Shown here: positions 1-64,000 of the stretch, piece after piece
Layout of the letters: each line of letters opens with the position of its first letter
Position numbering within the stretch: position 1 is the first letter of the stretch
Origin: Buttiauxella izardii
GTDB taxonomy: Bacteria; Pseudomonadota; Gammaproteobacteria; Enterobacterales; Enterobacteriaceae
Direction of reading: 5' to 3'
DNA length: 64,000 nucleotides
Assembly (NCBI RefSeq): GCF_003601925.1
Contig: NZ_QZWH01000006.1
Coordinates: 248,001 to 312,000, forward strand
Position numbers and translations under genes: made by a program
The notes under the pieces: model-generated
Seen by the model: only the letters and a program-made list of their open reading frames with translations
Database searches by the model: none
Told to the model about the DNA's origin: nothing

Positions 1-295
1 GGGCAAAGACTACACACAGCAATTCGTTGTTTCACTCAGGGGATTTCCATGCTTATAAATCAATGTGTTGATTCATAGCCATGGACTAATAGTAGGCATC
101 TCGACTTTGAGCGTCACTCGGATTCGTCTCAATAGTTAATAAGAAGTTAACGGTTGAGATCACATTACGGCATGTTTGTAGAATCAAAGGGTTAAACAGA
201 AGATTAAAAGCGGGGGATTGATAAGCTTTGTTAATCAGTTTGCCTGTATTGCTCCCCATCCGGGCGAGCAACACAGGCTTTAACGTCTTTTATTC

Positions 296-1390
296 TTATC
301 CTTCGAGAATTTCTACCACTTCATTTGGGTCATCTTGTGGCGGTGGGGCTTCGTGCATCCATACCGAAATTAAACGATAAGAGACTGCCAACAGAACTGG
401 GCCGATAAACAGGCCAATCATGCCAAAGGCAATCAAACCACCGATAACGCCAGACAGAATCAGGATCATCGGCAAATCGGCACCCATGCGAATCAGCACA
501 GGGCGGATAAAGTTATCCATCGTCCCGACCACACAACTCCACACCAGCAACACCGTGCCCCAGGTGGTATCACCGGTCCAGTACAACCAGGCAATAGAAG
601 GAACCAACACCAGCAACGGGCCGATTTGCACCAGGCAACACAGCATCATCACTACGGTTAACAGCGTGGCATTCGGAATACCTGCAATGGCTAAACCCAC
701 ACCACCAAGTACCGACTGAACCAACGCGGTAACAACCACGCCCAGCGCAACGGCGCGAATCGCTTGCCCTGCCAGTAGCACCGCAGCATCACCACGTTTA
801 CCCGCCAGACGGAATGCAAAGTGACGAATACCATTACCCAGCGTTTCACCTTTGGCATACAGCAGCACGCTGAACAGCAACATCAGGCCGCAATGCATCA
901 GGAAGCTTCCAACGTGGATTGCCTGGCCGAGGAACCAGGTTGTCGTGGTGCCAATATAAGGGCGAATTTTCGCCATAATGGCGCTGCCGCCGCTATCAAC
1001 CAGCGCATTCCAGCCGGCATAAAGTTTGTCGCCTACCAATGGAATGGTATTAAGCCAATCAAACTTCGGCAGTTCCATATTGCCTTTGGTCGCCCAATCA
1101 ATAACCGGGCCGCTGTTATCCACCAGACTATTCACCAACAGAGCAACGGGGATCACGAATAACATCAATAGCAACAGCGTCATCACCAGAACGGCAAGCG
1201 AGCGTTTGCCCCATAGCAATTTCTGAAATTTGAGCATCAGCGGCCAGGTGGCGATAACGATCGTGCCAGCCCAGGCAAAACCAAGCACAAAGGGGCGGAC
1301 TATCCACAAACAGGCGATGATCATCACCGAGATAAACAACACCGACAGCAGGATTTGTAGCAGATCCTTTGGCTGAGTCACTTTAACCAT
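296..1390 (-). CDS. ydiK: AI-2E family inner-membrane protein YdiK
   Basis: This is a 364-residue polytopic membrane protein of the AI-2E/PerM family. It has about eight hydrophobic segments, a long pair at the N-terminus (residues ~12-85) and the conserved C-terminal helices ending near 345, followed by an acidic tail. Length and sequence match E. coli YdiK (about 370 aa) as I remember it. It lies divergent from ydiJ, the same arrangement as in E. coli, with about 200 bases between the two starts. The physiological substrate is not established; members of the family are putative exporters. The ATG at 1390 is preceded on the minus strand by a purine-rich stretch. Identification is secure, function is not. 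Confidence 0.9.
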   Translation of the reverse strand: MVKVTQPKDLLQILLSVLFISVMIIACLWIVRPFVLGFAWAGTIVIATWPLMLKFQKLLWGKRSLAVLVMTLLLLMLFVIPVALLVNSLVDNSGPVIDWATKGNMELPKFDWLNTIPLVGDKLYAGWNALVDSGGSAIMAKIRPYIGTTTTWFLGQAIHVGSFLMHCGLMLLFSVLLYAKGETLGNGIRHFAFRLAGKRGDAAVLLAGQAIRAVALGVVVTALVQSVLGGVGLAIAGIPNATLLTVVMMLCCLVQIGPLLVLVPSIAWLYWTGDTTWGTVLLVWSCVVGTMDNFIRPVLIRMGADLPMILILSGVIGGLIAFGMIGLFIGPVLLAVSYRLISVWMHEAPPPQDDPNEVVEILEG

Positions 1391-1593
1391 AGATAAAATC
1401 CCTTAATTACTGATAACGGGCAAAACGCCACGTTAAAACCGCGAAGCGGATGGGTTAATGATGATGTATTTCCTCGATTTTGGACAGGGACAAAACAGAC
1501 GGGATTGTCTGAATAAAATGTGTTAAAAAATAAATGGAAGCAAACGCAAACGATAACTCACAACTTATAACGTCAGGCAGGGTCGACCCACTA

Positions 1594-4500
1594 ATGATCC
1601 CACAAATTTCTCAGGCACCTGGACTCGTTCAATTGGTGCTCAATTTTTTGCAGGCACTGGAACAACAAGGTTTCACCGGCGATACCGCCACCAGCTACGC
1701 TGACCGGCTGACAATGGCCACTGATAACAGCATTTATCAACTGTTGCCGGATGCCGTGTTATTCCCCCGTTCAACAGCCGATGTCGCGCTACTAACAAGG
1801 CTCGCCTCGGAAGATCGTTTCAAATCTCTGGTCTTTACGCCAAGAGGCGGCGGCACTGGCACCAACGGCCAGGCGCTGAACAAAGGCATCGTCGTCGACA
1901 TGTCGCGCTACATGAACCGCATCATCGAAATCAACCCTGAGCAGGGTTGGGTGCGCGTCGAAGCGGGCGTGATCAAAGATCAGCTCAATCAATATCTCAA
2001 ACCTTACGGTTACTTTTTCGCACCGGAACTCTCAACCAGCAACCGCGCAACCCTGGGTGGGATGATCAACACCGATGCCTCCGGGCAGGGTTCGCTGGTC
2101 TATGGCAAAACTTCCGACCACGTGATGGGCGTGCGCGCGGTGCTGTTAAACGGCGATATTCTTGACACACATCCTATGTCGACAGCGCTCGCCGAAGAGA
2201 TGGGGCGCGATGACACCTCGACCGGCAAGATCTATAGCACCGTGCTTGAACGTTGCCGCGAACAGCGCCAGTTGATTATCGATAAATTCCCAAAACTGAA
2301 CCGCTTCCTGACCGGCTACGATCTGCGCCATGTCTTTAACGACGACCTCACGCAGTTCGATTTGACGCGTATTCTCTGCGGCTCTGAAGGCACGCTGGCG
2401 TTTATTACTGAGGCGAAGCTGGATATCACGCGCCTGCCAAAAGTGCGCCGCCTGGTAAATATCAAATATGACTCTTTCGACTCGGCCCTGCGTAACGCAC
2501 CATTTATGGTGGAAGCGAAAGCCTTATCCGTCGAAACCGTCGATTCCAAAGTGCTCAATCTGGCGCGGGAAGATATCGTCTGGCATTCAGTCAGTGAATT
2601 AATCACCGATGTTCCCGGCAAAGAAATGCTCGGCCTGAACATCGTTGAATTTGCCGGCGACGACCTGGAATTAATCGAAGGGCAGGTTGCGTCACTGTGT
2701 GAACGCCTTGATTCATTGATTTCACAAGGCGAAGGCGGCGTAATTGGCTGGCAAGTTTGTACTGAACTGGCTGGCATTGAGCGCATCTATAACATGCGTA
2801 AAAAAGCTGTCGGCTTGTTGGGTAATGCCAAAGGTCAGGCGAAGCCGATTCCTTTTGCGGAAGACACCTGTGTGCCACCGCAACATCTGGCTGATTACAT
2901 TACCGAATTCCGCGCATTGCTCGACAGCCATCATCTGAGTTACGGCATGTTCGGCCATGTTGATGCGGGTGTTTTGCACGTGCGCCCGGCGCTGGATATG
3001 ACCGATCCGCATCAGGAAGTGCTGATGAAACGCATTTCTGATGATGTGGTTGCGCTAACCGCGAAATACGGCGGTTTGTTGTGGGGCGAACACGGCAAAG
3101 GGTTCCGCGCCGAATACAGCCCGGCGTTCTTTGGCGAAACGTTGTATGAAGAACTGCGCCGCATCAAAGCAGTATTCGACCCGGATAACCGTTTAAATCC
3201 AGGGAAAATCTGCTCGCCGTTGGGCGTTGACGATCCGATGATGCAGGTTGATGCCGTCAAGCGTGGCACTTTCGACAGGCAAATTCCTATTGCTACGCGT
3301 ACTTCATGGCGTGGGGCGATGGAATGCAACGGCAACGGTTTATGCTTTAACTTCGACGTGAAAAGCCCAATGTGCCCGTCGATGAAAATCACCAGCAACC
3401 GCATTCACTCGCCGAAAGGGCGCGCAACATTAACTCGTGAGTGGCTGCGTTTACTGGCGGATCGCGGCGTCGACCCGGACGCACTCGAAAAACAACTGCC
3501 AGAAAAACGCGCCAGCCTGCGGGGGTTAATCGAACGGACGCGCAACACCTGGCATGCAAATAAAGGCGAATACGATTTTTCACATGAAGTGAAAGAGGCG
3601 ATGTCTGGCTGCCTGGCGTGCAAAGCGTGTTCCACGCAATGCCCAATCAAAATCGACGTGCCGGAATTCCGCTCGCGGTTCTTGCAGCTTTATCACACTC
3701 GCTATTTGCGCCCGATGCGTGACCATCTGGTGGCAACCGTTGAAAGCTACGCACCGCTGATGGCGCGCGCACCTAAGACATTTAACTTCTTTATTAGCCA
3801 GCCGTGGGTGCGCAATCTTTCGGCTAAACACATCGGCATGATTGATTTGCCGTTGCTCTCTACGCCGTCGCTACAGCAGCAACTCGTCGGACACACTTCA
3901 GCGAACACCACGCTTGAGCAGCTCGAAAGTTACAGCGCTGAACAACGTGCCAGAACGGTGCTGGTGGTGCAGGACCCGTTCACCAGTTATTACGATGCAC
4001 AAGTGGTCGCCGATTTTGTGAAGCTGGTTGAAAAACTCGGCCTTGATCCAGTGGTATTGCCATTCTCACCAAACGGTAAAGCTCAGCACATCAAAGGTTT
4101 CCTGCAAAAATTCGCTCGCACTGCGCGCAAAACCTCTGAATTCCTCAACCGTATTTCAAAACTGGGGATGCCAATGGTCGGTGTCGATCCGGCGCTGGTG
4201 CTGTGTTATCGCGATGAATACAAGCAGACGCTTGGCGAAGAACGCGGCGATTTCCACGTTCAACTTGTTCACGAATGGCTGCCGGATGTGTTGGCAAACC
4301 GTGAGTTAACGACGGTGGGCGGTGAATCCTGGTATTTGTTTGGTCACTGCACAGAAGTCACTGCGCTGCCAACTGCACCAAACCAATGGGCGGCAATATT
4401 CGCACGTTTTGGTGCGAAGCTTGAGAACGTCAGCGTCGGCTGCTGTGGCATGGCGGGAACCTACGGACACGAAGTGAAAAATCACGCCAATTCGTTGGGC

Positions 4501-4650
4501 ATTTACGAGCTTTCCTGGCATCAGGCAATGCAACGCCTGCCTCGCCAACGTTGCCTGGCAACCGGTTATTCGTGCCGCAGCCAGGTAAAACGCGTGGAAG
4601 GCAACGGCGTGCGTCATCCGCTACAAGCATTACTGGAGATTATGGGATGA
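1594..4650 (+). CDS. ydiJ: FAD/Fe-S D-2-hydroxyglutarate dehydrogenase YdiJ
   Basis: This 1018-residue fusion has an N-terminal FAD-binding PCMH domain (the [11 protein letters not shown] motif near residue 90 and the [10 protein letters not shown] region), an FAD-linked oxidase C-terminal domain, and a GlpC-like Fe-S module with the clustered cysteines [12 protein letters not shown] and a C-terminal CCG-type motif ([13 protein letters not shown]). It matches E. coli YdiJ almost end to end, and that protein is reported as a D-2-hydroxyglutarate dehydrogenase. The frame is open from 1534, but homology and length place the start at the ATG at 1594 (Met-Ile-Pro-Gln). The stop overlaps the menI start as ATGA, so the two are probably translationally coupled. 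Confidence 0.93.
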
Positions 4651-5057
4651 TCTGGCGACGTGAAGTAAACCTGGAAGCGCTCAATAAAATGGGCGCGAAC
4701 AACATGGTTGAACATGTTGGCATCGTTTTCACCCGCATTGGTGAAAACGATCTTGAAGCCACCATGCCAGTCGATAATCGTACCCGCCAGCCGTTCGGCC
4801 TGTTGCACGGCGGCGCATCTGTGGTTCTGGCGGAAACGCTCGGTTCTGTTGCCGGGTATCTATGTACCGAGGGCGAGCAGAAAATTGTTGGCCTGGAAGT
4901 CAACGCCAACCATCTGCGTTCCGCGCGTGAAGGCATGGTGCGCGGCGTATGCAAAGCGGTTCACGTCGGGCGCAGGCATCAGGTCTGGCAAATTGAAATC
5001 AGCGACGAACAAGGGCGGCTTTGTTGTACATCGCGGCTGACGACGGCGGTGGTGTAA
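4647..5057 (+). CDS. menI: 1,4-dihydroxy-2-naphthoyl-CoA thioesterase MenI
   Basis: This is a 136-residue hotdog-fold thioesterase that hydrolyses DHNA-CoA in menaquinone synthesis. It carries the [15 protein letters not shown] signature, whose terminal Glu is the catalytic acid in this family, and the length equals E. coli MenI (YdiI). The start at 4647 overlaps the ydiJ stop in an ATGA. A longer in-frame start near 4551 is rejected because it would lie inside ydiJ and break homology. The stop codon abuts the stop of the convergent antitoxin gene with no spacer. Confidence 0.93.
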
Positions 5058-5348
5058 TTAAATTGCCAGCAGCACATTAATCAGCGCCGGGTTATGTTCG
5101 AGCATCAGCAATATTTTTAGTGATGACCCGGACGGGATTCGGCGCTTTTGCTCCCAGCTTTGCACCAGCGAAGGGCTAACACCCACCGCCTGGGCAAATT
5201 CTTCTTGTTTTAGCCCGACATTTTCACGCAGGGCTTTAACATCTGGCAGAGGGTGCCGATGGACTCGTGCTGGCTGCATTTCACCTTTTTCAATCGCCAC
5301 CATCTCTTCCATGCTTTGCACAAGATCGTTGAAAAGTTGCTTATCCAT
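5058..5348 (-). CDS. NadS/HigA-type XRE antitoxin
   Basis: This 96-residue protein has a C-terminal Cro/C1-type helix-turn-helix (LKQEEFAQAVGVSPSLVQSW, residues ~47-66). The N-terminal arm (DLVQSMEEMVAIEKGEM) is typical of the NadS/HigA2 antitoxin group. It follows the RelE-like toxin gene on the same strand, and its first 139 bases are overlapped by the long toxin frame. It is predicted to neutralise the toxin and repress the shared promoter through the two palindromes at 5743-5792. A ribosome-binding sequence (AAGGGTGAC) precedes the ATG. The specific partner is inferred from gene order. Confidence 0.85.
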   Translation of the reverse strand: MDKQLFNDLVQSMEEMVAIEKGEMQPARVHRHPLPDVKALRENVGLKQEEFAQAVGVSPSLVQSWEQKRRIPSGSSLKILLMLEHNPALINVLLAI

Positions 5349-5716
5349 AATGTCACCCTTAAATTTTCTTCGTGAAAATCAGACAGCGCCTGATCGAGTT
5401 GATGTATCAACCGTTTAAGCACTGTTTTCTCAGCTTCGGTCATATCCTCTTTGACGTTCTTCGCGTAAATCGTCAACAGATAGAGTTTTCCTTTTTCAGT
5501 CACCGCGTAGTAGATAACTCTGACACCACCCCGTTTACCCGTTCCTGGCCGATTCCAGCGCAGTTTCTTACAGCCCCCGGTATTTCTTATGGTGTCACCG
5601 TCAACATGCTGTTTCAGGAGATATACCTGTAATTGCTGGAAAGTCTCATCATCCAATAAGTGCTCACGCTGCCTGAAAAACGTCGGTGTCTCTATAAATT
5701 CGAAATATTCCATCAT
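5210..5716 (-). CDS. RelE/HigB-type toxin with long C-terminal extension
   Basis: The first ~112 residues are a RelE/HigB2-superfamily mRNA-interferase-like toxin. The conserved segment GKRGGVRVIYY is present, followed by LYLLTIYAKN and the terminal acidic helix (EAEKTVLKRLIHQLDQ). Relatives usually stop at about 105-120 residues. Here the frame runs to 168 residues, reading through the antitoxin ribosome-binding site and 139 bases of the antitoxin gene in another frame. The extension (LWISNFSTILCKAWKRWW region) resembles no domain I know and may simply reflect a lost stop codon. The ATG at 5716 or the next codon at 5713 could start the protein; AAGGAC lies upstream. Confidence 0.8.
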   Translation of the reverse strand: MMEYFEFIETPTFFRQREHLLDDETFQQLQVYLLKQHVDGDTIRNTGGCKKLRWNRPGTGKRGGVRVIYYAVTEKGKLYLLTIYAKNVKEDMTEAEKTVLKRLIHQLDQALSDFHEENLRVTLWISNFSTILCKAWKRWWRLKKVKCSQHESIGTLCQMLKPCVKMSG

Positions 5717-5742
5717 CTGAGTTGTCCTTGAGAGGTATTTTT

Positions 5743-5792
5743 AATCGTACTCGGTGCGAGTGTCAAGGTTTGGTTTCGTACTTGGTACGAAA
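5743..5792. promoter_or_regulatory. Two toxin-antitoxin operator palindromes
   Basis: TTTCGTACTTGGTACGAAA at 5774-5792 is a perfect inverted repeat with 8-base arms around TTG. AATCGTACTCGGTGCGAGT, centred near 5752, is an imperfect copy of the same pattern about 31 bases away (three helical turns). Both lie just upstream of the toxin start. Autoregulatory binding by the HTH antitoxin is inferred from position and symmetry. Confidence 0.65.
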
Positions 5793-5991
5793 TTTTATCC
5801 ATCGTTCGAAGCAGTATTGGCTACGAATCTGTGACTCTAATTTCATTGCAAGCGTAAAAACAAATTCATGAATAAACTCCGGAAAGCGCCTCGCAAATAA
5901 TTAATTCTCAGCGTCATAAGCGCTATGCGGGGTGAGACTCGCTGGCCCATTTCTGCTAACGTTTGCGAAATAAAAGACATCAGGAGGTCGT

Positions 5992-6417
5992 ATGCGTCAG
6001 AGAGTTATCGTTTGTCCCATCATCGAAAATAATGGTGAAGTGTTGCTGTGTAAGATGGCAAACGATCGCGGTGTTTTCCCTGGGCAATGGGCATTATCTG
6101 GCGGCGGAATGGAGCCAGGTGAACAAATGGAAGAAGCTTTGCTGCGAGAAATTGGTGAAGAGTTAGGAACACAACTGCAAATTACCAGTATCAAGCCCTG
6201 GACCTTCGCCGATGATGTGCGCGTGAAAACTTACGCTGACGGCAGTAAAGAAGAGATTTATATGATTTACCTGATGTTTGACTGCGTGAGTGCCAACCGC
6301 CTGGTGGCCTTTAACGAAGAGTTTCAGGAAATCGCCTGGGTTAAACATTCCGACCTCAACAACTATGATTTAAACGAAGCGACGAAAGTGACATTCAGCA
6401 AGAAAGGCTGGATTTGA
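5992..6417 (+). CDS. nudI: Nucleoside triphosphatase NudI
   Basis: This is a 141-residue Nudix hydrolase with a complete Nudix box starting at [19 protein letters not shown] and ending EELG. It is nearly collinear with E. coli NudI, including the [20 protein letters not shown]-type N-terminus and the [15 protein letters not shown] segment. NudI hydrolyses (deoxy)nucleoside triphosphates, preferring pyrimidine deoxynucleotides. The start at 5992 has a strong AGGAGG nine bases upstream; an overlapping start at 5963 in another frame is rejected. It is monocistronic, between the toxin-antitoxin locus and the two-component genes. Confidence 0.93.
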
Positions 6418-6451
6418 TTCCCAATCAACTATTTCCTGATTAAGGAACGCA

Positions 6452-7765
6452 ATGCTTAAGGTACTCATTTGGCTGATTTTGACTGCGCTGTCGGGTAGCG
6501 GCGTGGTCGTTTATGCGTTGCATCAGCAATATGAGGAACAAAGTGCCGAGTTCCGTATTTTGTACCGTGACATTACCGTTAAACTCTCGCAAAACGATGT
6601 GATTCTCGCACTGCTTTCTAACAGCAGCGACCCTGCGGTGGTGCAACAAAAATTCCCCTATATTTTGCGCTGGCAAACCAAACCCCATAAACCTCCACGC
6701 CCGGATATCAATCCCGCACGAGCCGGGACCTACTGGATTAATTCTCCGCAAGGCTCTCTGTTGATTGATTTACCTAAGCTGTTGGCTGATTTCGTGCATT
6801 CACAGAAATTTCATCACTTTAGTTTGAGTTGGCAGGGAACGCCGCTTCTCAGTCAGGGCGCGGAAGGGAAAAAAGATAGGTGGCGTTGGGAAAAACAGAT
6901 CGCCAGCCCTTCGCAGCCGCTTAATCTGCTGGTGACCAACAATCCGGATTGGCGAGCTTTGCCGTGGTTTGTTCTGCTGTTAATCGGTATTTTCTGGGCT
7001 GCGGTTATCTACTTTTATAATCAGTATCAGGTGACTAAACGGCAGCGCTATATTGCTGACTTACGCGCCCATTATTCAGAGTTGGCGCGGTTGAATGCGA
7101 TGGGGGAAATTGCGGCGGGTATGGTGCATGAACTGAATCAGCCGCTGACGGCGATTCTCAGTTATTCGCAAACGGCGCAGCGATTGATTAAAAACCAACA
7201 AGCGGAAAAAGCGCAGCCCCTGCTCGATGCTGCGGTGATGCAAACCAAGCGGATTAGCGCTTTGCTGCTGGCGTTTCGGGAAAAATTGCACAGTGATGAA
7301 CAGGTTTTACAACCGGTCAATTTACGCCAGGTTTGGGAAAGAGTGGTGATGCTGTTGGGCAACGAAATCGAGCGTGGAAAACTCAGCATTATTAATCAGA
7401 TTCCTGATTCGTTGCCGCCGCTCACCGCCTCGCCATTGGGTATTGAGCAAATCTTCCATAACCTGCTTAATAATGCGATTCAGGCGCAGCAGCAAACAGA
7501 CAAACCCTGGGTCGCGATTAATGCAACACAGACGTCGGACAGCATTATGCTGACCGTTACGGATGGCGGGCCAGGTCTGTCCGAAGTGGCGTTACAACAG
7601 GTCTTTATGCCGTTCTTTACGACTCGCAAAGAGGGGCTTGGGCTAGGAATGGCGCTGACGGAAACGTTGGTGCAGCGCTTAAATGGCAGAATTCAGGTTG
7701 AAAACAGTGCCACTGGCGGGGCATGTTTCACTTTAGTTTTCCCTCTCACTCAACAGGAGGCGTGA
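6452..7765 (+). CDS. Membrane sensor histidine kinase (FixL/TodS-like core)
   Basis: This 437-residue kinase has a transmembrane helix at ~3-23, a periplasmic sensor region of ~140 residues, a second helix at ~169-190, and a cytoplasmic HisKA domain with phospho-acceptor His226 in GMVHELNQPLTAI. A HATPase_c domain follows, with an N box (NLLNNAIQAQ), a G1 box (DGGPGL) and a G2 box (GLGLGMALTE). There is no PAS or HAMP domain that I can see, so the signal is probably sensed in the periplasm. The stop overlaps the start of the response-regulator gene in an ATGA. The ligand is unknown; the haem-binding-family protein encoded just downstream is a possible partner. Confidence 0.87.
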   Translation: MLKVLIWLILTALSGSGVVVYALHQQYEEQSAEFRILYRDITVKLSQNDVILALLSNSSDPAVVQQKFPYILRWQTKPHKPPRPDINPARAGTYWINSPQGSLLIDLPKLLADFVHSQKFHHFSLSWQGTPLLSQGAEGKKDRWRWEKQIASPSQPLNLLVTNNPDWRALPWFVLLLIGIFWAAVIYFYNQYQVTKRQRYIADLRAHYSELARLNAMGEIAAGMVHELNQPLTAILSYSQTAQRLIKNQQAEKAQPLLDAAVMQTKRISALLLAFREKLHSDEQVLQPVNLRQVWERVVMLLGNEIERGKLSIINQIPDSLPPLTASPLGIEQIFHNLLNNAIQAQQQTDKPWVAINATQTSDSIMLTVTDGGPGLSEVALQQVFMPFFTTRKEGLGLGMALTETLVQRLNGRIQVENSATGGACFTLVFPLTQQEA

Positions 7766-8379
7766 TGGCGCAATGTATCTATTTAATTGATGACGATGAA
7801 GCCATCCGCTGCTCATTGACGGCACTTTTGGCGACGATGGGTTGGGAAACGCAATCCTATGAAAGTGTGCAAAGTTTCCTGGAATCTCAGTCGGAGTTGC
7901 GAAATCTGAATGGTTGCCTGCTGCTCGATATTCGTATGCCCGGTAAATCAGGCATCACGTTGCTTGAAAGCTGGGAACAAATGGGCAGCACGTTGCCGGT
8001 TATCATGATGACCGGCCATGGCAGTATTGACCTTTGTCGCCGAGCATTTAAAAACGGCGCTTTTGAATTTCTCACCAAACCGGTTGATGCTGATTTATTG
8101 ATTGAAACGGTTGGGGCGGCACTTGAACAGCAGCAACAGAGTCAACAACTGCGAGAAAATCAGGCTGATTTGCAGGCAAAACTTGCCACGCTTTCTGCTC
8201 GTGAACAGGAAGTGATGGCACTGATTATTCAGGGTAAATCAAATAAAGAGATGGCTCGGGATCTTTCGCTATCACCGCGAACCGTGGAAGCGCATCGCGC
8301 CAGTTTGTTTGCCCGGCTCGAAATAAACTCGCTGGCGAAACTGATTAAAATCTACGGTGGCCTGAAGGGGATTACGTAA
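7765..8379 (+). CDS. FixJ/NarL-family response regulator
   Basis: This 204-residue regulator has an N-terminal receiver domain (acidic pocket DDDE at residues 9-12, phospho-acceptor Asp55 in LLLDIRMPG, Thr in MMTGHG, Lys in FLTKPVDAD). A linker leads to a LuxR-type helix-turn-helix at the C-terminus (SAREQEVMALIIQGKSNKEM and SPRTVEAHRASLF). The start is the ATG at 7765, which shares bases with the kinase stop and has AGGAGG at 7755-7760. An upstream in-frame start at 7723 is less likely because it lies inside the kinase gene and lacks homology. Cognate partner of the preceding kinase by gene order. Confidence 0.9.
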   Translation: MAQCIYLIDDDEAIRCSLTALLATMGWETQSYESVQSFLESQSELRNLNGCLLLDIRMPGKSGITLLESWEQMGSTLPVIMMTGHGSIDLCRRAFKNGAFEFLTKPVDADLLIETVGAALEQQQQSQQLRENQADLQAKLATLSAREQEVMALIIQGKSNKEMARDLSLSPRTVEAHRASLFARLEINSLAKLIKIYGGLKGIT

Positions 8380-8382
8380 AAT

Positions 8383-8400
8383 TACCTGGTTTGCCAGGTA
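8383..8400. promoter_or_regulatory. Inverted repeat TACCTGG-N4-CCAGGTA
   Basis: A perfect 7-base-arm inverted repeat lies directly after the response-regulator stop and 80 bases before the haem-binding-family gene. There is no T-tract after it, so it is a poor terminator. The same two arms with another 4-base spacer recur at 35961-35978. It could be a protein-binding site for the nearby FixJ-like regulator or another regulator. Confidence 0.4.
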
Positions 8401-8480
8401 TTCGCCCGAATGGTTTTGCATCACACGGTTCGTTACCTTAACTCCTGTCAATTAATCACACCGAGTTGAGGGAATAAACC

Positions 8481-8981
8481 ATGAAAACATCAATCTTGCT
8501 AGCGGCTGCTCTGTTCAGTAGTGCGGCGGCAATGCCAGTATTTTCCAGCAGTGTTCTGACTGAAAAGAACCTCTCTCTCGAGTTTGCTGACAAACTCGCC
8601 CAAAGCGCAATTCAGGCTTGTGGAGCTAAAAACTACAACGTAGCGGTAACGATTGTTGACCGTGCGGGTGTGGTGAAAGTGGTTAAACGTATGGATAACG
8701 CAGGCCCGCACACCGTGGAAGCCAGCCGTATGAAAGCGTATACCGCGCTGACCACCAAATCTGTCACTGGCGATGTGATGAAGAGCGCACAAGATAACGC
8801 GGGCGCACAAAACCTGCGTGATATTCCTGGCTTCCTGTTGCTCGGCGGCGGCGTGCCGGTGAAAGTGGATAACCAGACCATCGGAGCAATTGGGATTGGC
8901 GGTGCACCGGGCGGCCATTTGGATCAACAGTGTGCAGTTGACGCGCTGGAAGCGAATAAATCTGCGCTTAACGCTTCTTAA
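8481..8981 (+). CDS. Exported GlcG/HbpS-family haem-binding-like protein
   Basis: This 166-residue protein has a cleavable-looking signal peptide (residues 1-22, ending AAAMPVFSSS) followed by one GlcG/HbpS (haem-degrading superfamily) domain. Family hallmarks include VTIVDRAGVVKVVKRMDNA, the SRMKAYTALTTK segment, GGGVPVKVDNQTIGAIGIGG and the terminal HLDQQCAVDAL. In Streptomyces, HbpS is an extracytoplasmic haem-responsive partner of the SenS-SenR two-component system. Here the gene sits immediately after a two-component pair, so a similar accessory-sensor role is plausible but only inferred. GAGGGAATAAACC precedes the ATG. Confidence 0.82.
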   Translation: MKTSILLAAALFSSAAAMPVFSSSVLTEKNLSLEFADKLAQSAIQACGAKNYNVAVTIVDRAGVVKVVKRMDNAGPHTVEASRMKAYTALTTKSVTGDVMKSAQDNAGAQNLRDIPGFLLLGGGVPVKVDNQTIGAIGIGGAPGGHLDQQCAVDALEANKSALNAS

Positions 8982-9145
8982 TAACGAGACATTTTCAATG
9001 CTTTAGTTGCAGGCGCCTTACAGTCCTGCAACAAACCTCACCTTGATCATGGTCAAATTTTTTGTCAAAATATTACTTTAAGCGTCAAATACTTTGAGTG
9101 TTACACGGACGTTTTAAGCATTGATAAAAAAGTGAGGGAGTAAAA

Positions 9146-9307
9146 ATGAAGTATATGGTCGCACTGGTACTGACGATGACACTATCAGGCTGTACAGCGA
9201 GTGATTGGGTTGATGCCGCTGGTGGAATTATGCAGGCCAAAGATCAAAATGAAAAAGATGCGCGTAATAAGCGCATTAAAGCCGCTAACAAAGCCGCAGG
9301 TTATTAA
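9146..9307 (+). CDS. Small predicted lipoprotein (53 aa)
   Basis: A short gene preceded by the strong ribosome-binding site GTGAGGGAG. The product begins MKYMVALVLTMTLSGC, a classical lipoprotein signal with lipobox LSGC (Cys16). About 37 mostly charged residues remain after processing, rich in Lys, Ala and Asn (NEKDARNKRIKAANKAAGY). It is predicted to be an outer- or inner-membrane-anchored lipopeptide of unknown function. No domain is recognisable. The good ribosome-binding site and intact lipobox support a real gene. Confidence 0.65.
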   Translation: MKYMVALVLTMTLSGCTASDWVDAAGGIMQAKDQNEKDARNKRIKAANKAAGY

Positions 9308-9336
9308 TATTTTTCATCTTTGAAATAGCATTTGAA

Positions 9337-9368
9337 GTGTTCCTCTTTTGATAGCTGAAGAGGAACAC
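9337..9368. terminator. Stem-loop between convergent lipoprotein genes
   Basis: GTGTTCCTCTT and AAGAGGAACAC form a perfect 11-base-pair stem with a 10-base loop between the two convergent lipoprotein genes. There is no clear U-tract on either strand, so it is a likely transcript-end or stabilising hairpin and not a canonical intrinsic terminator. Confidence 0.5.
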
Positions 9369-9385
9369 GACATTAGAGAAATAAC

Positions 9386-9700
9386 TTAGCGACTAAAAAC
9401 ACCCTTAGATCTTGCTTCTATGCAGGTAATATAACCAAATTGTTTCCGGTTTCCGTTCTTATCAAAAGCGACGTAAAAAGGCATAGTTTCAGCCTCTTTT
9501 TTTAACGTGTAATTGATGCAAGTCCCGCCGATTTCAGGAACATTCATCTCGCTATCCGGTTTGCCACCAGCAGCAATAACCGAACTCTTTGTCGCACCAG
9601 TGGCATACGTTGCCTGCACCACAGGGTCATTATCAAATTTCATAAAACTAAAGCTACATGCACTTAATAAAGGCACAATTAATAAAGGTGTATAGCGCAT
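9386..9700 (-). CDS. Predicted lipoprotein of unknown function (104 aa)
   Basis: The product begins MRYTPLLIVPLLSAC, a lipoprotein signal with lipobox LSAC (Cys15), followed by ~90 residues containing ATKSSVIAAGGKPDSE, a segment reminiscent of small SmpA/OsmE-like folds, and two later cysteines. No family is assigned with confidence. AAGGATATTTA precedes the ATG on the minus strand. It is convergent with the 53-residue lipoprotein gene and divergent from sufA. Confidence 0.7.
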   Translation of the reverse strand: MRYTPLLIVPLLSACSFSFMKFDNDPVVQATYATGATKSSVIAAGGKPDSEMNVPEIGGTCINYTLKKEAETMPFYVAFDKNGNRKQFGYITCIEARSKGVFSR

Positions 9701-10135
9701 TAAATATCCTTCCGTAGAATATAGAGTAATAAAAACAAAATGATTCAGCGGGACTAAGCAATACTGGCTAAATTCATTAGCGTATTATTTTACGCAAATG
9801 ATTGAACAGAACAAATATCCCGCTAATGGTCACTGTGATTAACAAATTGCTTGTACCAGCTTATCGCGCGACCAATCGCACAAATTGGTATTTTCTATAC
9901 ATCTTCTGTTTTCTATCGCCTAAGCTTTTTCTACGCAAATAAATCCTCTTTGTATCAGCATGTTAATAAGCCCTGAACACCGTCTGCAAGAGTTTCAGCA
10001 GGGTCTATCCTTAACTAAGACGCTTAAAAAGTCAGCATTTCGTGAATACCCCTGTTATCAGGATGTTGTATTGATAATTGTTATCATTAACATAGGGTAT
10101 TGGCCTTTGGGCGGCAAAACATAAAGAGGTGAACT
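9701..10135. promoter_or_regulatory. sufA upstream region
   Basis: A 435-base AT-rich intergenic region upstream of sufA. In E. coli this region carries OxyR, IHF, IscR and Fur inputs. Only the Fur-type box close to the gene can be identified here with any confidence. I could not recognise the small RNA RydB that lies near here in E. coli. Confidence 0.5.
10071..10091. promoter_or_regulatory. Fur box upstream of sufA
   Basis: The sequence TTGATAATTGTTATCATTAA closely matches the Fur consensus (GATAATGATAATCATTATC) and lies 45-65 bases before the sufA ATG. Fur repression of suf under iron sufficiency is known in E. coli; its operation here is inferred. Confidence 0.7.
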
Positions 10136-10504
10136 ATGGATGTGCAAACCGGTAGCTTCGATCCCAACGACTTCGCCTGGAAGGGGCTGACGTTAACCCC
10201 TGATGCTGCGGCACATATTCGCAAACTAGCCAGCCAACAGCCGGGGTTTTTGGGCGTGCGTTTGGGTATCAAACAGACGGGATGTGCGGGTTTTGGCTAT
10301 GTGCTGGACACCGTAAAAGAGCCTAAGCCTGACGATCTCCTTTTTGAAACGGACGGCGCAAAGTTGTGGGTTCCGCTTTCAGCGATGCCGTTTATCGACG
10401 GAACGGAAGTCGATTATGTGCATGAAGGATTAAACGAAATATTCAAATTCAACAACCCGAAAGCACAGCACGAATGTGGCTGTGGTGAAAGCTTTGGGGT
10501 GTAG
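10136..10504 (+). CDS. sufA: Fe-S cluster carrier SufA
   Basis: This 122-residue A-type carrier protein receives [4Fe-4S] or [2Fe-2S] clusters from SufBCD and passes them to apo-targets. The three ligand cysteines are present: Cys50 ([10 protein letters not shown]), Cys114 and Cys116 ([10 protein letters not shown]). The sequence is collinear with E. coli SufA, and AAAGAGG precedes the ATG. It is the first gene of sufABCDSE, eight bases before sufB, with a Fur box upstream. Confidence 0.97.
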
Positions 10505-10512
10505 GCGGGATT

Positions 10513-11997
10513 ATGTCACGTAACACTGAAACGTCTGAAGAAGTGCAAACCTGGGCGGGAAGCCATTCTTATAAAGAAGGTTTTTTCACCCAGTTAAAAA
10601 CCGACGAAATGGCGCACGGCATCAACGAAGATGTGGTGCGGGCAATCTCTGCGCGTCGTAATGAGCCGGAATGGATGCTGGAATTTCGCCTGAGCGCTTA
10701 TCGCGCCTGGCTTGAAATGGAAGAGCCGCACTGGCTGAAGGCCAATTACGAAAAACTGAATTATCAGGATTACAGCTACTATTCCGCGCCGTCTTGTGGC
10801 AGTTGCGATGATAACTGCGAGTCGCAGCCGGGCGCGGTTCAGCAACCTGGCAGCAACGCGTATCTGACGGGCGAAGTGGAAGAAGCGTTTAAACAGCTCG
10901 GCGTGCCGGTGCGTGAAGGTTCGAATGTCGCCATGGATGCGATTTTTGACTCGGTTTCCGTCGCCACCACTTATCGTGAAAAACTCTCCGAACAAGGGAT
11001 TATTTTCTGCTCCTTCGGGGAAGCGATTCACGAGTTTCCTGAACTGGTGCAGAAATATCTCGGCACCGTGGTGCCGAGCAATGACAACTTCTTTGCTGCA
11101 CTAAACGCAGCAGTGGCCTCCGACGGCACCTTTATTTACGTGCCGAAAGGCGTGCGCTGCCCGATGGAGCTTTCAACTTATTTCCGTATCAACGCCGAGA
11201 AAACCGGTCAGTTTGAACGCACCATTTTAATCGCCGACGAAGGCAGTTACGTCAGTTACATCGAAGGGTGTTCGGCTCCGGTACGCGACAGCTATCAGCT
11301 GCACGCGGCGGTGGTGGAAGTCATCATCCATAAAGATGCGGAAGTGAAGTATTCGACGGTGCAGAACTGGTTCCCAGGCGATGGCAACACAGGCGGGATT
11401 CTTAACTTCGTCACCAAGCGTGCGCTGTGCGAAGGGGCGAATAGCAAAATGTCCTGGACGCAGTCTGAAACGGGTTCGGCGATTACCTGGAAATACCCGA
11501 GCGTGATTCTGCGCGGTGATAACTCCATCGGTGAATTTTTCTCGGTGGCGCTGACGGCGGGGCATCAGCAGGCGGATACCGGCACCAAGATGATCCATAT
11601 CGGCAAAAACACCAAATCGACGATTATCTCGAAAGGGATCTCCGCCGGGCATAGCCAGAACAGCTATCGCGGGCTAGTGAAAATCATGCCGACGGCGACC
11701 AACGCCCGTAACTTTACCCAGTGCGACTCAATGCTTATCGGCCCGGACAGCGGTGCGCATACGTTCCCATATGTCGAATGCCGCAATAACACCGCGCAAC
11801 TGGAACATGAAGCGACAACGTCACGCATCGGCGAAGATCAGCTGTTCTATTGCCTGCAACGCGGGATCGCCCAGGATGATGCTATCTCAATGATCGTTAA
11901 CGGATTCTGCAAAGATGTGTTCTCGGAATTGCCGCTGGAGTTCGCGGTGGAAGCACAAAAATTATTAGCTATCAGCCTCGAACACAGCGTCGGATAA
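10513..11997 (+). CDS. sufB: Fe-S scaffold subunit SufB
   Basis: This 494-residue scaffold subunit of the SufBC2D complex is one residue shorter than E. coli SufB. The essential cysteine corresponding to E. coli Cys405 is retained in RNFTQCDSM (residue 404 here), as are the C-terminal [16 protein letters not shown] core and the N-terminal CGSCDDNC cysteine-rich segment. E. coli has an additional cysteine in GANCGAHTF that reads GPDSGAHTF here, so that residue is dispensable. Unusually, the downstream gene sufC is separated by 154 bases containing a repeat, where E. coli has only a few bases. Confidence 0.97.
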
Positions 11998-12009
11998 AGC
12001 CTGGACCAG

Positions 12010-12128
12010 CAGGCTATTTTATTTGTCATTTTGACCCGGGGCAGTGCTCAGAATCCTCACGTACTACGTGTACGCTCCGGTTCTTGCGCGCTGTTCCGCG
12101 CCAAACTGACGGCAACAATTACGCCTGA
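12010..12128. mobile_element. MITE-like dispersed repeat between sufB and sufC
   Basis: About 119 non-coding bases separate sufB from the sufC leader. TGGACCAG occurs immediately on each side (12002-12009 and 12129-12136), as a target-site duplication would. The ends carry short terminal inverted repeats (CAGGC at 12010 and GCCTG at 12123-12127). The interior contains the perfect palindrome CACGTACTACGTG near 12059-12071. No reading frame is present. From memory, related CACGTACTACGTGTACGCTC-containing sequences are scattered in enterobacterial intergenic regions, but I could not verify this. Confidence 0.65.
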
Positions 12129-12151
12129 TGGACCAGGCTTCAGGAGAAAGT

Positions 12152-12898
12152 ATGCTGAGCATTAAAGATTTACAGGTAAGCGTTGAGGACAAAGAGATCC
12201 TGCGCGGTTTGAGCCTTGAAATAAAACCGGGTGAAGTGCACGCCATCATGGGGCCGAACGGTTCAGGAAAAAGTACGCTTTCTGCCACGCTTGCCGGGCG
12301 TGAAGATTATGAAGTCACCGGCGGCGAAGTTCATTTTAAAGGCAAAGATTTGCTGGAGTTATCGCCAGAAGATCGTGCCGGTGAAGGCATTTTCATGGCG
12401 TTCCAGTATCCGGTGGAAATCCCTGGCGTCAGCAACCAATTCTTCCTGCAAACCGCGCTGAATGCGGTACGTGAATATCGTGGCAAAGAAGAACTCGACC
12501 GTTTTGATTTCCAGGATTTGATGGAAGAGAAAATCAAATTGCTGAAAATGCCGGAAGATTTACTGACCCGTTCGGTGAACGTTGGTTTCTCCGGTGGTGA
12601 GAAAAAACGTAATGACATTCTGCAAATGGCGGTGCTGGAGCCTGAACTTTGTATTCTTGATGAATCCGATTCCGGGCTGGATATCGATGCGCTGAAGATC
12701 GTTGCCGAAGGGGTGAACTCCCTGCGTGATGGCAACCGTTCGTTCATTATCGTCACGCACTACCAGCGTATTCTTGACTACATCAAGCCTGATTTTGTTC
12801 ATGTGTTGTATCAGGGGCGAATCGTGAAATCGGGTGATTTCAGTCTGGTGAAACAACTGGAGGAGCAGGGTTATGGCTGGCTTACCGAACAGCAATAG
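12152..12898 (+). CDS. sufC: SufBCD ATPase SufC
   Basis: This 248-residue ABC-type ATPase has a Walker A (GPNGSGKST), a family signature (FSGGEKKRNDI), a Walker B with Asp-Glu (LCILDESDSGLD) and a switch histidine (IIVTHYQRI). It drives conformational change in the SufBC2D scaffold. The start is the ATG at 12152, preceded by CAGGAG; an in-frame ATG at 12128 falls in the repeat boundary and has no homology. The 3' end overlaps sufD by 26 bases. The unusual leader is discussed with the upstream repeat. Confidence 0.96.
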   Translation: MLSIKDLQVSVEDKEILRGLSLEIKPGEVHAIMGPNGSGKSTLSATLAGREDYEVTGGEVHFKGKDLLELSPEDRAGEGIFMAFQYPVEIPGVSNQFFLQTALNAVREYRGKEELDRFDFQDLMEEKIKLLKMPEDLLTRSVNVGFSGGEKKRNDILQMAVLEPELCILDESDSGLDIDALKIVAEGVNSLRDGNRSFIIVTHYQRILDYIKPDFVHVLYQGRIVKSGDFSLVKQLEEQGYGWLTEQQ

Positions 12899-14153
12899 CA
12901 GCAACGCCCTGCAACAGTGGCATCACCTGTTTGAAACCCAGGGCGAAAAACGCAGCAAAGAAGCTCAGGAACATATGCAGCAAATGCTGCGCCTGGGGCT
13001 GCCAACGCGCAAACATGAAAACTGGAAATACACTCCGCTGGAAGGGTTGCTGAATAACCAGTTTGCGTTGCCTGCACCAGAAGCGTTGAGCGAAATAGAG
13101 CGCGATAAACTGGCATTGCCGGTGGACGCATGGCGGCTGGTGTTTGTTGATGGCCGATTTAGCCGCGAGTTAAGCGACGATCTCACCAACAGTGGTTTTG
13201 ATGTGTCCGTGGATGAAAAGCGTGAATCGTTGCCAGCCGCAGTACAGAGCGAAGTATTTTTGCATCTCACCGAAAGCCTCGCCGAAACCGTAACGCATAT
13301 TCGCGTGGCGCGTAACCACAGCCCGGCGAAAGCCCTGTTGCTGATGCACATCAGCCGGGGAAGCGGGCAGGAGGAGATGAACACCGCGCATTATCGCCAC
13401 CATTTGTCTCTTGGCGAAGGCGCAAAGGCGACGGTTATCGAACACTTTGTGAGTTTTGATGAGCAGCCGCATTTTACTGGCGCACGTTTTACTGCAGAAG
13501 TGGCGGCCAATAGCCAACTCCATCATGACAAACTGGCGTTTGAAAACGCCCAGAGCTACCACTTTGCCCATAACGATTTAGTCGTCGGGCAGGATGCGAC
13601 GGTTGAGAGCAATAGCTTCCTGCTCGGCGCGGCGGTGTTGCGCCACAACACCAGCACCCAGCTTAAAGGTGAGAACACGCAACTGCGCATGAACAGCCTG
13701 GCGCTGCCGGTTAATAACGAAGTGTGCGACACGCGCACCTGGCTTGAGCACAACAAAGGCTATTGCAACAGCCGTCAGCTGCACAAAACCATCGTGCGAG
13801 ACAAAGGCCGGGCGGTGTTCAACGGCATGATTAAAGTCGCGCAACATGCGATTAAAACTGACGGACAGATGACCAACAACAACCTGTTGCTCGGGCGTCT
13901 GGCGGAAGTGGATACCAAACCGCAGCTCGAAATTTATGCCGATGACGTGAAGTGTAGCCACGGCGCGACCATTGGCCGCATCGACGACGAACAGATGTTT
14001 TATCTGCGTTCGCGCGGGATTAAAGAACAGGCCGCCATGCAGATGATTATTTTTGCCTTTGCCGCAGAATTAACGGAAAACATCGGTGACGAGGCATTAA
14101 AACAGCAGGTGTTGGCGAGGATCGGCCAGCGCTTTGCAGGAGATGATGCATGA
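12873..14153 (+). CDS. sufD: Fe-S scaffold subunit SufD
   Basis: This 426-residue paralogue of SufB completes the SufBC2D scaffold and is needed for iron acquisition in E. coli. The N-terminal [14 protein letters not shown] and C-terminal [20 protein letters not shown] segments are characteristic; the conserved His in the latter is present. The start lies within the 3' end of sufC (26-base overlap), preceded by GGAGCAGGG, as in E. coli. The stop overlaps the sufS start as ATGA. Confidence 0.96.
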
Positions 14154-15370
14154 GTTTTTCCATCGAACGAGTGCGGGCTGATTTCCCGATTCTAAGCCGC
14201 GAAGTCAACGGCCAGCCGCTGGTCTATCTGGACAGCGCCGCCAGTGCGCAAAAACCGCAGGCGGTTATCGACGCCGAACTGGATTTTTACAGCCACGGCT
14301 ATGCGGCGGTGCATCGTGGGATCCACACCCTGAGCGCGGAAGCCACGCAGCTTATGGAAAACGTGCGCAACCAGGTTTCACGCTTTATTAATGCGCGATC
14401 GCCAGAAGAAATCGTCTTTGTGCGCGGCACGACTGAAGGGATTAACCTCGTCGCCAACAGTTGGGGACGCGCCAATATTCAGGCTGGAGATAACATTATT
14501 ATTTCCGCCATGGAGCACCACGCCAATATCGTGCCGTGGCAGATTCTGTGTGAGCACACGGGGGCGACGCTACGCGTAATCCCGCTCAATCAAGACGGCA
14601 CGCTGCAACTTGATGTTTTCCCGACGCTGATTGATGAACGCACCAAATTACTGGCGATTACCCAGGTTTCCAATGTGCTCGGCACCGAAAACCCGGTTCA
14701 GGAAATGATTGCGACCGCGCATCAGGCAGGCGTGAAAGTGCTAGTGGATGGCGCGCAAGCCATCATGCATCACGCCATTGACGTGCAGGCGATGGATTGC
14801 GATTTCTATCTTTTCTCCGGCCATAAAATTTATGGGCCGACAGGCATCGGCGTGCTGTATGCGCGTGAGGAAATCCTGCAAAACATGCCGCCGTGGGAAG
14901 GGGGCGGATCAATGATTGCCAGCGTCAGTCTCACTGAAGGCACCACGTATGCTGCTGCACCGTGGCGTTTTGAGGCGGGTACGCCCAACACCGCCGGGAT
15001 TATCGGACTAGGTGCGGCGTTACGTTACGTAGAAAGCCTGAATCTGGTCGAGGTGAGTGAGTATGAGCATTCGCTAATGCGCTACGCGCAGCAGGCGTTG
15101 AAAGCGGTTCCTGACTTGACGATTTATGGCCCCGAATCCCGGCTTGGGGTTATCGCGTTTAATCTCGGCAAACATCACGCTTACGACGTGGGTAGTTTCC
15201 TTGATAACTACGGCATTGCAGTTCGTACCGGGCACCATTGCGCGATGCCGTTGATGGCGTTCTACCAGGTTCCGGCGATGTGTCGTGCTTCGTTCGCCAT
15301 GTACAATACCGAAGAAGAAGTGGACCGCCTGGTCACCGGATTACAGCGCATCCACCGCTTGCTGGGCTAA
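14150..15370 (+). CDS. sufS: Cysteine desulfurase SufS
   Basis: This 406-residue class V PLP-dependent group II cysteine desulfurase mobilises sulfur from L-cysteine as a persulfide. The PLP lysine (Lys226) lies in FSGHKIYGP, the PLP-ring His in [10 protein letters not shown], the Asp in VLVDGAQA, and the persulfide-bearing Cys364 in [10 protein letters not shown]. Length equals the E. coli enzyme. It overlaps sufD by four bases and lies 13 bases before sufE, its activator. Confidence 0.97.
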
Positions 15371-15383
15371 CAGGGAGAAAGCC

Positions 15384-15800
15384 ATGGCTACGTTGCCAGA
15401 CAAAGATAAATTACTTAAAAATTTCAGCCGCTGTAGCAATTGGGAAGAGAAATATCTCTATATCATTGAGTTGGGTGGGCGATTGCCGGAATTACCGCCG
15501 GCTGAACATAAAGCGGAAAATATCATTCAGGGCTGCCAAAGCCAGGTGTGGATTGTGATGCATCAACAACCCGATGGGGTGATCACGCTTGAGGGTGACA
15601 GCGACGCAGCAATCGTCAAAGGGCTGATTGCTATCGTGTTTATCCTCTACCAACAGATGACTCCACAGGATATTGTCGCGTTTGATGTCCGTCCGTGGTT
15701 TGAGAAACTTGAGCTGGCTCAGCATCTTACGCCGTCCCGCTCCCAGGGCCTCGAAGCAATGATCCGCGCAATTCGCACCAAAGCAACCAATCTTAGCTAA
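15384..15800 (+). CDS. sufE: Sulfur acceptor SufE
   Basis: This 138-residue SufE accepts the SufS persulfide on Cys51 ([11 protein letters not shown]) and transfers sulfur to SufB. The length and the C-terminal [16 protein letters not shown] match E. coli. The ATG at 15384 is preceded by AGGGAGAAAGCC and fits homology; an in-frame upstream start at 15285 lies within sufS and is rejected. It is the last gene of the operon; a stem-loop (15830-15852) follows. Confidence 0.96.
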
Positions 15801-15829
15801 ACTCATAGAACAGCTTTCATCCTGTTAAC

Positions 15830-15852
15830 GCGAGGCGATTTTATTGCCTCGC
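15830..15852 (+). terminator. Stem-loop after sufE
   Basis: GCGAGGC and GCCTCGC form a 7-base-pair stem around a 9-base loop in the sufE-ldtE gap. No T-run follows, so it may attenuate transcription or protect the suf transcript end without being a strong terminator. Confidence 0.4.
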
Positions 15853-15900
15853 ATGGCTTTCAGCATTCCGGCATTCAGCCGGTGAATACAGGAATTCAAT

Positions 15901-16950
15901 ATGAAACGCGCGTTCTCTCAAATAACACTTCTAATGTTAAGCACTCTGGCCGCAAGCCAGTCGGCGTGGGCTGTCGATTATTTACTCCCGCCACCGGGTA
16001 GCCGGATTATTGGCATGAATCAAACTTACATTGTTCCCAATGATGGTAAAAACCTCGAAACAGTTGCCGCAAAATATAATACCGGCGTACTACTACTGCT
16101 TGAGGCGAATAATACCGTTGACCCATTCCTGCCAAAACCTGGCAGCGAACTGACCATTCCTTCACAAATGATCCTGCCGGATACGCCACGCGTCGGGATT
16201 GTGATTAATCTTGCCGAGTTGCGGCTGTATTACTACCCGCCAGGGCAAAATCGCGTTGAGGTTTATCCGTTAGGGATTGGCCAGCTTGGACGTGAAACGC
16301 CGGTAATGGTGACGCGTATTAGCCAGAAAATCCCGAATCCAACCTGGACGCCGACGGCGAATATTCGTGCACGTTCTGCTGCACAAGGAATTACGCTGCC
16401 CGCAGTCGTGCCAGCAGGGCCAAACAACCCGCTGGGGCGCTATGCGCTGCGACTGGAGCAGGGTGGGGGCGAATATCTGATTCACGGCACCAATGCGCGT
16501 AATAGCATTGGGCTGCGCGTGAGTTCTGGCTGTATGCGTATGCGCGCGCCGGATATTAAAGCCCTGTTTAGCCAGGTCGCCTGGGGCACGCGGGTACAAA
16601 TCATTAATGAGCCGGTGAAATTTAGCATTGAGCCGGACGGCAGGCGATTTGTGGAAGTGCATCAGCCGCTGTCGCGTAACGATTGGGAAAACCCGCAAAC
16701 GGTGCCGATTGCGATTTCTGCCTCGTTCGGTGAGTTTATCGATAACCCAATGAGTGACAGAGCGCAGGTGGACAGTGCCATTGTCAGGCGGGCGGGATAT
16801 CCAGTGCTGGTGAACGCGCCGCAGGGTGTTCCTTCACAGCCAGTTAACATCACGCCAATACAGAGCGTCAAAGCGTCCTCTGGCAGCACGTTAACCCCAA
16901 ACAGTAACGGAAGCGTGATTAGCGGACAAAACAGCGTGGTGATGAACTAG
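15901..16950 (+). CDS. ldtE: L,D-transpeptidase LdtE (YnhG)
   Basis: This 349-residue periplasmic YkuD-family enzyme has a signal peptide (residues 1-24, ending SAWA), an N-terminal LysM-like segment (residues ~43-90) and the catalytic motif [19 protein letters not shown], with the nucleophilic Cys and the conserved His. In E. coli LdtE forms 3-3 meso-DAP cross-links in peptidoglycan. The C-terminal tail after ~285 is longer and Ser/Asn-rich. It is convergent with lpp across a shared terminator, as in E. coli. Confidence 0.95.
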
Positions 16951-16981
16951 CGGGGCTTTTACGGGGTAAGGAATTTCAGGC

Positions 16982-17016
16982 AAAAAAAATGGCGCACAAT
17001 GTGCGCCATTTTAATA
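16982..17016. terminator. Bidirectional terminator between ldtE and lpp
   Basis: AAAATGGCGCAC and GTGCGCCATTTT (about 16986-16997 and 17001-17012) form a 12-base-pair stem with a 3-base loop. It is flanked by A-rich and T-rich runs that give a U-tract on the lpp strand and a weaker one for ldtE. Confidence 0.9.
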
Positions 17017-17026
17017 CAAGTTACTC

Positions 17027-17275
<249 letters not shown>

Positions 17276-17301
17276 CTAGATTGAGTTAATCTCCATGTAG
17301 C

Positions 17302-17340
17302 GTTACAAGTATTACACAAACTTTTTTATCTTGAGAATAA
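17302..17340 (-). promoter_or_regulatory. lpp promoter
   Basis: On the minus strand, TTCTCA (17332-17337) and TAATAC (17309-17314) are spaced by 17 bases, and the whole AT-rich leader is nearly identical to the strong E. coli lpp promoter as remembered. Transcription should begin just downstream, near 17302. Confidence 0.8.
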
Positions 17341-17518
17341 ATTTTTGATGGGAATGCACTTAAATTTGATCGTTCGCTCAAAGAACCAGCGAACCGGGGC
17401 TAAAATCTAAAAAAAATAGAAAAAACAGAGGATTTTAATCGGATTCATCTTACTAAATTGCGACTTAAATAGAGCAGGCCGATTTGATTTTTATTTCAGA
17501 CAGTCTATTTAACCCAAT

Positions 17519-17546
17519 AAAAAAAGCGCCCGTAGGCGCTTTTTTA
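17519..17546 (-). terminator. pykF terminator
   Basis: AAAAAAGCGCC and GGCGCTTTTTT form a short GC stem with A/T flanks, 25 bases after the pykF stop codon on the minus strand. Confidence 0.9.
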
Positions 17547-17570
17547 GCAAATTATTCGTTCACAGGAAAT

Positions 17571-18983
17571 TTACAGTACGTGAACAGATGCAGTATTGGT
17601 GGTGCCGCTTGGTACTAATGCGCCAGAAACCATCACTACGATGTCGCCTTTACGAGCCAAACCGCTCTCCAGAGCAACTTCTTTACCCAGACGGTAGAAA
17701 TCATCGGTAGAAGCGATTTCTTTAACCAGCTGAGGAATCACGCCTTTGCTCAGAACTAACTGACGAGCAGTGACTTCATTGGTGGTCAGCGCCAGGATAG
17801 TTGCGTTCGGGAAGTATTTACGCACAGCTTTAGCTGATTTGCCGCCCTGGGTTGCAACAACAACCACTGGAGCTGACAGGTTTTCTGCAGTTTCAACTGC
17901 GCCACGGCAAACTGCTTCGGTGATACGCAGTTTACGGCTGTCATTGTTGTTATCCAGACGGCTGGTCATCACGCGGTCAGTACGCTCACAGATGGTTGCC
18001 ATGATGGTCACAGCTTCCAGTGGGTATTTACCTTTAGCAGACTCACCAGACAGCATAACTGCGTCGGTGCCGTCGATGATGGCGTTAGCAACGTCGCCCG
18101 CTTCTGCGCGAGTTGGACGTGGGTTTTTGATCATGGAGTCGAGCATCTGAGTTGCAGTGATAACAACTTTACGTGCGCGAACACATTTCTCGATCATCAT
18201 CTTCTGAGCGAAGATAACTTCTTCAACCGGGATTTCAACGCCCAGGTCGCCACGAGCAACCATGATGCCGTCAGAAGCTTCGAGGATTTCGTCGAAGTTG
18301 TTCAGGCCTTCCTGGTTTTCGATTTTGGAGATGATCTGGATGTTTTCGCCGCCGTGAGCTTTCAAATGCTCGCGGATTTCAACAACGTCAGAACGTTTAC
18401 GGATGAAGGACGCTGCTACGAAATCAACGCCTTGCTCGCAACCGAACACCAGGTCTTGTTTGTCTTTTTCAGCCAAAGCTGGCAGCGCGATGGAAACGCC
18501 CGGCAGGTTAACGCCTTTGTTTTCGCCCAGGTCGCCGTTGTTCAGCACTTTACAAACAACGTTTTTACCTTCGATTGCAGTGACTTCCATACCGATCAGA
18601 CCATCGTCTACCAGTACGGTGTTACCGACGCTCAGGTCGCTGGTGAAACCTTCGTAAGTTACAGCAACGATATCGCTGTTACCCACAACAGTTTTGTCGG
18701 TAGTGAAAGTAAAGGTCTGGCCCGCTTTCAGGGAAACGTCGTTGCCGCCTTCCAGTTTGATAGTACGGATTTCAGGACCTTTGGTGTCCAGCAGGATTGC
18801 TGCTTTCTTACCGGTTTTTTCCATTACGTTGCGCAGGTTCTTGATACGCTGACCGTGTTCTGCATAGTCACCGTGGGAGAAGTTCAGACGCATTACGTTC
18901 ATGCCAGCATCAAGCATTTTGCTCAGCATTTCTTCGGATTCGGTTTTTGGACCGATGGTGCAAACAATTTTAGTCTTTTTCAT
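17571..18983 (-). CDS. pykF: Pyruvate kinase I (PykF)
   Basis: This 470-residue type I pyruvate kinase converts phosphoenolpyruvate and ADP to pyruvate and ATP and is activated by fructose 1,6-bisphosphate. It shows the N-terminal [10 protein letters not shown], the catalytic lysine segment [12 protein letters not shown], the metal-ligand motif [12 protein letters not shown], and the C-terminal FBP-binding domain ending SVHVL. Length equals E. coli PykF. A candidate Cra site upstream is consistent with its known regulation. Confidence 0.98.
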
Positions 18984-19524
18984 GACAGTCTTATCTGTAA
19001 GTTGAGAAGGATTGTGAAAATTCGGTTCCGGTCGATACGGGCGCCGGAGCGCAAACTAAAGCTGGTATTGTTCATGTGCCACCCGGTAAGGATAGGTGAC
19101 AGAAATAAAGCGTGCAGAGGAAAGTGTGCTTGCGGTTCAGCCTGCCGGGGATATTGATTGCTTTCTAGTGTATTAGGACAGTTCAATGCGCTGAAACCAT
19201 TCAAGTCAAGACGCGCACATTATAGAGGTAACTTGCCTCGAAAGGAATTGAAAACGCTGTTTCAAATACGGAATGCGCATAAATACGGCGAAGTGTTATC
19301 AATGCGTTAAGTGGGTATTAATGAAATTGGCGTCGTAAAAGAGATAACCCTACTTTCGGGAGGGGCGATGGCAATAGACGCGACATTGCAACTTTTTTAA
19401 TCATATTTAATCCCTATGGGTAGTTTCCTAAAATATAATTGCGAATTATAATATTTTTTTGAATAACAGGGGTTATCGAGTCATAACCTTGTTTATGGTT
19501 TTTAGTTAAGCGAAAAAATAATTC
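18984..19524. promoter_or_regulatory. pykF upstream region
   Basis: A 541-base gap between divergent pykF and a small exported-protein gene. It holds the Cra-like site at 19190-19203. It also holds the inverted repeat GGTTAT-N6-ATAACC (19471-19488) close to the small gene; the role of that repeat is unknown. No convincing gene was seen. Confidence 0.5.
19190..19203. promoter_or_regulatory. Cra (FruR) binding site upstream of pykF
   Basis: GCTGAAACCATTCA fits the Cra consensus (RSTGAAWCSNTHHW) and is the form known upstream of E. coli pykF, where Cra represses transcription in the absence of glycolytic effectors. It lies about 210 bases upstream of the start codon. Confidence 0.75.
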
Positions 19525-19731
19525 ATGATGAAGTTTATTATCCCTGGTGTTGTGGTAGTCGGTTTTCTGCTGGCTTGTGGCAATGCGCCAGCAAAACGCA
19601 TTGCGCAATGCGAAAGCCAGGGTGGGATTGACGGAATGTGTGCCGCACACGAATGGGATTTTTCGATGGAAAGCCCGTTCCCGGATACCGATCTTTCAAC
19701 GCTGGCAAGCCGCGCAACCGCTCAGAACTAA
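19525..19731 (+). CDS. Small predicted lipoprotein (68 aa)
   Basis: A 68-residue product starting MMKFIIPGVVVVGFLLACGN, with a hydrophobic signal and a lipobox-like LLAC (Cys18), followed by a short domain with two further cysteines (AQCESQGGIDGMCAAHEWDF). I do not recognise a family or function. The ATG pair at 19525/19528 lacks a strong ribosome-binding site. The divergent opposite-strand frame at the same place looks spurious. Isolated between pykF and the catabolic island. Confidence 0.6.
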   Translation: MMKFIIPGVVVVGFLLACGNAPAKRIAQCESQGGIDGMCAAHEWDFSMESPFPDTDLSTLASRATAQN

Positions 19732-19790
19732 GCCGTCACGCGGGTTTCTTTCAGCCGCCATGCCTCCCTGCAATATAATGAGAAGCTCGC

Positions 19791-20957
19791 CTACAACGCG
19801 CGAGCTATTTTCTCACCCGCCCGGCGTGCGGTTGCTGGCAAAATACTTGCCGTTGCCACATAGCCATCAGGATCGAGACAGCGATCCCGCTCCAGCGCCT
19901 GCTCAATAATTTCTGCATCCCAGTAGATTTTTTTACGATGATCGCCCTGCGTAGTTAGCGTCGCTTCCATCACGCCATCAAGCGCACGATATCTGCGCCA
20001 GCTATTGGCAGGCACTGAAATCACCGAACCTTCTTGCGCCACAATCGTCACTTCTTCGCCAGGCCGGTTCCACGTCACTTCCAGCGTGCCTTTGAACACC
20101 ATCAATACCTGAACATCCGGGCAGCTATGCAGGCCGACGCGGTTTTCATTCTGAATGCGCAACCACTCCACCGAGAAGCCGTGGGGATTAATAATCGGCG
20201 GCGTATTATGTAAATCTTGCGAAATACCGTAGCCAATCACCGGGGCGATTTCCCCACCGTGACCCGGCAGAACGGAATCCAGCAGCGCGTTGGTTGACCA
20301 TTTCCGCTGCTCGCCCGTCACCGCTCGCTGGCTCATTTCCTCAACCGAATAATCGCGCAGCGCGGCGATATGTTCCGCACCCAGTGGCTGCAACAAGTCG
20401 GCTTCGTCAGGGACTTTTGCCCCGGCCTCGACATCAATCAGCATATTGTCGCGGCTCAGATAAAGGCCATATTCACGCGCGGCTTCCAGAATCGACGGAT
20501 GCCAGATAATCCCGCCGGTATTGTTGCCGCCAAGTACCGTGAACACCATGCCGCAGGTATCTGTTGGGCTGACGTTAGTAAAACCACGGAAAATCCACGT
20601 CGGGATCGACAAAATCGCAGGCGCGCTAAATTCCGCCTGATGTTCGCCATTAGCGCCCCAGCGGAAGCGCCAGCTCCCTTCATGAATCAAAAACACTTCC
20701 GCCGTGAAATGCAGATGCAGGTTGTTGGTCACGCCTTTAGGCATCGCCGCCGCACCGATATTAAAGCCGTGCGGCTCGGGAATATTCACCACTTGCGATG
20801 CCGATTGCGTCACGCCGGGGCCAATAAAGGAATAGTTCTGTTTGAGGTGCGAACCCGGCAGTTTGCAGTCAATAAACGCCACGCTACAAGAAACACGGTC
20901 TTCCCGGCGTACCAGGCGGCGTTGGGCTTCTTCCTGGGTCAGAGTGATATTTTGCAT
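19791..20957 (-). CDS. Bicupin protein of the catabolic island
   Basis: This is a 388-residue protein with two cupin domains. The N-terminal cupin contains a canonical metal-binding pattern (NLHLHFTAEVFLIHEGSWRF: two His and a Glu). The C-terminal cupin (VQVLMVFKGTLEVTWNR) has lost most of the His ligands (GLHSCPDVQ). Bicupins include dioxygenases, isomerases and decarboxylases, so the reaction is open. The Met at 20957 is preferred because ATGGAGAACAAT precedes it; an in-frame ATG at 20969 overlaps the aldolase stop. Last gene of a five-gene leftward operon (dehydrogenase, SDR, hydrolase, aldolase, cupin). Confidence 0.82.
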   Translation of the reverse strand: MQNITLTQEEAQRRLVRREDRVSCSVAFIDCKLPGSHLKQNYSFIGPGVTQSASQVVNIPEPHGFNIGAAAMPKGVTNNLHLHFTAEVFLIHEGSWRFRWGANGEHQAEFSAPAILSIPTWIFRGFTNVSPTDTCGMVFTVLGGNNTGGIIWHPSILEAAREYGLYLSRDNMLIDVEAGAKVPDEADLLQPLGAEHIAALRDYSVEEMSQRAVTGEQRKWSTNALLDSVLPGHGGEIAPVIGYGISQDLHNTPPIINPHGFSVEWLRIQNENRVGLHSCPDVQVLMVFKGTLEVTWNRPGEEVTIVAQEGSVISVPANSWRRYRALDGVMEATLTTQGDHRKKIYWDAEIIEQALERDRCLDPDGYVATASILPATARRAGEKIARAL

Positions 20958-20968
20958 ATTGTTCTCCA

Positions 20969-21760
20969 TTAATATCCAGATGCGCCACTGGCTGGCGGGG
21001 TTTCACCTCGTGCGGCGGCGATTGCAGTGCGTGAAGCGCTGCCGAGTTGCATCACGTCATTCGCCGGGGTCACAAAGTTGAACCCTTGCGCAATGCGGTT
21101 TGCGGCGGCTTGCCCGGAGGTACAAAAAATCCCGGCGAGCTTGTGATGAACGCGGCAACGACTGAGCACTAACTCAATGGCCGCCAGCATTTCCGGGTGC
21201 TGCGATTCAGCACTCGCACTGCCCGTGAGGGTTAAAGACAGGTCGTTCGGCCCGATAAACACGCCATCCAGCCCGTCGGTATCGAGAATCGCATCGAGGT
21301 TTTGCAGCCCTTCGCGGGTTTCAATCATCGCCAGCGTCAGAATTTCTTCATTGGCATACTGCGGGTAATCTTTGCCGCCGTATAAAAGGGCACGCGCCGG
21401 GCCAAAAGAACGGTTGCCGAGCGGCGGGTAGCGACAGGCTGAAACAAACTGCTGCGCTTGTTCAGCCGTTGAAATCATCGGGCAGATAATTCCCCAGGCT
21501 CCCGCATCAAGCAGGCGCATAATTTGCGCCGGTTCGTTGGTATTAACGCGCGCCAGCGGAGTGGCAGGCGTTGCGGAAATCGCCTGCATCATCGACAGCG
21601 CGCTGGCGAAATCAATCATCCCGTGCTGCATATCGACTGTGACCGAATCATAGCCCTGATGGCCGACGATCTCGGCGCTGTAGCCAGAAGGGATCGCCAG
21701 CCAGCCATTAATAATCGGTTGCTGCTGGCGAAAGGCCGCTTTAAGCGGATTTTTTCTCAT
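20969..21760 (-). CDS. HpcH/HpaI-family class II aldolase
   Basis: This 263-residue metal-dependent aldolase is of the type that cleaves 2-keto-3-deoxy acids or 4-hydroxy-2-ketoacids to pyruvate and an aldehyde. Landmarks are VDMQHG, the Arg in LARVNTNEP, the metal-ligand Glu in AMIETREGLQNL, and the metal-ligand Asp and GPNDLS segment (GVFIGPNDLSLTLTG). The start overlaps the hydrolase stop as ATGA, and its stop overlaps the possible upstream cupin start. Pyruvate formation suggests that the pathway ends in central metabolism. Exact substrate unknown. Confidence 0.85.
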   Translation of the reverse strand: MRKNPLKAAFRQQQPIINGWLAIPSGYSAEIVGHQGYDSVTVDMQHGMIDFASALSMMQAISATPATPLARVNTNEPAQIMRLLDAGAWGIICPMISTAEQAQQFVSACRYPPLGNRSFGPARALLYGGKDYPQYANEEILTLAMIETREGLQNLDAILDTDGLDGVFIGPNDLSLTLTGSASAESQHPEMLAAIELVLSRCRVHHKLAGIFCTSGQAAANRIAQGFNFVTPANDVMQLGSASRTAIAAARGETPPASGASGY

Positions 21761-22488
21761 GAAGCTGACTCCTGTATCCAGTTGCGCATGGCGATTGCCA
21801 CTAATTGCGGTGATTCAAGGGGTAAGAAATGGCCGCTGTCCGGGAGCGTTATCCAGCGGGCATTTGGCGCAGCGCTTGCCACCGCCTGATGATGTTGCGG
21901 GGTACAAATGGCGTCATAAGCGCCGTTGATGATGAGAATCGGTGATGTAAAGGCAGCCAGCGCTGAACGATGATCATCGCGGGTAATCGCGACTTCCGTC
22001 TGGCGTGCAAAAACGTCGATGCCGCATTCCTCGGCCATTTTTACAATCGTTTGGTGAAGCGCCGCGTCATCCAGACGATGCGGCGCAACATACTTCGGCC
22101 ACAGATTTTTGGTGAGCCACGGTGTGATCCCCAGGCTTGCCGCTTCCTTTATTGCTGCCCTGCGCGTGGACGCGTTAGCGGGTAAATCACGCAGCGGATT
22201 CACAGACAGCAACGCCAACCCGGCAATACGCTGCGGGGCCAGCGCCACCATTTGCAGGGCGACCATCGCCCCGAGTGAAAATCCCGCCAGGCAAAAACGC
22301 GGCGGTAACACTTCCAGCAATTGCGTTGCCAGCGCATGAGCGGAATCACCCCCGCTGAGAGTGACGCAACTATAATGCGCGACATTCAGCTGCTCGATGA
22401 GCGGCTGCCAAAGCCGCCCGTTGCACAGCGTTCCGCCAAGCAAAATCAGCGGCGCGTCATGATTTTCCAACAAAGGCGCTGTATTCAT
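21757..22488 (-). CDS. Alpha/beta hydrolase of the catabolic island
   Basis: This 243-residue alpha/beta-hydrolase fold protein has the oxyanion-hole region LLGGTLCNG, a nucleophile elbow GFSLGA, the acid segment INGAYDAICTP and the catalytic His in DSGHFLPLE. It resembles enol-lactonase and meta-cleavage hydrolase types; ring-opening of a lactone is a reasonable guess. The start at 22488 overlaps the SDR stop as ATGA; a start four codons earlier (22500) is possible but not needed. Confidence 0.83.
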   Translation of the reverse strand: MNTAPLLENHDAPLILLGGTLCNGRLWQPLIEQLNVAHYSCVTLSGGDSAHALATQLLEVLPPRFCLAGFSLGAMVALQMVALAPQRIAGLALLSVNPLRDLPANASTRRAAIKEAASLGITPWLTKNLWPKYVAPHRLDDAALHQTIVKMAEECGIDVFARQTEVAITRDDHRSALAAFTSPILIINGAYDAICTPQHHQAVASAAPNARWITLPDSGHFLPLESPQLVAIAMRNWIQESAS

Positions 22489-23249
22489 GTTGCCGTCCAC
22501 CCGCCGTCGACCATTAATGACGTGCCGGTAATCAGCGCCGCAGCAGGCGAGGCGAGAAATACAATCGGCCCCATCACGTCTTCCAGCGTTCCCAGCCGTT
22601 TCAGTTTGATGTTATCCAGCACGTATTGGCTGAAAGCAGGATCGGCCAGATTGGCGCGTGACAGTTCAGTCTCAATAAACGTCGGGCACAACGTGTTGAC
22701 GCGAATACCCGATTCGCCAAGCTCCAGCGCCATGGTTTTGGTTAACCCTTCGAGGGCAAACTTCGACGCGCAATACACGCTGCGCTGCGGCCCGCCGACA
22801 TGGCCCATCTGCGAAGAAATATGAATGATGGAACCGGCCACCTGGCGCAGCTTCATACTGCGAGCGACTTGCTGACTGACAAAGAAAGTGGCCCGCAAAT
22901 TGAGCGCCATCACCGCATCAAAATTCTCTTCACTCACTTCAAGGAACGGCTGATGGCGCGCAAGCCCGGCGCTGTTTACCAGAATGTCGAAACCCGGCAA
23001 CTCCGCCAGCGTTTTGCCAACCTGCGCGGTATCGGTAATGTCCAATTCCACGCTGTTTAAGTGCAGCCCTTCGGCGGCGGCACTCTTGACCGCCTGCGCC
23101 AGTTGCTCGGGCTGGCGGGCGATAATCCACACCTGCGCACCCGCCCGTGCCAACGCAATGGCTGCCGCAAAGCCGATACCACGGGAGCCGCCAGTGACTA
23201 ACGCCCGTTGGTTATCAAGACGAAATTCTGGAGTGCGTGGAAGCGCCAT
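22485..23249 (-). CDS. SDR-family NAD(P) oxidoreductase
   Basis: This 254-residue classical short-chain dehydrogenase has the cofactor motif TGGSRGIGFA, NSAG (ILVNSAGLARHQ), the catalytic Ser in IIHISSQMG and YxxxK in YCASK. It resembles gluconate 5-dehydrogenase-type enzymes, which oxidise secondary alcohols of sugar acids. The start at 23249 follows the upstream dehydrogenase stop by two bases; a longer in-frame start at 23387 would lie inside that gene. Part of the leftward operon. Confidence 0.87.
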   Translation of the reverse strand: MALPRTPEFRLDNQRALVTGGSRGIGFAAAIALARAGAQVWIIARQPEQLAQAVKSAAAEGLHLNSVELDITDTAQVGKTLAELPGFDILVNSAGLARHQPFLEVSEENFDAVMALNLRATFFVSQQVARSMKLRQVAGSIIHISSQMGHVGGPQRSVYCASKFALEGLTKTMALELGESGIRVNTLCPTFIETELSRANLADPAFSQYVLDNIKLKRLGTLEDVMGPIVFLASPAAALITGTSLMVDGGWTAT

Positions 23250-23251
23250 GA

Positions 23252-24583
23252 TTACGACGCCTTCTCGATATCCACCGCCGGAACGGTGCCAGCGTAGGGC
23301 ACATGCTGATTGCCGTAGCGGCGCACGCGGATATTGGCTTGTTCTGCATGGCCGGAAAAACCTTCCAGTTGGCACAGGCGCGAGCAATAGCTGCCAATTT
23401 CCGCTGAGGCTTCATCACTCAGCACTTTCTGCCAGGTGCAGGTTTTCATGAATTTGCCGACCCACAATCCACCGGTATAACGCGCGGCTTTTTGCGTTGG
23501 CAGCGTGTGATTGGTGCCGATGACTTTATCGCCGTACGCGACGTTAGTCCGTGGCCCGAGGAACAATGCGCCAAAGTTGGTCATATTGGCGAGGAACCAG
23601 TCATCGCGGTTAGTCATCACCTGCACATGTTCGGAAGCGATGCGGTCGGCTTCTTGCAACATTTCTTCGTAGCTGTCGCAAACAATCACTTCGCCGTAAT
23701 CGCGCCACGCCTGGCGGGCAATTTCTGCTGTAGGGAGTTGCGTCAGCAGGCGTTCCACTTCACGCATCGTTTCCTGCGCCAGTTTCAGGGAATTGGTCAG
23801 AAGAATCGCTGGCGTCGTCACGCCGTGTTCGGCCTGGCCGAGCAGGTCGGTGGCGCACATTTCAGCATCGACACTTTCATCGGCAATCACCAGCGTTTCC
23901 GTTGGCCCGGCAAACAGGTCGATGCCCACGCGTCCAAACAGCTGGCGTTTGGCTTCTGCCACAAACGCGTTGCCAGGGCCGACCAGCATATCGACAGGCG
24001 CGATGGTGTCGGTGCCAAGCGCCATCGCGCCTATCGCCTGAATGCCGCCGAGCGCGTAGATCTCGGTCGCGCCCGCCATTGCTTGTGCGGCAACAATTGC
24101 CGGGGCAGGGCGGCCATTAAACGGCGGTGCACAACTAATAATGCGTGAACAACCGGCGACGTTGGCGGTAATAATCGACATATGCGCGGAGGCTAATAGC
24201 GGATATTTACCCCCAGGGACATAACAACCGACGGCATTAATGGGGATGTTTTTGTGACCGAGAATAACACCGGGGCGCGTTTCAATTTCTAAATCCGTCA
24301 GGCAACCTTTTTGCGCCGTGGCAAAGTTGAAAACTTGCTGCTGAGCGAATTCAATATCTTTAATATCCTGGCGGCTTAATTGTTTGATGCAGGCATTAAT
24401 TTCACTTTGCGATAAACGATAATCCTGGCGGTCGTAATTATCGAACTTAATGGATAATTCACGAATCGCTGCGTTACCGCGTTGTTCAATATCGGCCAGC
24501 GTATTTTCAACCACAATACTGATTTGTTTATTGGCTTGCTGACGTTCAGATAATGATTTACTGGTTTTTAAATATTGCGCCAT
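23252..24583 (-). CDS. Histidinol-dehydrogenase-family enzyme (paralogue 1)
   Basis: This 443-residue member of the HisD family also includes the sulfopropanediol dehydrogenase HpsN. Zinc and catalytic signatures are retained: GQAEHG (Gln/His ligands), SEHVQ (catalytic Glu-His), [13 protein letters not shown] (Asp ligand) and [10 protein letters not shown] (His ligand). HisD-type enzymes oxidise a primary alcohol to a carboxylate in two NAD+-dependent steps. No other his genes are nearby, so histidine synthesis is unlikely. The start at 24583 has AAGGAGAG upstream. First gene of the leftward operon; a second homologue lies at 29596. Confidence 0.85.
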
Positions 24584-24677
24584 GACGCTCTCCTTTCCTT
24601 TTATATGCGTAACTGTCCCGCCCGGCAAAGCGGGTGAGTGGGTCGTATCGGATTAAATAAAGTGTGACGTATTAAAT

Positions 24678-25928
24678 TTACTGGCTGGTCTTATTGGCAT
24701 ATTCCTGTGCGGATGAAACTTTCGGCATATTTCTTTGCGCCGCTTTAACCTGGCGCAATTCCACACTGCGAGCCGCCATTGGTGTCAGGAACGCGGCAAC
24801 CACACAAAGCGCACCAATCACCAGATAACCTGAGGACAAATTAATATGTTGCAGCATCAAGCCCATGGCGACAGGGCCAATAAACATGCCGACGGAATAA
24901 ATGGTCTGGAACAAGCCCATGCGTGTGGATTGCTCATCTTCAACCGTGTTCACCACGCTCAAGGACATAAACACCGCGAACGCCATGCCGAACGAGAAAC
25001 CCGCCATCGCCTGTAAGAAATAAATGAGAGTCATATTAGTGGTGAACGGGATGCCAATACTGGAAATCACTTGCAGAATAATGCCGATCACTGCGGTGTT
25101 CACCAGACCCAGGCGCTTATAAAACACCGAACTACACAAGGCGATAGCCAGCGCGTAGAAAATCAGGTGGATATTACTGAGTAAAGTCAGGATCCCCGCT
25201 TTTGCGCCGAGCTGCTGGGCATAAATTGGCGTCAGCGTATCGCGGGTAGCGAACGGCACGAGAATAACAATCGTCGCCAGTAAACCGATAAACCATACAG
25301 ACGGATCGGCCAGTTGGCGTTTTGCGCTGGTCAGGCAGGCTTTCAGAGTGGGTGCGCGGGCGGCATCGTGAATTTCTTTAATGCGGAAGGTCAGGACAAG
25401 TGCGAGCAAGGCCGCAACGCTTGAGACAAAATAGCCGATGCTTTTGTCAAAATAGTGAATCAACAACCCGCCGATACAGTTGCCAAGGAACACGCCCAAC
25501 GGCCCGGCCAGAGCCAGTAAAGCAACGGCAGCAGGCGCTTCTTTCTTATCAAAGTAACGGATAAACAGGATGTTATAGAGAACCCAGGTCGCTGCCGTAA
25601 AACCATCGGCCGCTTTCGCCAGATACAACGTGGTGGCGTTAGGTTCAAAATAGGCAATCGGCCAGGTCACCAGCGGCAACAGCAGGCTGAACTGGATAAA
25701 GATTTTTCTACTTTTCACCACATCGGACAAAATGCCAATCGGGAAGCGCACGAACAACGTCGCTAATCCGCTGGCACCCATAATCATTCCCACCACTTCA
25801 GGCTGCATTCCTTCGCTGATTAACATCGGGGCGAGGAAGGCATCAATACTGTGAATGCAAATGAAGAACAGTACGCTAATGGTAAAAAACAGTCTGACTT
25901 CGGATCGACTAAATAGTGCACGAAACAT
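24678..25928 (-). CDS. MFS transporter of the catabolic island
   Basis: This 416-residue protein has about 12 hydrophobic segments of the major facilitator superfamily. The loop 2-3 region (LFVRFPIGILSDVVKSRKIF) has the expected Gly/Asp/Arg pattern, and a long central loop separates two halves. It is probably the importer for the island's substrate. The Met at 25928 follows AGAGGT and is preferred over an in-frame start at 25991 that would add 21 unconserved residues. It is divergent from the LacI-type regulator gene and lies upstream of the leftward enzyme genes, with a 94-base gap before them. Confidence 0.85.
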   Translation of the reverse strand: MFRALFSRSEVRLFFTISVLFFICIHSIDAFLAPMLISEGMQPEVVGMIMGASGLATLFVRFPIGILSDVVKSRKIFIQFSLLLPLVTWPIAYFEPNATTLYLAKAADGFTAATWVLYNILFIRYFDKKEAPAAVALLALAGPLGVFLGNCIGGLLIHYFDKSIGYFVSSVAALLALVLTFRIKEIHDAARAPTLKACLTSAKRQLADPSVWFIGLLATIVILVPFATRDTLTPIYAQQLGAKAGILTLLSNIHLIFYALAIALCSSVFYKRLGLVNTAVIGIILQVISSIGIPFTTNMTLIYFLQAMAGFSFGMAFAVFMSLSVVNTVEDEQSTRMGLFQTIYSVGMFIGPVAMGLMLQHINLSSGYLVIGALCVVAAFLTPMAARSVELRQVKAAQRNMPKVSSAQEYANKTSQ

Positions 25929-26059
25929 GGTGGTGAACCTCTTAATAATTAGTGGGTTATAACCAATCAAGTACGGCATTAACCGGTGCATTCCTTTGTC
26001 GCGAACTCGCGTTACCGGTAAAACTGACGGCGTATTTTTATAGTATGTATACGTCCTAT

Positions 26060-26071
26060 GAATACGTATTC
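26060..26071. promoter_or_regulatory. Candidate LacI-family operator GAATACGTATTC
   Basis: A perfect 12-base palindrome centred on CG, the usual centre of LacI-family operators, lies in the divergent MFS/regulator interval. A second palindrome, TTGCAT-ACGC-ATGCAA, lies at 26147-26162, closer to the regulator gene. Either could bind the island's regulator. Assignment rests on symmetry and position only. Confidence 0.5.
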
Positions 26072-26222
26072 AAAAATTGAAGTTACGAAAAGGTTTCAAT
26101 TTTGTAAAGGTCGATGGTGTAAATGTGAAAAAAATAATTTTGTCTGTTGCATACGCATGCAAAGTTGGTGTAAGTATAAAAAACAGGCATTCCATTGGGA
26201 TGCGGAGAAGGAATACCAAAAC

Positions 26223-27293
26223 ATGAAACGTAAGACTTTTGGCCCCGTGACTTCGCAGCAAGTGGCGCAAGTGGCGGGGGTATCACAATCGGCGGTATCG
26301 CGGACCTTCACACCGGGGGCGAGTATTTCGCCAGCCACCCGTGAAAAGGTGCTGAAGGCGGCGCGTGAGTTGGGTTATCGGCCAAATGCCATTGCCCGCT
26401 CGCTGAACACCGCTCGTTCGCGCATCGTTGGCGTGGTGATGTCCTATTTTGATAACCAGTTTTACCCGCAGGTGCTGGAAGCGTTGGCGCAAAAACTCGA
26501 TGAGCTGAACTACCACCTGCTGCTGTTTGTCGGCGACCGCGACGGTAACGTCGACCGGATTTTTGACCAGATCATGCAATACCGTGTGGATGGCATTGTG
26601 CTGGCCTCGGTATCGCTTTCGGTTGAGCTTTCAGAAGAGTGTGTCGCCGCCGGGATCCCGGTGGTGCTGTTTAATCGCAGTGAAGAAAATGCCACGGCGT
26701 CGAGCGTGAATACCGATAACGAAGCCGCCGCCCGGCAGATTGCCGAGTTTTTGCTGGCGGGAGAACACCAGCGTTTCGCTTATGTTGCCGGGCTGTCGGA
26801 TTCTTCGGTCAACGTGGCGCGCCAGAACGGGTACATCAGCACTTTAGAGCGTCATGGAATCGAGAATGTGCGCGTGGTGCAGGGCGATTACGATGCGAAA
26901 ACAACGGCAAAAGCGGCATGGGAACTCTTTTCAGCACCGAATCCACCGGATGCCATTTTTGCCGCCAACGATCATATGGCGCTCACCGTAATGGACGTCG
27001 CCCGTTTTGAATTTGGCCTGCGCATTCCTGAAGACCTTTCGGTGATTGGTTATGACGATACCGGCCCGTCCGGCTGGCCGTCTTACGCGCTGACTTCCGC
27101 ATCGCAGCCGGTGGATGCCATGGTCAGCGCCACGCTAGCGCTGCTGATGAAACAAATTGAAAGTGAAAACATTGAGCCGGAGCAGGTTGTGGTTCCCGGC
27201 GTGCTGGTGGTGCGACACTCCGCAAGGCGTCCACACTCTGGCGTTATCGAAAAAGACGGGCTGTTTTTATTCCAGCCGCAGGAGGTTGAATGA
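26223..27293 (+). CDS. LacI-family transcriptional regulator
   Basis: This 356-residue regulator has an N-terminal helix-turn-helix (TSQQVAQVAGVSQSAVSRTF, residues ~8-28), the hinge helix region (RPNAIARSLNTARSRIVGVV) and a periplasmic-binding-protein-like effector domain with the SVIGYDDTGPSGWPSYAL segment. The Met at 26223 fits family length; the frame is open from 26058 but that part has no LacI homology. Its stop overlaps the next start as ATGA, so the regulator and the SnoaL-like protein are probably cotranscribed. It probably controls both arms of the island. Confidence 0.9.
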   Translation: MKRKTFGPVTSQQVAQVAGVSQSAVSRTFTPGASISPATREKVLKAARELGYRPNAIARSLNTARSRIVGVVMSYFDNQFYPQVLEALAQKLDELNYHLLLFVGDRDGNVDRIFDQIMQYRVDGIVLASVSLSVELSEECVAAGIPVVLFNRSEENATASSVNTDNEAAARQIAEFLLAGEHQRFAYVAGLSDSSVNVARQNGYISTLERHGIENVRVVQGDYDAKTTAKAAWELFSAPNPPDAIFAANDHMALTVMDVARFEFGLRIPEDLSVIGYDDTGPSGWPSYALTSASQPVDAMVSATLALLMKQIESENIEPEQVVVPGVLVVRHSARRPHSGVIEKDGLFLFQPQEVE

Positions 27294-28261
27294 CCAGGTT
27301 GCCGGGCTTTAGCCCTCAGTTTGATTCTATCCAGCAGTTTATTTTGACGCTGACCCATGTGGTGTGGGAGCAAAAAGACATCGGCCAACTGGCGGATTTC
27401 TACGCAACACCAGTGGTGTTTAACACCCCGGAAAGACAGCTCAATGACCTCTCACAGTTTATGCGCCTGACACTCGAAGCGATGCACAGTTTCCCGCAAC
27501 GCACGGTATTAACTGAAGATATTCTCTGTTCTCATTCGCCGCAGTCGGAGTATTACGCCGCCCAGCGTACCGTGGCGTGTATTCAACATCAGGGCGAAGG
27601 GTTCTTTGGTAAGCCGAGCGGCAAATCTATCTGGGTGCGCACCTGGGCCGACCGGGTGTGCGCGCAAGGCGCGGTGCGTCAGGAATGGTTGCTGCAAGAC
27701 CGCGCCGCCATCATTTTGCAAACTGGTGTGGAAGTGCGTGATTTTGCTCGCCAGTTGGCGGATGCACGCCGCGAAGCGGGGCTGGAAAATATCAGCGCTG
27801 AAGAGATGGACGCCCGTTGGGCTGGCGGCCCGGAAGGCGATGACGTTGACGGCCCATTAGCGGGGCTGGTGGAACGTTATTTGTCGATGTGGGCTGGCGG
27901 AAACAGCGGCGTGGTGCCGGGGCTTTATCATCCCGCCGCCACATTACACGGGCCGGGGCATGTTTTATGCACGGGCGAGCAGGATATTGGCGGGTTCTTA
28001 TCGGGTTATCGCGCATCGTTTGCCGACAGCGAAACGCATCTGCACCATTTAGTTGTGCGACGGGATGCGAACGAACCGGTTCGCCTGTCGCTGCGTTGGT
28101 CGCTATTAACCTGGCATGACGGTTATGGGAAGTTTGGCACACCGACACGACGCCCGGTTTCTATTACCGGTATTAGCCAACTGGAATTACGCGACGGTTT
28201 AATTATTCGCGAATATTTGGGTGTCGATGAATTAGCGATTTGGTCACAGATTTTTAATTAA
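27290..28261 (+). CDS. Double SnoaL-like (NTF2-fold) protein 1
   Basis: This 323-residue protein is built of two NTF2/SnoaL-like repeats (about 1-150 and 185-323). Corresponding ends of the repeats read FGKPSGKSIWVRTWADRV and FGTPTRRPVSITGISQLE, followed by EWLLQD and REYLGVDE. The fold is used by polyketide cyclases, dehydratases and isomerases, and it may also only bind ligands. No catalytic Asp/His pair can be assigned confidently. It overlaps the regulator by four bases. Related to the 379-residue protein at 28453. Confidence 0.75.
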   Translation: MTRLPGFSPQFDSIQQFILTLTHVVWEQKDIGQLADFYATPVVFNTPERQLNDLSQFMRLTLEAMHSFPQRTVLTEDILCSHSPQSEYYAAQRTVACIQHQGEGFFGKPSGKSIWVRTWADRVCAQGAVRQEWLLQDRAAIILQTGVEVRDFARQLADARREAGLENISAEEMDARWAGGPEGDDVDGPLAGLVERYLSMWAGGNSGVVPGLYHPAATLHGPGHVLCTGEQDIGGFLSGYRASFADSETHLHHLVVRRDANEPVRLSLRWSLLTWHDGYGKFGTPTRRPVSITGISQLELRDGLIIREYLGVDELAIWSQIFN

Positions 28262-28273
28262 TCGCAATTTATT

Positions 28274-28297
28274 AATCATGATTTATTAATCATGATT
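28274..28297. promoter_or_regulatory. Tandem AATCATGATT palindromes
   Basis: The perfect palindrome AATCATGATT occurs twice (28274-28283 and 28288-28297) within a 14-base direct repeat of TTATTAATCATGAT, in the 191-base gap before the second SnoaL-like gene. It may be a regulator site or an AT-rich coincidence. A partial third copy, TTATTAATCATG, lies at 31057-31068. Confidence 0.35.
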
Positions 28298-28452
28298 TTT
28301 TAATTACTGACAGCGGCGGGGAGTCATTCCCCGTCAAAATATCTGAACAGAGCAATAAAGATTATCGCCATTTGCAGGTGAGGGATATTCCTATCCATGA
28401 ATAATGTGCGCTGACAATTTTTGTCGCGCATTCAAATAACGCAGGAGGTCAT

Positions 28453-29592
28453 ATGTCTTCAACTGAAATAACCAATAAAACGCCAGTCGCTTCAGAGAAA
28501 AGCAATACCAAATCCACACGCGATGAACCTGTATTACAAGTCGAACGCCGCGACTTTATTGATCTGGTGCCGGAGAAACGCCCACGCGTGCAATCATTAC
28601 GTGGCTTTGATGATTGCTATACCGATATTGTTGATTACATCGTGCGCTGCACCCATAAAATATGGGACGAACGCGACGTGGGTTTAATTTACACCCACTA
28701 TACGCACAACTGCGTTTTATATAACGCGCTCGGCACCATGTATAACCGCGAGCAAGTGGTGCAGGATACTTTGCAGCGTTTAATTGCCTTCCCGGAACGT
28801 CGCGGCATGGCGACTCAGGTTATCTGGAATGGTAACGACGTTGACGGCTTTTACACATCCCACCTGGTGACCGGCACGGGCCGCCACACGCAATACAGCC
28901 ATTTGGGCAAACCGACCAACCGCACCTTTGTGACCCGCACCGTCGCGGATTGCATGATCCACGAGAACAAGATTTATCGCGAATGGGTGGTCAGCGACAA
29001 CATGGCGATGATGCGCCAGTTGGGACTTGATACCGATGCGATAGCTTACGGCATGGCGAAAGAGCAGTTTGATAAAGGCTTCCGCGTGACCGACATCGGT
29101 GAAAACCGTCGCATGTTGGGGCAATACCCGCCGGAAATGGAATGCGACGTTTCTATCGCTCACACCGATACCGAAGAGCAGTGCCTGCGCTGGCTGCATG
29201 AAATTTATAACCGCCGCATGCTCGGTAAAATTAAAGACGTTTATGCGCCAAACGTGCAGTGGCATGGCCCATTAATGAAAGAGCTGTACGGCCAGGCGGC
29301 GGTGATCCACCAGACGCTGGCGCTGATTGGCATGATCCCGGACGGCGCGTGGATGCCGCAGCACATCTGTTCTAACCCTTGCGAAGAAGGCGGCACCAAA
29401 GTGGCGGTGCGCTGGATTATGGAAGGCCATCACCTGGGTTACGGTGAACTGGGCAAACCAACCGGTGAACGCCTGTTCGTGATGGGCATGTCCCATTACC
29501 ACATCGTCAACGGCAAAATCGTCGATGAATGGGTGGTTTACGACCATCTGGCACTGCTGGCACAAATCAAATTGGGACAAATGGAGGAGTAA
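28453..29592 (+). CDS. Double SnoaL-like (NTF2-fold) protein 2
   Basis: This 379-residue protein has an unstructured N-terminal ~45 residues and two SnoaL-like repeats. Their matching cores are HLGKPTNRTFVTRTVADCMI/KIYREWVVSDNMAMM and ELGKPTGERLFVMGMSHYHI/KIVDEWVVYDHLALL, an evident internal duplication. It shares the same repeat with the 323-residue protein upstream. Strong AGGAGG lies at 28442-28447. It ends three bases before the second histidinol-dehydrogenase-like gene, so the two are presumably coupled. Function unknown; a cyclase/isomerase/dehydratase role in the island's pathway is inferred. Confidence 0.78.
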   Translation: MSSTEITNKTPVASEKSNTKSTRDEPVLQVERRDFIDLVPEKRPRVQSLRGFDDCYTDIVDYIVRCTHKIWDERDVGLIYTHYTHNCVLYNALGTMYNREQVVQDTLQRLIAFPERRGMATQVIWNGNDVDGFYTSHLVTGTGRHTQYSHLGKPTNRTFVTRTVADCMIHENKIYREWVVSDNMAMMRQLGLDTDAIAYGMAKEQFDKGFRVTDIGENRRMLGQYPPEMECDVSIAHTDTEEQCLRWLHEIYNRRMLGKIKDVYAPNVQWHGPLMKELYGQAAVIHQTLALIGMIPDGAWMPQHICSNPCEEGGTKVAVRWIMEGHHLGYGELGKPTGERLFVMGMSHYHIVNGKIVDEWVVYDHLALLAQIKLGQMEE

Positions 29593-29595
29593 CAG

Positions 29596-30903
29596 ATGGG
29601 CACGATTTCTGAAGCTGATGTTGAGTTTATCAAGCGCCCGCAGGGGCAAGATGTTCAGGCCGACCGCACGCTAACCGCGACGGTGCAAAATATTATTGAC
29701 CAGGTGCGTGAACGAGGCGATGCCGCGCTGCGCGATTATTCGGCCAAATTTGATAAAACGACACCGGAGAAATTTGAAGTCTCAGAGCATGAAATCGCCA
29801 GTGCGTTAGCGGCGCTTGACCCGCAAACCCGCAAGGACAGCGAGTTTGCCATTGCGCAAGTGAAACGCTTTGCCGAGGCGCAGTTGGCCACCATGCAGCC
29901 GCTGGATATCGAAACGCTGCCGGGCGTGCATTTAGGGCATCGCATTATCCCGATTCAAACCGTGGGCTGTTATGTGCCAGGCGGGCGCTACCCGATTTTA
30001 TCCGCCCCGGTGATGTCCATCGTCCCGGCGGTGGTCGCGGGTTGCGATGAAATTATTGCCTGCCTGCCACCGGGCGCGCATCCGGCGATGATCGCTATTT
30101 GCCATCTTGCAGGGGCGCATCGCATCTTTAAAGTCGGCGGCGCGCAGGCGATTGCCGCCATGGCCTGGGGAACGGAATCTGTTCCGGTGGTAGATAAAGT
30201 CGTCGGGCCGGGAAATGCCTTCGTTAATGAAGCGAAACGCCAGGTGTTTGGCAAAGTCGGCATTGACGCGTTGGCGGGGCCGAGCGAGATTTATGTGATT
30301 GCCGATGACAGCGCCGACCCGCGCATTTTGGCTGCCGACCTGCTGGCTCAGGCCGAGCATGATGTGCATACCCGTGTCGGCATGGCGACCACCAGTGCGC
30401 AAATTGCCCGCGCCACACTTGCAGAAATTGAGCGTCAGCTAACCAACTTGCCAACGGCTGCCACCGCGGGAGAAGCCTGGAAGCGGCAGGGCGAAATTGT
30501 TATCTGTCGCGATGAAGAGCAACTGATCGCCTGGGCCGATCATATGGCAACCGAACATTTGCAAGTGCACACCCGCGACCCACACGCCACGGCCAGCAAA
30601 ATTCGCAATTATGGTTCGTTGTTTATTGGGCAAAACGCCAGCGTGGTGTTCTCCGACAAATGCTGCGGAACCAACCATACGTTACCGACCATGGCAGCCG
30701 CGCGTTATACCGGCGGTTTGTGGGTTGGCGCCTACGTAAAAATTTGCACCCATCAGTGGATTGACGACCACGGCATTGCGGCGGTTGCCCAACCCGCAGT
30801 GCGCCAGAGTCGCACCGAAGGAATGCAGGCGCATCGCCGTGCTGCTGAAATTCGTTTGTTACCCGACAGTATTGATGCAATAACCAACGGGGAGCGTGAT
30901 TAA
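29596..30903 (+). CDS. Histidinol-dehydrogenase-family enzyme (paralogue 2)
   Basis: This 435-residue HisD-family protein is roughly half identical by eye to the paralogue at 23252. It keeps [37 protein letters not shown], the zinc-ligand AQAEHD, the catalytic TEHLQ, and [12 protein letters not shown]. Its final His-containing segment is [10 protein letters not shown]. Sulfopropanediol dehydrogenase HpsN belongs to this family and is one comparison, but no sulfonate genes (for example SuyAB) accompany it. It ends the rightward arm and is followed by an inverted repeat. Confidence 0.85.
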
Positions 30904-30909
30904 TGATTA

Positions 30910-30947
30910 TTTTCAGGTGAACAATATAACGGCAACTCACCTGAAAA
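30910..30947 (+). terminator. Inverted repeat after the island's rightward arm
   Basis: TTTTCAGGTGA and TCACCTGAAAA form an 11-base-pair stem around a 16-base loop directly after the stop codon, followed by an AT-rich stretch. It is a probable transcription end, though the loop is long. Confidence 0.5.
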
Positions 30948-31078
30948 ATTTTCAACTTAAGTTTTATTAATGTTTATTATCTTGCTTAGGGTGTTTCTTA
31001 ACGACATTATTATCTTGAAAGGGATGGGTGGTAAATGAATTACCCCCAGAGTGTTATTATTAATCATGGATTTGGATT

Positions 31079-31393
31079 ATGCTGTCACTGGAAATGGAAG
31101 AAGATGTTGTCCTGCGGGTAAAAGGCATGGAAAAAATGCTTGAAGGAATTGTCCGCGAACTCAAAGCCAACAAGGGCGTTGTCGATGAGTTTATACGGGA
31201 TGACATTGCAAGGTTCCGGCACTGTTCAAAAGATGTCATAACACACCATACTCAGGTTTCGCGCAGCGTCCGTAAAAGACTGGAAGACGTAACCATCCAT
31301 TCTCAAAAACGTGTACGTAAAACGGCGCGGAGTAATTTGTTATATGGTGTTTTGTGCGGAATGTCTTTCTGCATGTTACTTCAACTGATGTAA
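31079..31393 (+). CDS. Small protein with C-terminal membrane anchor
   Basis: This is a 104-residue protein: an N-terminal acidic and helical region with scattered charges, a basic middle (SVRKRLEDVTIHSQKRVRKT), and a single hydrophobic segment at the extreme C-terminus (LLYGVLCGMSFCMLLQLM). The topology suggests a tail-anchored cytoplasmic coiled-coil-like protein. I do not recognise a family. A convincing intrinsic terminator follows, which supports a real transcription unit. No strong ribosome-binding site is seen. Confidence 0.55.
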   Translation: MLSLEMEEDVVLRVKGMEKMLEGIVRELKANKGVVDEFIRDDIARFRHCSKDVITHHTQVSRSVRKRLEDVTIHSQKRVRKTARSNLLYGVLCGMSFCMLLQLM

Positions 31394-31410
31394 TGAATAT
31401 CAGTGTATTG

Positions 31411-31439
31411 GGGAGAAAGTTAACTTTCTCCCTTTTTTA
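31411..31439 (+). terminator. Intrinsic terminator
   Basis: GGGAGAAAG and CTTTCTCCC form a 9-base-pair stem with a 4-base loop followed by TTTTTT, ending the transcription unit of the small anchored protein. The convergent binding-protein gene ends 46 bases further on. Confidence 0.88.
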
Positions 31440-31484
31440 TTTTTTTCTGGCCGACGGCTAAATATTTTTAGTGTGATGCTGGAG

Positions 31485-32399
31485 TTACATTTTTCGAGTC
31501 AGGTATTTATACATTTCAGCGGTCAATGGAATATGCAGGTTGATATTTTTGTCAGGCAAATTGCTATTAAACCATTGGTTGAATAATTGTTTGAAATCTG
31601 CGCGATTGAATCGACTATCAAGACTCGCATCAACCACACTTTTTAATTCTTCATCGTCATGGCGCATCATGATGCCCAGATCTTGTGGCGCACCGAGCGC
31701 GAGTGCTGAAATCTGGTAACTCGCTGGATCTTCGCTGCTTTCCACCAACTCCTTCAGTGAAACTTCGTTCATCGCTGCCGCAAAACTCTTACCGTTACTC
31801 AGAGCTTCAAAGGACTCTTGCATGGTTGGTTGACTCAGAATCAACAGATTAAGTTCCTGCAAACGGTTCAGCCTATTAATATTCACTAAGTCTGAGGTGC
31901 CTTTTGTCACGCTAATTGTTCTACCCGCCAAATCAAAAGATGAGTAAATATTAGTGCTGATACGCGTGGCAAATCGAGTATGGACTGATAAGTAATGGTG
32001 AGAGAATAAAACGATTTTTTGACGCTTCACGGTATCGGTATTGACTGAACAATCCATATCAATAACATTATGGTTAAGCATGGCGGTGCGCATAGTTAAT
32101 GGCGCTGGCACATAATTAACCACCAGAGTGTTAATGTGTAATTTGTTTTTTAGCGACTCGGTGACGTCTTTGCACAAGTCAATAACGTATCCTACTACAT
32201 GCCCGTCGCTGGTTTTATAAGCATAGGGCGGGGCGTCGCGATAGCCAATATTAATCAATTTATGGCTGGCAATTCTCTCCAGCGTCGACATCTGTGGCTC
32301 CGCATACACCCCTGTGGCGAAACAAGTTAATAAAAACCCTAGCGCGTAATTCATAAGTTGTTTCTGTTTCATGTGTCGACTTGTCTGATTTATCGTCAT
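31485..32399 (-). CDS. GltI-like periplasmic amino-acid-binding protein 1
   Basis: This protein of up to 304 residues belongs to the SBP_bac_3 family (GltI/DEBP-like). A signal peptide ends near YAEPQ; a Met ten codons in (32372) is an alternative start. Family features include INIGYRDAPPYAY, VGYVIDLCKDV, the MDCSVNTDTVKRQKIVLFSH segment typical of glutamate/aspartate binding proteins, and a C-terminal FNQWFNSNLPDKNINL. No ABC permease or ATPase gene is adjacent. It is the third gene of a GGDEF/EAL operon, so a sensory role is more likely than transport. The preceding gene ends 29 bases before its start. Confidence 0.82.
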   Translation of the reverse strand: MTINQTSRHMKQKQLMNYALGFLLTCFATGVYAEPQMSTLERIASHKLINIGYRDAPPYAYKTSDGHVVGYVIDLCKDVTESLKNKLHINTLVVNYVPAPLTMRTAMLNHNVIDMDCSVNTDTVKRQKIVLFSHHYLSVHTRFATRISTNIYSSFDLAGRTISVTKGTSDLVNINRLNRLQELNLLILSQPTMQESFEALSNGKSFAAAMNEVSLKELVESSEDPASYQISALALGAPQDLGIMMRHDDEELKSVVDASLDSRFNRADFKQLFNQWFNSNLPDKNINLHIPLTAEMYKYLTRKM

Positions 32400-32428
32400 T
32401 TTTATGGGGCGAAAAATAGCGAAAAGGG

Positions 32429-33346
32429 TTAATAAGAGTAAAACGCTGCCGATGAAATAGAATTTTCTAATTCGGGCGACAACGGTAAATTAAGGGTAAT
32501 GCCTTCAGGCATAATCGGTTGCATAAACCATTTGTTATAAATTTTGATGAAATCTGCGCTTTGCATCAGCTGCTTTAGAGAGCCGTTGATTAGCCCAATA
32601 AAAGCTGCGTTGCCTTTTTGCATGGGAAAAGCAATCGGCAGACGCGGGCTGAGAGAGTCTTTGGAAATGACAAACTCTTCCGGATGTCCAGAAAGCGCAA
32701 TTTGCGCAAGGAGCAAAACATCGCTGGAAACTATCGCCGGGGTTCCGCCGCTTTCCAGCTCTGAAAAAGCCTTAATATTGTCCGTGCCGAGGTCAATATT
32801 CAGTGATAACTGATGTTGAGAATTGGCTTCCTGAAGATGCCGGACGAAAACGGTACCACTTTTCACGATAACCGTGTGGCCGTTGAGCTGGGTAATATCG
32901 CTAATATCGTCTTCTTTACGGGAAACATAACGAGTGGCCGAGAAGAAATAGGGTTCCGAAAAGGTCACTATTTTTTGCCGCTCCGGGGTGTAGATAGTCG
33001 GAATGCAGCCCATATCCACGCTTTTGTTTTTGATGGTTAAAAATTGCGTAGCCGTGCTCACCGGTACCCATTTTATGTGTAACCCCGGCAGGCTCAGTTG
33101 TTGTTTAAGCATGTCGATAAGTTGCTTGCAGATATCTATAGAGTAGCCACGGGGCTGTTTATCTTCGACATACGAATAAGGAAACACATCGGTCTGATAA
33201 CTCAGAGTGATGGTTTTGGTTTGTGCGAGGCGAGACAACACCTCATCGGCCCGGCTGGTTGATGGAGTCAGCATGCCGATACTGAGCAGCAGGGCAGCAG
33301 ACAATGAGAACAGTGTTTGATACCAATGATTAATGAAAAGTGTCAT
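32429..33346 (-). CDS. GltI-like periplasmic amino-acid-binding protein 2
   Basis: This 305-residue SBP_bac_3 protein has a signal peptide (residues ~1-33, ending SRA). Conserved elements are VFPYSYVEDKQPRGYSIDIC, VDMGCIPTIYTPERQKIVTF and IYNKWFMQPIMPEGITLNLP. It is paralogous to the protein encoded by the next gene. Its ATG overlaps the stop of the GGDEF/EAL gene (ATGA), implying coupled synthesis. No transport genes are present, so it may present a bound ligand to the sensor domain of the GGDEF/EAL protein. Confidence 0.82.
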   Translation of the reverse strand: MTLFINHWYQTLFSLSAALLLSIGMLTPSTSRADEVLSRLAQTKTITLSYQTDVFPYSYVEDKQPRGYSIDICKQLIDMLKQQLSLPGLHIKWVPVSTATQFLTIKNKSVDMGCIPTIYTPERQKIVTFSEPYFFSATRYVSRKEDDISDITQLNGHTVIVKSGTVFVRHLQEANSQHQLSLNIDLGTDNIKAFSELESGGTPAIVSSDVLLLAQIALSGHPEEFVISKDSLSPRLPIAFPMQKGNAAFIGLINGSLKQLMQSADFIKIYNKWFMQPIMPEGITLNLPLSPELENSISSAAFYSY

Positions 33347-35586
33347 GTTGATTCCATTCCATCGTGCTCCAGTTCTGCCATAACGCTTATGTTTTCAACG
33401 GCCCGACCAAAGTAATAGCCTTGTGCCGTCATATTTTCCTCGCCCAGAGAAGCCAGGAATTCATATTGCTGTTTTGTTTCTACCCCTTCGGCGGTGACCT
33501 TCAAACCGCGTTTTAACGCGTAGCGCGCTAACATGCTGACCAACGCTTGTCGGTCCTCACATTTATCCAGCATATCAATCAATGGACGCGCAATTTTGAT
33601 GTGGCTAAACGGGAAAATAATCAGGTAGTCCAGCGTCGCAAAGCCGGTGCCAAACCCATCAAGCACAATCCCCACACCGAGTGCCTGAATGGCATTAAGA
33701 ATCGGCAACGTGACTTCGCGGTCGAGAGGTTCAGATCCGGTTATTTCAATTTCCAGACGCGCAGGTTCCAGGCCACTTTCTTGTAATGCGTTCCGAATGG
33801 TGTCCAAAATTCCTGGGTGGCGTAACTGATGCGGGGAAACATTCACCGACACGGTTTTCGCCACGGGCCAGTTCGCTGCATCCTGACACGCGCTGTGAAT
33901 GAGCCATTCGCCCAATTTGGCGATAAGCCCGATATCTTCAGAAACAGAAATAAAATGATGGGGTTGCAGCAGGCCACGAAGCGGATGTTGCCAACGCACC
34001 AGCGCTTCATAACCTGTTGTTCGGCAATGATTGAGGCTGACGATTTTTTGATAATGCAGGAAGAACTCATTGTTTTTAATGCCGTTCTCAATTTCCTGGC
34101 TAAAGAGCAGGTTATTGGACGGGTTCATCGTCATGCCGTGAGAATAAAAATGGAAGCAGTTCCGCCCGTAACTTTTCGAGGTGTATAACGCGAGATCGGC
34201 GTGGGTGAATAAATCCTCACGGGTATTTCCATGGTGCGGTGCACAGGCAATACCGATGCTGCTGCTGATGGTAAAGGTGTTCCCGCTACAGGTAAAAGGT
34301 GCGCTTAGCGCGGCGAGCACTTTTCTGGCCAATGTTTCGGCCTCGGGAAGGGAGTCGTGATGCACATGTTGCAGAATGGCAAATTCGTCCCCGCCGAGGC
34401 GTATCGCCATATCTTTCTCGCCGACCAGGGCGCAAAGACGTGCGGCGGTAGCAATCAGTAACTCATCGCCGACGACGTGACCCCAGGTGTCATTGACCGG
34501 TTTGAAATTGTCTAAATCAATCAACAGCAGGTTGAAGATACTGCCTTCGGTACGCAATTTTATCAGCCGGTCGTCAATAGAATTGCGGTAAGCAACCCGG
34601 TTCGGTAACAGCGTCAGGGAATCATGATGCGCCATGTATTCCATTTTTTGCGCCATTTCCTGCATTCGTTGCAGATAACCCCGGTCAACCATTGCCACGC
34701 GTAACTTTTCAATTGCCCGAGCCAGCTCGCCAATTTCATCGTCCTGATCCTGGAATGGCGTCATCTGGTCGGTTTTTTCATCGGCAATCAGCGTGACGGT
34801 TTGAATCAGGCGGGGAACCGGGCGGAACAGGTTGCGCACCAACCAGTTGACCACAATGACGGTTGCGCCGAGCAGTAAAATCAGCATCAGCAGGGTATGC
34901 ATCAAAAGCTGATTATGCGTGGCAAACAGGGCGTCGCGTTCGCCGATACTGCTGACTACCGCACCGATAAGTTTCCCGGACGGGTCAACAATGGGAATCG
35001 AGCCAACGAAATACTCTTTGCCATCAATACTGGCAAAGCCGCAGTAATACTTCTCTAATGCGGAGCGATTCGACGTGTCTGCCACCGTGGTGATTGTTTG
35101 TGGCTTACCGGAGGTGTTATGGAAATCAGTAAAACCGTGTTTCTCGTCGTACAGCAATAACCAGGTGGGATTGTGGGTTTGCGTCGACACCAGGGTGAGC
35201 ATATCGTCCGGGTTAAAACCGGTCTGGATCACCGTTTCGTCATCACTCAAAGGGCGTTCGGACTCAATAGAGATCACCTGGCCTTCGTGATTAGATTTCA
35301 CTGTCACCGAGGTGTAGATATTGCGAATGATATAACTGGTGATTTGCGAATTGGTGGCGGCTTGTTTAAACCACTGTTCATGGGAGATGCGATTGACTTC
35401 AAAAACACCGGCACCTGAACCCACACCGTAAGCAATTAAAATGCCTAACATCAAATAGATAGCGACTTTACCAGTAATCGAATGATACCAGTTGTAACCC
35501 CGACGTAATGCGGGATTTTGTTCGCGGGGCGATTCAGCTTCACGTTGAATGAGCTCTTTATCAACCATTTTTCTATTTGTACTCAT
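33343..35586 (-). CDS. Membrane GGDEF/EAL protein with degenerate EAL
   Basis: This 747-residue protein has a first membrane helix at ~34-57, a periplasmic CACHE-like sensor (~60-225), a second helix (~228-250), a HAMP-like linker, a GGDEF domain and a C-terminal EAL domain. The GGDEF motif is intact (IRLGGDEFAIL) but the usual RxxD inhibitory site reads GEKD. In the EAL domain the EAL Glu (GYEALVRW), Asn (VNVSPHQL), Lys (HIKIARP), Glu (AEGVET) and Gln (MTAQGYYFG) remain. The metal-binding DDFG reads DGFG and KIDR reads KIAR. A diguanylate cyclase with a weak or regulatory EAL domain is the likely activity. Confidence 0.87.
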   Translation of the reverse strand: MSTNRKMVDKELIQREAESPREQNPALRRGYNWYHSITGKVAIYLMLGILIAYGVGSGAGVFEVNRISHEQWFKQAATNSQITSYIIRNIYTSVTVKSNHEGQVISIESERPLSDDETVIQTGFNPDDMLTLVSTQTHNPTWLLLYDEKHGFTDFHNTSGKPQTITTVADTSNRSALEKYYCGFASIDGKEYFVGSIPIVDPSGKLIGAVVSSIGERDALFATHNQLLMHTLLMLILLLGATVIVVNWLVRNLFRPVPRLIQTVTLIADEKTDQMTPFQDQDDEIGELARAIEKLRVAMVDRGYLQRMQEMAQKMEYMAHHDSLTLLPNRVAYRNSIDDRLIKLRTEGSIFNLLLIDLDNFKPVNDTWGHVVGDELLIATAARLCALVGEKDMAIRLGGDEFAILQHVHHDSLPEAETLARKVLAALSAPFTCSGNTFTISSSIGIACAPHHGNTREDLFTHADLALYTSKSYGRNCFHFYSHGMTMNPSNNLLFSQEIENGIKNNEFFLHYQKIVSLNHCRTTGYEALVRWQHPLRGLLQPHHFISVSEDIGLIAKLGEWLIHSACQDAANWPVAKTVSVNVSPHQLRHPGILDTIRNALQESGLEPARLEIEITGSEPLDREVTLPILNAIQALGVGIVLDGFGTGFATLDYLIIFPFSHIKIARPLIDMLDKCEDRQALVSMLARYALKRGLKVTAEGVETKQQYEFLASLGEENMTAQGYYFGRAVENISVMAELEHDGMEST

Positions 35587-36034
35587 ATCAAATCGATTAA
35601 AGAAGGCTCAAAACGCTATCCATGAAATATCAGGTGATATTTTCATATCAAGAGTTATTCAGGATATATAAACCGTGGCTTTTATTATTTAGTTATTGTT
35701 TGTTATTTATGTAGGAATGTATTTTAACGTGATGTTTAATTGATGTTAGCACAATGTAGATATGTGATGGTTTGTTCTGTTTATAGATAACATCTGATTA
35801 TACATTTAAAATGTTCCTTCACTTAATTTCGCGATTATAGAGTTAGCTAATAAATGCGTCAACGACAAATGTTAACATATTCATACGTCTGAAAAGCTGT
35901 TCAATTCAATGTTTAATCATTTTTGGACAATGCAAACCCATAGTTCATTAATGAACTATTTACCTGGGCGGCCAGGTAGATAGCTGTTTGTTGTTAAAAC
36001 TTCGCACCAAACAATGAAGTACTTAAACAATGAC
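35587..36034. promoter_or_regulatory. Palindrome-rich intergenic region
   Basis: A 448-base AT-rich gap upstream of the GGDEF/EAL gene and downstream of the PerC-like gene. It contains the perfect 18-base palindrome TAGTTCATTAATGAACTA (35941-35958). Two bases later comes TACCTGG-GCGG-CCAGGTA (35961-35978), whose arms recur at 8383-8400. Such back-to-back palindromes suggest protein binding; no gene was seen. Confidence 0.5.
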
Positions 36035-36448
36035 TTATAAATATTTTTTGCAGCCATATATAAATGCATCTGAGCGATAAGTTAATGTTTTTATTTCTTT
36101 AGGGCTTAATCCCTTTTTTAAATAAGTGATGACCTGTTGCCGGTCAGTGTCGACATTGTTCATCTTGTTAGATGCACGTTTAATGCATTCACTTTCTTGA
36201 CGAATTTTTTGCGACTGCAGTGAGGTAATTTGCACTATCTTTTGCCAGGCCAGATTTCGCTCCTCATCATCGGCGGTAGTATCAATAGCAATACTTTGCC
36301 AGACGGTCATTGAACGTCGCAGTAATCCCCGCATTTCAAGTGAATTAGCATCTTCAATCATCAGCTTAACGTTTTTGATTTTGAACTCCTCATTATTGAC
36401 ATTAGCTAAGGAAAAATGGCGAACGCGACCCACGCGCAGCTGGCACAT
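36035..36448 (-). CDS. PerC-like transcriptional regulator
   Basis: This is a protein of up to 137 residues. From about residue 30 it resembles the PerC family: LEMRGLLRRSMTVWQSIAID, LAWQKIVQIT, and a C-terminal YLKKGLSPKEIKTLTYR region resembling a helix-turn-helix. PerC proteins control virulence or adhesion genes in enteric bacteria and are often horizontally acquired. The start is uncertain: Met at 36361 would begin at the conserved part, while 36448 gives a longer N-terminus; neither has a clear ribosome-binding site. It is upstream of and on the same strand as the GGDEF/EAL operon, but 448 bases away. Confidence 0.65.
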   Translation of the reverse strand: MCQLRVGRVRHFSLANVNNEEFKIKNVKLMIEDANSLEMRGLLRRSMTVWQSIAIDTTADDEERNLAWQKIVQITSLQSQKIRQESECIKRASNKMNNVDTDRQQVITYLKKGLSPKEIKTLTYRSDAFIYGCKKYL

Positions 36449-36622
36449 TTCAGAAATAGTGAACGAGTTATCGGGTCGGATAACTTGATTTATTATTTCA
36501 GCTTATTAATGCAATGTATTTTGAAGAGCGGTCAAGTTGTGTCGAGCAACTGACATCCTGGCCTTTGATAGCTGCCGAATTAACCAACGACCACGCGCTT
36601 GCGTATAGCCATTACTGTTTAA

Positions 36623-37693
36623 TTAAAGACTGTTTATCAGAGATTTTAACTGCTCGACAATTTCACTCTGCGACTCATTGGCTGGATGCGGATAAGTGGA
36701 CTCACGCACCACCAGTCGGGTCGGTAATAACTTCAATACTTTTTGCGACGAAGATGATTGCGCCATAAGGGACGTCACGATTTCAACTGCCCGCTTGCCA
36801 AGCAAATCGAAATCTTGTGCCACAGTGGTTAAGGCCGGCTGGAAGAAAAGGCTGTCGGCCGTATCGTCGTAGCCTGTTACGGAAACCGCATTGGTTCCGG
36901 TGCGTTTGAGCTGCGCCAGCGCACTCAAGACGCCTAATGCCATCTGGTCATTGGCCACAATAATGGCGCTGATACGCGGGTTGGCGTGCATAAGCTCGAA
37001 GGTTTTTGCCCAACCGCTACTGGCACTCCAGTCGCCCCATGCTGTGAAGGCATTGGTTATGCCATAGCGATGAAGTGATTCTCGCCAACAACCCAGGCGC
37101 AGACGGGCAGAGATAGACTCCGCCGGGCCTGCTAACAAGCCAAATTGTCGATGCCCCAACTCCCACAAATGTTTTACGCAAGCACCAGAGCCCTCCTGGT
37201 GATCAAAGCGAACGCAGGAAACATCCGTCTCGGGTGGAACATCCAAAAACAAACAAGCCAGATCGTCGTTTTCCCGGGCCAGCCGCTCGGCGAGTGAGCT
37301 TTCCAGTGGCAGGTTTGCAATCACACCGCGTATGTTTTGCGCGCGAAACTCGTTAAGCACCACCTGCAATGCCGCGTATTCCGCGCCTTTTGGCATGGCA
37401 ACGGAAACCTGCAACTGCTGGTCTTCGGCATGGCTTTTGATGGCTGCAGCGATTTGCGATGGAGCATGGTAGGTGAGAGAGGAAGTGATTAGCCCGAGCG
37501 CAGGCATCGTTTTACCCGCCAGTAATTGAGCGGAACGGTTCGGGACATAGTGCAGAACGGTCATCGCGTGCAGCACTTTTTCACGAGTACGGGACGAGAC
37601 TAAATCTGGGCTGTTCAGCACTCGTGAAACCGTTTGCTGAGACACACCCGCTTCGCGCGCCACATCGTTCAACGTTGCCTGTCGATTGCTCAT
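36623..37693 (-). CDS. lacI: Lac repressor LacI
   Basis: This 356-residue LacI-family repressor has helix-turn-helix residues 6-25 (TLNDVAREAGVSQQTVSRVL), which match the E. coli Lac repressor closely, a hinge helix, the effector domain, and the terminal region (TRLVVRESTY). The gene lies directly upstream of lacZ with the opposite orientation, unlike the parallel lacI-lacZ order of E. coli. The start at 37693 follows GGGGAACAAG; an in-frame ATG at 37744 is upstream of the conserved part. Allolactose/lactose response is inferred. Confidence 0.85.
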   Translation of the reverse strand: MSNRQATLNDVAREAGVSQQTVSRVLNSPDLVSSRTREKVLHAMTVLHYVPNRSAQLLAGKTMPALGLITSSLTYHAPSQIAAAIKSHAEDQQLQVSVAMPKGAEYAALQVVLNEFRAQNIRGVIANLPLESSLAERLARENDDLACLFLDVPPETDVSCVRFDHQEGSGACVKHLWELGHRQFGLLAGPAESISARLRLGCWRESLHRYGITNAFTAWGDWSASSGWAKTFELMHANPRISAIIVANDQMALGVLSALAQLKRTGTNAVSVTGYDDTADSLFFQPALTTVAQDFDLLGKRAVEIVTSLMAQSSSSQKVLKLLPTRLVVRESTYPHPANESQSEIVEQLKSLINSL

Positions 37694-37761
37694 CTTGTTC
37701 CCCTTTTTGCTCAGCATAATGCGTAGCCGATTAAGCCGCGTCAAGACTGGTTATTATGAAA

Positions 37762-37776
37762 TGTATAGCGCTAACA
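37762..37776. promoter_or_regulatory. Candidate lac operator 1
   Basis: TGTATAGCGCTAACA is an imperfect palindrome around AGCGCT, in the divergent lacI-lacZ interval 69 bases upstream of lacI. It resembles a second site at 37910-37925. Confidence 0.5.
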
Positions 37777-37909
37777 TTATATGTCATGGTGACGACAGAA
37801 ATGCTGATTAATCCACCACTTTTGCGACCGTGCTTTGAAATGACAAATCCTTCATTTGCCAGTTAGGCTGATTCTCTGCCTAAATTTACCTCATTGAGTT
37901 GTGAATAAT

Positions 37910-37925
37910 TGTATTGCGCATAACA
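37910..37925. promoter_or_regulatory. Candidate lac operator 2
   Basis: TGTATTGCGCATAACA shares TGTAT, GCGC and AACA with the first candidate site and lies 26 bases before the lacZ start, where it could block transcription initiation. The ~149-base spacing would suit looping by a tetrameric repressor. Inferred from pattern only. Confidence 0.5.
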
Positions 37926-37944
37926 TTTTAATGACGACAGGTGA

Positions 37945-41058
<3,114 letters not shown>

Positions 41059-41136
41059 ACCACCGAGGGGAGGATCTCCCCTCAATCTCAACCCTTACAT
41101 ACCTAATCCATAAATAATAAAAAGTGGAAATACCCT

Positions 41137-42402
41137 ATGAAACTGTCAGCGCTGAGTCGTCGGGAACAACATAATTTCATCTATTTTATGCTGTTCTTCT
41201 TTTTCTATTATTTCATTATGTCTGCCTATTTTCCGTTCTTCCCGGTATGGCTTGCAGATGTAAACCATCTCACCAAAACCGAAACGGGCTTGGTGTTCTC
41301 GTCGATCTCGTTATTCGCCATTATCTTTCAAATTGCTTTTGGCTTAATTTCCGACAAGTTAGGACTGCGTAAACATCTACTGTGGTTTATCGTCGTGCTG
41401 TTGGTTTTGTTTGCTCCGTTCTTTATTTACGTCTTATCACCACTATTACAACTCAATATCTATCTTGGGGCGATGGCGGGCGGGATGTATCTGGGCTGCG
41501 TCTTTTCTGGTGGCTCAGGTGCGGTGGAAGCCTATATTGAACGCGTGAGCCGCAATAACCGTTTTGAATACGGCCAGGTGCGCGTATCAGGCTGTGTGGG
41601 TTGGGCGATTTGCGCCTCGTTGACCGGCATCTTATTTAGCATCAACCCAAATATTACCTTCTGGATTGCCTCTGGATTCGCGTTGGTGTTAGCGGTGCTG
41701 TTACTGCTCTCGAAGCCCGATCCTCGATCTGAGGCTGAACTGACTGATAACGTCGCGGCTAAAAAGCAGGAGTTCTCGCTCCATATGGTAGTTGAATTGC
41801 TGAAGATGCCACGTTTCTGGGCATTCTTGTTATACGTGATTGGCGTCGCCAGTATTTATGACGTATTTGACCAGCAGTTTGCCAACTTCTTTAAAGGTTT
41901 CTTTTCCTCTCCACAAAGAGGCACCGAAATATTTGGTTTCGTCACCACCGGCGGTGAGTTATTGAACGCCACGATTATGTTCTTTGCGCCTTTCATTATT
42001 AATCGCATCGGGGCAAAAAATGCTTTGCTGGTGGCGGGCGTGATTATGTCTGTGCGGATAATTGGCTCCTCGTTTGCCACAACTGGCGTTGAAGTCATTA
42101 TTCTTAAAATGCTGCACATGTTTGAATTGCCATTCCTGCTGGTGGGAACATTCAAATACATCTCGTCGGTATTTGATCCTCGCCTGTCGGCGACGCTATT
42201 CCTGATTGGTTTTAACTTATCCAAACAGCTTTCTGGCGTTGTGCTCTCAACCTGGGCGGGTTCGATGTATGACTCGGTGGGCTTTAGCCAGGCTTATCTG
42301 ACATTAGGTCTGATTACCGCCTGCTTCACGTTAATTTCATTCTTTACGCTGCGTAACTCCCCGCGCAGCCAGCTTTTAACGCCGGAAGTGAGCCAGGCGT
42401 AA
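41137..42402 (+). CDS. lacY: Lactose permease LacY
   Basis: This 421-residue MFS proton:lactose symporter has twelve helices. Functional residues of E. coli LacY are conserved in context: Glu126 (AYIERVSR), Arg144 (VRVSGCVGW), Glu269 (TTGGELLNA), Arg302 (MSVRIIGSSF), His322 and Glu325 (LKMLHMFELPF). It begins 78 bases after lacZ. A strong terminator follows directly, and there is no lacA acetyltransferase gene. Confidence 0.95.
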   Translation: MKLSALSRREQHNFIYFMLFFFFYYFIMSAYFPFFPVWLADVNHLTKTETGLVFSSISLFAIIFQIAFGLISDKLGLRKHLLWFIVVLLVLFAPFFIYVLSPLLQLNIYLGAMAGGMYLGCVFSGGSGAVEAYIERVSRNNRFEYGQVRVSGCVGWAICASLTGILFSINPNITFWIASGFALVLAVLLLLSKPDPRSEAELTDNVAAKKQEFSLHMVVELLKMPRFWAFLLYVIGVASIYDVFDQQFANFFKGFFSSPQRGTEIFGFVTTGGELLNATIMFFAPFIINRIGAKNALLVAGVIMSVRIIGSSFATTGVEVIILKMLHMFELPFLLVGTFKYISSVFDPRLSATLFLIGFNLSKQLSGVVLSTWAGSMYDSVGFSQAYLTLGLITACFTLISFFTLRNSPRSQLLTPEVSQA

Positions 42403-42411
42403 TCATTAAGC

Positions 42412-42450
42412 AAAGCCACCGCCGCATCGCGCTGCGGTGGCTTTATTTTT
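42412..42450 (+). terminator. lacY terminator
   Basis: AAAGCCACCGC and GCGGTGGCTTT (42412-42422 and 42434-42444) form an 11-base-pair stem, followed by a T-rich run, ten bases after the lacY stop. The convergent FAD-oxidoreductase gene ends nearby. Confidence 0.92.
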
Positions 42451-42459
42451 AACAAACGT

Positions 42460-44718
42460 TTAGCGGATGTTCAGAGAGTAAAGGGCGGCGATGCTGCCTG
42501 CGGTTTTCACAATTTCCAGTTTGACTTGTTCAGCGCGGATAGCCTGCGTCAAACGATGTTCACAAACGGAATGGCGGTTATCAGCCACTTCTTCCAACAA
42601 CGTGTCATCGGCCCACAAGCGATAGTGCGTGACGCAATGTGGTGTCACTGGCAGGGCATGGCCCATCTGCACCGTTTCCATGGCATTGTCGAAATCATTA
42701 TCAAACACCAGCGTCAGCGCCTGTATTGTCTGCGGCTGTTGCCAACGCCACGTCACGGTCGGCAGGCTATCGCCAGCGGCAGGCACCCACGCATTAGTAT
42801 GCTGTTCCGGGCGCAAACGTCCATTAAGTAGATTTCCTGGAGCGTAACAACGCAGCGGTGAAGCAAAGCGCAGAGCCGGAAGAATTTGATTGGGCTGGCG
42901 GCGCGGTAACCAGAAATCGAATTCATCCACGCCGTAATCGCCATCCGCGACCTGACGCGTGTGTTTCGCCACCCTGGCGTTCAGGCTGTTAAACACCGTC
43001 ATAATCCCTGGAAGCCGTGCGTCGGTCAGCGCGATTTCAATATGTTCATTGTTCTCGAAAGCGATAAACACATATTCATCACGCACGCTTTGATACCCGA
43101 ATTGCACTTGATATTCGCCCGGCTCCAAAACTGATATTTCGCGTTCGTCCAGTGGCATATCAGGTGTGAAATTACCGGCGCGTTCACTGCCGAGCAGGCT
43201 GATTTTAAGCGGCTGCGGTGAACCGGCCCGCAAGGTGAAGTTCAGTTCTGGTAATGTTTCGCCCGCTTTCAGCGGCAGAAGCAATGCCATACGCTCGTTC
43301 AACACATTCCAGACGCCATTGGCAGATAATTCAGTTAATTGCCATTCGCTGCTGGTGGTTACCGTTGCGCCGCGAGCCGGGTCATTCAACCATTGGCGAG
43401 GAATATAACAGCCAGTTTGTTGCAGATGCTGTTGCAGTGAAGCGATGCGGTTTTGCTCTGCCAGTTGCGGCGCATTGATTTGCTGCTGATGGCACAACGC
43501 TGCCGCCCGGCCCACCACTTCGCCCAATAATCCGCAGGTGCACATCACCCGTGCGCTGCCAAATGCCACATGTGAGGCGGAAATCAGGCGTCCCGTCAGG
43601 AACAAGTTTTCCAGCGAGCGGCTATACAAACTGCGGTAAGGAATGGTGTAGGTGCCTTTGCTGTGGAACTGGCGGCAGCCGTCGTGTTTACTGTAAACGC
43701 CGTCGGCGGGATGCAAATCAATAGACCAACCGCCGTAGGCCACCGCGTCGTAATGGTCGCGCTGCGCAATAATATCTTTTTGGCAGAGCATATGGTCGCC
43801 AACAAATCGGCGGCTTTCGCGTTTGCCGGGGATTGAACCGACCCATTCGATGGTCATGTTTTCAGCGTCCGGGAATTGCCCGGAGTTTTTAATGTAATCC
43901 CATACGCCCCAGACGATTTTCCACAGTTCCCACTTAATTTCTTCGCTGTCATGAATGGTATCAAGACGGCCTCCCCATTCCAGCCACCACAAATCACACC
44001 CGTTCAGCGTGGAGGTCAGGCGCGTATAGCGGGGGATTTCTTCGATATCTTTCAGGGCAAAAGAGGGCGGGATAAAGTTAACCGGGGCGCTGCCTTTTTT
44101 GGTGTAGAAGTAAATAGAATGCCCGAGTTTGTGACCGAAATTATCGCCCGGTGCCATTTTCTCATCAAACTCTTCCGGGTCTTCAGCGCCTACGCGATAT
44201 TCAGCCCCCGCCAGATGCCCCAGTACGCCGTCGCCTGTCGCATCGCAAAATTGGCTGGCGGCAATGTCATAAAAGGTTTCGTTAATCGCGTTAAAACCTT
44301 TGGCACTTGTGATGCGTGTGCCTGCGGTTTCAACTTCGTATAAAGCGGTATTCAGCAGTAGCGTCAGGTTCGGTTCGCTGCGAGCCATGTCTAACAGCAC
44401 CAGATCAAACATCACCGGATTGCCTTCTTTATTCCGGTAAACGTTCTCCTCCATGATTTCACCCATGATGCCGCCTTCGCGCGACCAGCGGTTATTATTC
44501 CCCATATGCGAGGTAGCGCCGTTGGCCCACAGGCGAACTTCGCTTGAAGCGTTGCCTCCGAGAACCGGTCTATCTTGCACCAACACCACCTGCAAGCCAT
44601 CCCGCGCGGCGGCAAGTGCCGCACATAACCCGGCAAGACCGCCACCGGCGACCAGTAAGTCTGTTTTTAATTGTTGAGAAGGGAATTCCCTGGCGTTGGT
44701 TTGCTGAAAAATTTGCAT
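42460..44718 (-). CDS. FAD-dependent oxidoreductase (FAD_oxidored family)
   Basis: This is a 752-residue protein. The N-terminal ~440 residues form an FAD-binding oxidoreductase with the dinucleotide motif AGGGLAGLCAALAAARDG near residue 25 and CDATGDGVLGHLAGAEY; the C-terminal part (~480-752) looks beta-rich. Family members (PF12831 type) are known around carbohydrate-degradation loci, but their substrates are poorly defined. No signal peptide is apparent, so it is probably cytoplasmic. It is divergent from an IclR-type regulator gene with 62 bases between starts; an ACS-type permease gene follows the regulator, so a sugar-acid or similar carbon source is plausible. Confidence 0.82.
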   Translation of the reverse strand: MQIFQQTNAREFPSQQLKTDLLVAGGGLAGLCAALAAARDGLQVVLVQDRPVLGGNASSEVRLWANGATSHMGNNNRWSREGGIMGEIMEENVYRNKEGNPVMFDLVLLDMARSEPNLTLLLNTALYEVETAGTRITSAKGFNAINETFYDIAASQFCDATGDGVLGHLAGAEYRVGAEDPEEFDEKMAPGDNFGHKLGHSIYFYTKKGSAPVNFIPPSFALKDIEEIPRYTRLTSTLNGCDLWWLEWGGRLDTIHDSEEIKWELWKIVWGVWDYIKNSGQFPDAENMTIEWVGSIPGKRESRRFVGDHMLCQKDIIAQRDHYDAVAYGGWSIDLHPADGVYSKHDGCRQFHSKGTYTIPYRSLYSRSLENLFLTGRLISASHVAFGSARVMCTCGLLGEVVGRAAALCHQQQINAPQLAEQNRIASLQQHLQQTGCYIPRQWLNDPARGATVTTSSEWQLTELSANGVWNVLNERMALLLPLKAGETLPELNFTLRAGSPQPLKISLLGSERAGNFTPDMPLDEREISVLEPGEYQVQFGYQSVRDEYVFIAFENNEHIEIALTDARLPGIMTVFNSLNARVAKHTRQVADGDYGVDEFDFWLPRRQPNQILPALRFASPLRCYAPGNLLNGRLRPEQHTNAWVPAAGDSLPTVTWRWQQPQTIQALTLVFDNDFDNAMETVQMGHALPVTPHCVTHYRLWADDTLLEEVADNRHSVCEHRLTQAIRAEQVKLEIVKTAGSIAALYSLNIR

Positions 44719-44780
44719 AAAGTTTGTTTCCTATAAAACTGACGATAAAATCGGGTTTCTTAAATTAATGTGAAGCCGCT

Positions 44781-45476
44781 ATGTCATCACAACCGAATCA
44801 AAGTCTTATCGACGGTATCCGTTGCTTGCAGTATCTGGTGACCAGTGGCCGGGCGATTGGTTGCCGGGAACTGGCGCGCCTGATGGGTATTAATGCCACC
44901 CGCGTTAATCGCCTGTTGATGACCATGGCGGCGATTGGCCTGACTCAACAGGATGAACAGCGTCGCTATTTGCCAGGCCCTGGGATTCATGCGCTGGCAG
45001 CGCAGGCGATTCGAGGTTCTGCACTGTTTTCCCAGGCGTTGCCTTTGCTGGAGCGCCACGCGCCGAAAGACATCGTGGTGGCGCTCGGCGTGCTGTGGGA
45101 AGACCAGGTTATCTACATTTACCACTCCGAGCCTGGAAGCCAGGTGAGCCAGGCACTGGCCGGTTTCCACACGCTTCCTGCCTGGCAATCGGTGATCGGC
45201 ATGGCACTGCTTGCCAGTGAAACCGACGAAGCATTGCAGTCGCGCTTCTCCCCTGAAAACTGGCAGGAAATGGCGCCTAAACTGGCTCAACAACGGGAAT
45301 CTGGCCATGTTGTCTGGCGCCACGATGATGGCGAACTTTCGATGGCCCAACCGTTGGGTGCTCATAACGCCGCTATCGCTTTTGCCGGAATGTGGGACGC
45401 GGATGAAAACCAGATGGCTCCGCGTCTCGCCCAGCTCAATCAACTTACCGCGCAACTCGTGACCCCTGCGGCTTAA
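44781..45476 (+). CDS. IclR-family transcriptional regulator
   Basis: This 231-residue regulator has an N-terminal winged helix (SGRAIGCRELARLMGINATR, residues ~22-41) and a C-terminal effector domain containing WEDQVIYIYHSEPGSQVS and LPAWQSVIGMALLA. It is divergent from the FAD oxidoreductase gene. Its 3' end overlaps the convergent permease gene by 32 bases, so its transcript and that of the permease are antisense at the ends. Its target promoters are probably the short divergent region and the permease, by proximity. Confidence 0.88.
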   Translation: MSSQPNQSLIDGIRCLQYLVTSGRAIGCRELARLMGINATRVNRLLMTMAAIGLTQQDEQRRYLPGPGIHALAAQAIRGSALFSQALPLLERHAPKDIVVALGVLWEDQVIYIYHSEPGSQVSQALAGFHTLPAWQSVIGMALLASETDEALQSRFSPENWQEMAPKLAQQRESGHVVWRHDDGELSMAQPLGAHNAAIAFAGMWDADENQMAPRLAQLNQLTAQLVTPAA

Positions 45477-46782
45477 CCTCTGGTGGCGTGTCCAGGTCGA
45501 TACGCCCGACTACAAACAGGTAAGAACAAATCCCCAACCCGGCCAGAATGGCGATGAATGCCAACGCCGGGGCAAAGTTATGCCCGTCAATTAATGCGCC
45601 AATCGCAATCGGCACCACGATGGATGACAGCGCGCCGGTAAAGTTAAACACGCCGCCCGCCAGGCCGATTAAATGGCGCGGCGCGAGGGCGGTTACAAAG
45701 ACCCACGTAATGGTGGCAAGGCCGTTGCCAAAGAACGCAATCGACATGAAAAGAATGATCAGCGTTGGGCTGTCGGTGTAGTTGGCACCGAGGATAAACA
45801 GTGTTAACGACATGCCGAGGATCACCGGGGCTTTACGGGCAAAACTGGCGCTGACCCCGCGTTTGATTAAACGGTCAGAAACAAATCCCGCCAGCAATAC
45901 ACCGAAGAAGGCCGCCAGATAAGGCACGGAGGCGATATAGCCGGACTTAATAAAATCCATATGGCGATACTGCACCAGATAAGTCGGGAACCAGGTCAGG
46001 AAGAACCAGAAGGTGGCGGAAATGGTGAACTGACCAAAGTAAATGCCAATCAGTTTGCGGCTGCGGAACATCAGCGCCAGATCGCTCCAGGCAAATTTGC
46101 GTTTAGCGGCTTCCTGTCGGCTTTCCAGAATTGCGCCGCCCTGGCGAATATGATCAAGCTCCGCCTGCGAAACCCCTTTGTGTTCTAACGGTTCGCGGTA
46201 CAGGCAATACCACACCACCGCCCACACCATGCCGACGATCCCGGTAATCAAAAACAAACCGCGCCAGCCGTACAGTTCCTGCACATGGAACAACAACGGC
46301 GTCATACAGGCCAGGCCAACAAATTGCGCAGATGAGTAAATACCAATGGCACTGGCGCGTTCGTTTTCCGGGAACCAGCTGGAAATCACACGGTTATTGG
46401 AGGGCATGACCGGCGCTTCAAAAGCACCGACGCCGAGACGTAAACCGACCAGGCCACCAAAGCTGTTGGCAATCGCGTGTAGCGCGGTAATCATCGACCA
46501 GATAAACAAACCGACGCCGTAAACAATCCGCGAACCGAATCGGTCGATAATGAAGCCGCCGGGAATTTGTAACGCGGCGTAAATCCAGCCGAAGGCTGAA
46601 AAAATCAGCCCCATTTGTAACGGCGTGAACTGTAACTCTCCGGCCATCTGCGTGGCGGCAACGGAAAGATTAGTGCGGTCCATGTAGTTAATAATGATGT
46701 TGATGAAAACCAGTCCAAGTACCAGGAATCGGACGCGCCCGGTATTTTTTACCTTTGTCGTAGAAAGCGGTTGTTCTGCCAT
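45445..46782 (-). CDS. MFS permease, ACS (anion:cation symporter) type
   Basis: This 445-residue protein has 12 helices and belongs to the glucarate/galactonate/hexuronate (ACS) branch of the major facilitator superfamily. The N-terminal NYMDRTNLSVAATQMAGELQ and the loop GFIIDRFGSRIV are typical of that branch. It probably imports a sugar acid or similar organic anion for the neighbouring FAD oxidoreductase. Its gene is separated from the oxidoreductase by the IclR-type regulator gene and runs the other way from the regulator. Confidence 0.87.
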   Translation of the reverse strand: MAEQPLSTTKVKNTGRVRFLVLGLVFINIIINYMDRTNLSVAATQMAGELQFTPLQMGLIFSAFGWIYAALQIPGGFIIDRFGSRIVYGVGLFIWSMITALHAIANSFGGLVGLRLGVGAFEAPVMPSNNRVISSWFPENERASAIGIYSSAQFVGLACMTPLLFHVQELYGWRGLFLITGIVGMVWAVVWYCLYREPLEHKGVSQAELDHIRQGGAILESRQEAAKRKFAWSDLALMFRSRKLIGIYFGQFTISATFWFFLTWFPTYLVQYRHMDFIKSGYIASVPYLAAFFGVLLAGFVSDRLIKRGVSASFARKAPVILGMSLTLFILGANYTDSPTLIILFMSIAFFGNGLATITWVFVTALAPRHLIGLAGGVFNFTGALSSIVVPIAIGALIDGHNFAPALAFIAILAGLGICSYLFVVGRIDLDTPPEVKPQGSRVAR

Positions 46783-47032
46783 ATCAATGTTCTCTTTGTT
46801 TTTGTTCTCACGGCCTGTTTTGGCAACAGAGTGGGGTTTTATTATCTTTCTGTGTTTCTTTTATAGAAACACAAAGACGTACGCAAAGAGAAATCGCCTG
46901 AATTGTGATCAGCATAAAATTTATGGGGTGAATGAATTACAGAATTGAAAGGTAAGGCGGCGTTACGGTGGGGCGAGAATTCCCCCGCACTTGAACGTGC
47001 GGGGAAAGCGGTACAGAGGAAGATTGGGAAGG
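46783..47032. other. Intergenic region, no gene identified
   Basis: About 250 bases between the permease start and the end of the DUF2891-family gene. It contains the permease promoter by position. I see no convincing gene or terminator, apart from the inverted repeat CCCCGCAC near GTGCGGGG around 46984-47006. Confidence 0.4.
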
Positions 47033-48028
47033 TTATTCCAAAGCTAACATGGCAAAACTGGCTAACCAGTGGCCGCCGCTGTAATGGCTGCCGACGACGT
47101 GATCAAGGCTCGCTTCCAGGTGGCGGGTTATCGCTTGTTGCAAAGCGGGTTGAGCAGGGTGCTCAGCGGGCAATGCCGCCGCAATGCGCTTAAAACACCA
47201 CGTGCGGCTGAGGTTCAGGCCATCAAGATGCGCGATTTTAGGGTCGGTGCGGTCGCTAACCACCGCCGGTTGCATCAGCGCATTAATACCCGCCAGTTCC
47301 GGCAAATAACGGTCAAACCAGGCCGGGAAATCCGCACTGACCTGGCTCATCAGCAGCGCTTCACACAGCGCGCCTGACACGTATTCATCGCCGCCCGGTT
47401 CATAGTGAGCCGGGTAATTGACATCGTTTTGATAGAACCGATTCGCGCCATCAATAATTGCGGTTTCAAGCTCTGCATCATGACGTGAACGGGCGTAGTC
47501 CAGCCCTAAAGCCAGTGCGAAAGCGGTGTTGTAATGCGTCCCGACGCGAATCGGATAAGTGAGCTTTTCCAGATAACCTATCAGACGGGCGCGAATATCC
47601 TGCGTTAACGGCTCAAGCAGAGTCGACCAGCGTTTTGCCTGTGGCAGAGTCGATTCCGCTAGTTCTTGTGCCAGCGCCAGCAGCCAGCCGTAGCCATACG
47701 GGCGTTCAAACGAAGCGCGGAACGGTGCCGTAAAATAGGCCAGTTCGCGGGTGACGTTGGCTTCGGTAAAGTGTTCTTCAAACAGGTTGATGATGGCTTC
47801 ACGGCAAGGCAGTTCCGGGTAACGGCGCAAACAACGCAGCAGCAACCAGTAGCCGTGTACCGCCGAATGCCAGTCAAAACAGCCATAAAAAATCGGGTGT
47901 AATTCACGCGGCGGCAACACATCACCATCATCATTGAGCAAATGCATAATGTGATTGGGATATTCCTGACGTAAAAACGTCAGCGGCATGTTGGCAAAAG
48001 CTTCAGCCTGAATTGGGCTTAATGACAT
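47033..48028 (-). CDS. DUF2891-family protein
   Basis: This 331-residue soluble protein is helical, with conserved HPIFYGCFDWHSAVHGYW and a later YEPGGDEYVSG and SHYSGGHWLASFA. These His- and acid-rich segments resemble an alpha/alpha-barrel with metal- or sugar-like active sites and identify the DUF2891 family. No reaction is established. Met at 48028 follows GAAGGAG and is preferred to an in-frame ATG at 48049. The gene is in an operon with DUF979/DUF969 membrane subunits, which points to metabolism of their substrate. Confidence 0.82.
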   Translation of the reverse strand: MSLSPIQAEAFANMPLTFLRQEYPNHIMHLLNDDGDVLPPRELHPIFYGCFDWHSAVHGYWLLLRCLRRYPELPCREAIINLFEEHFTEANVTRELAYFTAPFRASFERPYGYGWLLALAQELAESTLPQAKRWSTLLEPLTQDIRARLIGYLEKLTYPIRVGTHYNTAFALALGLDYARSRHDAELETAIIDGANRFYQNDVNYPAHYEPGGDEYVSGALCEALLMSQVSADFPAWFDRYLPELAGINALMQPAVVSDRTDPKIAHLDGLNLSRTWCFKRIAAALPAEHPAQPALQQAITRHLEASLDHVVGSHYSGGHWLASFAMLALE

Positions 48029-48063
48029 AAAAACTCCTTCGATATTCATCGTTTTTCAGTGCT

Positions 48064-49050
48064 TTAGCGGAATGACAGGAAGTACATCAAGAACACGTTC
48101 GCCAGCAGGATTGCCAGTGCGCTCGGGATCTGAATCTTGATGACCTGGTATTTATCTTTAAGCTCGAGCAACGCCGCCGGAACAATGTTGAAGTTGGCGG
48201 CCATCGGCGTCATCAACGTGCCGCAGTAACCGGCATACATGCCGATTGCCAGCAGTGGCGCGGGGTCGGCGTGGTGGTGGGTGATAAGAAACGGCACCGC
48301 AATGCCCGCCGTCAACACCGGGAATGCGGCGAAAGCGTTACCCATAATCATGGTAAATACCGCCATGCCCACGCAATAAATAACGACCAGCATGAAGCGG
48401 TTTTCCGGGTTAACGAATAGCTCCACCACTTTGCGCACCGACTCGCCAGTATTAGCAACGATAAACACGCCGCCGAGCATCGCCAGCATTTGCGGCAAAA
48501 TAATTGCCCAGCCGACGGTGTCAACAATGCGGCGCGATTGGGCGATGGCCTGCACCGGCGAGCCTTTGGTTATCCACCATCCCGTCAGGATTGCCGCCAC
48601 GCTTGCCACACAAAGAGAAGCCAGCGTGAGTTGCTTTTGATCCAGCAGATAAACGCCGCCAATCGACACGTTTTTCATAAATAGCGTGCAGATGACAGTG
48701 ATGATGGGAATCAGCAGGGCGGGCAAGAATAACCAGTTTTTGATGCGCAAGGCGGAAGCTTCACGTTGCTCATCCGTCGCCATGGGATATTTCCCTTTGC
48801 CGACTAAACCGCAGCCCGCCAGGAGCGCAATCACAATCACGCCGCCGCCCATAATCCGGTACGCCAGCGATTTTCCAAGGTTCTCGACCATTAAGTCGCC
48901 AAACAGGAAAATTGCCCCGAATAAGAACCAGAACAGAGCCGTCGTGAAGCGCTTAGGGTTGCCGCGATCGCGCAGTGTCATCACCACCAGAATCATGACG
49001 ATAATGCCAATCAGGTAATAAACGCGGTTGATGGTTAGCAAAGTGCTCAT
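48064..49050 (-). CDS. DUF979-family membrane protein (putative 5-oxoproline transporter subunit)
   Basis: This 328-residue polytopic membrane protein has about 9-10 helices. DUF979 and DUF969 proteins occur as pairs and are annotated as subunits of a putative 5-oxoproline transporter, from their association with pyroglutamate-degradation genes. No pxpABC-type 5-oxoprolinase or pyrrolidone-carboxylate peptidase gene is visible here, so the substrate may differ. Its ATG overlaps the DUF969 stop as ATGA, so the two subunits are translationally coupled. Confidence 0.8.
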   Translation of the reverse strand: MSTLLTINRVYYLIGIIVMILVVMTLRDRGNPKRFTTALFWFLFGAIFLFGDLMVENLGKSLAYRIMGGGVIVIALLAGCGLVGKGKYPMATDEQREASALRIKNWLFLPALLIPIITVICTLFMKNVSIGGVYLLDQKQLTLASLCVASVAAILTGWWITKGSPVQAIAQSRRIVDTVGWAIILPQMLAMLGGVFIVANTGESVRKVVELFVNPENRFMLVVIYCVGMAVFTMIMGNAFAAFPVLTAGIAVPFLITHHHADPAPLLAIGMYAGYCGTLMTPMAANFNIVPAALLELKDKYQVIKIQIPSALAILLANVFLMYFLSFR

Positions 49051-49775
49051 TTGGTCACCTCTTTCATGTCAGGTTCTTGCTGAGCACGCCAGGCCATCAC
49101 ATCGCGATGGAGACTCGCATCAAGTCGGGTGAGGCGGAACATATGAATTATCAGCGCGGCGATAGCCGTCGGAATAGCCCAAAGGCCAATGTGCAGCGGC
49201 TCAATATTCGCAATACCGTTTTCTTTCAAAAATGCGTCAATCAGCAGAACGGCACCGAAGGCGATGAAAATATCTTCGCCAAAAAAGACGGCGATATTGT
49301 CGCAAGCGGCGGCGTGGGCTTTGATTTTATCGCGAATGTGTTGAGGAAGTTCGCCGTACTTATTGAGTGCGGCACCTTCCGCCATCGGTGCTAACAGCGG
49401 GCGAACGGTTTGTGCGTGGCCGCCGAGAGACATCAATCCCAGTGCGGCGGTGCCTTCGCGGCCTATAAAATAGATCATCAGGATGCGTGCTGAAGTAGCA
49501 CTGGCGATTTTGGCAATCCACGCCTGCGCACGTTCCTTCAATCCGTAATATTCCAGCAGGCCAATCACGGGCAGAATCAGAATAAAGGTGGCGAGCGAGC
49601 GGCTATTAAAAAATTTCTCGCCAAAGGTTTCCAGTAGCATTCCGAAATCCATTCCAACTGCAAGCCCAGTTGTTAATCCTGCAATAACGACAACAATCAG
49701 CGGATTGAATCGAAGTGCAAAACCAATAACTACAACGGGTATCCCGATGAGCGGTAAAAGGGTGGCACTATCCAT
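49047..49775 (-). CDS. DUF969-family membrane protein (putative 5-oxoproline transporter subunit)
   Basis: This 242-residue membrane protein has about 5-7 helices, including the conserved IGREGTAALGLMSLGGHAQT segment near residue 105-125 and VFFGEDIFIAFGAVLL. It pairs with the DUF979 protein; the two genes are translationally coupled. It is the first gene of the operon DUF969-DUF979-DUF2891, divergent from a winged-helix regulator gene. The 5-oxoproline assignment comes from family annotation, not from this locus. Confidence 0.8.
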   Translation of the reverse strand: MDSATLLPLIGIPVVVIGFALRFNPLIVVVIAGLTTGLAVGMDFGMLLETFGEKFFNSRSLATFILILPVIGLLEYYGLKERAQAWIAKIASATSARILMIYFIGREGTAALGLMSLGGHAQTVRPLLAPMAEGAALNKYGELPQHIRDKIKAHAAACDNIAVFFGEDIFIAFGAVLLIDAFLKENGIANIEPLHIGLWAIPTAIAALIIHMFRLTRLDASLHRDVMAWRAQQEPDMKEVTK

Positions 49776-49858
49776 TATTTTTACCCTGTCTATGTGTGTT
49801 GTGTTTTTTTAGAATCATGAAGAGATAAAAACATATAGCAAAACGACGATAAAATGAA

Positions 49859-49880
49859 AATAAATTATCATTAATTTATT
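49859..49880. promoter_or_regulatory. Candidate operator for the winged-helix regulator
   Basis: AATAAATTA and TAATTTATT are perfect 9-base arms around a TCAT spacer in the divergent interval between the DUF969 gene and the regulator gene. MarR-type proteins often bind such AT-rich inverted repeats. Function inferred. Confidence 0.5.
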
Positions 49881-49935
49881 GGTGTTTTATTAGGATTCAA
49901 TTATGTTTTATGGACGACATAATAAGGGGCAGCCA

Positions 49936-50499
49936 ATGGCCGCAGAAAAAGAAAGACTCGATTCAGCAGCAGGAACAATCGCAAATAACGCCGGCATTAA
50001 AGATCCGATTGTCTCTTCTCACCATTTGGTTTCTGAGCGATGTGCGGAATTATCGGAGCTTGAATACGCATTAATCATGACCAGCAATGCGTTCAATAAA
50101 TGGATGGTGCGCTGCATGACAGCCGCCGGAGAGCCGGATATGGGGCCGCTTGATGTCTCGTTGCTGCATCATATCAATCACCGCGACCGGCAAAAAAAAT
50201 TGGCGGATATCTGCTTTGTGCTGAATGTTGAAGACACCCATATCGTGGCTTACGCCTTAAAGAAATTGGTCAAAGCGGGCTATGTAAAAAGCGAAAAACA
50301 GGGTAAAGAACTTTACTTTTCCACCACGGAAAAGGGAAAAGAACTCTGTGCTAAATATCGGGAAGTTCGCGAAACATGTCTTATTGGTCTGCAGGTTGAG
50401 ACAGGGATATCTGCTAAATCTATTGGCGAGAACGCACAATTATTACGTGCCATTTCTGCTCTCTATGATAATGCCGCCCGAACCGCCGCTTCACTATAA
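49936..50499 (+). CDS. MarR-like winged-helix regulator
   Basis: This 187-residue protein has a winged-helix DNA-binding domain (MGPLDVSLLHHINHRDRQKK, then VLNVEDTHIVAYALKKLVKA and GYVKSEKQGKELYFSTTEKG) of the MarR/HTH_27 type, flanked by an N-terminal dimerisation helix and a C-terminal helical segment. It is divergent from the DUF969/979/2891 operon, which it probably controls. The Met at 49936 follows AAGGGGCAG; an in-frame Met at 49903 preceded by AGGATTC is also possible. Confidence 0.83.
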   Translation: MAAEKERLDSAAGTIANNAGIKDPIVSSHHLVSERCAELSELEYALIMTSNAFNKWMVRCMTAAGEPDMGPLDVSLLHHINHRDRQKKLADICFVLNVEDTHIVAYALKKLVKAGYVKSEKQGKELYFSTTEKGKELCAKYREVRETCLIGLQVETGISAKSIGENAQLLRAISALYDNAARTAASL

Positions 50500-50730
50500 T
50501 TAATTGTTATGGAAACACGTGAAGTTAATAGTCGATATTAACCATTGTATAATTATGGCTATTTGGTGTTTACCCATTTAATTCGCTGCACATGTATAAA
50601 AAGGCAACAAAAACTAAAACGGTTTGATCCAGCCTATTATCTTTGCGTCTGGTTGAATGCATAATGGCGGCCGACCTCCGCAGGTGCGGGGTTAAGCGCC
50701 AGCTTTTTCTGGCGATTGAAGGTTAGTGAA
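50500..50730. promoter_or_regulatory. Structured leader before the transglutaminase-like gene
   Basis: A 231-base gap. Immediately before the gene it contains GC-rich inverted repeats: CGCCAG-N6-CTGGCG at 50697-50714, ending 16 bases before the ATG, and the CCGCA/TGCGG pair near 50678-50690. They could form structures in the 5' leader. No known riboswitch was recognised. Confidence 0.4.
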
Positions 50731-51876
50731 ATGGAAAGGCGTCTTTTTCTGAAAAGTGTTGCGGCACTGTCAACCATCGGCCTGGTTCGTCCCTCGTTTT
50801 CAAAAACTCAACATGTCGATTCTCCAGCCATCAGTATTTCTGATACTTCCCGCCGCTTTGAGGTGACACAAACCTATAATCTGAAAGCGCCAGAAGGCTC
50901 CAAAGGCAAGGTGAATCTGTGGATACCGGTGCCGGAAGACACGCCTTTTCAGACATTGCTCGACCTTTCCTTTAATGGCAATTACCAACAAGCACGACTT
51001 AACGCGAACAACGCCTACGGTGCCAGAATGCTGTTTGTCACCTGGCCAGATTCTGAAGGTAAGCTGGAAATTCAGCTTTCGATGACCATTGAAACCCGCG
51101 ACTGGGAAGTGTTCAAAGACAACAAGCTGGCTGACTGGACGCTGCCCGAGCACGATGCGGTTATCCCAAATGAAATTAAACCGTTCCTGCTGGCGACCCC
51201 GCATATTCCTGTCGATGGCGTCGTGAAAGAAACCGCGCTGAAAATCATTGGCGATGAAAAAGCGCCCGTTAAGCAGGCGCGCCTGATTCACGATTGGGTG
51301 AGCACGCATATGCACCGTGACGACGCCGTGATCGGTTGCGGTACTGGCGATGTCGGTGAAATCCTTAAAACCGGAAAACTGGGTGGCAAATGTACCGACA
51401 TTAACTCGGTGTTTGTTGCCTTGTGCCGCGCGGTGGGCATTCCGGCGCGTGAAATGTTCGGCATTCGCCTCGGTGCCAGCCGCAAGCTTGGGCAGTACTC
51501 GAAGAAAGCCTTTGGCAGCGCGGACGAGCAGGGTGTGGCGAAAATCAACGGCGGGCAACATTGTCGCGCGATGTTCTGGCTGGCAGGGTTTGGTTGGGTG
51601 CCTGCTGACCCAGCGGATGTGACCAAAATGCGTCTGACGGAGAAGAAAGAGAACGGCGACCCGGCGGTGCAAGCGGTTAACGATTATCTGTTTGGCAACT
51701 GGGAAATGAACTGGGTGGGCTTTAATCACGCTCGCGATTTCGCGCTTTCCCCGGCGGCGGAGCAGGGTGATGTGAACAATCTCGGTTATCCGTATGCTGA
51801 AGTGGATGGCGACCCGTTAAACTTTTATGACCCGGCAGCATTTAGTTATGACTATGTCAGCACCGAACAGCATTAA
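50731..51876 (+). CDS. Exported transglutaminase-like protein with Tat-type signal
   Basis: This 381-residue protein begins MERRLFLKSVAALSTIGL, a twin-arginine-type signal (RRxFLK). It contains a transglutaminase-like cysteine peptidase core with Cys221 (GGKCTDINSV), His277 (GGQHCRAMFWL) and Asp293 (VPADPADV), the expected Cys-His-Asp triad. An N-terminal beta-rich domain (residues ~40-130) precedes it. It is predicted to act in the periplasm as a peptidase, transglutaminase or isopeptidase; the substrate is unknown. The start at 50731 follows GAAGG; a TTG upstream in frame at 50716 is less likely. It overlaps the next gene by about 23 bases. Confidence 0.83.
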   Translation: MERRLFLKSVAALSTIGLVRPSFSKTQHVDSPAISISDTSRRFEVTQTYNLKAPEGSKGKVNLWIPVPEDTPFQTLLDLSFNGNYQQARLNANNAYGARMLFVTWPDSEGKLEIQLSMTIETRDWEVFKDNKLADWTLPEHDAVIPNEIKPFLLATPHIPVDGVVKETALKIIGDEKAPVKQARLIHDWVSTHMHRDDAVIGCGTGDVGEILKTGKLGGKCTDINSVFVALCRAVGIPAREMFGIRLGASRKLGQYSKKAFGSADEQGVAKINGGQHCRAMFWLAGFGWVPADPADVTKMRLTEKKENGDPAVQAVNDYLFGNWEMNWVGFNHARDFALSPAAEQGDVNNLGYPYAEVDGDPLNFYDPAAFSYDYVSTEQH

Positions 51877-52210
51877 GGGTGGCGTTGCCACGGTGCTGGC
51901 GGCGCTGGTGGCGGCTGGCGCATCGACACTGTGTTGCATCGGGCCGCTGCTGTATCTGGTTTTCGGGATTTCCGCTGCGGGGCTGACGGGCATTCCGACG
52001 CTGCCGTGGCTACAAATTCCGATGGTGATTATTGCGCTGGGATTGATGGCTCGCGGATTCTGGCGGCTGTATTTATCGCCTAAACCGGTCTGCACCAGCG
52101 TTGTCAGCCGTCGCATGTTGGTGTGTTTATATTGGTTGTCAGTGCCGTTGATACTGTTCCTGATTAGCTATCCGTATGTTTTGCCCTGGATTTGGGAAGC
52201 ACTGGAATGA
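51854..52210 (+). CDS. MerT-like inner-membrane protein
   Basis: This 118-residue protein has three hydrophobic helices. The first carries the vicinal cysteine pair STLCCIGPLL characteristic of MerT mercuric-ion transporters, and a further cysteine lies in the loop after the second helix (SPKPVCTSVVSRR), as in MerT. Length matches MerT (116 aa). No mercuric reductase (merA) or merR is nearby, so the cargo may be another soft metal. The start is uncertain: Met at 51854, or 51848 two codons earlier, both within the transglutaminase-like gene. Confidence 0.78.
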   Translation: MSAPNSIKGGVATVLAALVAAGASTLCCIGPLLYLVFGISAAGLTGIPTLPWLQIPMVIIALGLMARGFWRLYLSPKPVCTSVVSRRMLVCLYWLSVPLILFLISYPYVLPWIWEALE

Positions 52211-52491
52211 AGAAATTGATTTGTCTCGGGCTACTTTTTTTGGCGCCGATGAGCTGGGCGGCCGATAAAATGGTCATCATTGATATCAGCCAGATGAACT
52301 GCCCGCTGTGCGTTATCTCGATAAACCAGGCGTTGCGCAGTACCGATGGCGTGATTAAAGCCAAAGCGTCGTTAAAAACGCATCAGGCGCAAGTGACTGT
52401 GCCGGAAGGGTTTGATAATCAGCAGTTATTGGCAGCGATTGCGAAAACGGGATTTACCGGGAAAATTAATTCGGTGAGTGACGTTCAGTAA
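52207..52491 (+). CDS. MerP-like periplasmic heavy-metal-binding protein
   Basis: This 94-residue protein has a signal peptide (residues 1-19, ending SWA) and one heavy-metal-associated (HMA) domain with metal-binding motif MNCPLC (MxCxxC). MerP proteins usually read MTCxxC, so the motif is a variant. It would pass metal to the MerT-like protein. The ATG overlaps the MerT-like stop as ATGA. It is the last gene of the operon; a strong bidirectional terminator follows. Confidence 0.82.
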   Translation: MKKLICLGLLFLAPMSWAADKMVIIDISQMNCPLCVISINQALRSTDGVIKAKASLKTHQAQVTVPEGFDNQQLLAAIAKTGFTGKINSVSDVQ

Positions 52492-52507
52492 TTTCAGAGG
52501 TTAGAAA

Positions 52508-52540
52508 ACAAAAAAGCCACGCATTTGCGTGGCTTTTTAC
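52508..52540. terminator. Bidirectional terminator between the MerP-like gene and ychF
   Basis: AAAAAGCCACGCA and TGCGTGGCTTTTT form a 13-base-pair stem with A- and T-runs on the two sides, suitable for terminating transcription from both convergent genes. Confidence 0.9.
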
Positions 52541-52553
52541 GTCAGAGCGGAGA

Positions 52554-53645
52554 TTAGACGTTGAACAAGAAGTTCATCACATCGCCATCTTTAACGATGT
52601 AGTCTTTACCTTCGGCACGCATCTTGCCGGCTTCTTTCGCACCTTGCTCACCTTTGTAGGTGATGAAATCTTCATACGCGATGGTCTGTGCGCGGATAAA
52701 GCCTTTCTCGAAGTCGGTGTGGATTTTGCCCGCAGCTTGTGGAGCAGTAGCGCCAACCGGGATAGTCCATGCGCGAACTTCTTTCACGCCAGCGGTGAAG
52801 TAAGTTTGCAGGTTCAGTAGCTCGTAACCCGCGCGGATAACGCGGTTCAGGCCTGGTTCTTCCAGGCCCATTTCTGCCATAAATTCGTCACGGTCAGCAT
52901 CGTCGAGTTCAGCAATGTCAGACTCAACAGCGGCACAAACAGCAACCACTACAGAACCTTCGGCAGCGGCGATTTCGCGCACTTTGTCGAGGTATGGGTT
53001 ATTTTCATAACCGTCTTCGTTGACGTTGGCGATGTACATGGTTGGTTTCAGCGTCAGGAAGCTCAGGTATTTGATGGCCGCTTTGTCTTCTTCGGTCAGA
53101 GGAAGCGCGCGCAACATACCGGCGTTTTCAAGCTGTGGCAGACATTTTTCCAGCGCAGCCAATTCAGCTTTAGCGTCTTTATCGCCACCTTTCGCTTTCT
53201 TCTGCACACGGTGAATAGCACGTTCGCAGGTGTCGAGGTCAGACAGCGCCAGCTCGGTGTTGATCACTTCGATATCATCAGCCGGATCAACTTTGTTGTT
53301 CACGTGAATGATGTTGTCGTTTTCAAAGCAACGCACCACGTGGCCGATAGCTTCGGTTTCACGGATGTTGGTCAGGAACTGGTTGCCCAGGCCTTCACCT
53401 TTGGATGCGCCTTTCACCAGACCGGCGATATCAACGAATTCCATGGTGGTTGGCAGAATGCGCTGTGGTTTTACGATCTCGGCCAGTTTGTCCAGACGTG
53501 GGTCCGGCATCGGCACGACACCAGTGTTCGGCTCAATGGTACAGAACGGGAAGTTTGCTGCTTCGATTCCCGCTTTGGTGAGCGCGTTGAACAGGGTTGA
53601 TTTACCAACGTTCGGCAAGCCGACGATACCGCATTTGAATCCCAT
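52554..53645 (-). CDS. ychF: Ribosome-associated ATPase YchF
   Basis: This 363-residue OBG-family P-loop protein hydrolyses ATP in preference to GTP because of its altered G4 motif. The P-loop is [14 protein letters not shown], switch/G3 is [15 protein letters not shown], a helical insert follows, and the C-terminal TGS domain ends [12 protein letters not shown]. It is near-identical to E. coli YchF, which associates with ribosomes and affects oxidative-stress responses. The convergent position with the MerP-like gene is new compared with E. coli. Confidence 0.97.
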
Positions 53646-53781
53646 GGTTTAATTCACCTTAATTACTTGATATTCAATGAGTTGATGTTGTCTCATTGAT
53701 AAAATGATCATAACTTTCCCCATTATACACGCAAACGGCATATAACGGGCGCAGAAATCCTTGCTGACCGCCGCCCAGGCG

Positions 53782-54366
53782 TTATTGCGCCTTAAAAGCG
53801 TGCAGGCGATTAGTCGCTTTGGTCAGGCCTTCTTTCAGCCAGACTTCGGTGCAACGTGCCGCTTCGTCTACCGCATCGTCAATCAGCTTCTGTTCGCTAA
53901 GGGGAGGTTTGCCCAGCACAAAGCCGACAACTTTGTTTTTATCGCCCGGATGGCCGATTCCGACACGTAAGCGGTGAAAGTTGGGGTTATTGCCCAATTT
54001 GCTGATGATATCTTTCAGGCCATTATGCCCGCCGTGGCCGCCGCCGAGTTTGAATTTTGCCACACCTGGCGGCAGGTCTAATTCGTCATGTGCGACGAGA
54101 ATTTCATCGGGTGCAATGCGGAAAAACGTCGCCATCGCGCCGACCGCTTTACCGCTGAGGTTCATAAACGTGGTTGGCACCAGCAGGCGAACATCTTCCC
54201 CGGCAAGGTTTATGCGCGCGGTATAACCGAAGAATTTGCTTTCTTCTTTGAGCGACTGATTATGGCGCTGCGCCAGCAAATCCACATACCAGGCTCCTGC
54301 GTTGTGGCGAGTTGCCGCATATTCCGCGCCTGGGTTTGCCAGGCCAACAATTAATTTAATACTCAC
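53782..54366 (-). CDS. pth: Peptidyl-tRNA hydrolase Pth
   Basis: This 194-residue enzyme recycles peptidyl-tRNAs released from stalled ribosomes. The active-site residues are present: Asn10 (GLANPG), the catalytic His20 (TRHNAGAW), and Asp93 ([11 protein letters not shown]). The C-terminal [20 protein letters not shown] is conserved. It lies upstream of ychF on the same strand, as in E. coli. Confidence 0.97.
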
Positions 54367-54641
54367 GTTTAATATCCTGAAAACAGACCAGAGCCGCGTA
54401 GTTTACTGCGCTCCCGGCGCGATGACAAAGAAGCAATGCATTACCCATTCAATAGTTGAATAATTCAGCGTGTGAACCATTAGAATTTCATGCTATTCAG
54501 CGGCTTATTTGTAAATATTTGTAGTCCTTTCATTCGTAATTGTGATCGCTGACGCACATAATCCGAAGCGGTGTTGTCTATACTTTACACACAAGGAATG
54601 GGGATTTCCCCCGCCGACCCAGGAACACCCGGAGGTGACAC

Positions 54642-54920
54642 ATGAAACGCAAAAACGCTTCATTACTCGGTAACATTTTCATGGGCTTGGGGCTTGTCGT
54701 TATGGTGGGTGGTGTTGGTTACTCTATTTTAAACCAGCTCCCTCAATTCAACTTTCCGCAATATTTCGCCCACGGTGCTGTGTTGAGCATATTTGTTGGT
54801 GCGGTACTTTGGCTGGCTGGTGCGCGCGTAGGCGGGCACGAACAAGTCGGTGACCGTTATTGGTGGGTACGCCACTTTGATAAACGTTGTCGTCGTGACG
54901 ATAACCGTAAACACGGTTAA
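54642..54920 (+). CDS. ychH: Stress-induced small membrane protein YchH
   Basis: This 92-residue protein has two transmembrane helices (residues ~8-28 and ~40-60) and a basic C-terminus (RYWWVRHFDKRCRRDDNR). It is collinear with E. coli YchH, a stress- and biofilm-related inner-membrane protein under CRP control there. GGAGGTGAC precedes the ATG. It is convergent with dauA and divergent from pth. Confidence 0.94.
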   Translation: MKRKNASLLGNIFMGLGLVVMVGGVGYSILNQLPQFNFPQYFAHGAVLSIFVGAVLWLAGARVGGHEQVGDRYWWVRHFDKRCRRDDNRKHG

Positions 54921-54936
54921 CCTCGTTCAGAAGTGA

Positions 54937-54969
54937 AAAACGGTTCTTCTCAGAACCGTTTTTTTTTGG
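54937..54969. terminator. Terminator between ychH and dauA
   Basis: AAAACGGTTCT and AGAACCGTTTT (54937-54947, 54952-54962) form a stem followed by a long T-run on the ychH strand. The A-run before it may serve dauA. Confidence 0.92.
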
Positions 54970-54976
54970 CAAAAAA

Positions 54977-56683
54977 TTACCCGACCAGCGCGGCCTGGAC
55001 ATCAGGATAGAAAGCCAGGCGACCCGGAATGGGTTGCACACGCGCACGCGCCAGGGTTTTTAGCGGCTGAAATTCCAGATTAGTGACCCGCAATTCGCAA
55101 CCTTCCGGCAGTTTTTCCACAAAGCGTTGAAACGCCTCCAGACCACCCGCATCGAGAACCGGTACGGCGTCCCATTGCAGAATAATCAGATGGTTTTGTT
55201 CAATGCGTTGGCTGAGGTCATTGAACAGCCCTTCAGCGGCGGCAAAAAACAGTGGGCCGGTGACGCGTAAAGCCAGAACACCGTCAGGAGTGGGAACATT
55301 GACCGGGGCGAGACGCGTCATGCGAGCGATGCGGCGCATAAACAGCAAGGAGGCCAGAACGATCCCGACGCTAATTGCAATCACCATATCGAACAGCACC
55401 GTCAGCGACATACAGATAAGCATCACGATGATGTCGTCTTTCGGCGCGTGGCGCAGTAACTTCACCACTTTGTGCGCCTCGCTCATATTCCACGCCACCA
55501 TCAGCAGCAGGGCGGCCATGGCAGAAAGCGGCAGCCATGAGAGCAGCGGCGCCAATACCAGCAAAGCCATAATCACCAACAGGGAGTGAATCACTGCGGC
55601 TATTGGCGATGTCGCTCCAGCGCGCACGTTGGCAGCCGAACGCGCAATCGCGGCGGTGGCGGTAATCCCGCCAAAGAATGGCGCAATAATATTCCCGAAA
55701 CCCTGTCCGATAAGTTCGCTATTGGCGTTGTGTTTGGTGCCGGTCATGCCATCGAGCACAACGGCGCACAGCAGCGATTCAATGGCACCGAGCATCGCCA
55801 TCGAAAATGCCGCAGGAAGCAGGGCGCTTAATGAATCCCAACTTAGCGTGAAGTTCGAATCGGGGATATTCCACGGCAGCATTAATTGCGGTAATAACTG
55901 CGGGATGCCGTTGCCTTGCGTGCCGTCGGCGAGAACGTAATGGAACCGTGAGCCGATAGTCGCCACATCAAAACCGAAGGCATGAACAACCGCCATCACT
56001 CCACAGCCCGCCAGCAGCGCCGGTAAATGCCCCGGCAAACGAATGCCCAGGCGCGGCCACAGCATCAAGACCGCAAGTGTCACCACGCCAATGGCTGCAT
56101 CGCCGAAGTTAAGGGTCGGCATTGCCATCGCCAGCGCCGCGACTTTATTCAGATAGTGTTCGGGGACGTGTTCGAGCGTCAGGCCAAAGAAATCTTTTAC
56201 CTGCATGGTGGCAATGGTAATCCCAATCCCGGAGGTAAAACCGAGCGTCACGGAAACGGGAATGTATTCAATCAGGCGGCCAAACCGCGCCAGACCAAAC
56301 AGAATAAGGAATACGCCGGACATCAGCGTGGCAATCAATAACCCCGCAAGGCCAAATTGCTGAGCTACCGGGTAGAGAATGACAACGAATGCCGCCGTCG
56401 GCCCGGAAACACTAAAGCGCGAGCCACCGCTTAAGGCGATAACAATCCCGGCAATGGCGGCAGTATAGAGGCCGTATTGAGGGGCGACGCCGCTGCCAAT
56501 CGCCAACGCCATCGCCAGCGGAATGGCAATAATGCCGACGGTGATACCGGCAATCGCATCACGGCTAAAACGGGAAACCGTGTATTTCTCACGCCAGCAA
56601 GCCTCTACCAGGGCGCGGAAAGGTAATACAGAAGAAGATACGTTTTTCACTTTGATTCCATCCGTGAGCGCATCAACTGTCAA
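54977..56683 (-). CDS. dauA: C4-dicarboxylate transporter DauA (SLC26/SulP)
   Basis: This protein of up to 568 residues has about 14 membrane helices with the SulP signatures ([20 protein letters not shown] and [18 protein letters not shown]). A cytoplasmic C-terminal STAS domain (residues ~445-560) includes [16 protein letters not shown]. coli DauA is the aerobic succinate transporter at acidic pH. The first ~18 residues extend beyond the E. coli protein as remembered, so a downstream start is possible. Conserved position between ychH and prs. Confidence 0.95.
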
Positions 56684-56703
56684 AATTGGCAGGTGATAGA
56701 AAA

Positions 56704-56732
56704 GAAAAAACCCGCCGTGGCGGGTTTTTTTA
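56704..56732 (-). terminator. prs terminator
   Basis: AAAAAACCCGCC and GGCGGGTTTTTT form a stem of GC core and A/T flanks, twelve bases after the prs stop on the minus strand. Confidence 0.93.
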
Positions 56733-56743
56733 AGCGAGTTCGA

Positions 56744-57739
<996 letters not shown>

Positions 57740-57813
57740 TTATGCGGGCGGGGTAGCGCCATCCAGGCGGTGTATAAAGAGCTTGATGCAACGTCTGAAA
57801 CAAGGTGACGTTG

Positions 57814-58683
57814 TCACCAATACTCAGCTTGCCCGGATATGGCCTGATGCAGCGGGGAGACATTAACGCCTCGCGCAACAAACCCATGCAGCCATTCCGG
57901 GGCTTGCTTAAGCACCTGGCGGGCAGCGTTCTCGGTGTCAAATTCAGCAAACACACAAGCGCCGGTGCCGGTCAGGCGCGACGGCGCGTATTCTAACAGC
58001 CAGGAAAGCAGCTCATCAACCTTACGAAAACGTTTTCTTGCGATAACCTCACAATCATTACCAAATTCACAGTTTAATAACGTGTCAATTGATCTGATCG
58101 GGGTATTTCGTGGTAGCTCAGGATCCTGGAAAATGACCGGAGTGGGAATACTGACTCCAGGATGCGCCACCAGATACCATTTTTCCGGTGGCGAAACCGG
58201 CGTGAGCTTCTCACCGACTCCCTCAGCAAAAGCGGCAAAACCACGGACGAACACCGGAACATCGGCACCCAATGTCACGCCAATCGCCGCGAGCTGATCT
58301 TCAGTCAGGCCGGTGTTCCAGATGTGGTTGAGGGCGACTAAAACCGTCGCTGCATTGGACGAACCACCACCTAAACCGCCGCCCATCGGTAACTTTTTCT
58401 CAACGCTAATATTCGCCCCGGCACCTTGGGGCAAAGTGCCCATCAGCAGCGCGGTGTCTTGCAATAAACGAGCGGCACGAACTATTAAATTTTCTTCATT
58501 TGGCACGCCTTCAATGGGCGTCTCAAGATGAATTTGACCATCGTTTCTCGGCTCGATGGTGAGGGTGTCGCCATAATCGAGGAACTGAAATAAAGTTTGT
58601 AAATTATGGTAGCCGTCTTCACGACGCCCGGTGATATACAAAAAAAGGTTCAGTTTTGCCGGTGATGGCCAACGTTTTCTCAT
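57814..58683 (-). CDS. ispE: 4-diphosphocytidyl-2-C-methylerythritol kinase IspE
   Basis: This 289-residue GHMP kinase phosphorylates CDP-ME in the MEP isoprenoid pathway. The ATP-binding loop is [17 protein letters not shown], and the active-site Lys/Asp are in SPAKLNLFL and LGADVPVF. Length and sequence match E. coli IspE. The start overlaps the lolB stop by one base (TAATG), so the pair is translationally coupled. Confidence 0.97.
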
Positions 58684-59306
58684 TATTTAACCGTCCAGCT
58701 ATCCATTTTGAGTTTGATGCGCTGCGAGCCTTCACGCAATTCCATGTTTGATGGCAAAGCGGGTTGCACGCTGTCGTCATAATCACTGTAAACCACTTTC
58801 CAGCTTTTGCCGTCCTGGGTGTAGTTGATTTCGCTCAGGCGATATTTGTCATCAAGTTTGTAATCTGTGGCTTCACCTGGCAGGCCAAGAATCCACTGAC
58901 GCAGGCTATTTAAAGGGATCGGCATCCCGGTCAGTTTGCCGACCATTTCTTCGGCATTGTCAGAAACGTATTTTTTGCCGTTACGGTCGGTCAGTTGCAC
59001 CACGCCCGGTTTGGCATTGAGTTCAAGCTCGGTGCTGCCCAATGGGTTGGTGAGCAATAAACGGTAGCTGTCTGGCGTGGTTTGCTGCCAGTTGTAACGC
59101 GCATACACTTTTTGGCTATCGGAAAGATAGGCAAAAGCACCACGCGTTTGATATTGGGTGATTTTTTGCACTTGTTGCTGGTGTTGTAACCATTGTGGAG
59201 AGGTTGGGCTTTTACCCGGGCCAGTGGACTGCGGGGTCACACAAGCGGTCAAAACAAGGCTGGCGAGTGGCGCAAGGCACAGCAGACGGGGTTTAGACAT
59301 AAACAT
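58683..59306 (-). CDS. lolB: Outer-membrane lipoprotein receptor LolB
   Basis: This 207-residue lipoprotein precursor has a lipobox LTAC (Cys22). It receives lipoproteins from LolA and inserts them into the outer membrane. The family segment [19 protein letters not shown] and the [13 protein letters not shown] motif are present. The first residues differ from E. coli ([10 protein letters not shown]), with an alternative Met two codons in. It is divergent from hemA, as in E. coli. Confidence 0.95.
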
Positions 59307-59509
59307 AGCGGCGGCGGATCCTTCTCATTAATTTTAGTTGTTAACTGTTTATGCTAGCGGTGCCAGCCCAGGTCGTCTACGGTCAAGTTATCTTAAATCA
59401 TTAATTGCAGTGATACCCCGCAAGGGTGACTCTCTTTTATTGAATGCCCGCATCCTGTATGATGCGCCGAGTTAATCCTTATCAACATCGGTATTACTCA
59501 GACCGCTCA

Positions 59510-60766
59510 ATGACCCTGTTAGCACTTGGCATCAACCACAAAACAGCTCCAGTCTCGTTGCGAGAACGTGTTACGTTTTCGCCGGACACGCTCGACCAGG
59601 CTTTGAAGAGCTTGCTCGAACAGCCGATGGTGCAAGGCGGCGTGGTGCTTTCAACGTGTAACCGCACGGAGTTGTACCTGAGTGTTGAAGAACAGGAAAA
59701 CCTGCACGAACAACTGGTGCGCTGGCTGTGTAACTACCACAACCTCAACGAAGAAGAAGTGCGTAACAGCCTGTACTGGCATCACGATAACGACGCGGTA
59801 ACGCATTTAATGCGTGTTGCGAGCGGTCTGGATTCCCTGGTACTTGGCGAGCCGCAAATCTTAGGCCAGGTCAAAAAAGCCTACGCTGATTCCCAAAAAG
59901 GGCATTCGCATTCCAGCGAACTGGAACGCATGTTCCAGAAATCCTTCTCCGTGGCCAAGCGTGTCAGAACCGAAACCGACATCGGTGCCAGCGCCGTTTC
60001 CGTGGCGTTTGCGGCGTGTACACTGGCGCGACAAATCTTTGAATCTCTATCAACCGTGACGGTGCTGTTAGTCGGCGCGGGTGAAACTATCGAACTGGCG
60101 GCGCGTCATTTGCGTGAACACAACGTGAAGAAGATGATCATCGCCAACCGTACGCGTGAACGCGCCCAGGTGCTGGCGGATGAAGTCGGCGCGGAAGTGA
60201 TAAGCCTCAGCGAAATCGATTCGCGCCTGCAGGAAGCCGACATTATTATCAGTTCCACCGCCAGCCCGCTGCCGATTATCGGCAAAGGCATGGTGGAGCG
60301 CGCGCTAAAAGCTCGCCGCAACCAACCGCTGTTGTTGGTGGATATCGCCGTTCCGCGTGACGTCGAACCCGAAGTTGGCAAGCTGGCGAACGCCTATTTA
60401 TATAGCGTCGACGATTTACAGGCGATTATTCAAAGCAACCTCGCGCAGCGCAAAGCCGCCGCGGTTGAAGCGGAAACTATCGTCGCGCAAGAGTGCAGCG
60501 AATTTATGGCCTGGTTGCGCGCCCAAAGCGCCACAGAAACCATCCGCGAATATCGTAGTCAGGCTGAACAGGTGCGTGATGACCTGGCAGCCAAAGCGCT
60601 CGCCGCCCTCCAGCAGGGAGGCGACGCCGAAACCGTTCTTCAGGATCTGGCATGGAAATTAACCAATCGCCTGATCCACGCACCAACCAAATCTCTCCAG
60701 CAGGCTGCCCGTGACGGGGATGACGAACGCCTGCAGATTCTGCGCAACAGCCTCGGGCTGGATTAG
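59510..60766 (+). CDS. hemA: Glutamyl-tRNA reductase HemA
   Basis: This 418-residue NADPH-dependent enzyme makes glutamate-1-semialdehyde from Glu-tRNA, the first committed step of tetrapyrrole synthesis. The active-site Cys50 lies in [11 protein letters not shown]. The N-terminus is [14 protein letters not shown], a segment that in Salmonella is the site of haem-dependent proteolysis. An NADP-binding [14 protein letters not shown] and a C-terminal dimerisation helix follow. The start at 59510 matches E. coli; in-frame codons from 59444 are in the promoter region. prfA starts 35 bases after the stop. Confidence 0.97.
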
Positions 60767-60801
60767 CAAATAAACTCTTATTACAAGGTGAAACACCGCC
60801 C

Positions 60802-61884
60802 ATGAAGTCTTCTATCGTTGCCAAACTAGAAGCCCTGCAAGAGCGCCATGAAGAAGTTCAGGCCCTGCTTGGTGATGCTTCCACAATTGCCGACCAGGAC
60901 CGTTTCCGCGCGTTGTCGCGGGAATATGCCCAGCTAAGCGACGTTTCCCGTTGCTACCTGCAATGGCGTCAGGTTCAGGAAGATATTGAAACTGCACAAA
61001 GCATGCTTGATGACCCGGAAATGCGCGAGATGGCGCAAGAAGAATTAAACCAGGCTAAAAGCGACAGCGAAGAATTAGAACAACAACTGCAAGTGCTGTT
61101 ACTGCCGAAAGATCCTGACGACGAACGTAATGCGTTTGTGGAAGTTCGTGCCGGAACCGGTGGCGATGAAGCCGCTATTTTTGCCGGCGACTTGTTCCGC
61201 ATGTACAGTCGTTACGCAGAAGCACGCCGCTGGAAAGTTGAAATCCTCAGCGCCAACGAAGGCGAACACGGCGGCTATAAAGAAGTGATCGCTAAAATTA
61301 GCGGTGATGGCGTTTATGGACGTCTTAAATTTGAGTCCGGCGGCCATCGCGTGCAGCGTGTGCCAGCCACTGAATCCCAGGGCCGTATTCATACGTCCGC
61401 TTGTACCGTTGCGGTAATGCCAGAAATTCCAGAAGCAGAATTGCCGGATATCAACCCAGGTGATTTGCGCATCGACACCTTCCGCTCCTCGGGCGCTGGC
61501 GGTCAGCACGTTAACACCACCGACTCTGCCATCCGTATTACCCACTTGCCGACCGGTATCGTCGTGGAATGCCAGGACGAACGTTCCCAGCACAAAAACA
61601 AAGCCAAAGCACTTGGGGTGTTAGGCTCGCGTATTCGTGCTGCTGAAATGGCAAAGCGCCAGCAAGAAGAAGCGTCAACGCGCCGTAACCTGCTGGGTAG
61701 TGGCGACCGTTCAGACCGCAACCGTACCTATAACTTCCCGCAAGGCCGCGTAACAGATCACCGCATCAACGTGACGTTATATCGTCTTGATGAAGTGATG
61801 GAAGGCAAGCTCGACGGGCTTATCGAGCCAATCGTGCAGGAATTCCAGGCAGACCAGTTAGCGGCGTTGTCTGAGCAGGATTAA
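60802..61884 (+). CDS. prfA: Peptide chain release factor 1
   Basis: This 360-residue class I release factor reads UAA and UAG. It has the GGQ motif in [17 protein letters not shown] and the PxT-type stop-recognition segment [20 protein letters not shown]. It is the substrate of PrmC, whose gene starts in the last base of its stop codon. Transcribed with hemA as in E. coli. Confidence 0.98.
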
Positions 61885-62714
61885 TGGATTTTAAACACTG
61901 GCTGCAACAGGCCATCGCCCAGCTTCAGGAAAGTGAAAGTCCGCGTCGCGATGCGGAAATCCTGCTGGGTTTTGTCACGGGCAAGGCGCGCACGTTCATT
62001 CTGGCCTTCGGTGAAACCGAGCTGACAGCTGAACAACAGCAGCAATTAGAAGTGTTGCTGGCGCGGCGTGTGAAGGGCGAGCCGATCGCGCATTTGGTTG
62101 GCGAGCGTGAGTTCTGGTCGCTGCCGCTGCGCGTGTCTCCGGTGACGTTAATCCCGCGCCCTGACACGGAATGTCTGGTTGAACAAGCTCTTGCCAGAAT
62201 GCCCGAAACGCCTTGTTCGGTGCTGGATTTAGGCACCGGAACAGGGGCGATTGCCCTGGCGATTGCCAGCGAGCGCCCGGATTGTTCCGTGACGGCACTC
62301 GACCTTATCCCTGAAGCCGTCGAACTAGCGCGCGATAATGCGAGTCGCCTCGGAATTACCAATGTTGAGGTCTTGCAAAGCAATTGGTTTAGTGCGCTCA
62401 ATACACGACGTTTTGCCGTCATCGTCAGCAACCCGCCATATATCGATGAGCAAGATCCGCATTTGTCTCAGGGTGATGTGCGTTTTGAACCACGCAGCGC
62501 GTTGGTGGCTGAAAACCACGGTTTAGCCGATTTACGCACGTTGGTCGAGTCTGCGCGAAACTTCCTTGAGCCGGGTGGCTGGGTACTGCTTGAGCATGGT
62601 TGGCAGCAGGCCGCGCAGGTGCGTGAATTGTTTAGAGATGCCGGATATACCGAGATACAAAGCTGTCAGGATTACGGTGGCAATGACCGCCTGACAACAG
62701 GACGCTATTTTTAA
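61884..62714 (+). CDS. prmC: Release factor glutamine methyltransferase PrmC
   Basis: This 276-residue SAM-dependent methyltransferase modifies the GGQ glutamine of release factors 1 and 2. It has the SAM motif VLDLGTGTGAIALAIA and catalytic NPPY in VSNPPYIDEQ. Its start overlaps the prfA stop by one base. The N-terminal ~85 residues form the helical release-factor-binding domain. Confidence 0.97.
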   Translation: MDFKHWLQQAIAQLQESESPRRDAEILLGFVTGKARTFILAFGETELTAEQQQQLEVLLARRVKGEPIAHLVGEREFWSLPLRVSPVTLIPRPDTECLVEQALARMPETPCSVLDLGTGTGAIALAIASERPDCSVTALDLIPEAVELARDNASRLGITNVEVLQSNWFSALNTRRFAVIVSNPPYIDEQDPHLSQGDVRFEPRSALVAENHGLADLRTLVESARNFLEPGGWVLLEHGWQQAAQVRELFRDAGYTEIQSCQDYGGNDRLTTGRYF

Positions 62715-62732
62715 GATAAGGAACTGAGCAAA

Positions 62733-63122
62733 ATGGCCACTTACTTCGCGCTCAAACATTTGCATATTCTGACGGTCTTCATTTCCATCAGCCTGTTCGT
62801 TGTCCGCTATTGGTGGCAATACCGTCATTCAGCCATGTCAACCAAGCGCTGGGTGCGCATTGTGCCGCATGTCAACGACACGCTATTGCTCGCCAGTGGC
62901 GTCGCATTAGTGATGATTACGCATTTCTATCCTTTCACGCCGCAAGGTGCATGGCTGACTGAGAAGCTATTTGGCGTTATCATCTATATTGTTTTAGGGT
63001 TTATCGTGCTGGGCAAACGCCCGCGCAGCCAGCAGATTCGGTGGTTCGCCTTTTTGTTGGCCCTGGTGGTGCTCTACATCATCATTAAACTCGCCACCAC
63101 AAAAATACCATTACTGGGGTAA
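62733..63122 (+). CDS. sirB2: SirB2-family inner-membrane protein
   Basis: This 129-residue protein has four predicted helices and is of the SirB/YchQ family. It matches E. coli YchQ in position and length; the KHLHILTVFISISLFVVRYW segment and the C-terminal VLYIIIKLATTKIPLLG are typical. Function is unknown; sirB genes were linked to invasion-gene expression in Salmonella. It is followed by sirB1 after three bases. Confidence 0.92.
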   Translation: MATYFALKHLHILTVFISISLFVVRYWWQYRHSAMSTKRWVRIVPHVNDTLLLASGVALVMITHFYPFTPQGAWLTEKLFGVIIYIVLGFIVLGKRPRSQQIRWFAFLLALVVLYIIIKLATTKIPLLG

Positions 63123-63125
63123 GTC

Positions 63126-63935
63126 ATGAGGTCGTTAGCCGATTTTGAATTCAATCAGGCGCCGTTGTGCGAGGGCATGGTTTTAGTCTCGCAGCTGATC
63201 CGTGATGATTTCCCGGCGCAAGAAGTGCGTGCACAACTCGAAAGCCTGGCACGTCAGGCGCGTGAAGAGATCTGCGAAGGTCTTCACCAGGATGTGCAAC
63301 TCGAAAAATTAATCGAACTGTTTTATGGCACCTGGGGTTTTAAAGACGCCAGCGGCGTATACCGTTTATCTGACGCATTATGGCTCGATAAAGTGCTGGC
63401 AAAACGCCAGGGCAGTGCGGTGTCATTGGGCGCGATTCTGTTGTGGATTGCCGAACGCCTGGATATTCCCTTAAATCCGGTCATTTTCCCGACGCAGCTG
63501 ATTTTACGCGGCGACTGGATGGACGGTGAAATGTGGCTTATCAACCCGTTTAACGGTGACACACTCAACGAACACACGCTGGAAGTGTGGCTGAAAGGCA
63601 ACGTTGGGCCAACCGCCGAACTGTTCGATGAAGATTTAGATGAAGCCGACAACGCAGAAGTGGTGCGTAAGTTACTCGACACCCTGAAATCTGCATTGAT
63701 GGAAGAGCGTCAAATGGAACTGGCATTGCGTGCCAGCCAGGTTCTGCTTCAGTTTAACCCGGAAGATCCGTATGAAATCCGCGATCGTGGTTTGATTTAT
63801 GCCCAGCTCGATTGCGAACATGTGGCTCTGACTGACCTCAGCTATTTTGTTGAACAGTGCCCGGAAGACCCGATTAGCGAGATGATCAAAGCGCAAATAA
63901 ACACTATTTCGCAAAAACAGGTCACTCTGCACTGA
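63126..63935 (+). CDS. sirB1: SirB1/YchA transglutaminase-TPR protein
   Basis: This 269-residue cytoplasmic protein is collinear with E. coli YchA. It has a SirB1 N-terminal transglutaminase-like domain (RQGSAVSLGAILLW and VIFPTQLILRGD) and C-terminal TPR-like helices (QVLLQFNPEDPYEIRDRGLI). The canonical Cys of transglutaminases is replaced (GSAVSLG), so it is probably not catalytic. Lies between sirB2 and kdsA, as in E. coli. Confidence 0.93.
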   Translation: MRSLADFEFNQAPLCEGMVLVSQLIRDDFPAQEVRAQLESLARQAREEICEGLHQDVQLEKLIELFYGTWGFKDASGVYRLSDALWLDKVLAKRQGSAVSLGAILLWIAERLDIPLNPVIFPTQLILRGDWMDGEMWLINPFNGDTLNEHTLEVWLKGNVGPTAELFDEDLDEADNAEVVRKLLDTLKSALMEERQMELALRASQVLLQFNPEDPYEIRDRGLIYAQLDCEHVALTDLSYFVEQCPEDPISEMIKAQINTISQKQVTLH

Positions 63936-63975
63936 TGCCAAATTTTTACATGTTTCCCAACAAGGCGAGATAAAG

Positions 63976-64000
63976 ATGGAACAAAAAGTAGTTAAGATTG
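63976..64000 (+). CDS. kdsA: KdsA (3-deoxy-8-phosphooctulonate synthase), 5' end only
   Basis: Only the first eight codons are present (MEQKVVKI), preceded by AAGGCGAGA. They match the start of E. coli KdsA, and the gene order sirB1-kdsA is the same as in E. coli. The gene continues past the window edge. Confidence 0.85.

Follow-up and report, generated by a model that had tools for sequence, protein, structure and literature searches.

HpsN is an enzyme of the histidinol dehydrogenase (HisD) fold that catalyses the NAD-dependent four-electron oxidation of a primary alcohol; it carries a diagnostic His126 within the motif at residues 122–126, and the hpsRNOUP-suyAB cluster also contains further oxidoreductases and an MFS carrier (PMC11382572). 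The aldolase SwHKA, presented as a biocatalyst, also takes hydroxypyruvate, and its Arg120 touches D-glyceraldehyde (PMC10099721). The terms 'physiological' and 'native substrate' are absent from the available portion of that text, where the one 'natural' refers to the metal site. Most LacI factors recognize a CG-centred even palindrome and control a local regulon (PMC4052901). The island described here likewise combines CG-centred even palindromes with a local regulon, and neither its operator nor its gene set appears in the accessible text of that survey. The original prediction knew of no described pathway with this combination of genes, and the literature gave none among the matches listed.

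The window, the whole 64-kb stretch of Buttiauxella izardii DNA that was analysed, contains ten genes at positions 19791–30903 in two operons that diverge from one LacI-type region. Pfam and NCBIfam profiles and the ORF coordinates agree with the families and places originally predicted for all ten, and gene content and enzyme classes are established at the level of sequence. On the minus strand, reading away from the regulator, lie an MFS transporter (24678..25991), the HisD/HpsN-superfamily dehydrogenase HisD1 (23252..24583), an SDR-family dehydrogenase (22485..23249), an alpha/beta hydrolase (abH; 21757..22488), an HpcH/HpaI class II aldolase of the SwHKA type (20969..21760) and a bicupin (19791..20969). 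The plus strand encodes the LacI-family regulator (26223..27293), the tandem SnoaL/NTF2-like proteins SnoaL1 (27290..28261) and SnoaL2 (28453..29592), and a second HisD/HpsN-superfamily dehydrogenase, HisD2 (29596..30903).

ORF starts are mechanical calls. The regulator most likely starts at 26223 rather than at 26058, the HTH following directly after the ATG at 26223. The start of HisD1 at 24583 is the first ATG inside a 458-aa ORF that opens with TTG; the MFS gene probably starts at 25928, as judged from the median length of 416 aa in relatives; and the hydrolase has its ATG at 22488, with a GTG at 22500 as a possible alternative upstream. The predicted ATGA overlaps hold at SDR/abH, abH/HpcH and LacI/SnoaL1, and HpcH/cupin is joined by TAATG, but the other junctions are gaps: 2 bp for HisD1/SDR, 3 bp for SnoaL2/HisD2, 94 bp for HisD1/MFS (with the corrected HisD1 start) and 191 bp for SnoaL1/SnoaL2. 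The GC content per kb is 0.48–0.58 in the island and 0.40–0.55 in the flanks, and the boundary is not sharp. No tRNA was detected in the 64-kb window, and a near-identity search of the E. coli collection returned no match.

The divergent region holds two operator-like elements identified by pattern scan and given no strand: the palindrome O1, TGAATACGTATTCA (26059..26072), and the near-palindrome O2, TGCATACGCATGCA (26148..26161), which occurs also in relatives. Both are CG-centred and they lie 89 bp apart, an arrangement paired likewise in 29/29 enteric loci scanned (L029, where the MFS gene was not found, is outside this count). They represent the only exact pattern matches in the 4.77-Mb host genome, with 16 further places at one mismatch; for a slightly wider pattern, the chance expectation in the window is 0.04. 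A LacI HTH gene accompanied by CG-centred palindromic operators near the regulated operons corresponds to a local LacI-family regulon, and the sequence bears out a catabolic gene set that forms one regulon from the LacI region. The regulator would bind O1 and O2 between the divergent operons, which the sequence supports well, and we infer that repression of both probably lasts until the substrate or an intermediate appears. A consensus scan detected nothing promoter-like in the divergent region, and the 8 promoter-like sites found overall, against 11.8 expected, give no excess above shuffles.

The same LacI-type operator, TGMATACGNATKCA, is shared across the cassette in other bacteria. In the 51 other loci, the wider pattern gives 81 sites against 0.3 expected, located in front of the cupin gene, in front of HisD1, and in the interval from HisD2 to SnoaL2/abH. 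When 'upstream' is taken as the interval from 350 bp ahead of the mechanical start to 120 bp past it, 66 of the 81 fall inside such intervals: those of HisD1 in 14/34 cases, cupin in 20/31, HisD2 in 23/35 and SnoaL2 in 22/54. In five further stretches, the operator precedes an ABC importer operon (three) or a HisD1-like gene (two), and each of the cassettes in Deinococcus and Priestia holds two exact copies. When whole genomes were scanned, all exact matches fell within one stretch of less than 15 kb in 11/14, additional sites were found in 3/14, and the control gave 0 matches in the 14. Exact copies of the operator are lacking in 14/51 other loci, as they are in the loci of Vibrio, Salinivibrio, RW1 and Thioclava.

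Co-location of the gene set, scored separately for each gene, extends to 30 enteric and 51 other loci. The complete set of ten keeps one order in 21/30 enteric loci, more than chance would give; Alphaproteobacteria, Deinococcus and Priestia have rearranged cassettes, and versions with the same operator extend over Pseudomonadota, Deinococcota and Bacillota. The genome scan yielded 261 stretches with genes for SnoaL2 relatives, and the best 80 of 261 were retained; locus L109, which lacks annotation, was left out. The 30 'enteric' loci include L018, labelled Chryseobacterium, and the 51 others are mostly, not solely, from Alphaproteobacteria (L050 and L058 are labelled otherwise). Presence per locus required E 1e-15 and half coverage, because of which fewer hydrolase genes are counted than in a looser search, and the counts are lower limits because some loci end at contig ends. 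The queries were approximate, HisD1 lacking 11 C-terminal and having 15 extra N-terminal residues, and the SDR and hydrolase having 13 and 4 extra N-terminal residues, respectively; identities are little affected.

Parts of the set also occur alone. A Klebsiella plasmid carries LacI, HisD1, SDR, MFS, hydrolase, aldolase and cupin genes without SnoaL or HisD2, and the SDR, abH, aldolase and cupin genes stand side by side in RW1. In Ruegeria and at loci L153 and L154, several SnoaL genes accompany one HisD and a MetE-like gene, the second HisD being absent from the stretch. These part-sets are compatible with two separate pathways under a common regulator, one module (A) acting on a sugar acid or polyol and the other (B) on an unrelated compound. 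However, HisD1, SDR, cupin, HisD2 and SnoaL2 occur together with the same operator pattern in both Enterobacterales and Alphaproteobacteria, and the HisD1 and HisD2 sequences separate into two clades, each spanning these groups, in a quick-method tree whose long branches may join falsely. We regard the two-pathway explanation as unlikely. The triad of cupin, aldolase and hydrolase genes adjoins a TRAP importer in locus L146; in Vibrio and Salinivibrio, it adjoins the tetronate catabolism genes otnK, otnI and an 'aldolase' gene (labelled otnC here), and in Thioclava it stands with otnK, 'aldolase' and a TIM-barrel gene. otnK and 'aldolase' also adjoin it in Ensifer, whereas no tetronate genes are found among those of the window island.

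Both HisD-type enzymes were assigned by profile match, residue alignment and tree. The nearest solved structure of HisD1 is HpsN and that of HisD2 is an (R)-DHPS dehydrogenase. The tested catalytic Glu-His pair and the Zn ligands Gln, His and Asp are intact in both window enzymes and kept in 117/117 relatives (54/54 and 63/63); the test covered three ligands, the fourth, His411 of HpsN, lying outside it. Because these residues are intact, the predicted alcohol-to-acid oxidation by HisD-type enzymes is supported as a likely function. The equivalents of Lys353, Glu318, His319 and Asp352 of HpsN (as given in the accessible text of PMC11382572) are kept in the window enzymes. The Lys353 position is Lys in both and in 117/117 relatives, and Tyr in the host's own HisD, a separate and best-scoring gene. 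True histidine biosynthesis was ruled out for HisD1 and HisD2, since the host has its own HisD and Lys replaces Tyr.

The likeness to HpsN and to an (R)-DHPS dehydrogenase raises a sulfonate (DHPS) pathway of the HpsN/HpsO/HpsP kind, and the further oxidoreductases and MFS carrier in the hps cluster are a parallel within the accessible part of PMC11382572. The diagnostic His126, however, is replaced by Leu in HisD1 and Ile in HisD2 and is found in 0/117 relatives, the cassette enzymes having Leu, Ile or Met; the partner genes differ, and the sulfolactate lyase family is absent from the Pfam matches of the island. A DHPS pathway was rejected for the missing His126, and we assign it a very low probability.

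The window aldolase carries the equivalents of the catalytic His44 and Arg69 of SwHKA, and on this evidence it is a genuine class II aldolase. It also shares Phe210 and Ser116 with SwHKA; among the module aldolases Phe210 is present in 16/17 and Ser116 in 15/17, whereas E. coli GarL and RhmA have Leu and Gly. The original prediction of a retro-aldol step to pyruvate stands as to the aldolase class, but 'to pyruvate' may be too narrow, given the Phe/Ser signature and the acceptance of hydroxypyruvate by SwHKA (accessible text of PMC10099721). At the position of Arg120 of SwHKA the window enzyme has Ala, and Arg occurs in SwHKA alone (1/17); since no other module aldolase keeps it, the aldehyde partner may differ. 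In the 51 other loci, an RraA-type protein is common (25/51) and an HpcH aldolase rare (2/51), so that the final step may differ there.

Swit_5035 of Sphingomonas/Rhizorhabdus wittichii RW1 is identical to the solved SwHKA chain at 250/250 aligned residues. Its gene lies in the row Swit_5033–5036, in which genes for an SDR, an alpha/beta hydrolase, an HpcH/HpaI aldolase and a cupin adjoin one another as in the island, the products sharing 45% (aldolase), 37% (cupin), 32% (hydrolase) and 35% (SDR, over 171 residues) identity with the window proteins. Unlike the island, the row has no adjoining HisD, SnoaL or LacI gene. A genomic context is thus gained for an enzyme so far studied for synthesis.

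The HxHxTxE metal motif in the N-terminal domain of the bicupin (H85, H87, E91) forms invariant columns among 34 sequences, the window's included, and Arg128 is invariant among the same sequences. The AF2 model (pLDDT 90.7) has its best structural matches in seed globulins and oxalate decarboxylases at a TM of about 0.5, a likeness that predicts no reaction, and no solved relatives were found by sequence. The SnoaL proteins match Pfam PF07366/PF12680 and have the SnoaL/NTF2 fold; the AF2 model of SnoaL2 (pLDDT 86.6) matches single SnoaL domains in the fold search, and none of the island genes matches a polyketide synthase family in Pfam. The chemistry suggested below for cupin and SnoaL proteins is a tentative reading of the fold.

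A bicupin, a hydrolase and an aldolase are the classical order in ring-cleavage pathways. On this reading the HisD enzymes would oxidise hydroxymethyls on an aromatic or heterocyclic ring, a gentisate-type bicupin dioxygenase would open it, and hydrolase and aldolase would finish the breakdown. The HxHxTxE motif is in keeping with this, and the amidase found in many relatives would suit an N-heterocycle; a distant cupin relative (33.5% identity over query residues 32–209) lies on a Cupriavidus plasmid among aromatic-type genes, and the RW1 row is near aromatic-degradation genes, beyond transposase genes. Against it, no gentisate or other dioxygenase model in NCBIfam matches the cupin at E 0.001, Pfam giving generic Cupin_2 only; the invariant Arg128 stands where cupin motif 2 usually has His; the cassette importers are of sugar type; and the aldolase belongs to the SwHKA type. 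Ring cleavage appears improbable to us.

For a locally regulated catabolic cassette, in which a single LacI-type regulator governs two modules and an SwHKA-type retro-aldol reaction comes last, we see about an even chance. The compound would be taken up by the MFS carrier in the host, and in Alphaproteobacteria by the sugar-type ABC importer. It would then be trimmed by module B (SnoaL1, SnoaL2 and HisD2, with the amidase in many relatives), in which HisD2 would convert a primary alcohol to a carboxylate at the expense of 2 NAD+. In module A (HisD1, SDR, alpha/beta hydrolase, cupin and aldolase), HisD1 may carry out a second alcohol-to-acid oxidation and the SDR a ketone-forming one, after which the hydrolase would open a lactone or ester and the cupin would catalyse a metal-dependent isomerisation or dehydration. 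The aldolase would act last, releasing pyruvate or hydroxypyruvate and an aldehyde. We infer the order of these steps, the roles of the cupin and SnoaL proteins, and the class of substrate.

The island of this plant-associated, gut-type bacterium probably breaks down a small sugar-like nutrient by means of a gene set common to many other bacteria. Retention of the cassette under one operator over three phyla points to a common nutrient overlooked by current annotation, because in a close relative both HisD-like genes carry the label 'histidinol dehydrogenase' and SnoaL2 that of 'ester cyclase'. Tentatively, the cassette could represent a pathway, widespread but undescribed, for some abundant polyhydroxy compound of plant or algal origin, in many cases an amide, under a LacI-type regulator whose one operator is conserved over the three phyla. 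SnoaL-fold enzymes and a metal cupin would then take part in sugar-type catabolism, alongside a hydroxypyruvate-releasing aldolase and two HisD enzymes of a third type, distinct from both HisD and HpsN. If true, this would provide a natural role for the biocatalyst SwHKA.

The best guess for the substrate is a sugar-like compound with several hydroxyl groups and often an amide as well. The importers of the cassettes are of sugar type, an ABC importer replacing the MFS carrier in Alphaproteobacteria, and the solved-structure matches of the ABC binding proteins are sugar binders in general. The clues conflict, however: in Vibrio and Salinivibrio, the TRAP importers next to the triad suggest a carboxylate, the ligand of the TRAP binding proteins being unreadable in most solved-structure matches, and GH127 and GH95 genes adjoin the Novosphingobium cassette, whereas no glycoside hydrolase was found among the 20 neighbouring proteins scanned here. 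Homarine was considered and set aside, the titles and abstract beginnings consulted showing no such genes.

Modification of bioactive compounds is a frequent role of the SnoaL, alpha/beta hydrolase and amidase families, and the MFS carrier has sub-threshold matches to multidrug carriers; the enzymes might accordingly detoxify a plant or fungal compound, or destroy a signal, instead of using a carbon source. A pathway that ends in a class II aldolase, has otnK beside the triad in several records and is served by binding-protein-dependent importers fits nutrient use better, and detoxification or signal destruction is very unlikely.

The amidase lies near the cassette in 15/30 enteric and 28/51 other loci. 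The host genome has no close copy (best identity 37%), so the host may use a narrower substrate. The amidase near the cassette in relatives, like the shared operator and the part-sets occurring alone, had been missed by the original prediction.

The Pfam and NCBIfam matches bear out the families originally predicted for the ten open reading frames at 19791-30903. The stretch (G000:C6:248001-312000) is part of a 4.77-Mb genome, and refined starts place the LacI regulator at 26223, the dehydrogenase HisD1 at 24583 and the SDR at 23249; the MFS carrier probably starts at 25928. The junctions within the island comprise three ATGA and one TAATG junction together with two gaps of 2-3 bp. The nearest relatives are Buttiauxella: at 99% identity, HisD1 matches its B. 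gaviniae counterpart and the tandem SnoaL-like protein SnoaL2 its B. agrestis counterpart. The island is real, coherent and under-described; its enzyme families are known, and the gene combination and its regulon appear to be new. No paper on the gene set or pathway was found among the matches listed in the open-access literature, and a description may exist in subscription journals or preprints.

An alignment scan of genomes with SnoaL2 returned 261 coding stretches. The best 80 of these were retained and, with a Pantoea dispersa plasmid locus, grouped into 30 enteric and 51 other loci. The comparison of islands with the same gene set, proposed with the original prediction, found the complete ten-gene set, arranged as in the window, in 21 of the 30 enteric loci. 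As lower limits, the enteric group contains SnoaL1 (30), LacI and MFS (29 each), HisD2 (28), the HpcH aldolase (26), SDR, hydrolase and cupin (25 each), HisD1 (23) and an amidase (15). The corresponding lower limits for the other loci are LacI 39, HisD2 36, HisD1 34, SDR 32, cupin 31, sugar-type ABC ATPase 29, amidase 28, RraA 25, MetE-like gene 12, hydrolase 10 and HpcH 2. Gene order is largely constant in the enteric loci and shuffled in the others. A SnoaL2 match of any kind occurs in 20 of 295 genomes of the host family, 13 of them strong (identity of at least 85%) and the remainder weak or partial; among the three other genomes of the genus in that listing, two have a strong match and one has none. 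An open reading frame beside the island, which we take to be pykF, accompanies the island in the four Buttiauxella loci and in none of the 26 remaining enteric loci, although left flanks are short. This confinement to Buttiauxella suggests that the cassette is mobile. A contig titled Chryseobacterium (L018) holds part of the cassette in an enteric version, with a SnoaL2 92% identical and a HisD2 placed beside a Citrobacter record in the tree; it is probably mislabelled or mixed.

Two predicted operators, O1 (TGAATACGTATTCA, 26059) and O2 (TGCATACGCATGCA, 26148), lie between MFS and LacI, and an operator-like pair spaced by 88-90 bp is present in all 29 enteric loci scanned. The pattern TGMATACGNATKCA occurs exactly in the host genome only at O1 and O2, with 16 further places at one mismatch; the reversed pattern, used as a control, gave 6 matches versus 21. 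The wider pattern TGMATWCGNATKCA was found 81 times in 936,463 bp of the 51 other loci, where an order-1 model predicts 0.29, and 37 of these loci are positive. Its most frequent positions are upstream of the cupin (20), upstream of HisD1 (14) and in the interval from HisD2 to SnoaL2 (13). The Deinococcus, Priestia and Klebsiella plasmid cassettes hold two exact copies each. In whole-genome scans, all exact matches fell within one stretch of less than 15 kb in 11 of 14 genomes, and a control pattern gave none in the same 14; in two of the three genomes with additional sites (G681 and G677, those inspected), HisD-like and LacI genes are close by. Even with one mismatch allowed, no operator site is present in the Vibrio and Salinivibrio loci, and the sole operator-like site of Thioclava and of Sphingomonas wittichii RW1 has one mismatch and is distant from the gene row. 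All 22 aligned cassette regulators share SQSxVSR in the helix-turn-helix, where another LacI protein of the window reads SQQTVSR. The shared operator and common motif support, at the level of sequence, assignment of the cassette to one regulon, in which repression with looping would act at O1 and O2. In Devosia riboflavina (L190, 7257-10436), a second exact operator, apart from the main cassette, precedes a further gene that resembles HisD1 (75% identity); a LacI gene is near. A terminator-like hairpin at 31410-31433 has a core formed by a perfect palindrome of 14 bp, with a tail rich in T.

Partial gene sets divide the cassette into a core, a feeder and a second layer. A Klebsiella michiganensis plasmid carries LacI, HisD1, SDR, MFS, hydrolase, aldolase and cupin without SnoaL or HisD2; RW1 has the row SDR-hydrolase-aldolase-cupin, and L146, from a genome of the host's order, has TRAP-cupin-aldolase-hydrolase. 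In Vibrio and Salinivibrio, the triad is joined by otnK, otnI and an 'aldolase' gene labelled otnC here; Thioclava has otnK, the 'aldolase' and a TIM-barrel gene, and Ensifer otnK and the 'aldolase'. The core is thus cupin-aldolase-hydrolase, which HisD1-SDR would feed, and the second layer is SnoaL1/2-HisD2, often with the amidase. On a Halobellus limi plasmid (L107, 7414-12483), five consecutive 'ester cyclase' genes adjoin a MetE-like gene and genes for an ABC importer, and constitute a relative of the SnoaL layer in an archaeon.

Among solved structures, HisD1 matches HpsN best and HisD2 an (R)-DHPS dehydrogenase; for HisD2, HpsN and HisD of the E. coli type follow closely. According to PMC11382572, His126 distinguishes HpsN from HisD. 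This site is Leu in HisD1 (Leu 39 and Met 15 among 54 relatives) and Ile in HisD2 (Ile 27 and Leu 36 among 63). The equivalents of Glu318, His319, Asp352, Lys353, Gln248 and His251 are kept in both enzymes and every relative. The two share 45-47% identity. A quick tree, which carries a long-branch warning, places them in separate clades (55 and 63 rows), each with both enteric and alphaproteobacterial members. Judged by motif, they represent a third kind.

Swit_5035 of RW1 matches the solved hydroxyketoacid aldolase SwHKA at 250 of 250 aligned residues. PMC10099721 describes SwHKA as promiscuous for pyruvate analogues, including hydroxypyruvate, and ascribes this to aromatic residues replacing a conserved leucine. 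In SwHKA numbering, Phe210 is found in 16 of 17 module aldolases (all but Priestia) and Ser116 in 15 (all but Priestia and Ruegeria), whereas Leu and Gly occupy these positions in GarL and RhmA of E. coli. Given this signature, the window aldolase may release hydroxypyruvate, not pyruvate alone. However, SwHKA alone among the 17 has Arg120, a residue that contacts the aldehyde there, and the window enzyme has Ala, which counts against a full match; the aldehyde partner may therefore differ.

The structure model of the cupin (pLDDT 90.7) shows a bicupin. Its top structural matches, seed globulins and oxalate decarboxylases, have a TM of about 0.5, which denotes likeness of fold and not of reaction. 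H85, H87, E91 and R128 are invariant among 34 sequences, and the short Priestia and Deinococcus cupins (207 and 219 residues) align to part of the window protein. The SnoaL2 model (pLDDT 86.6) has tandem SnoaL domains, again a statement of fold and not of reaction.

LacI control, sugar-type importers and a hydroxy-keto-acid aldolase favour a polyhydroxylated compound as substrate, and an amidase family, present in roughly half the relatives, points to an amide; the Deinococcus cassette has a carbon-nitrogen hydrolase gene at the amidase place. No glycoside hydrolase was detected among 20 neighbouring proteins scanned; GH127 and GH95 genes adjoin the Novosphingobium cassette. TRAP importers accompany the core triad in Vibrio and Salinivibrio, and genes of aromatic type are found close to a remote relative of the cupin in Cupriavidus and in the vicinity of the RW1 row. 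Next to the Pantoea dispersa plasmid cassette (L004, 20329-25111), MFS, isochorismatase-family, Asp/Glu racemase, hydrolase and FAD monooxygenase genes form a set that, to us, recalls nicotinate-type degradation.

Directly after the island, a 104-residue open reading frame (31079-31393, + strand) has no Pfam match; across four Buttiauxella loci its conservation is 91-98%. Beside the island at 31485-35586 (- strand), a tandem pair of family-3 solute-binding proteins precedes a 747-residue protein in whose translation we recognise GGDEF and EAL motifs; the three look like a periplasmic-sensing c-di-GMP trio.
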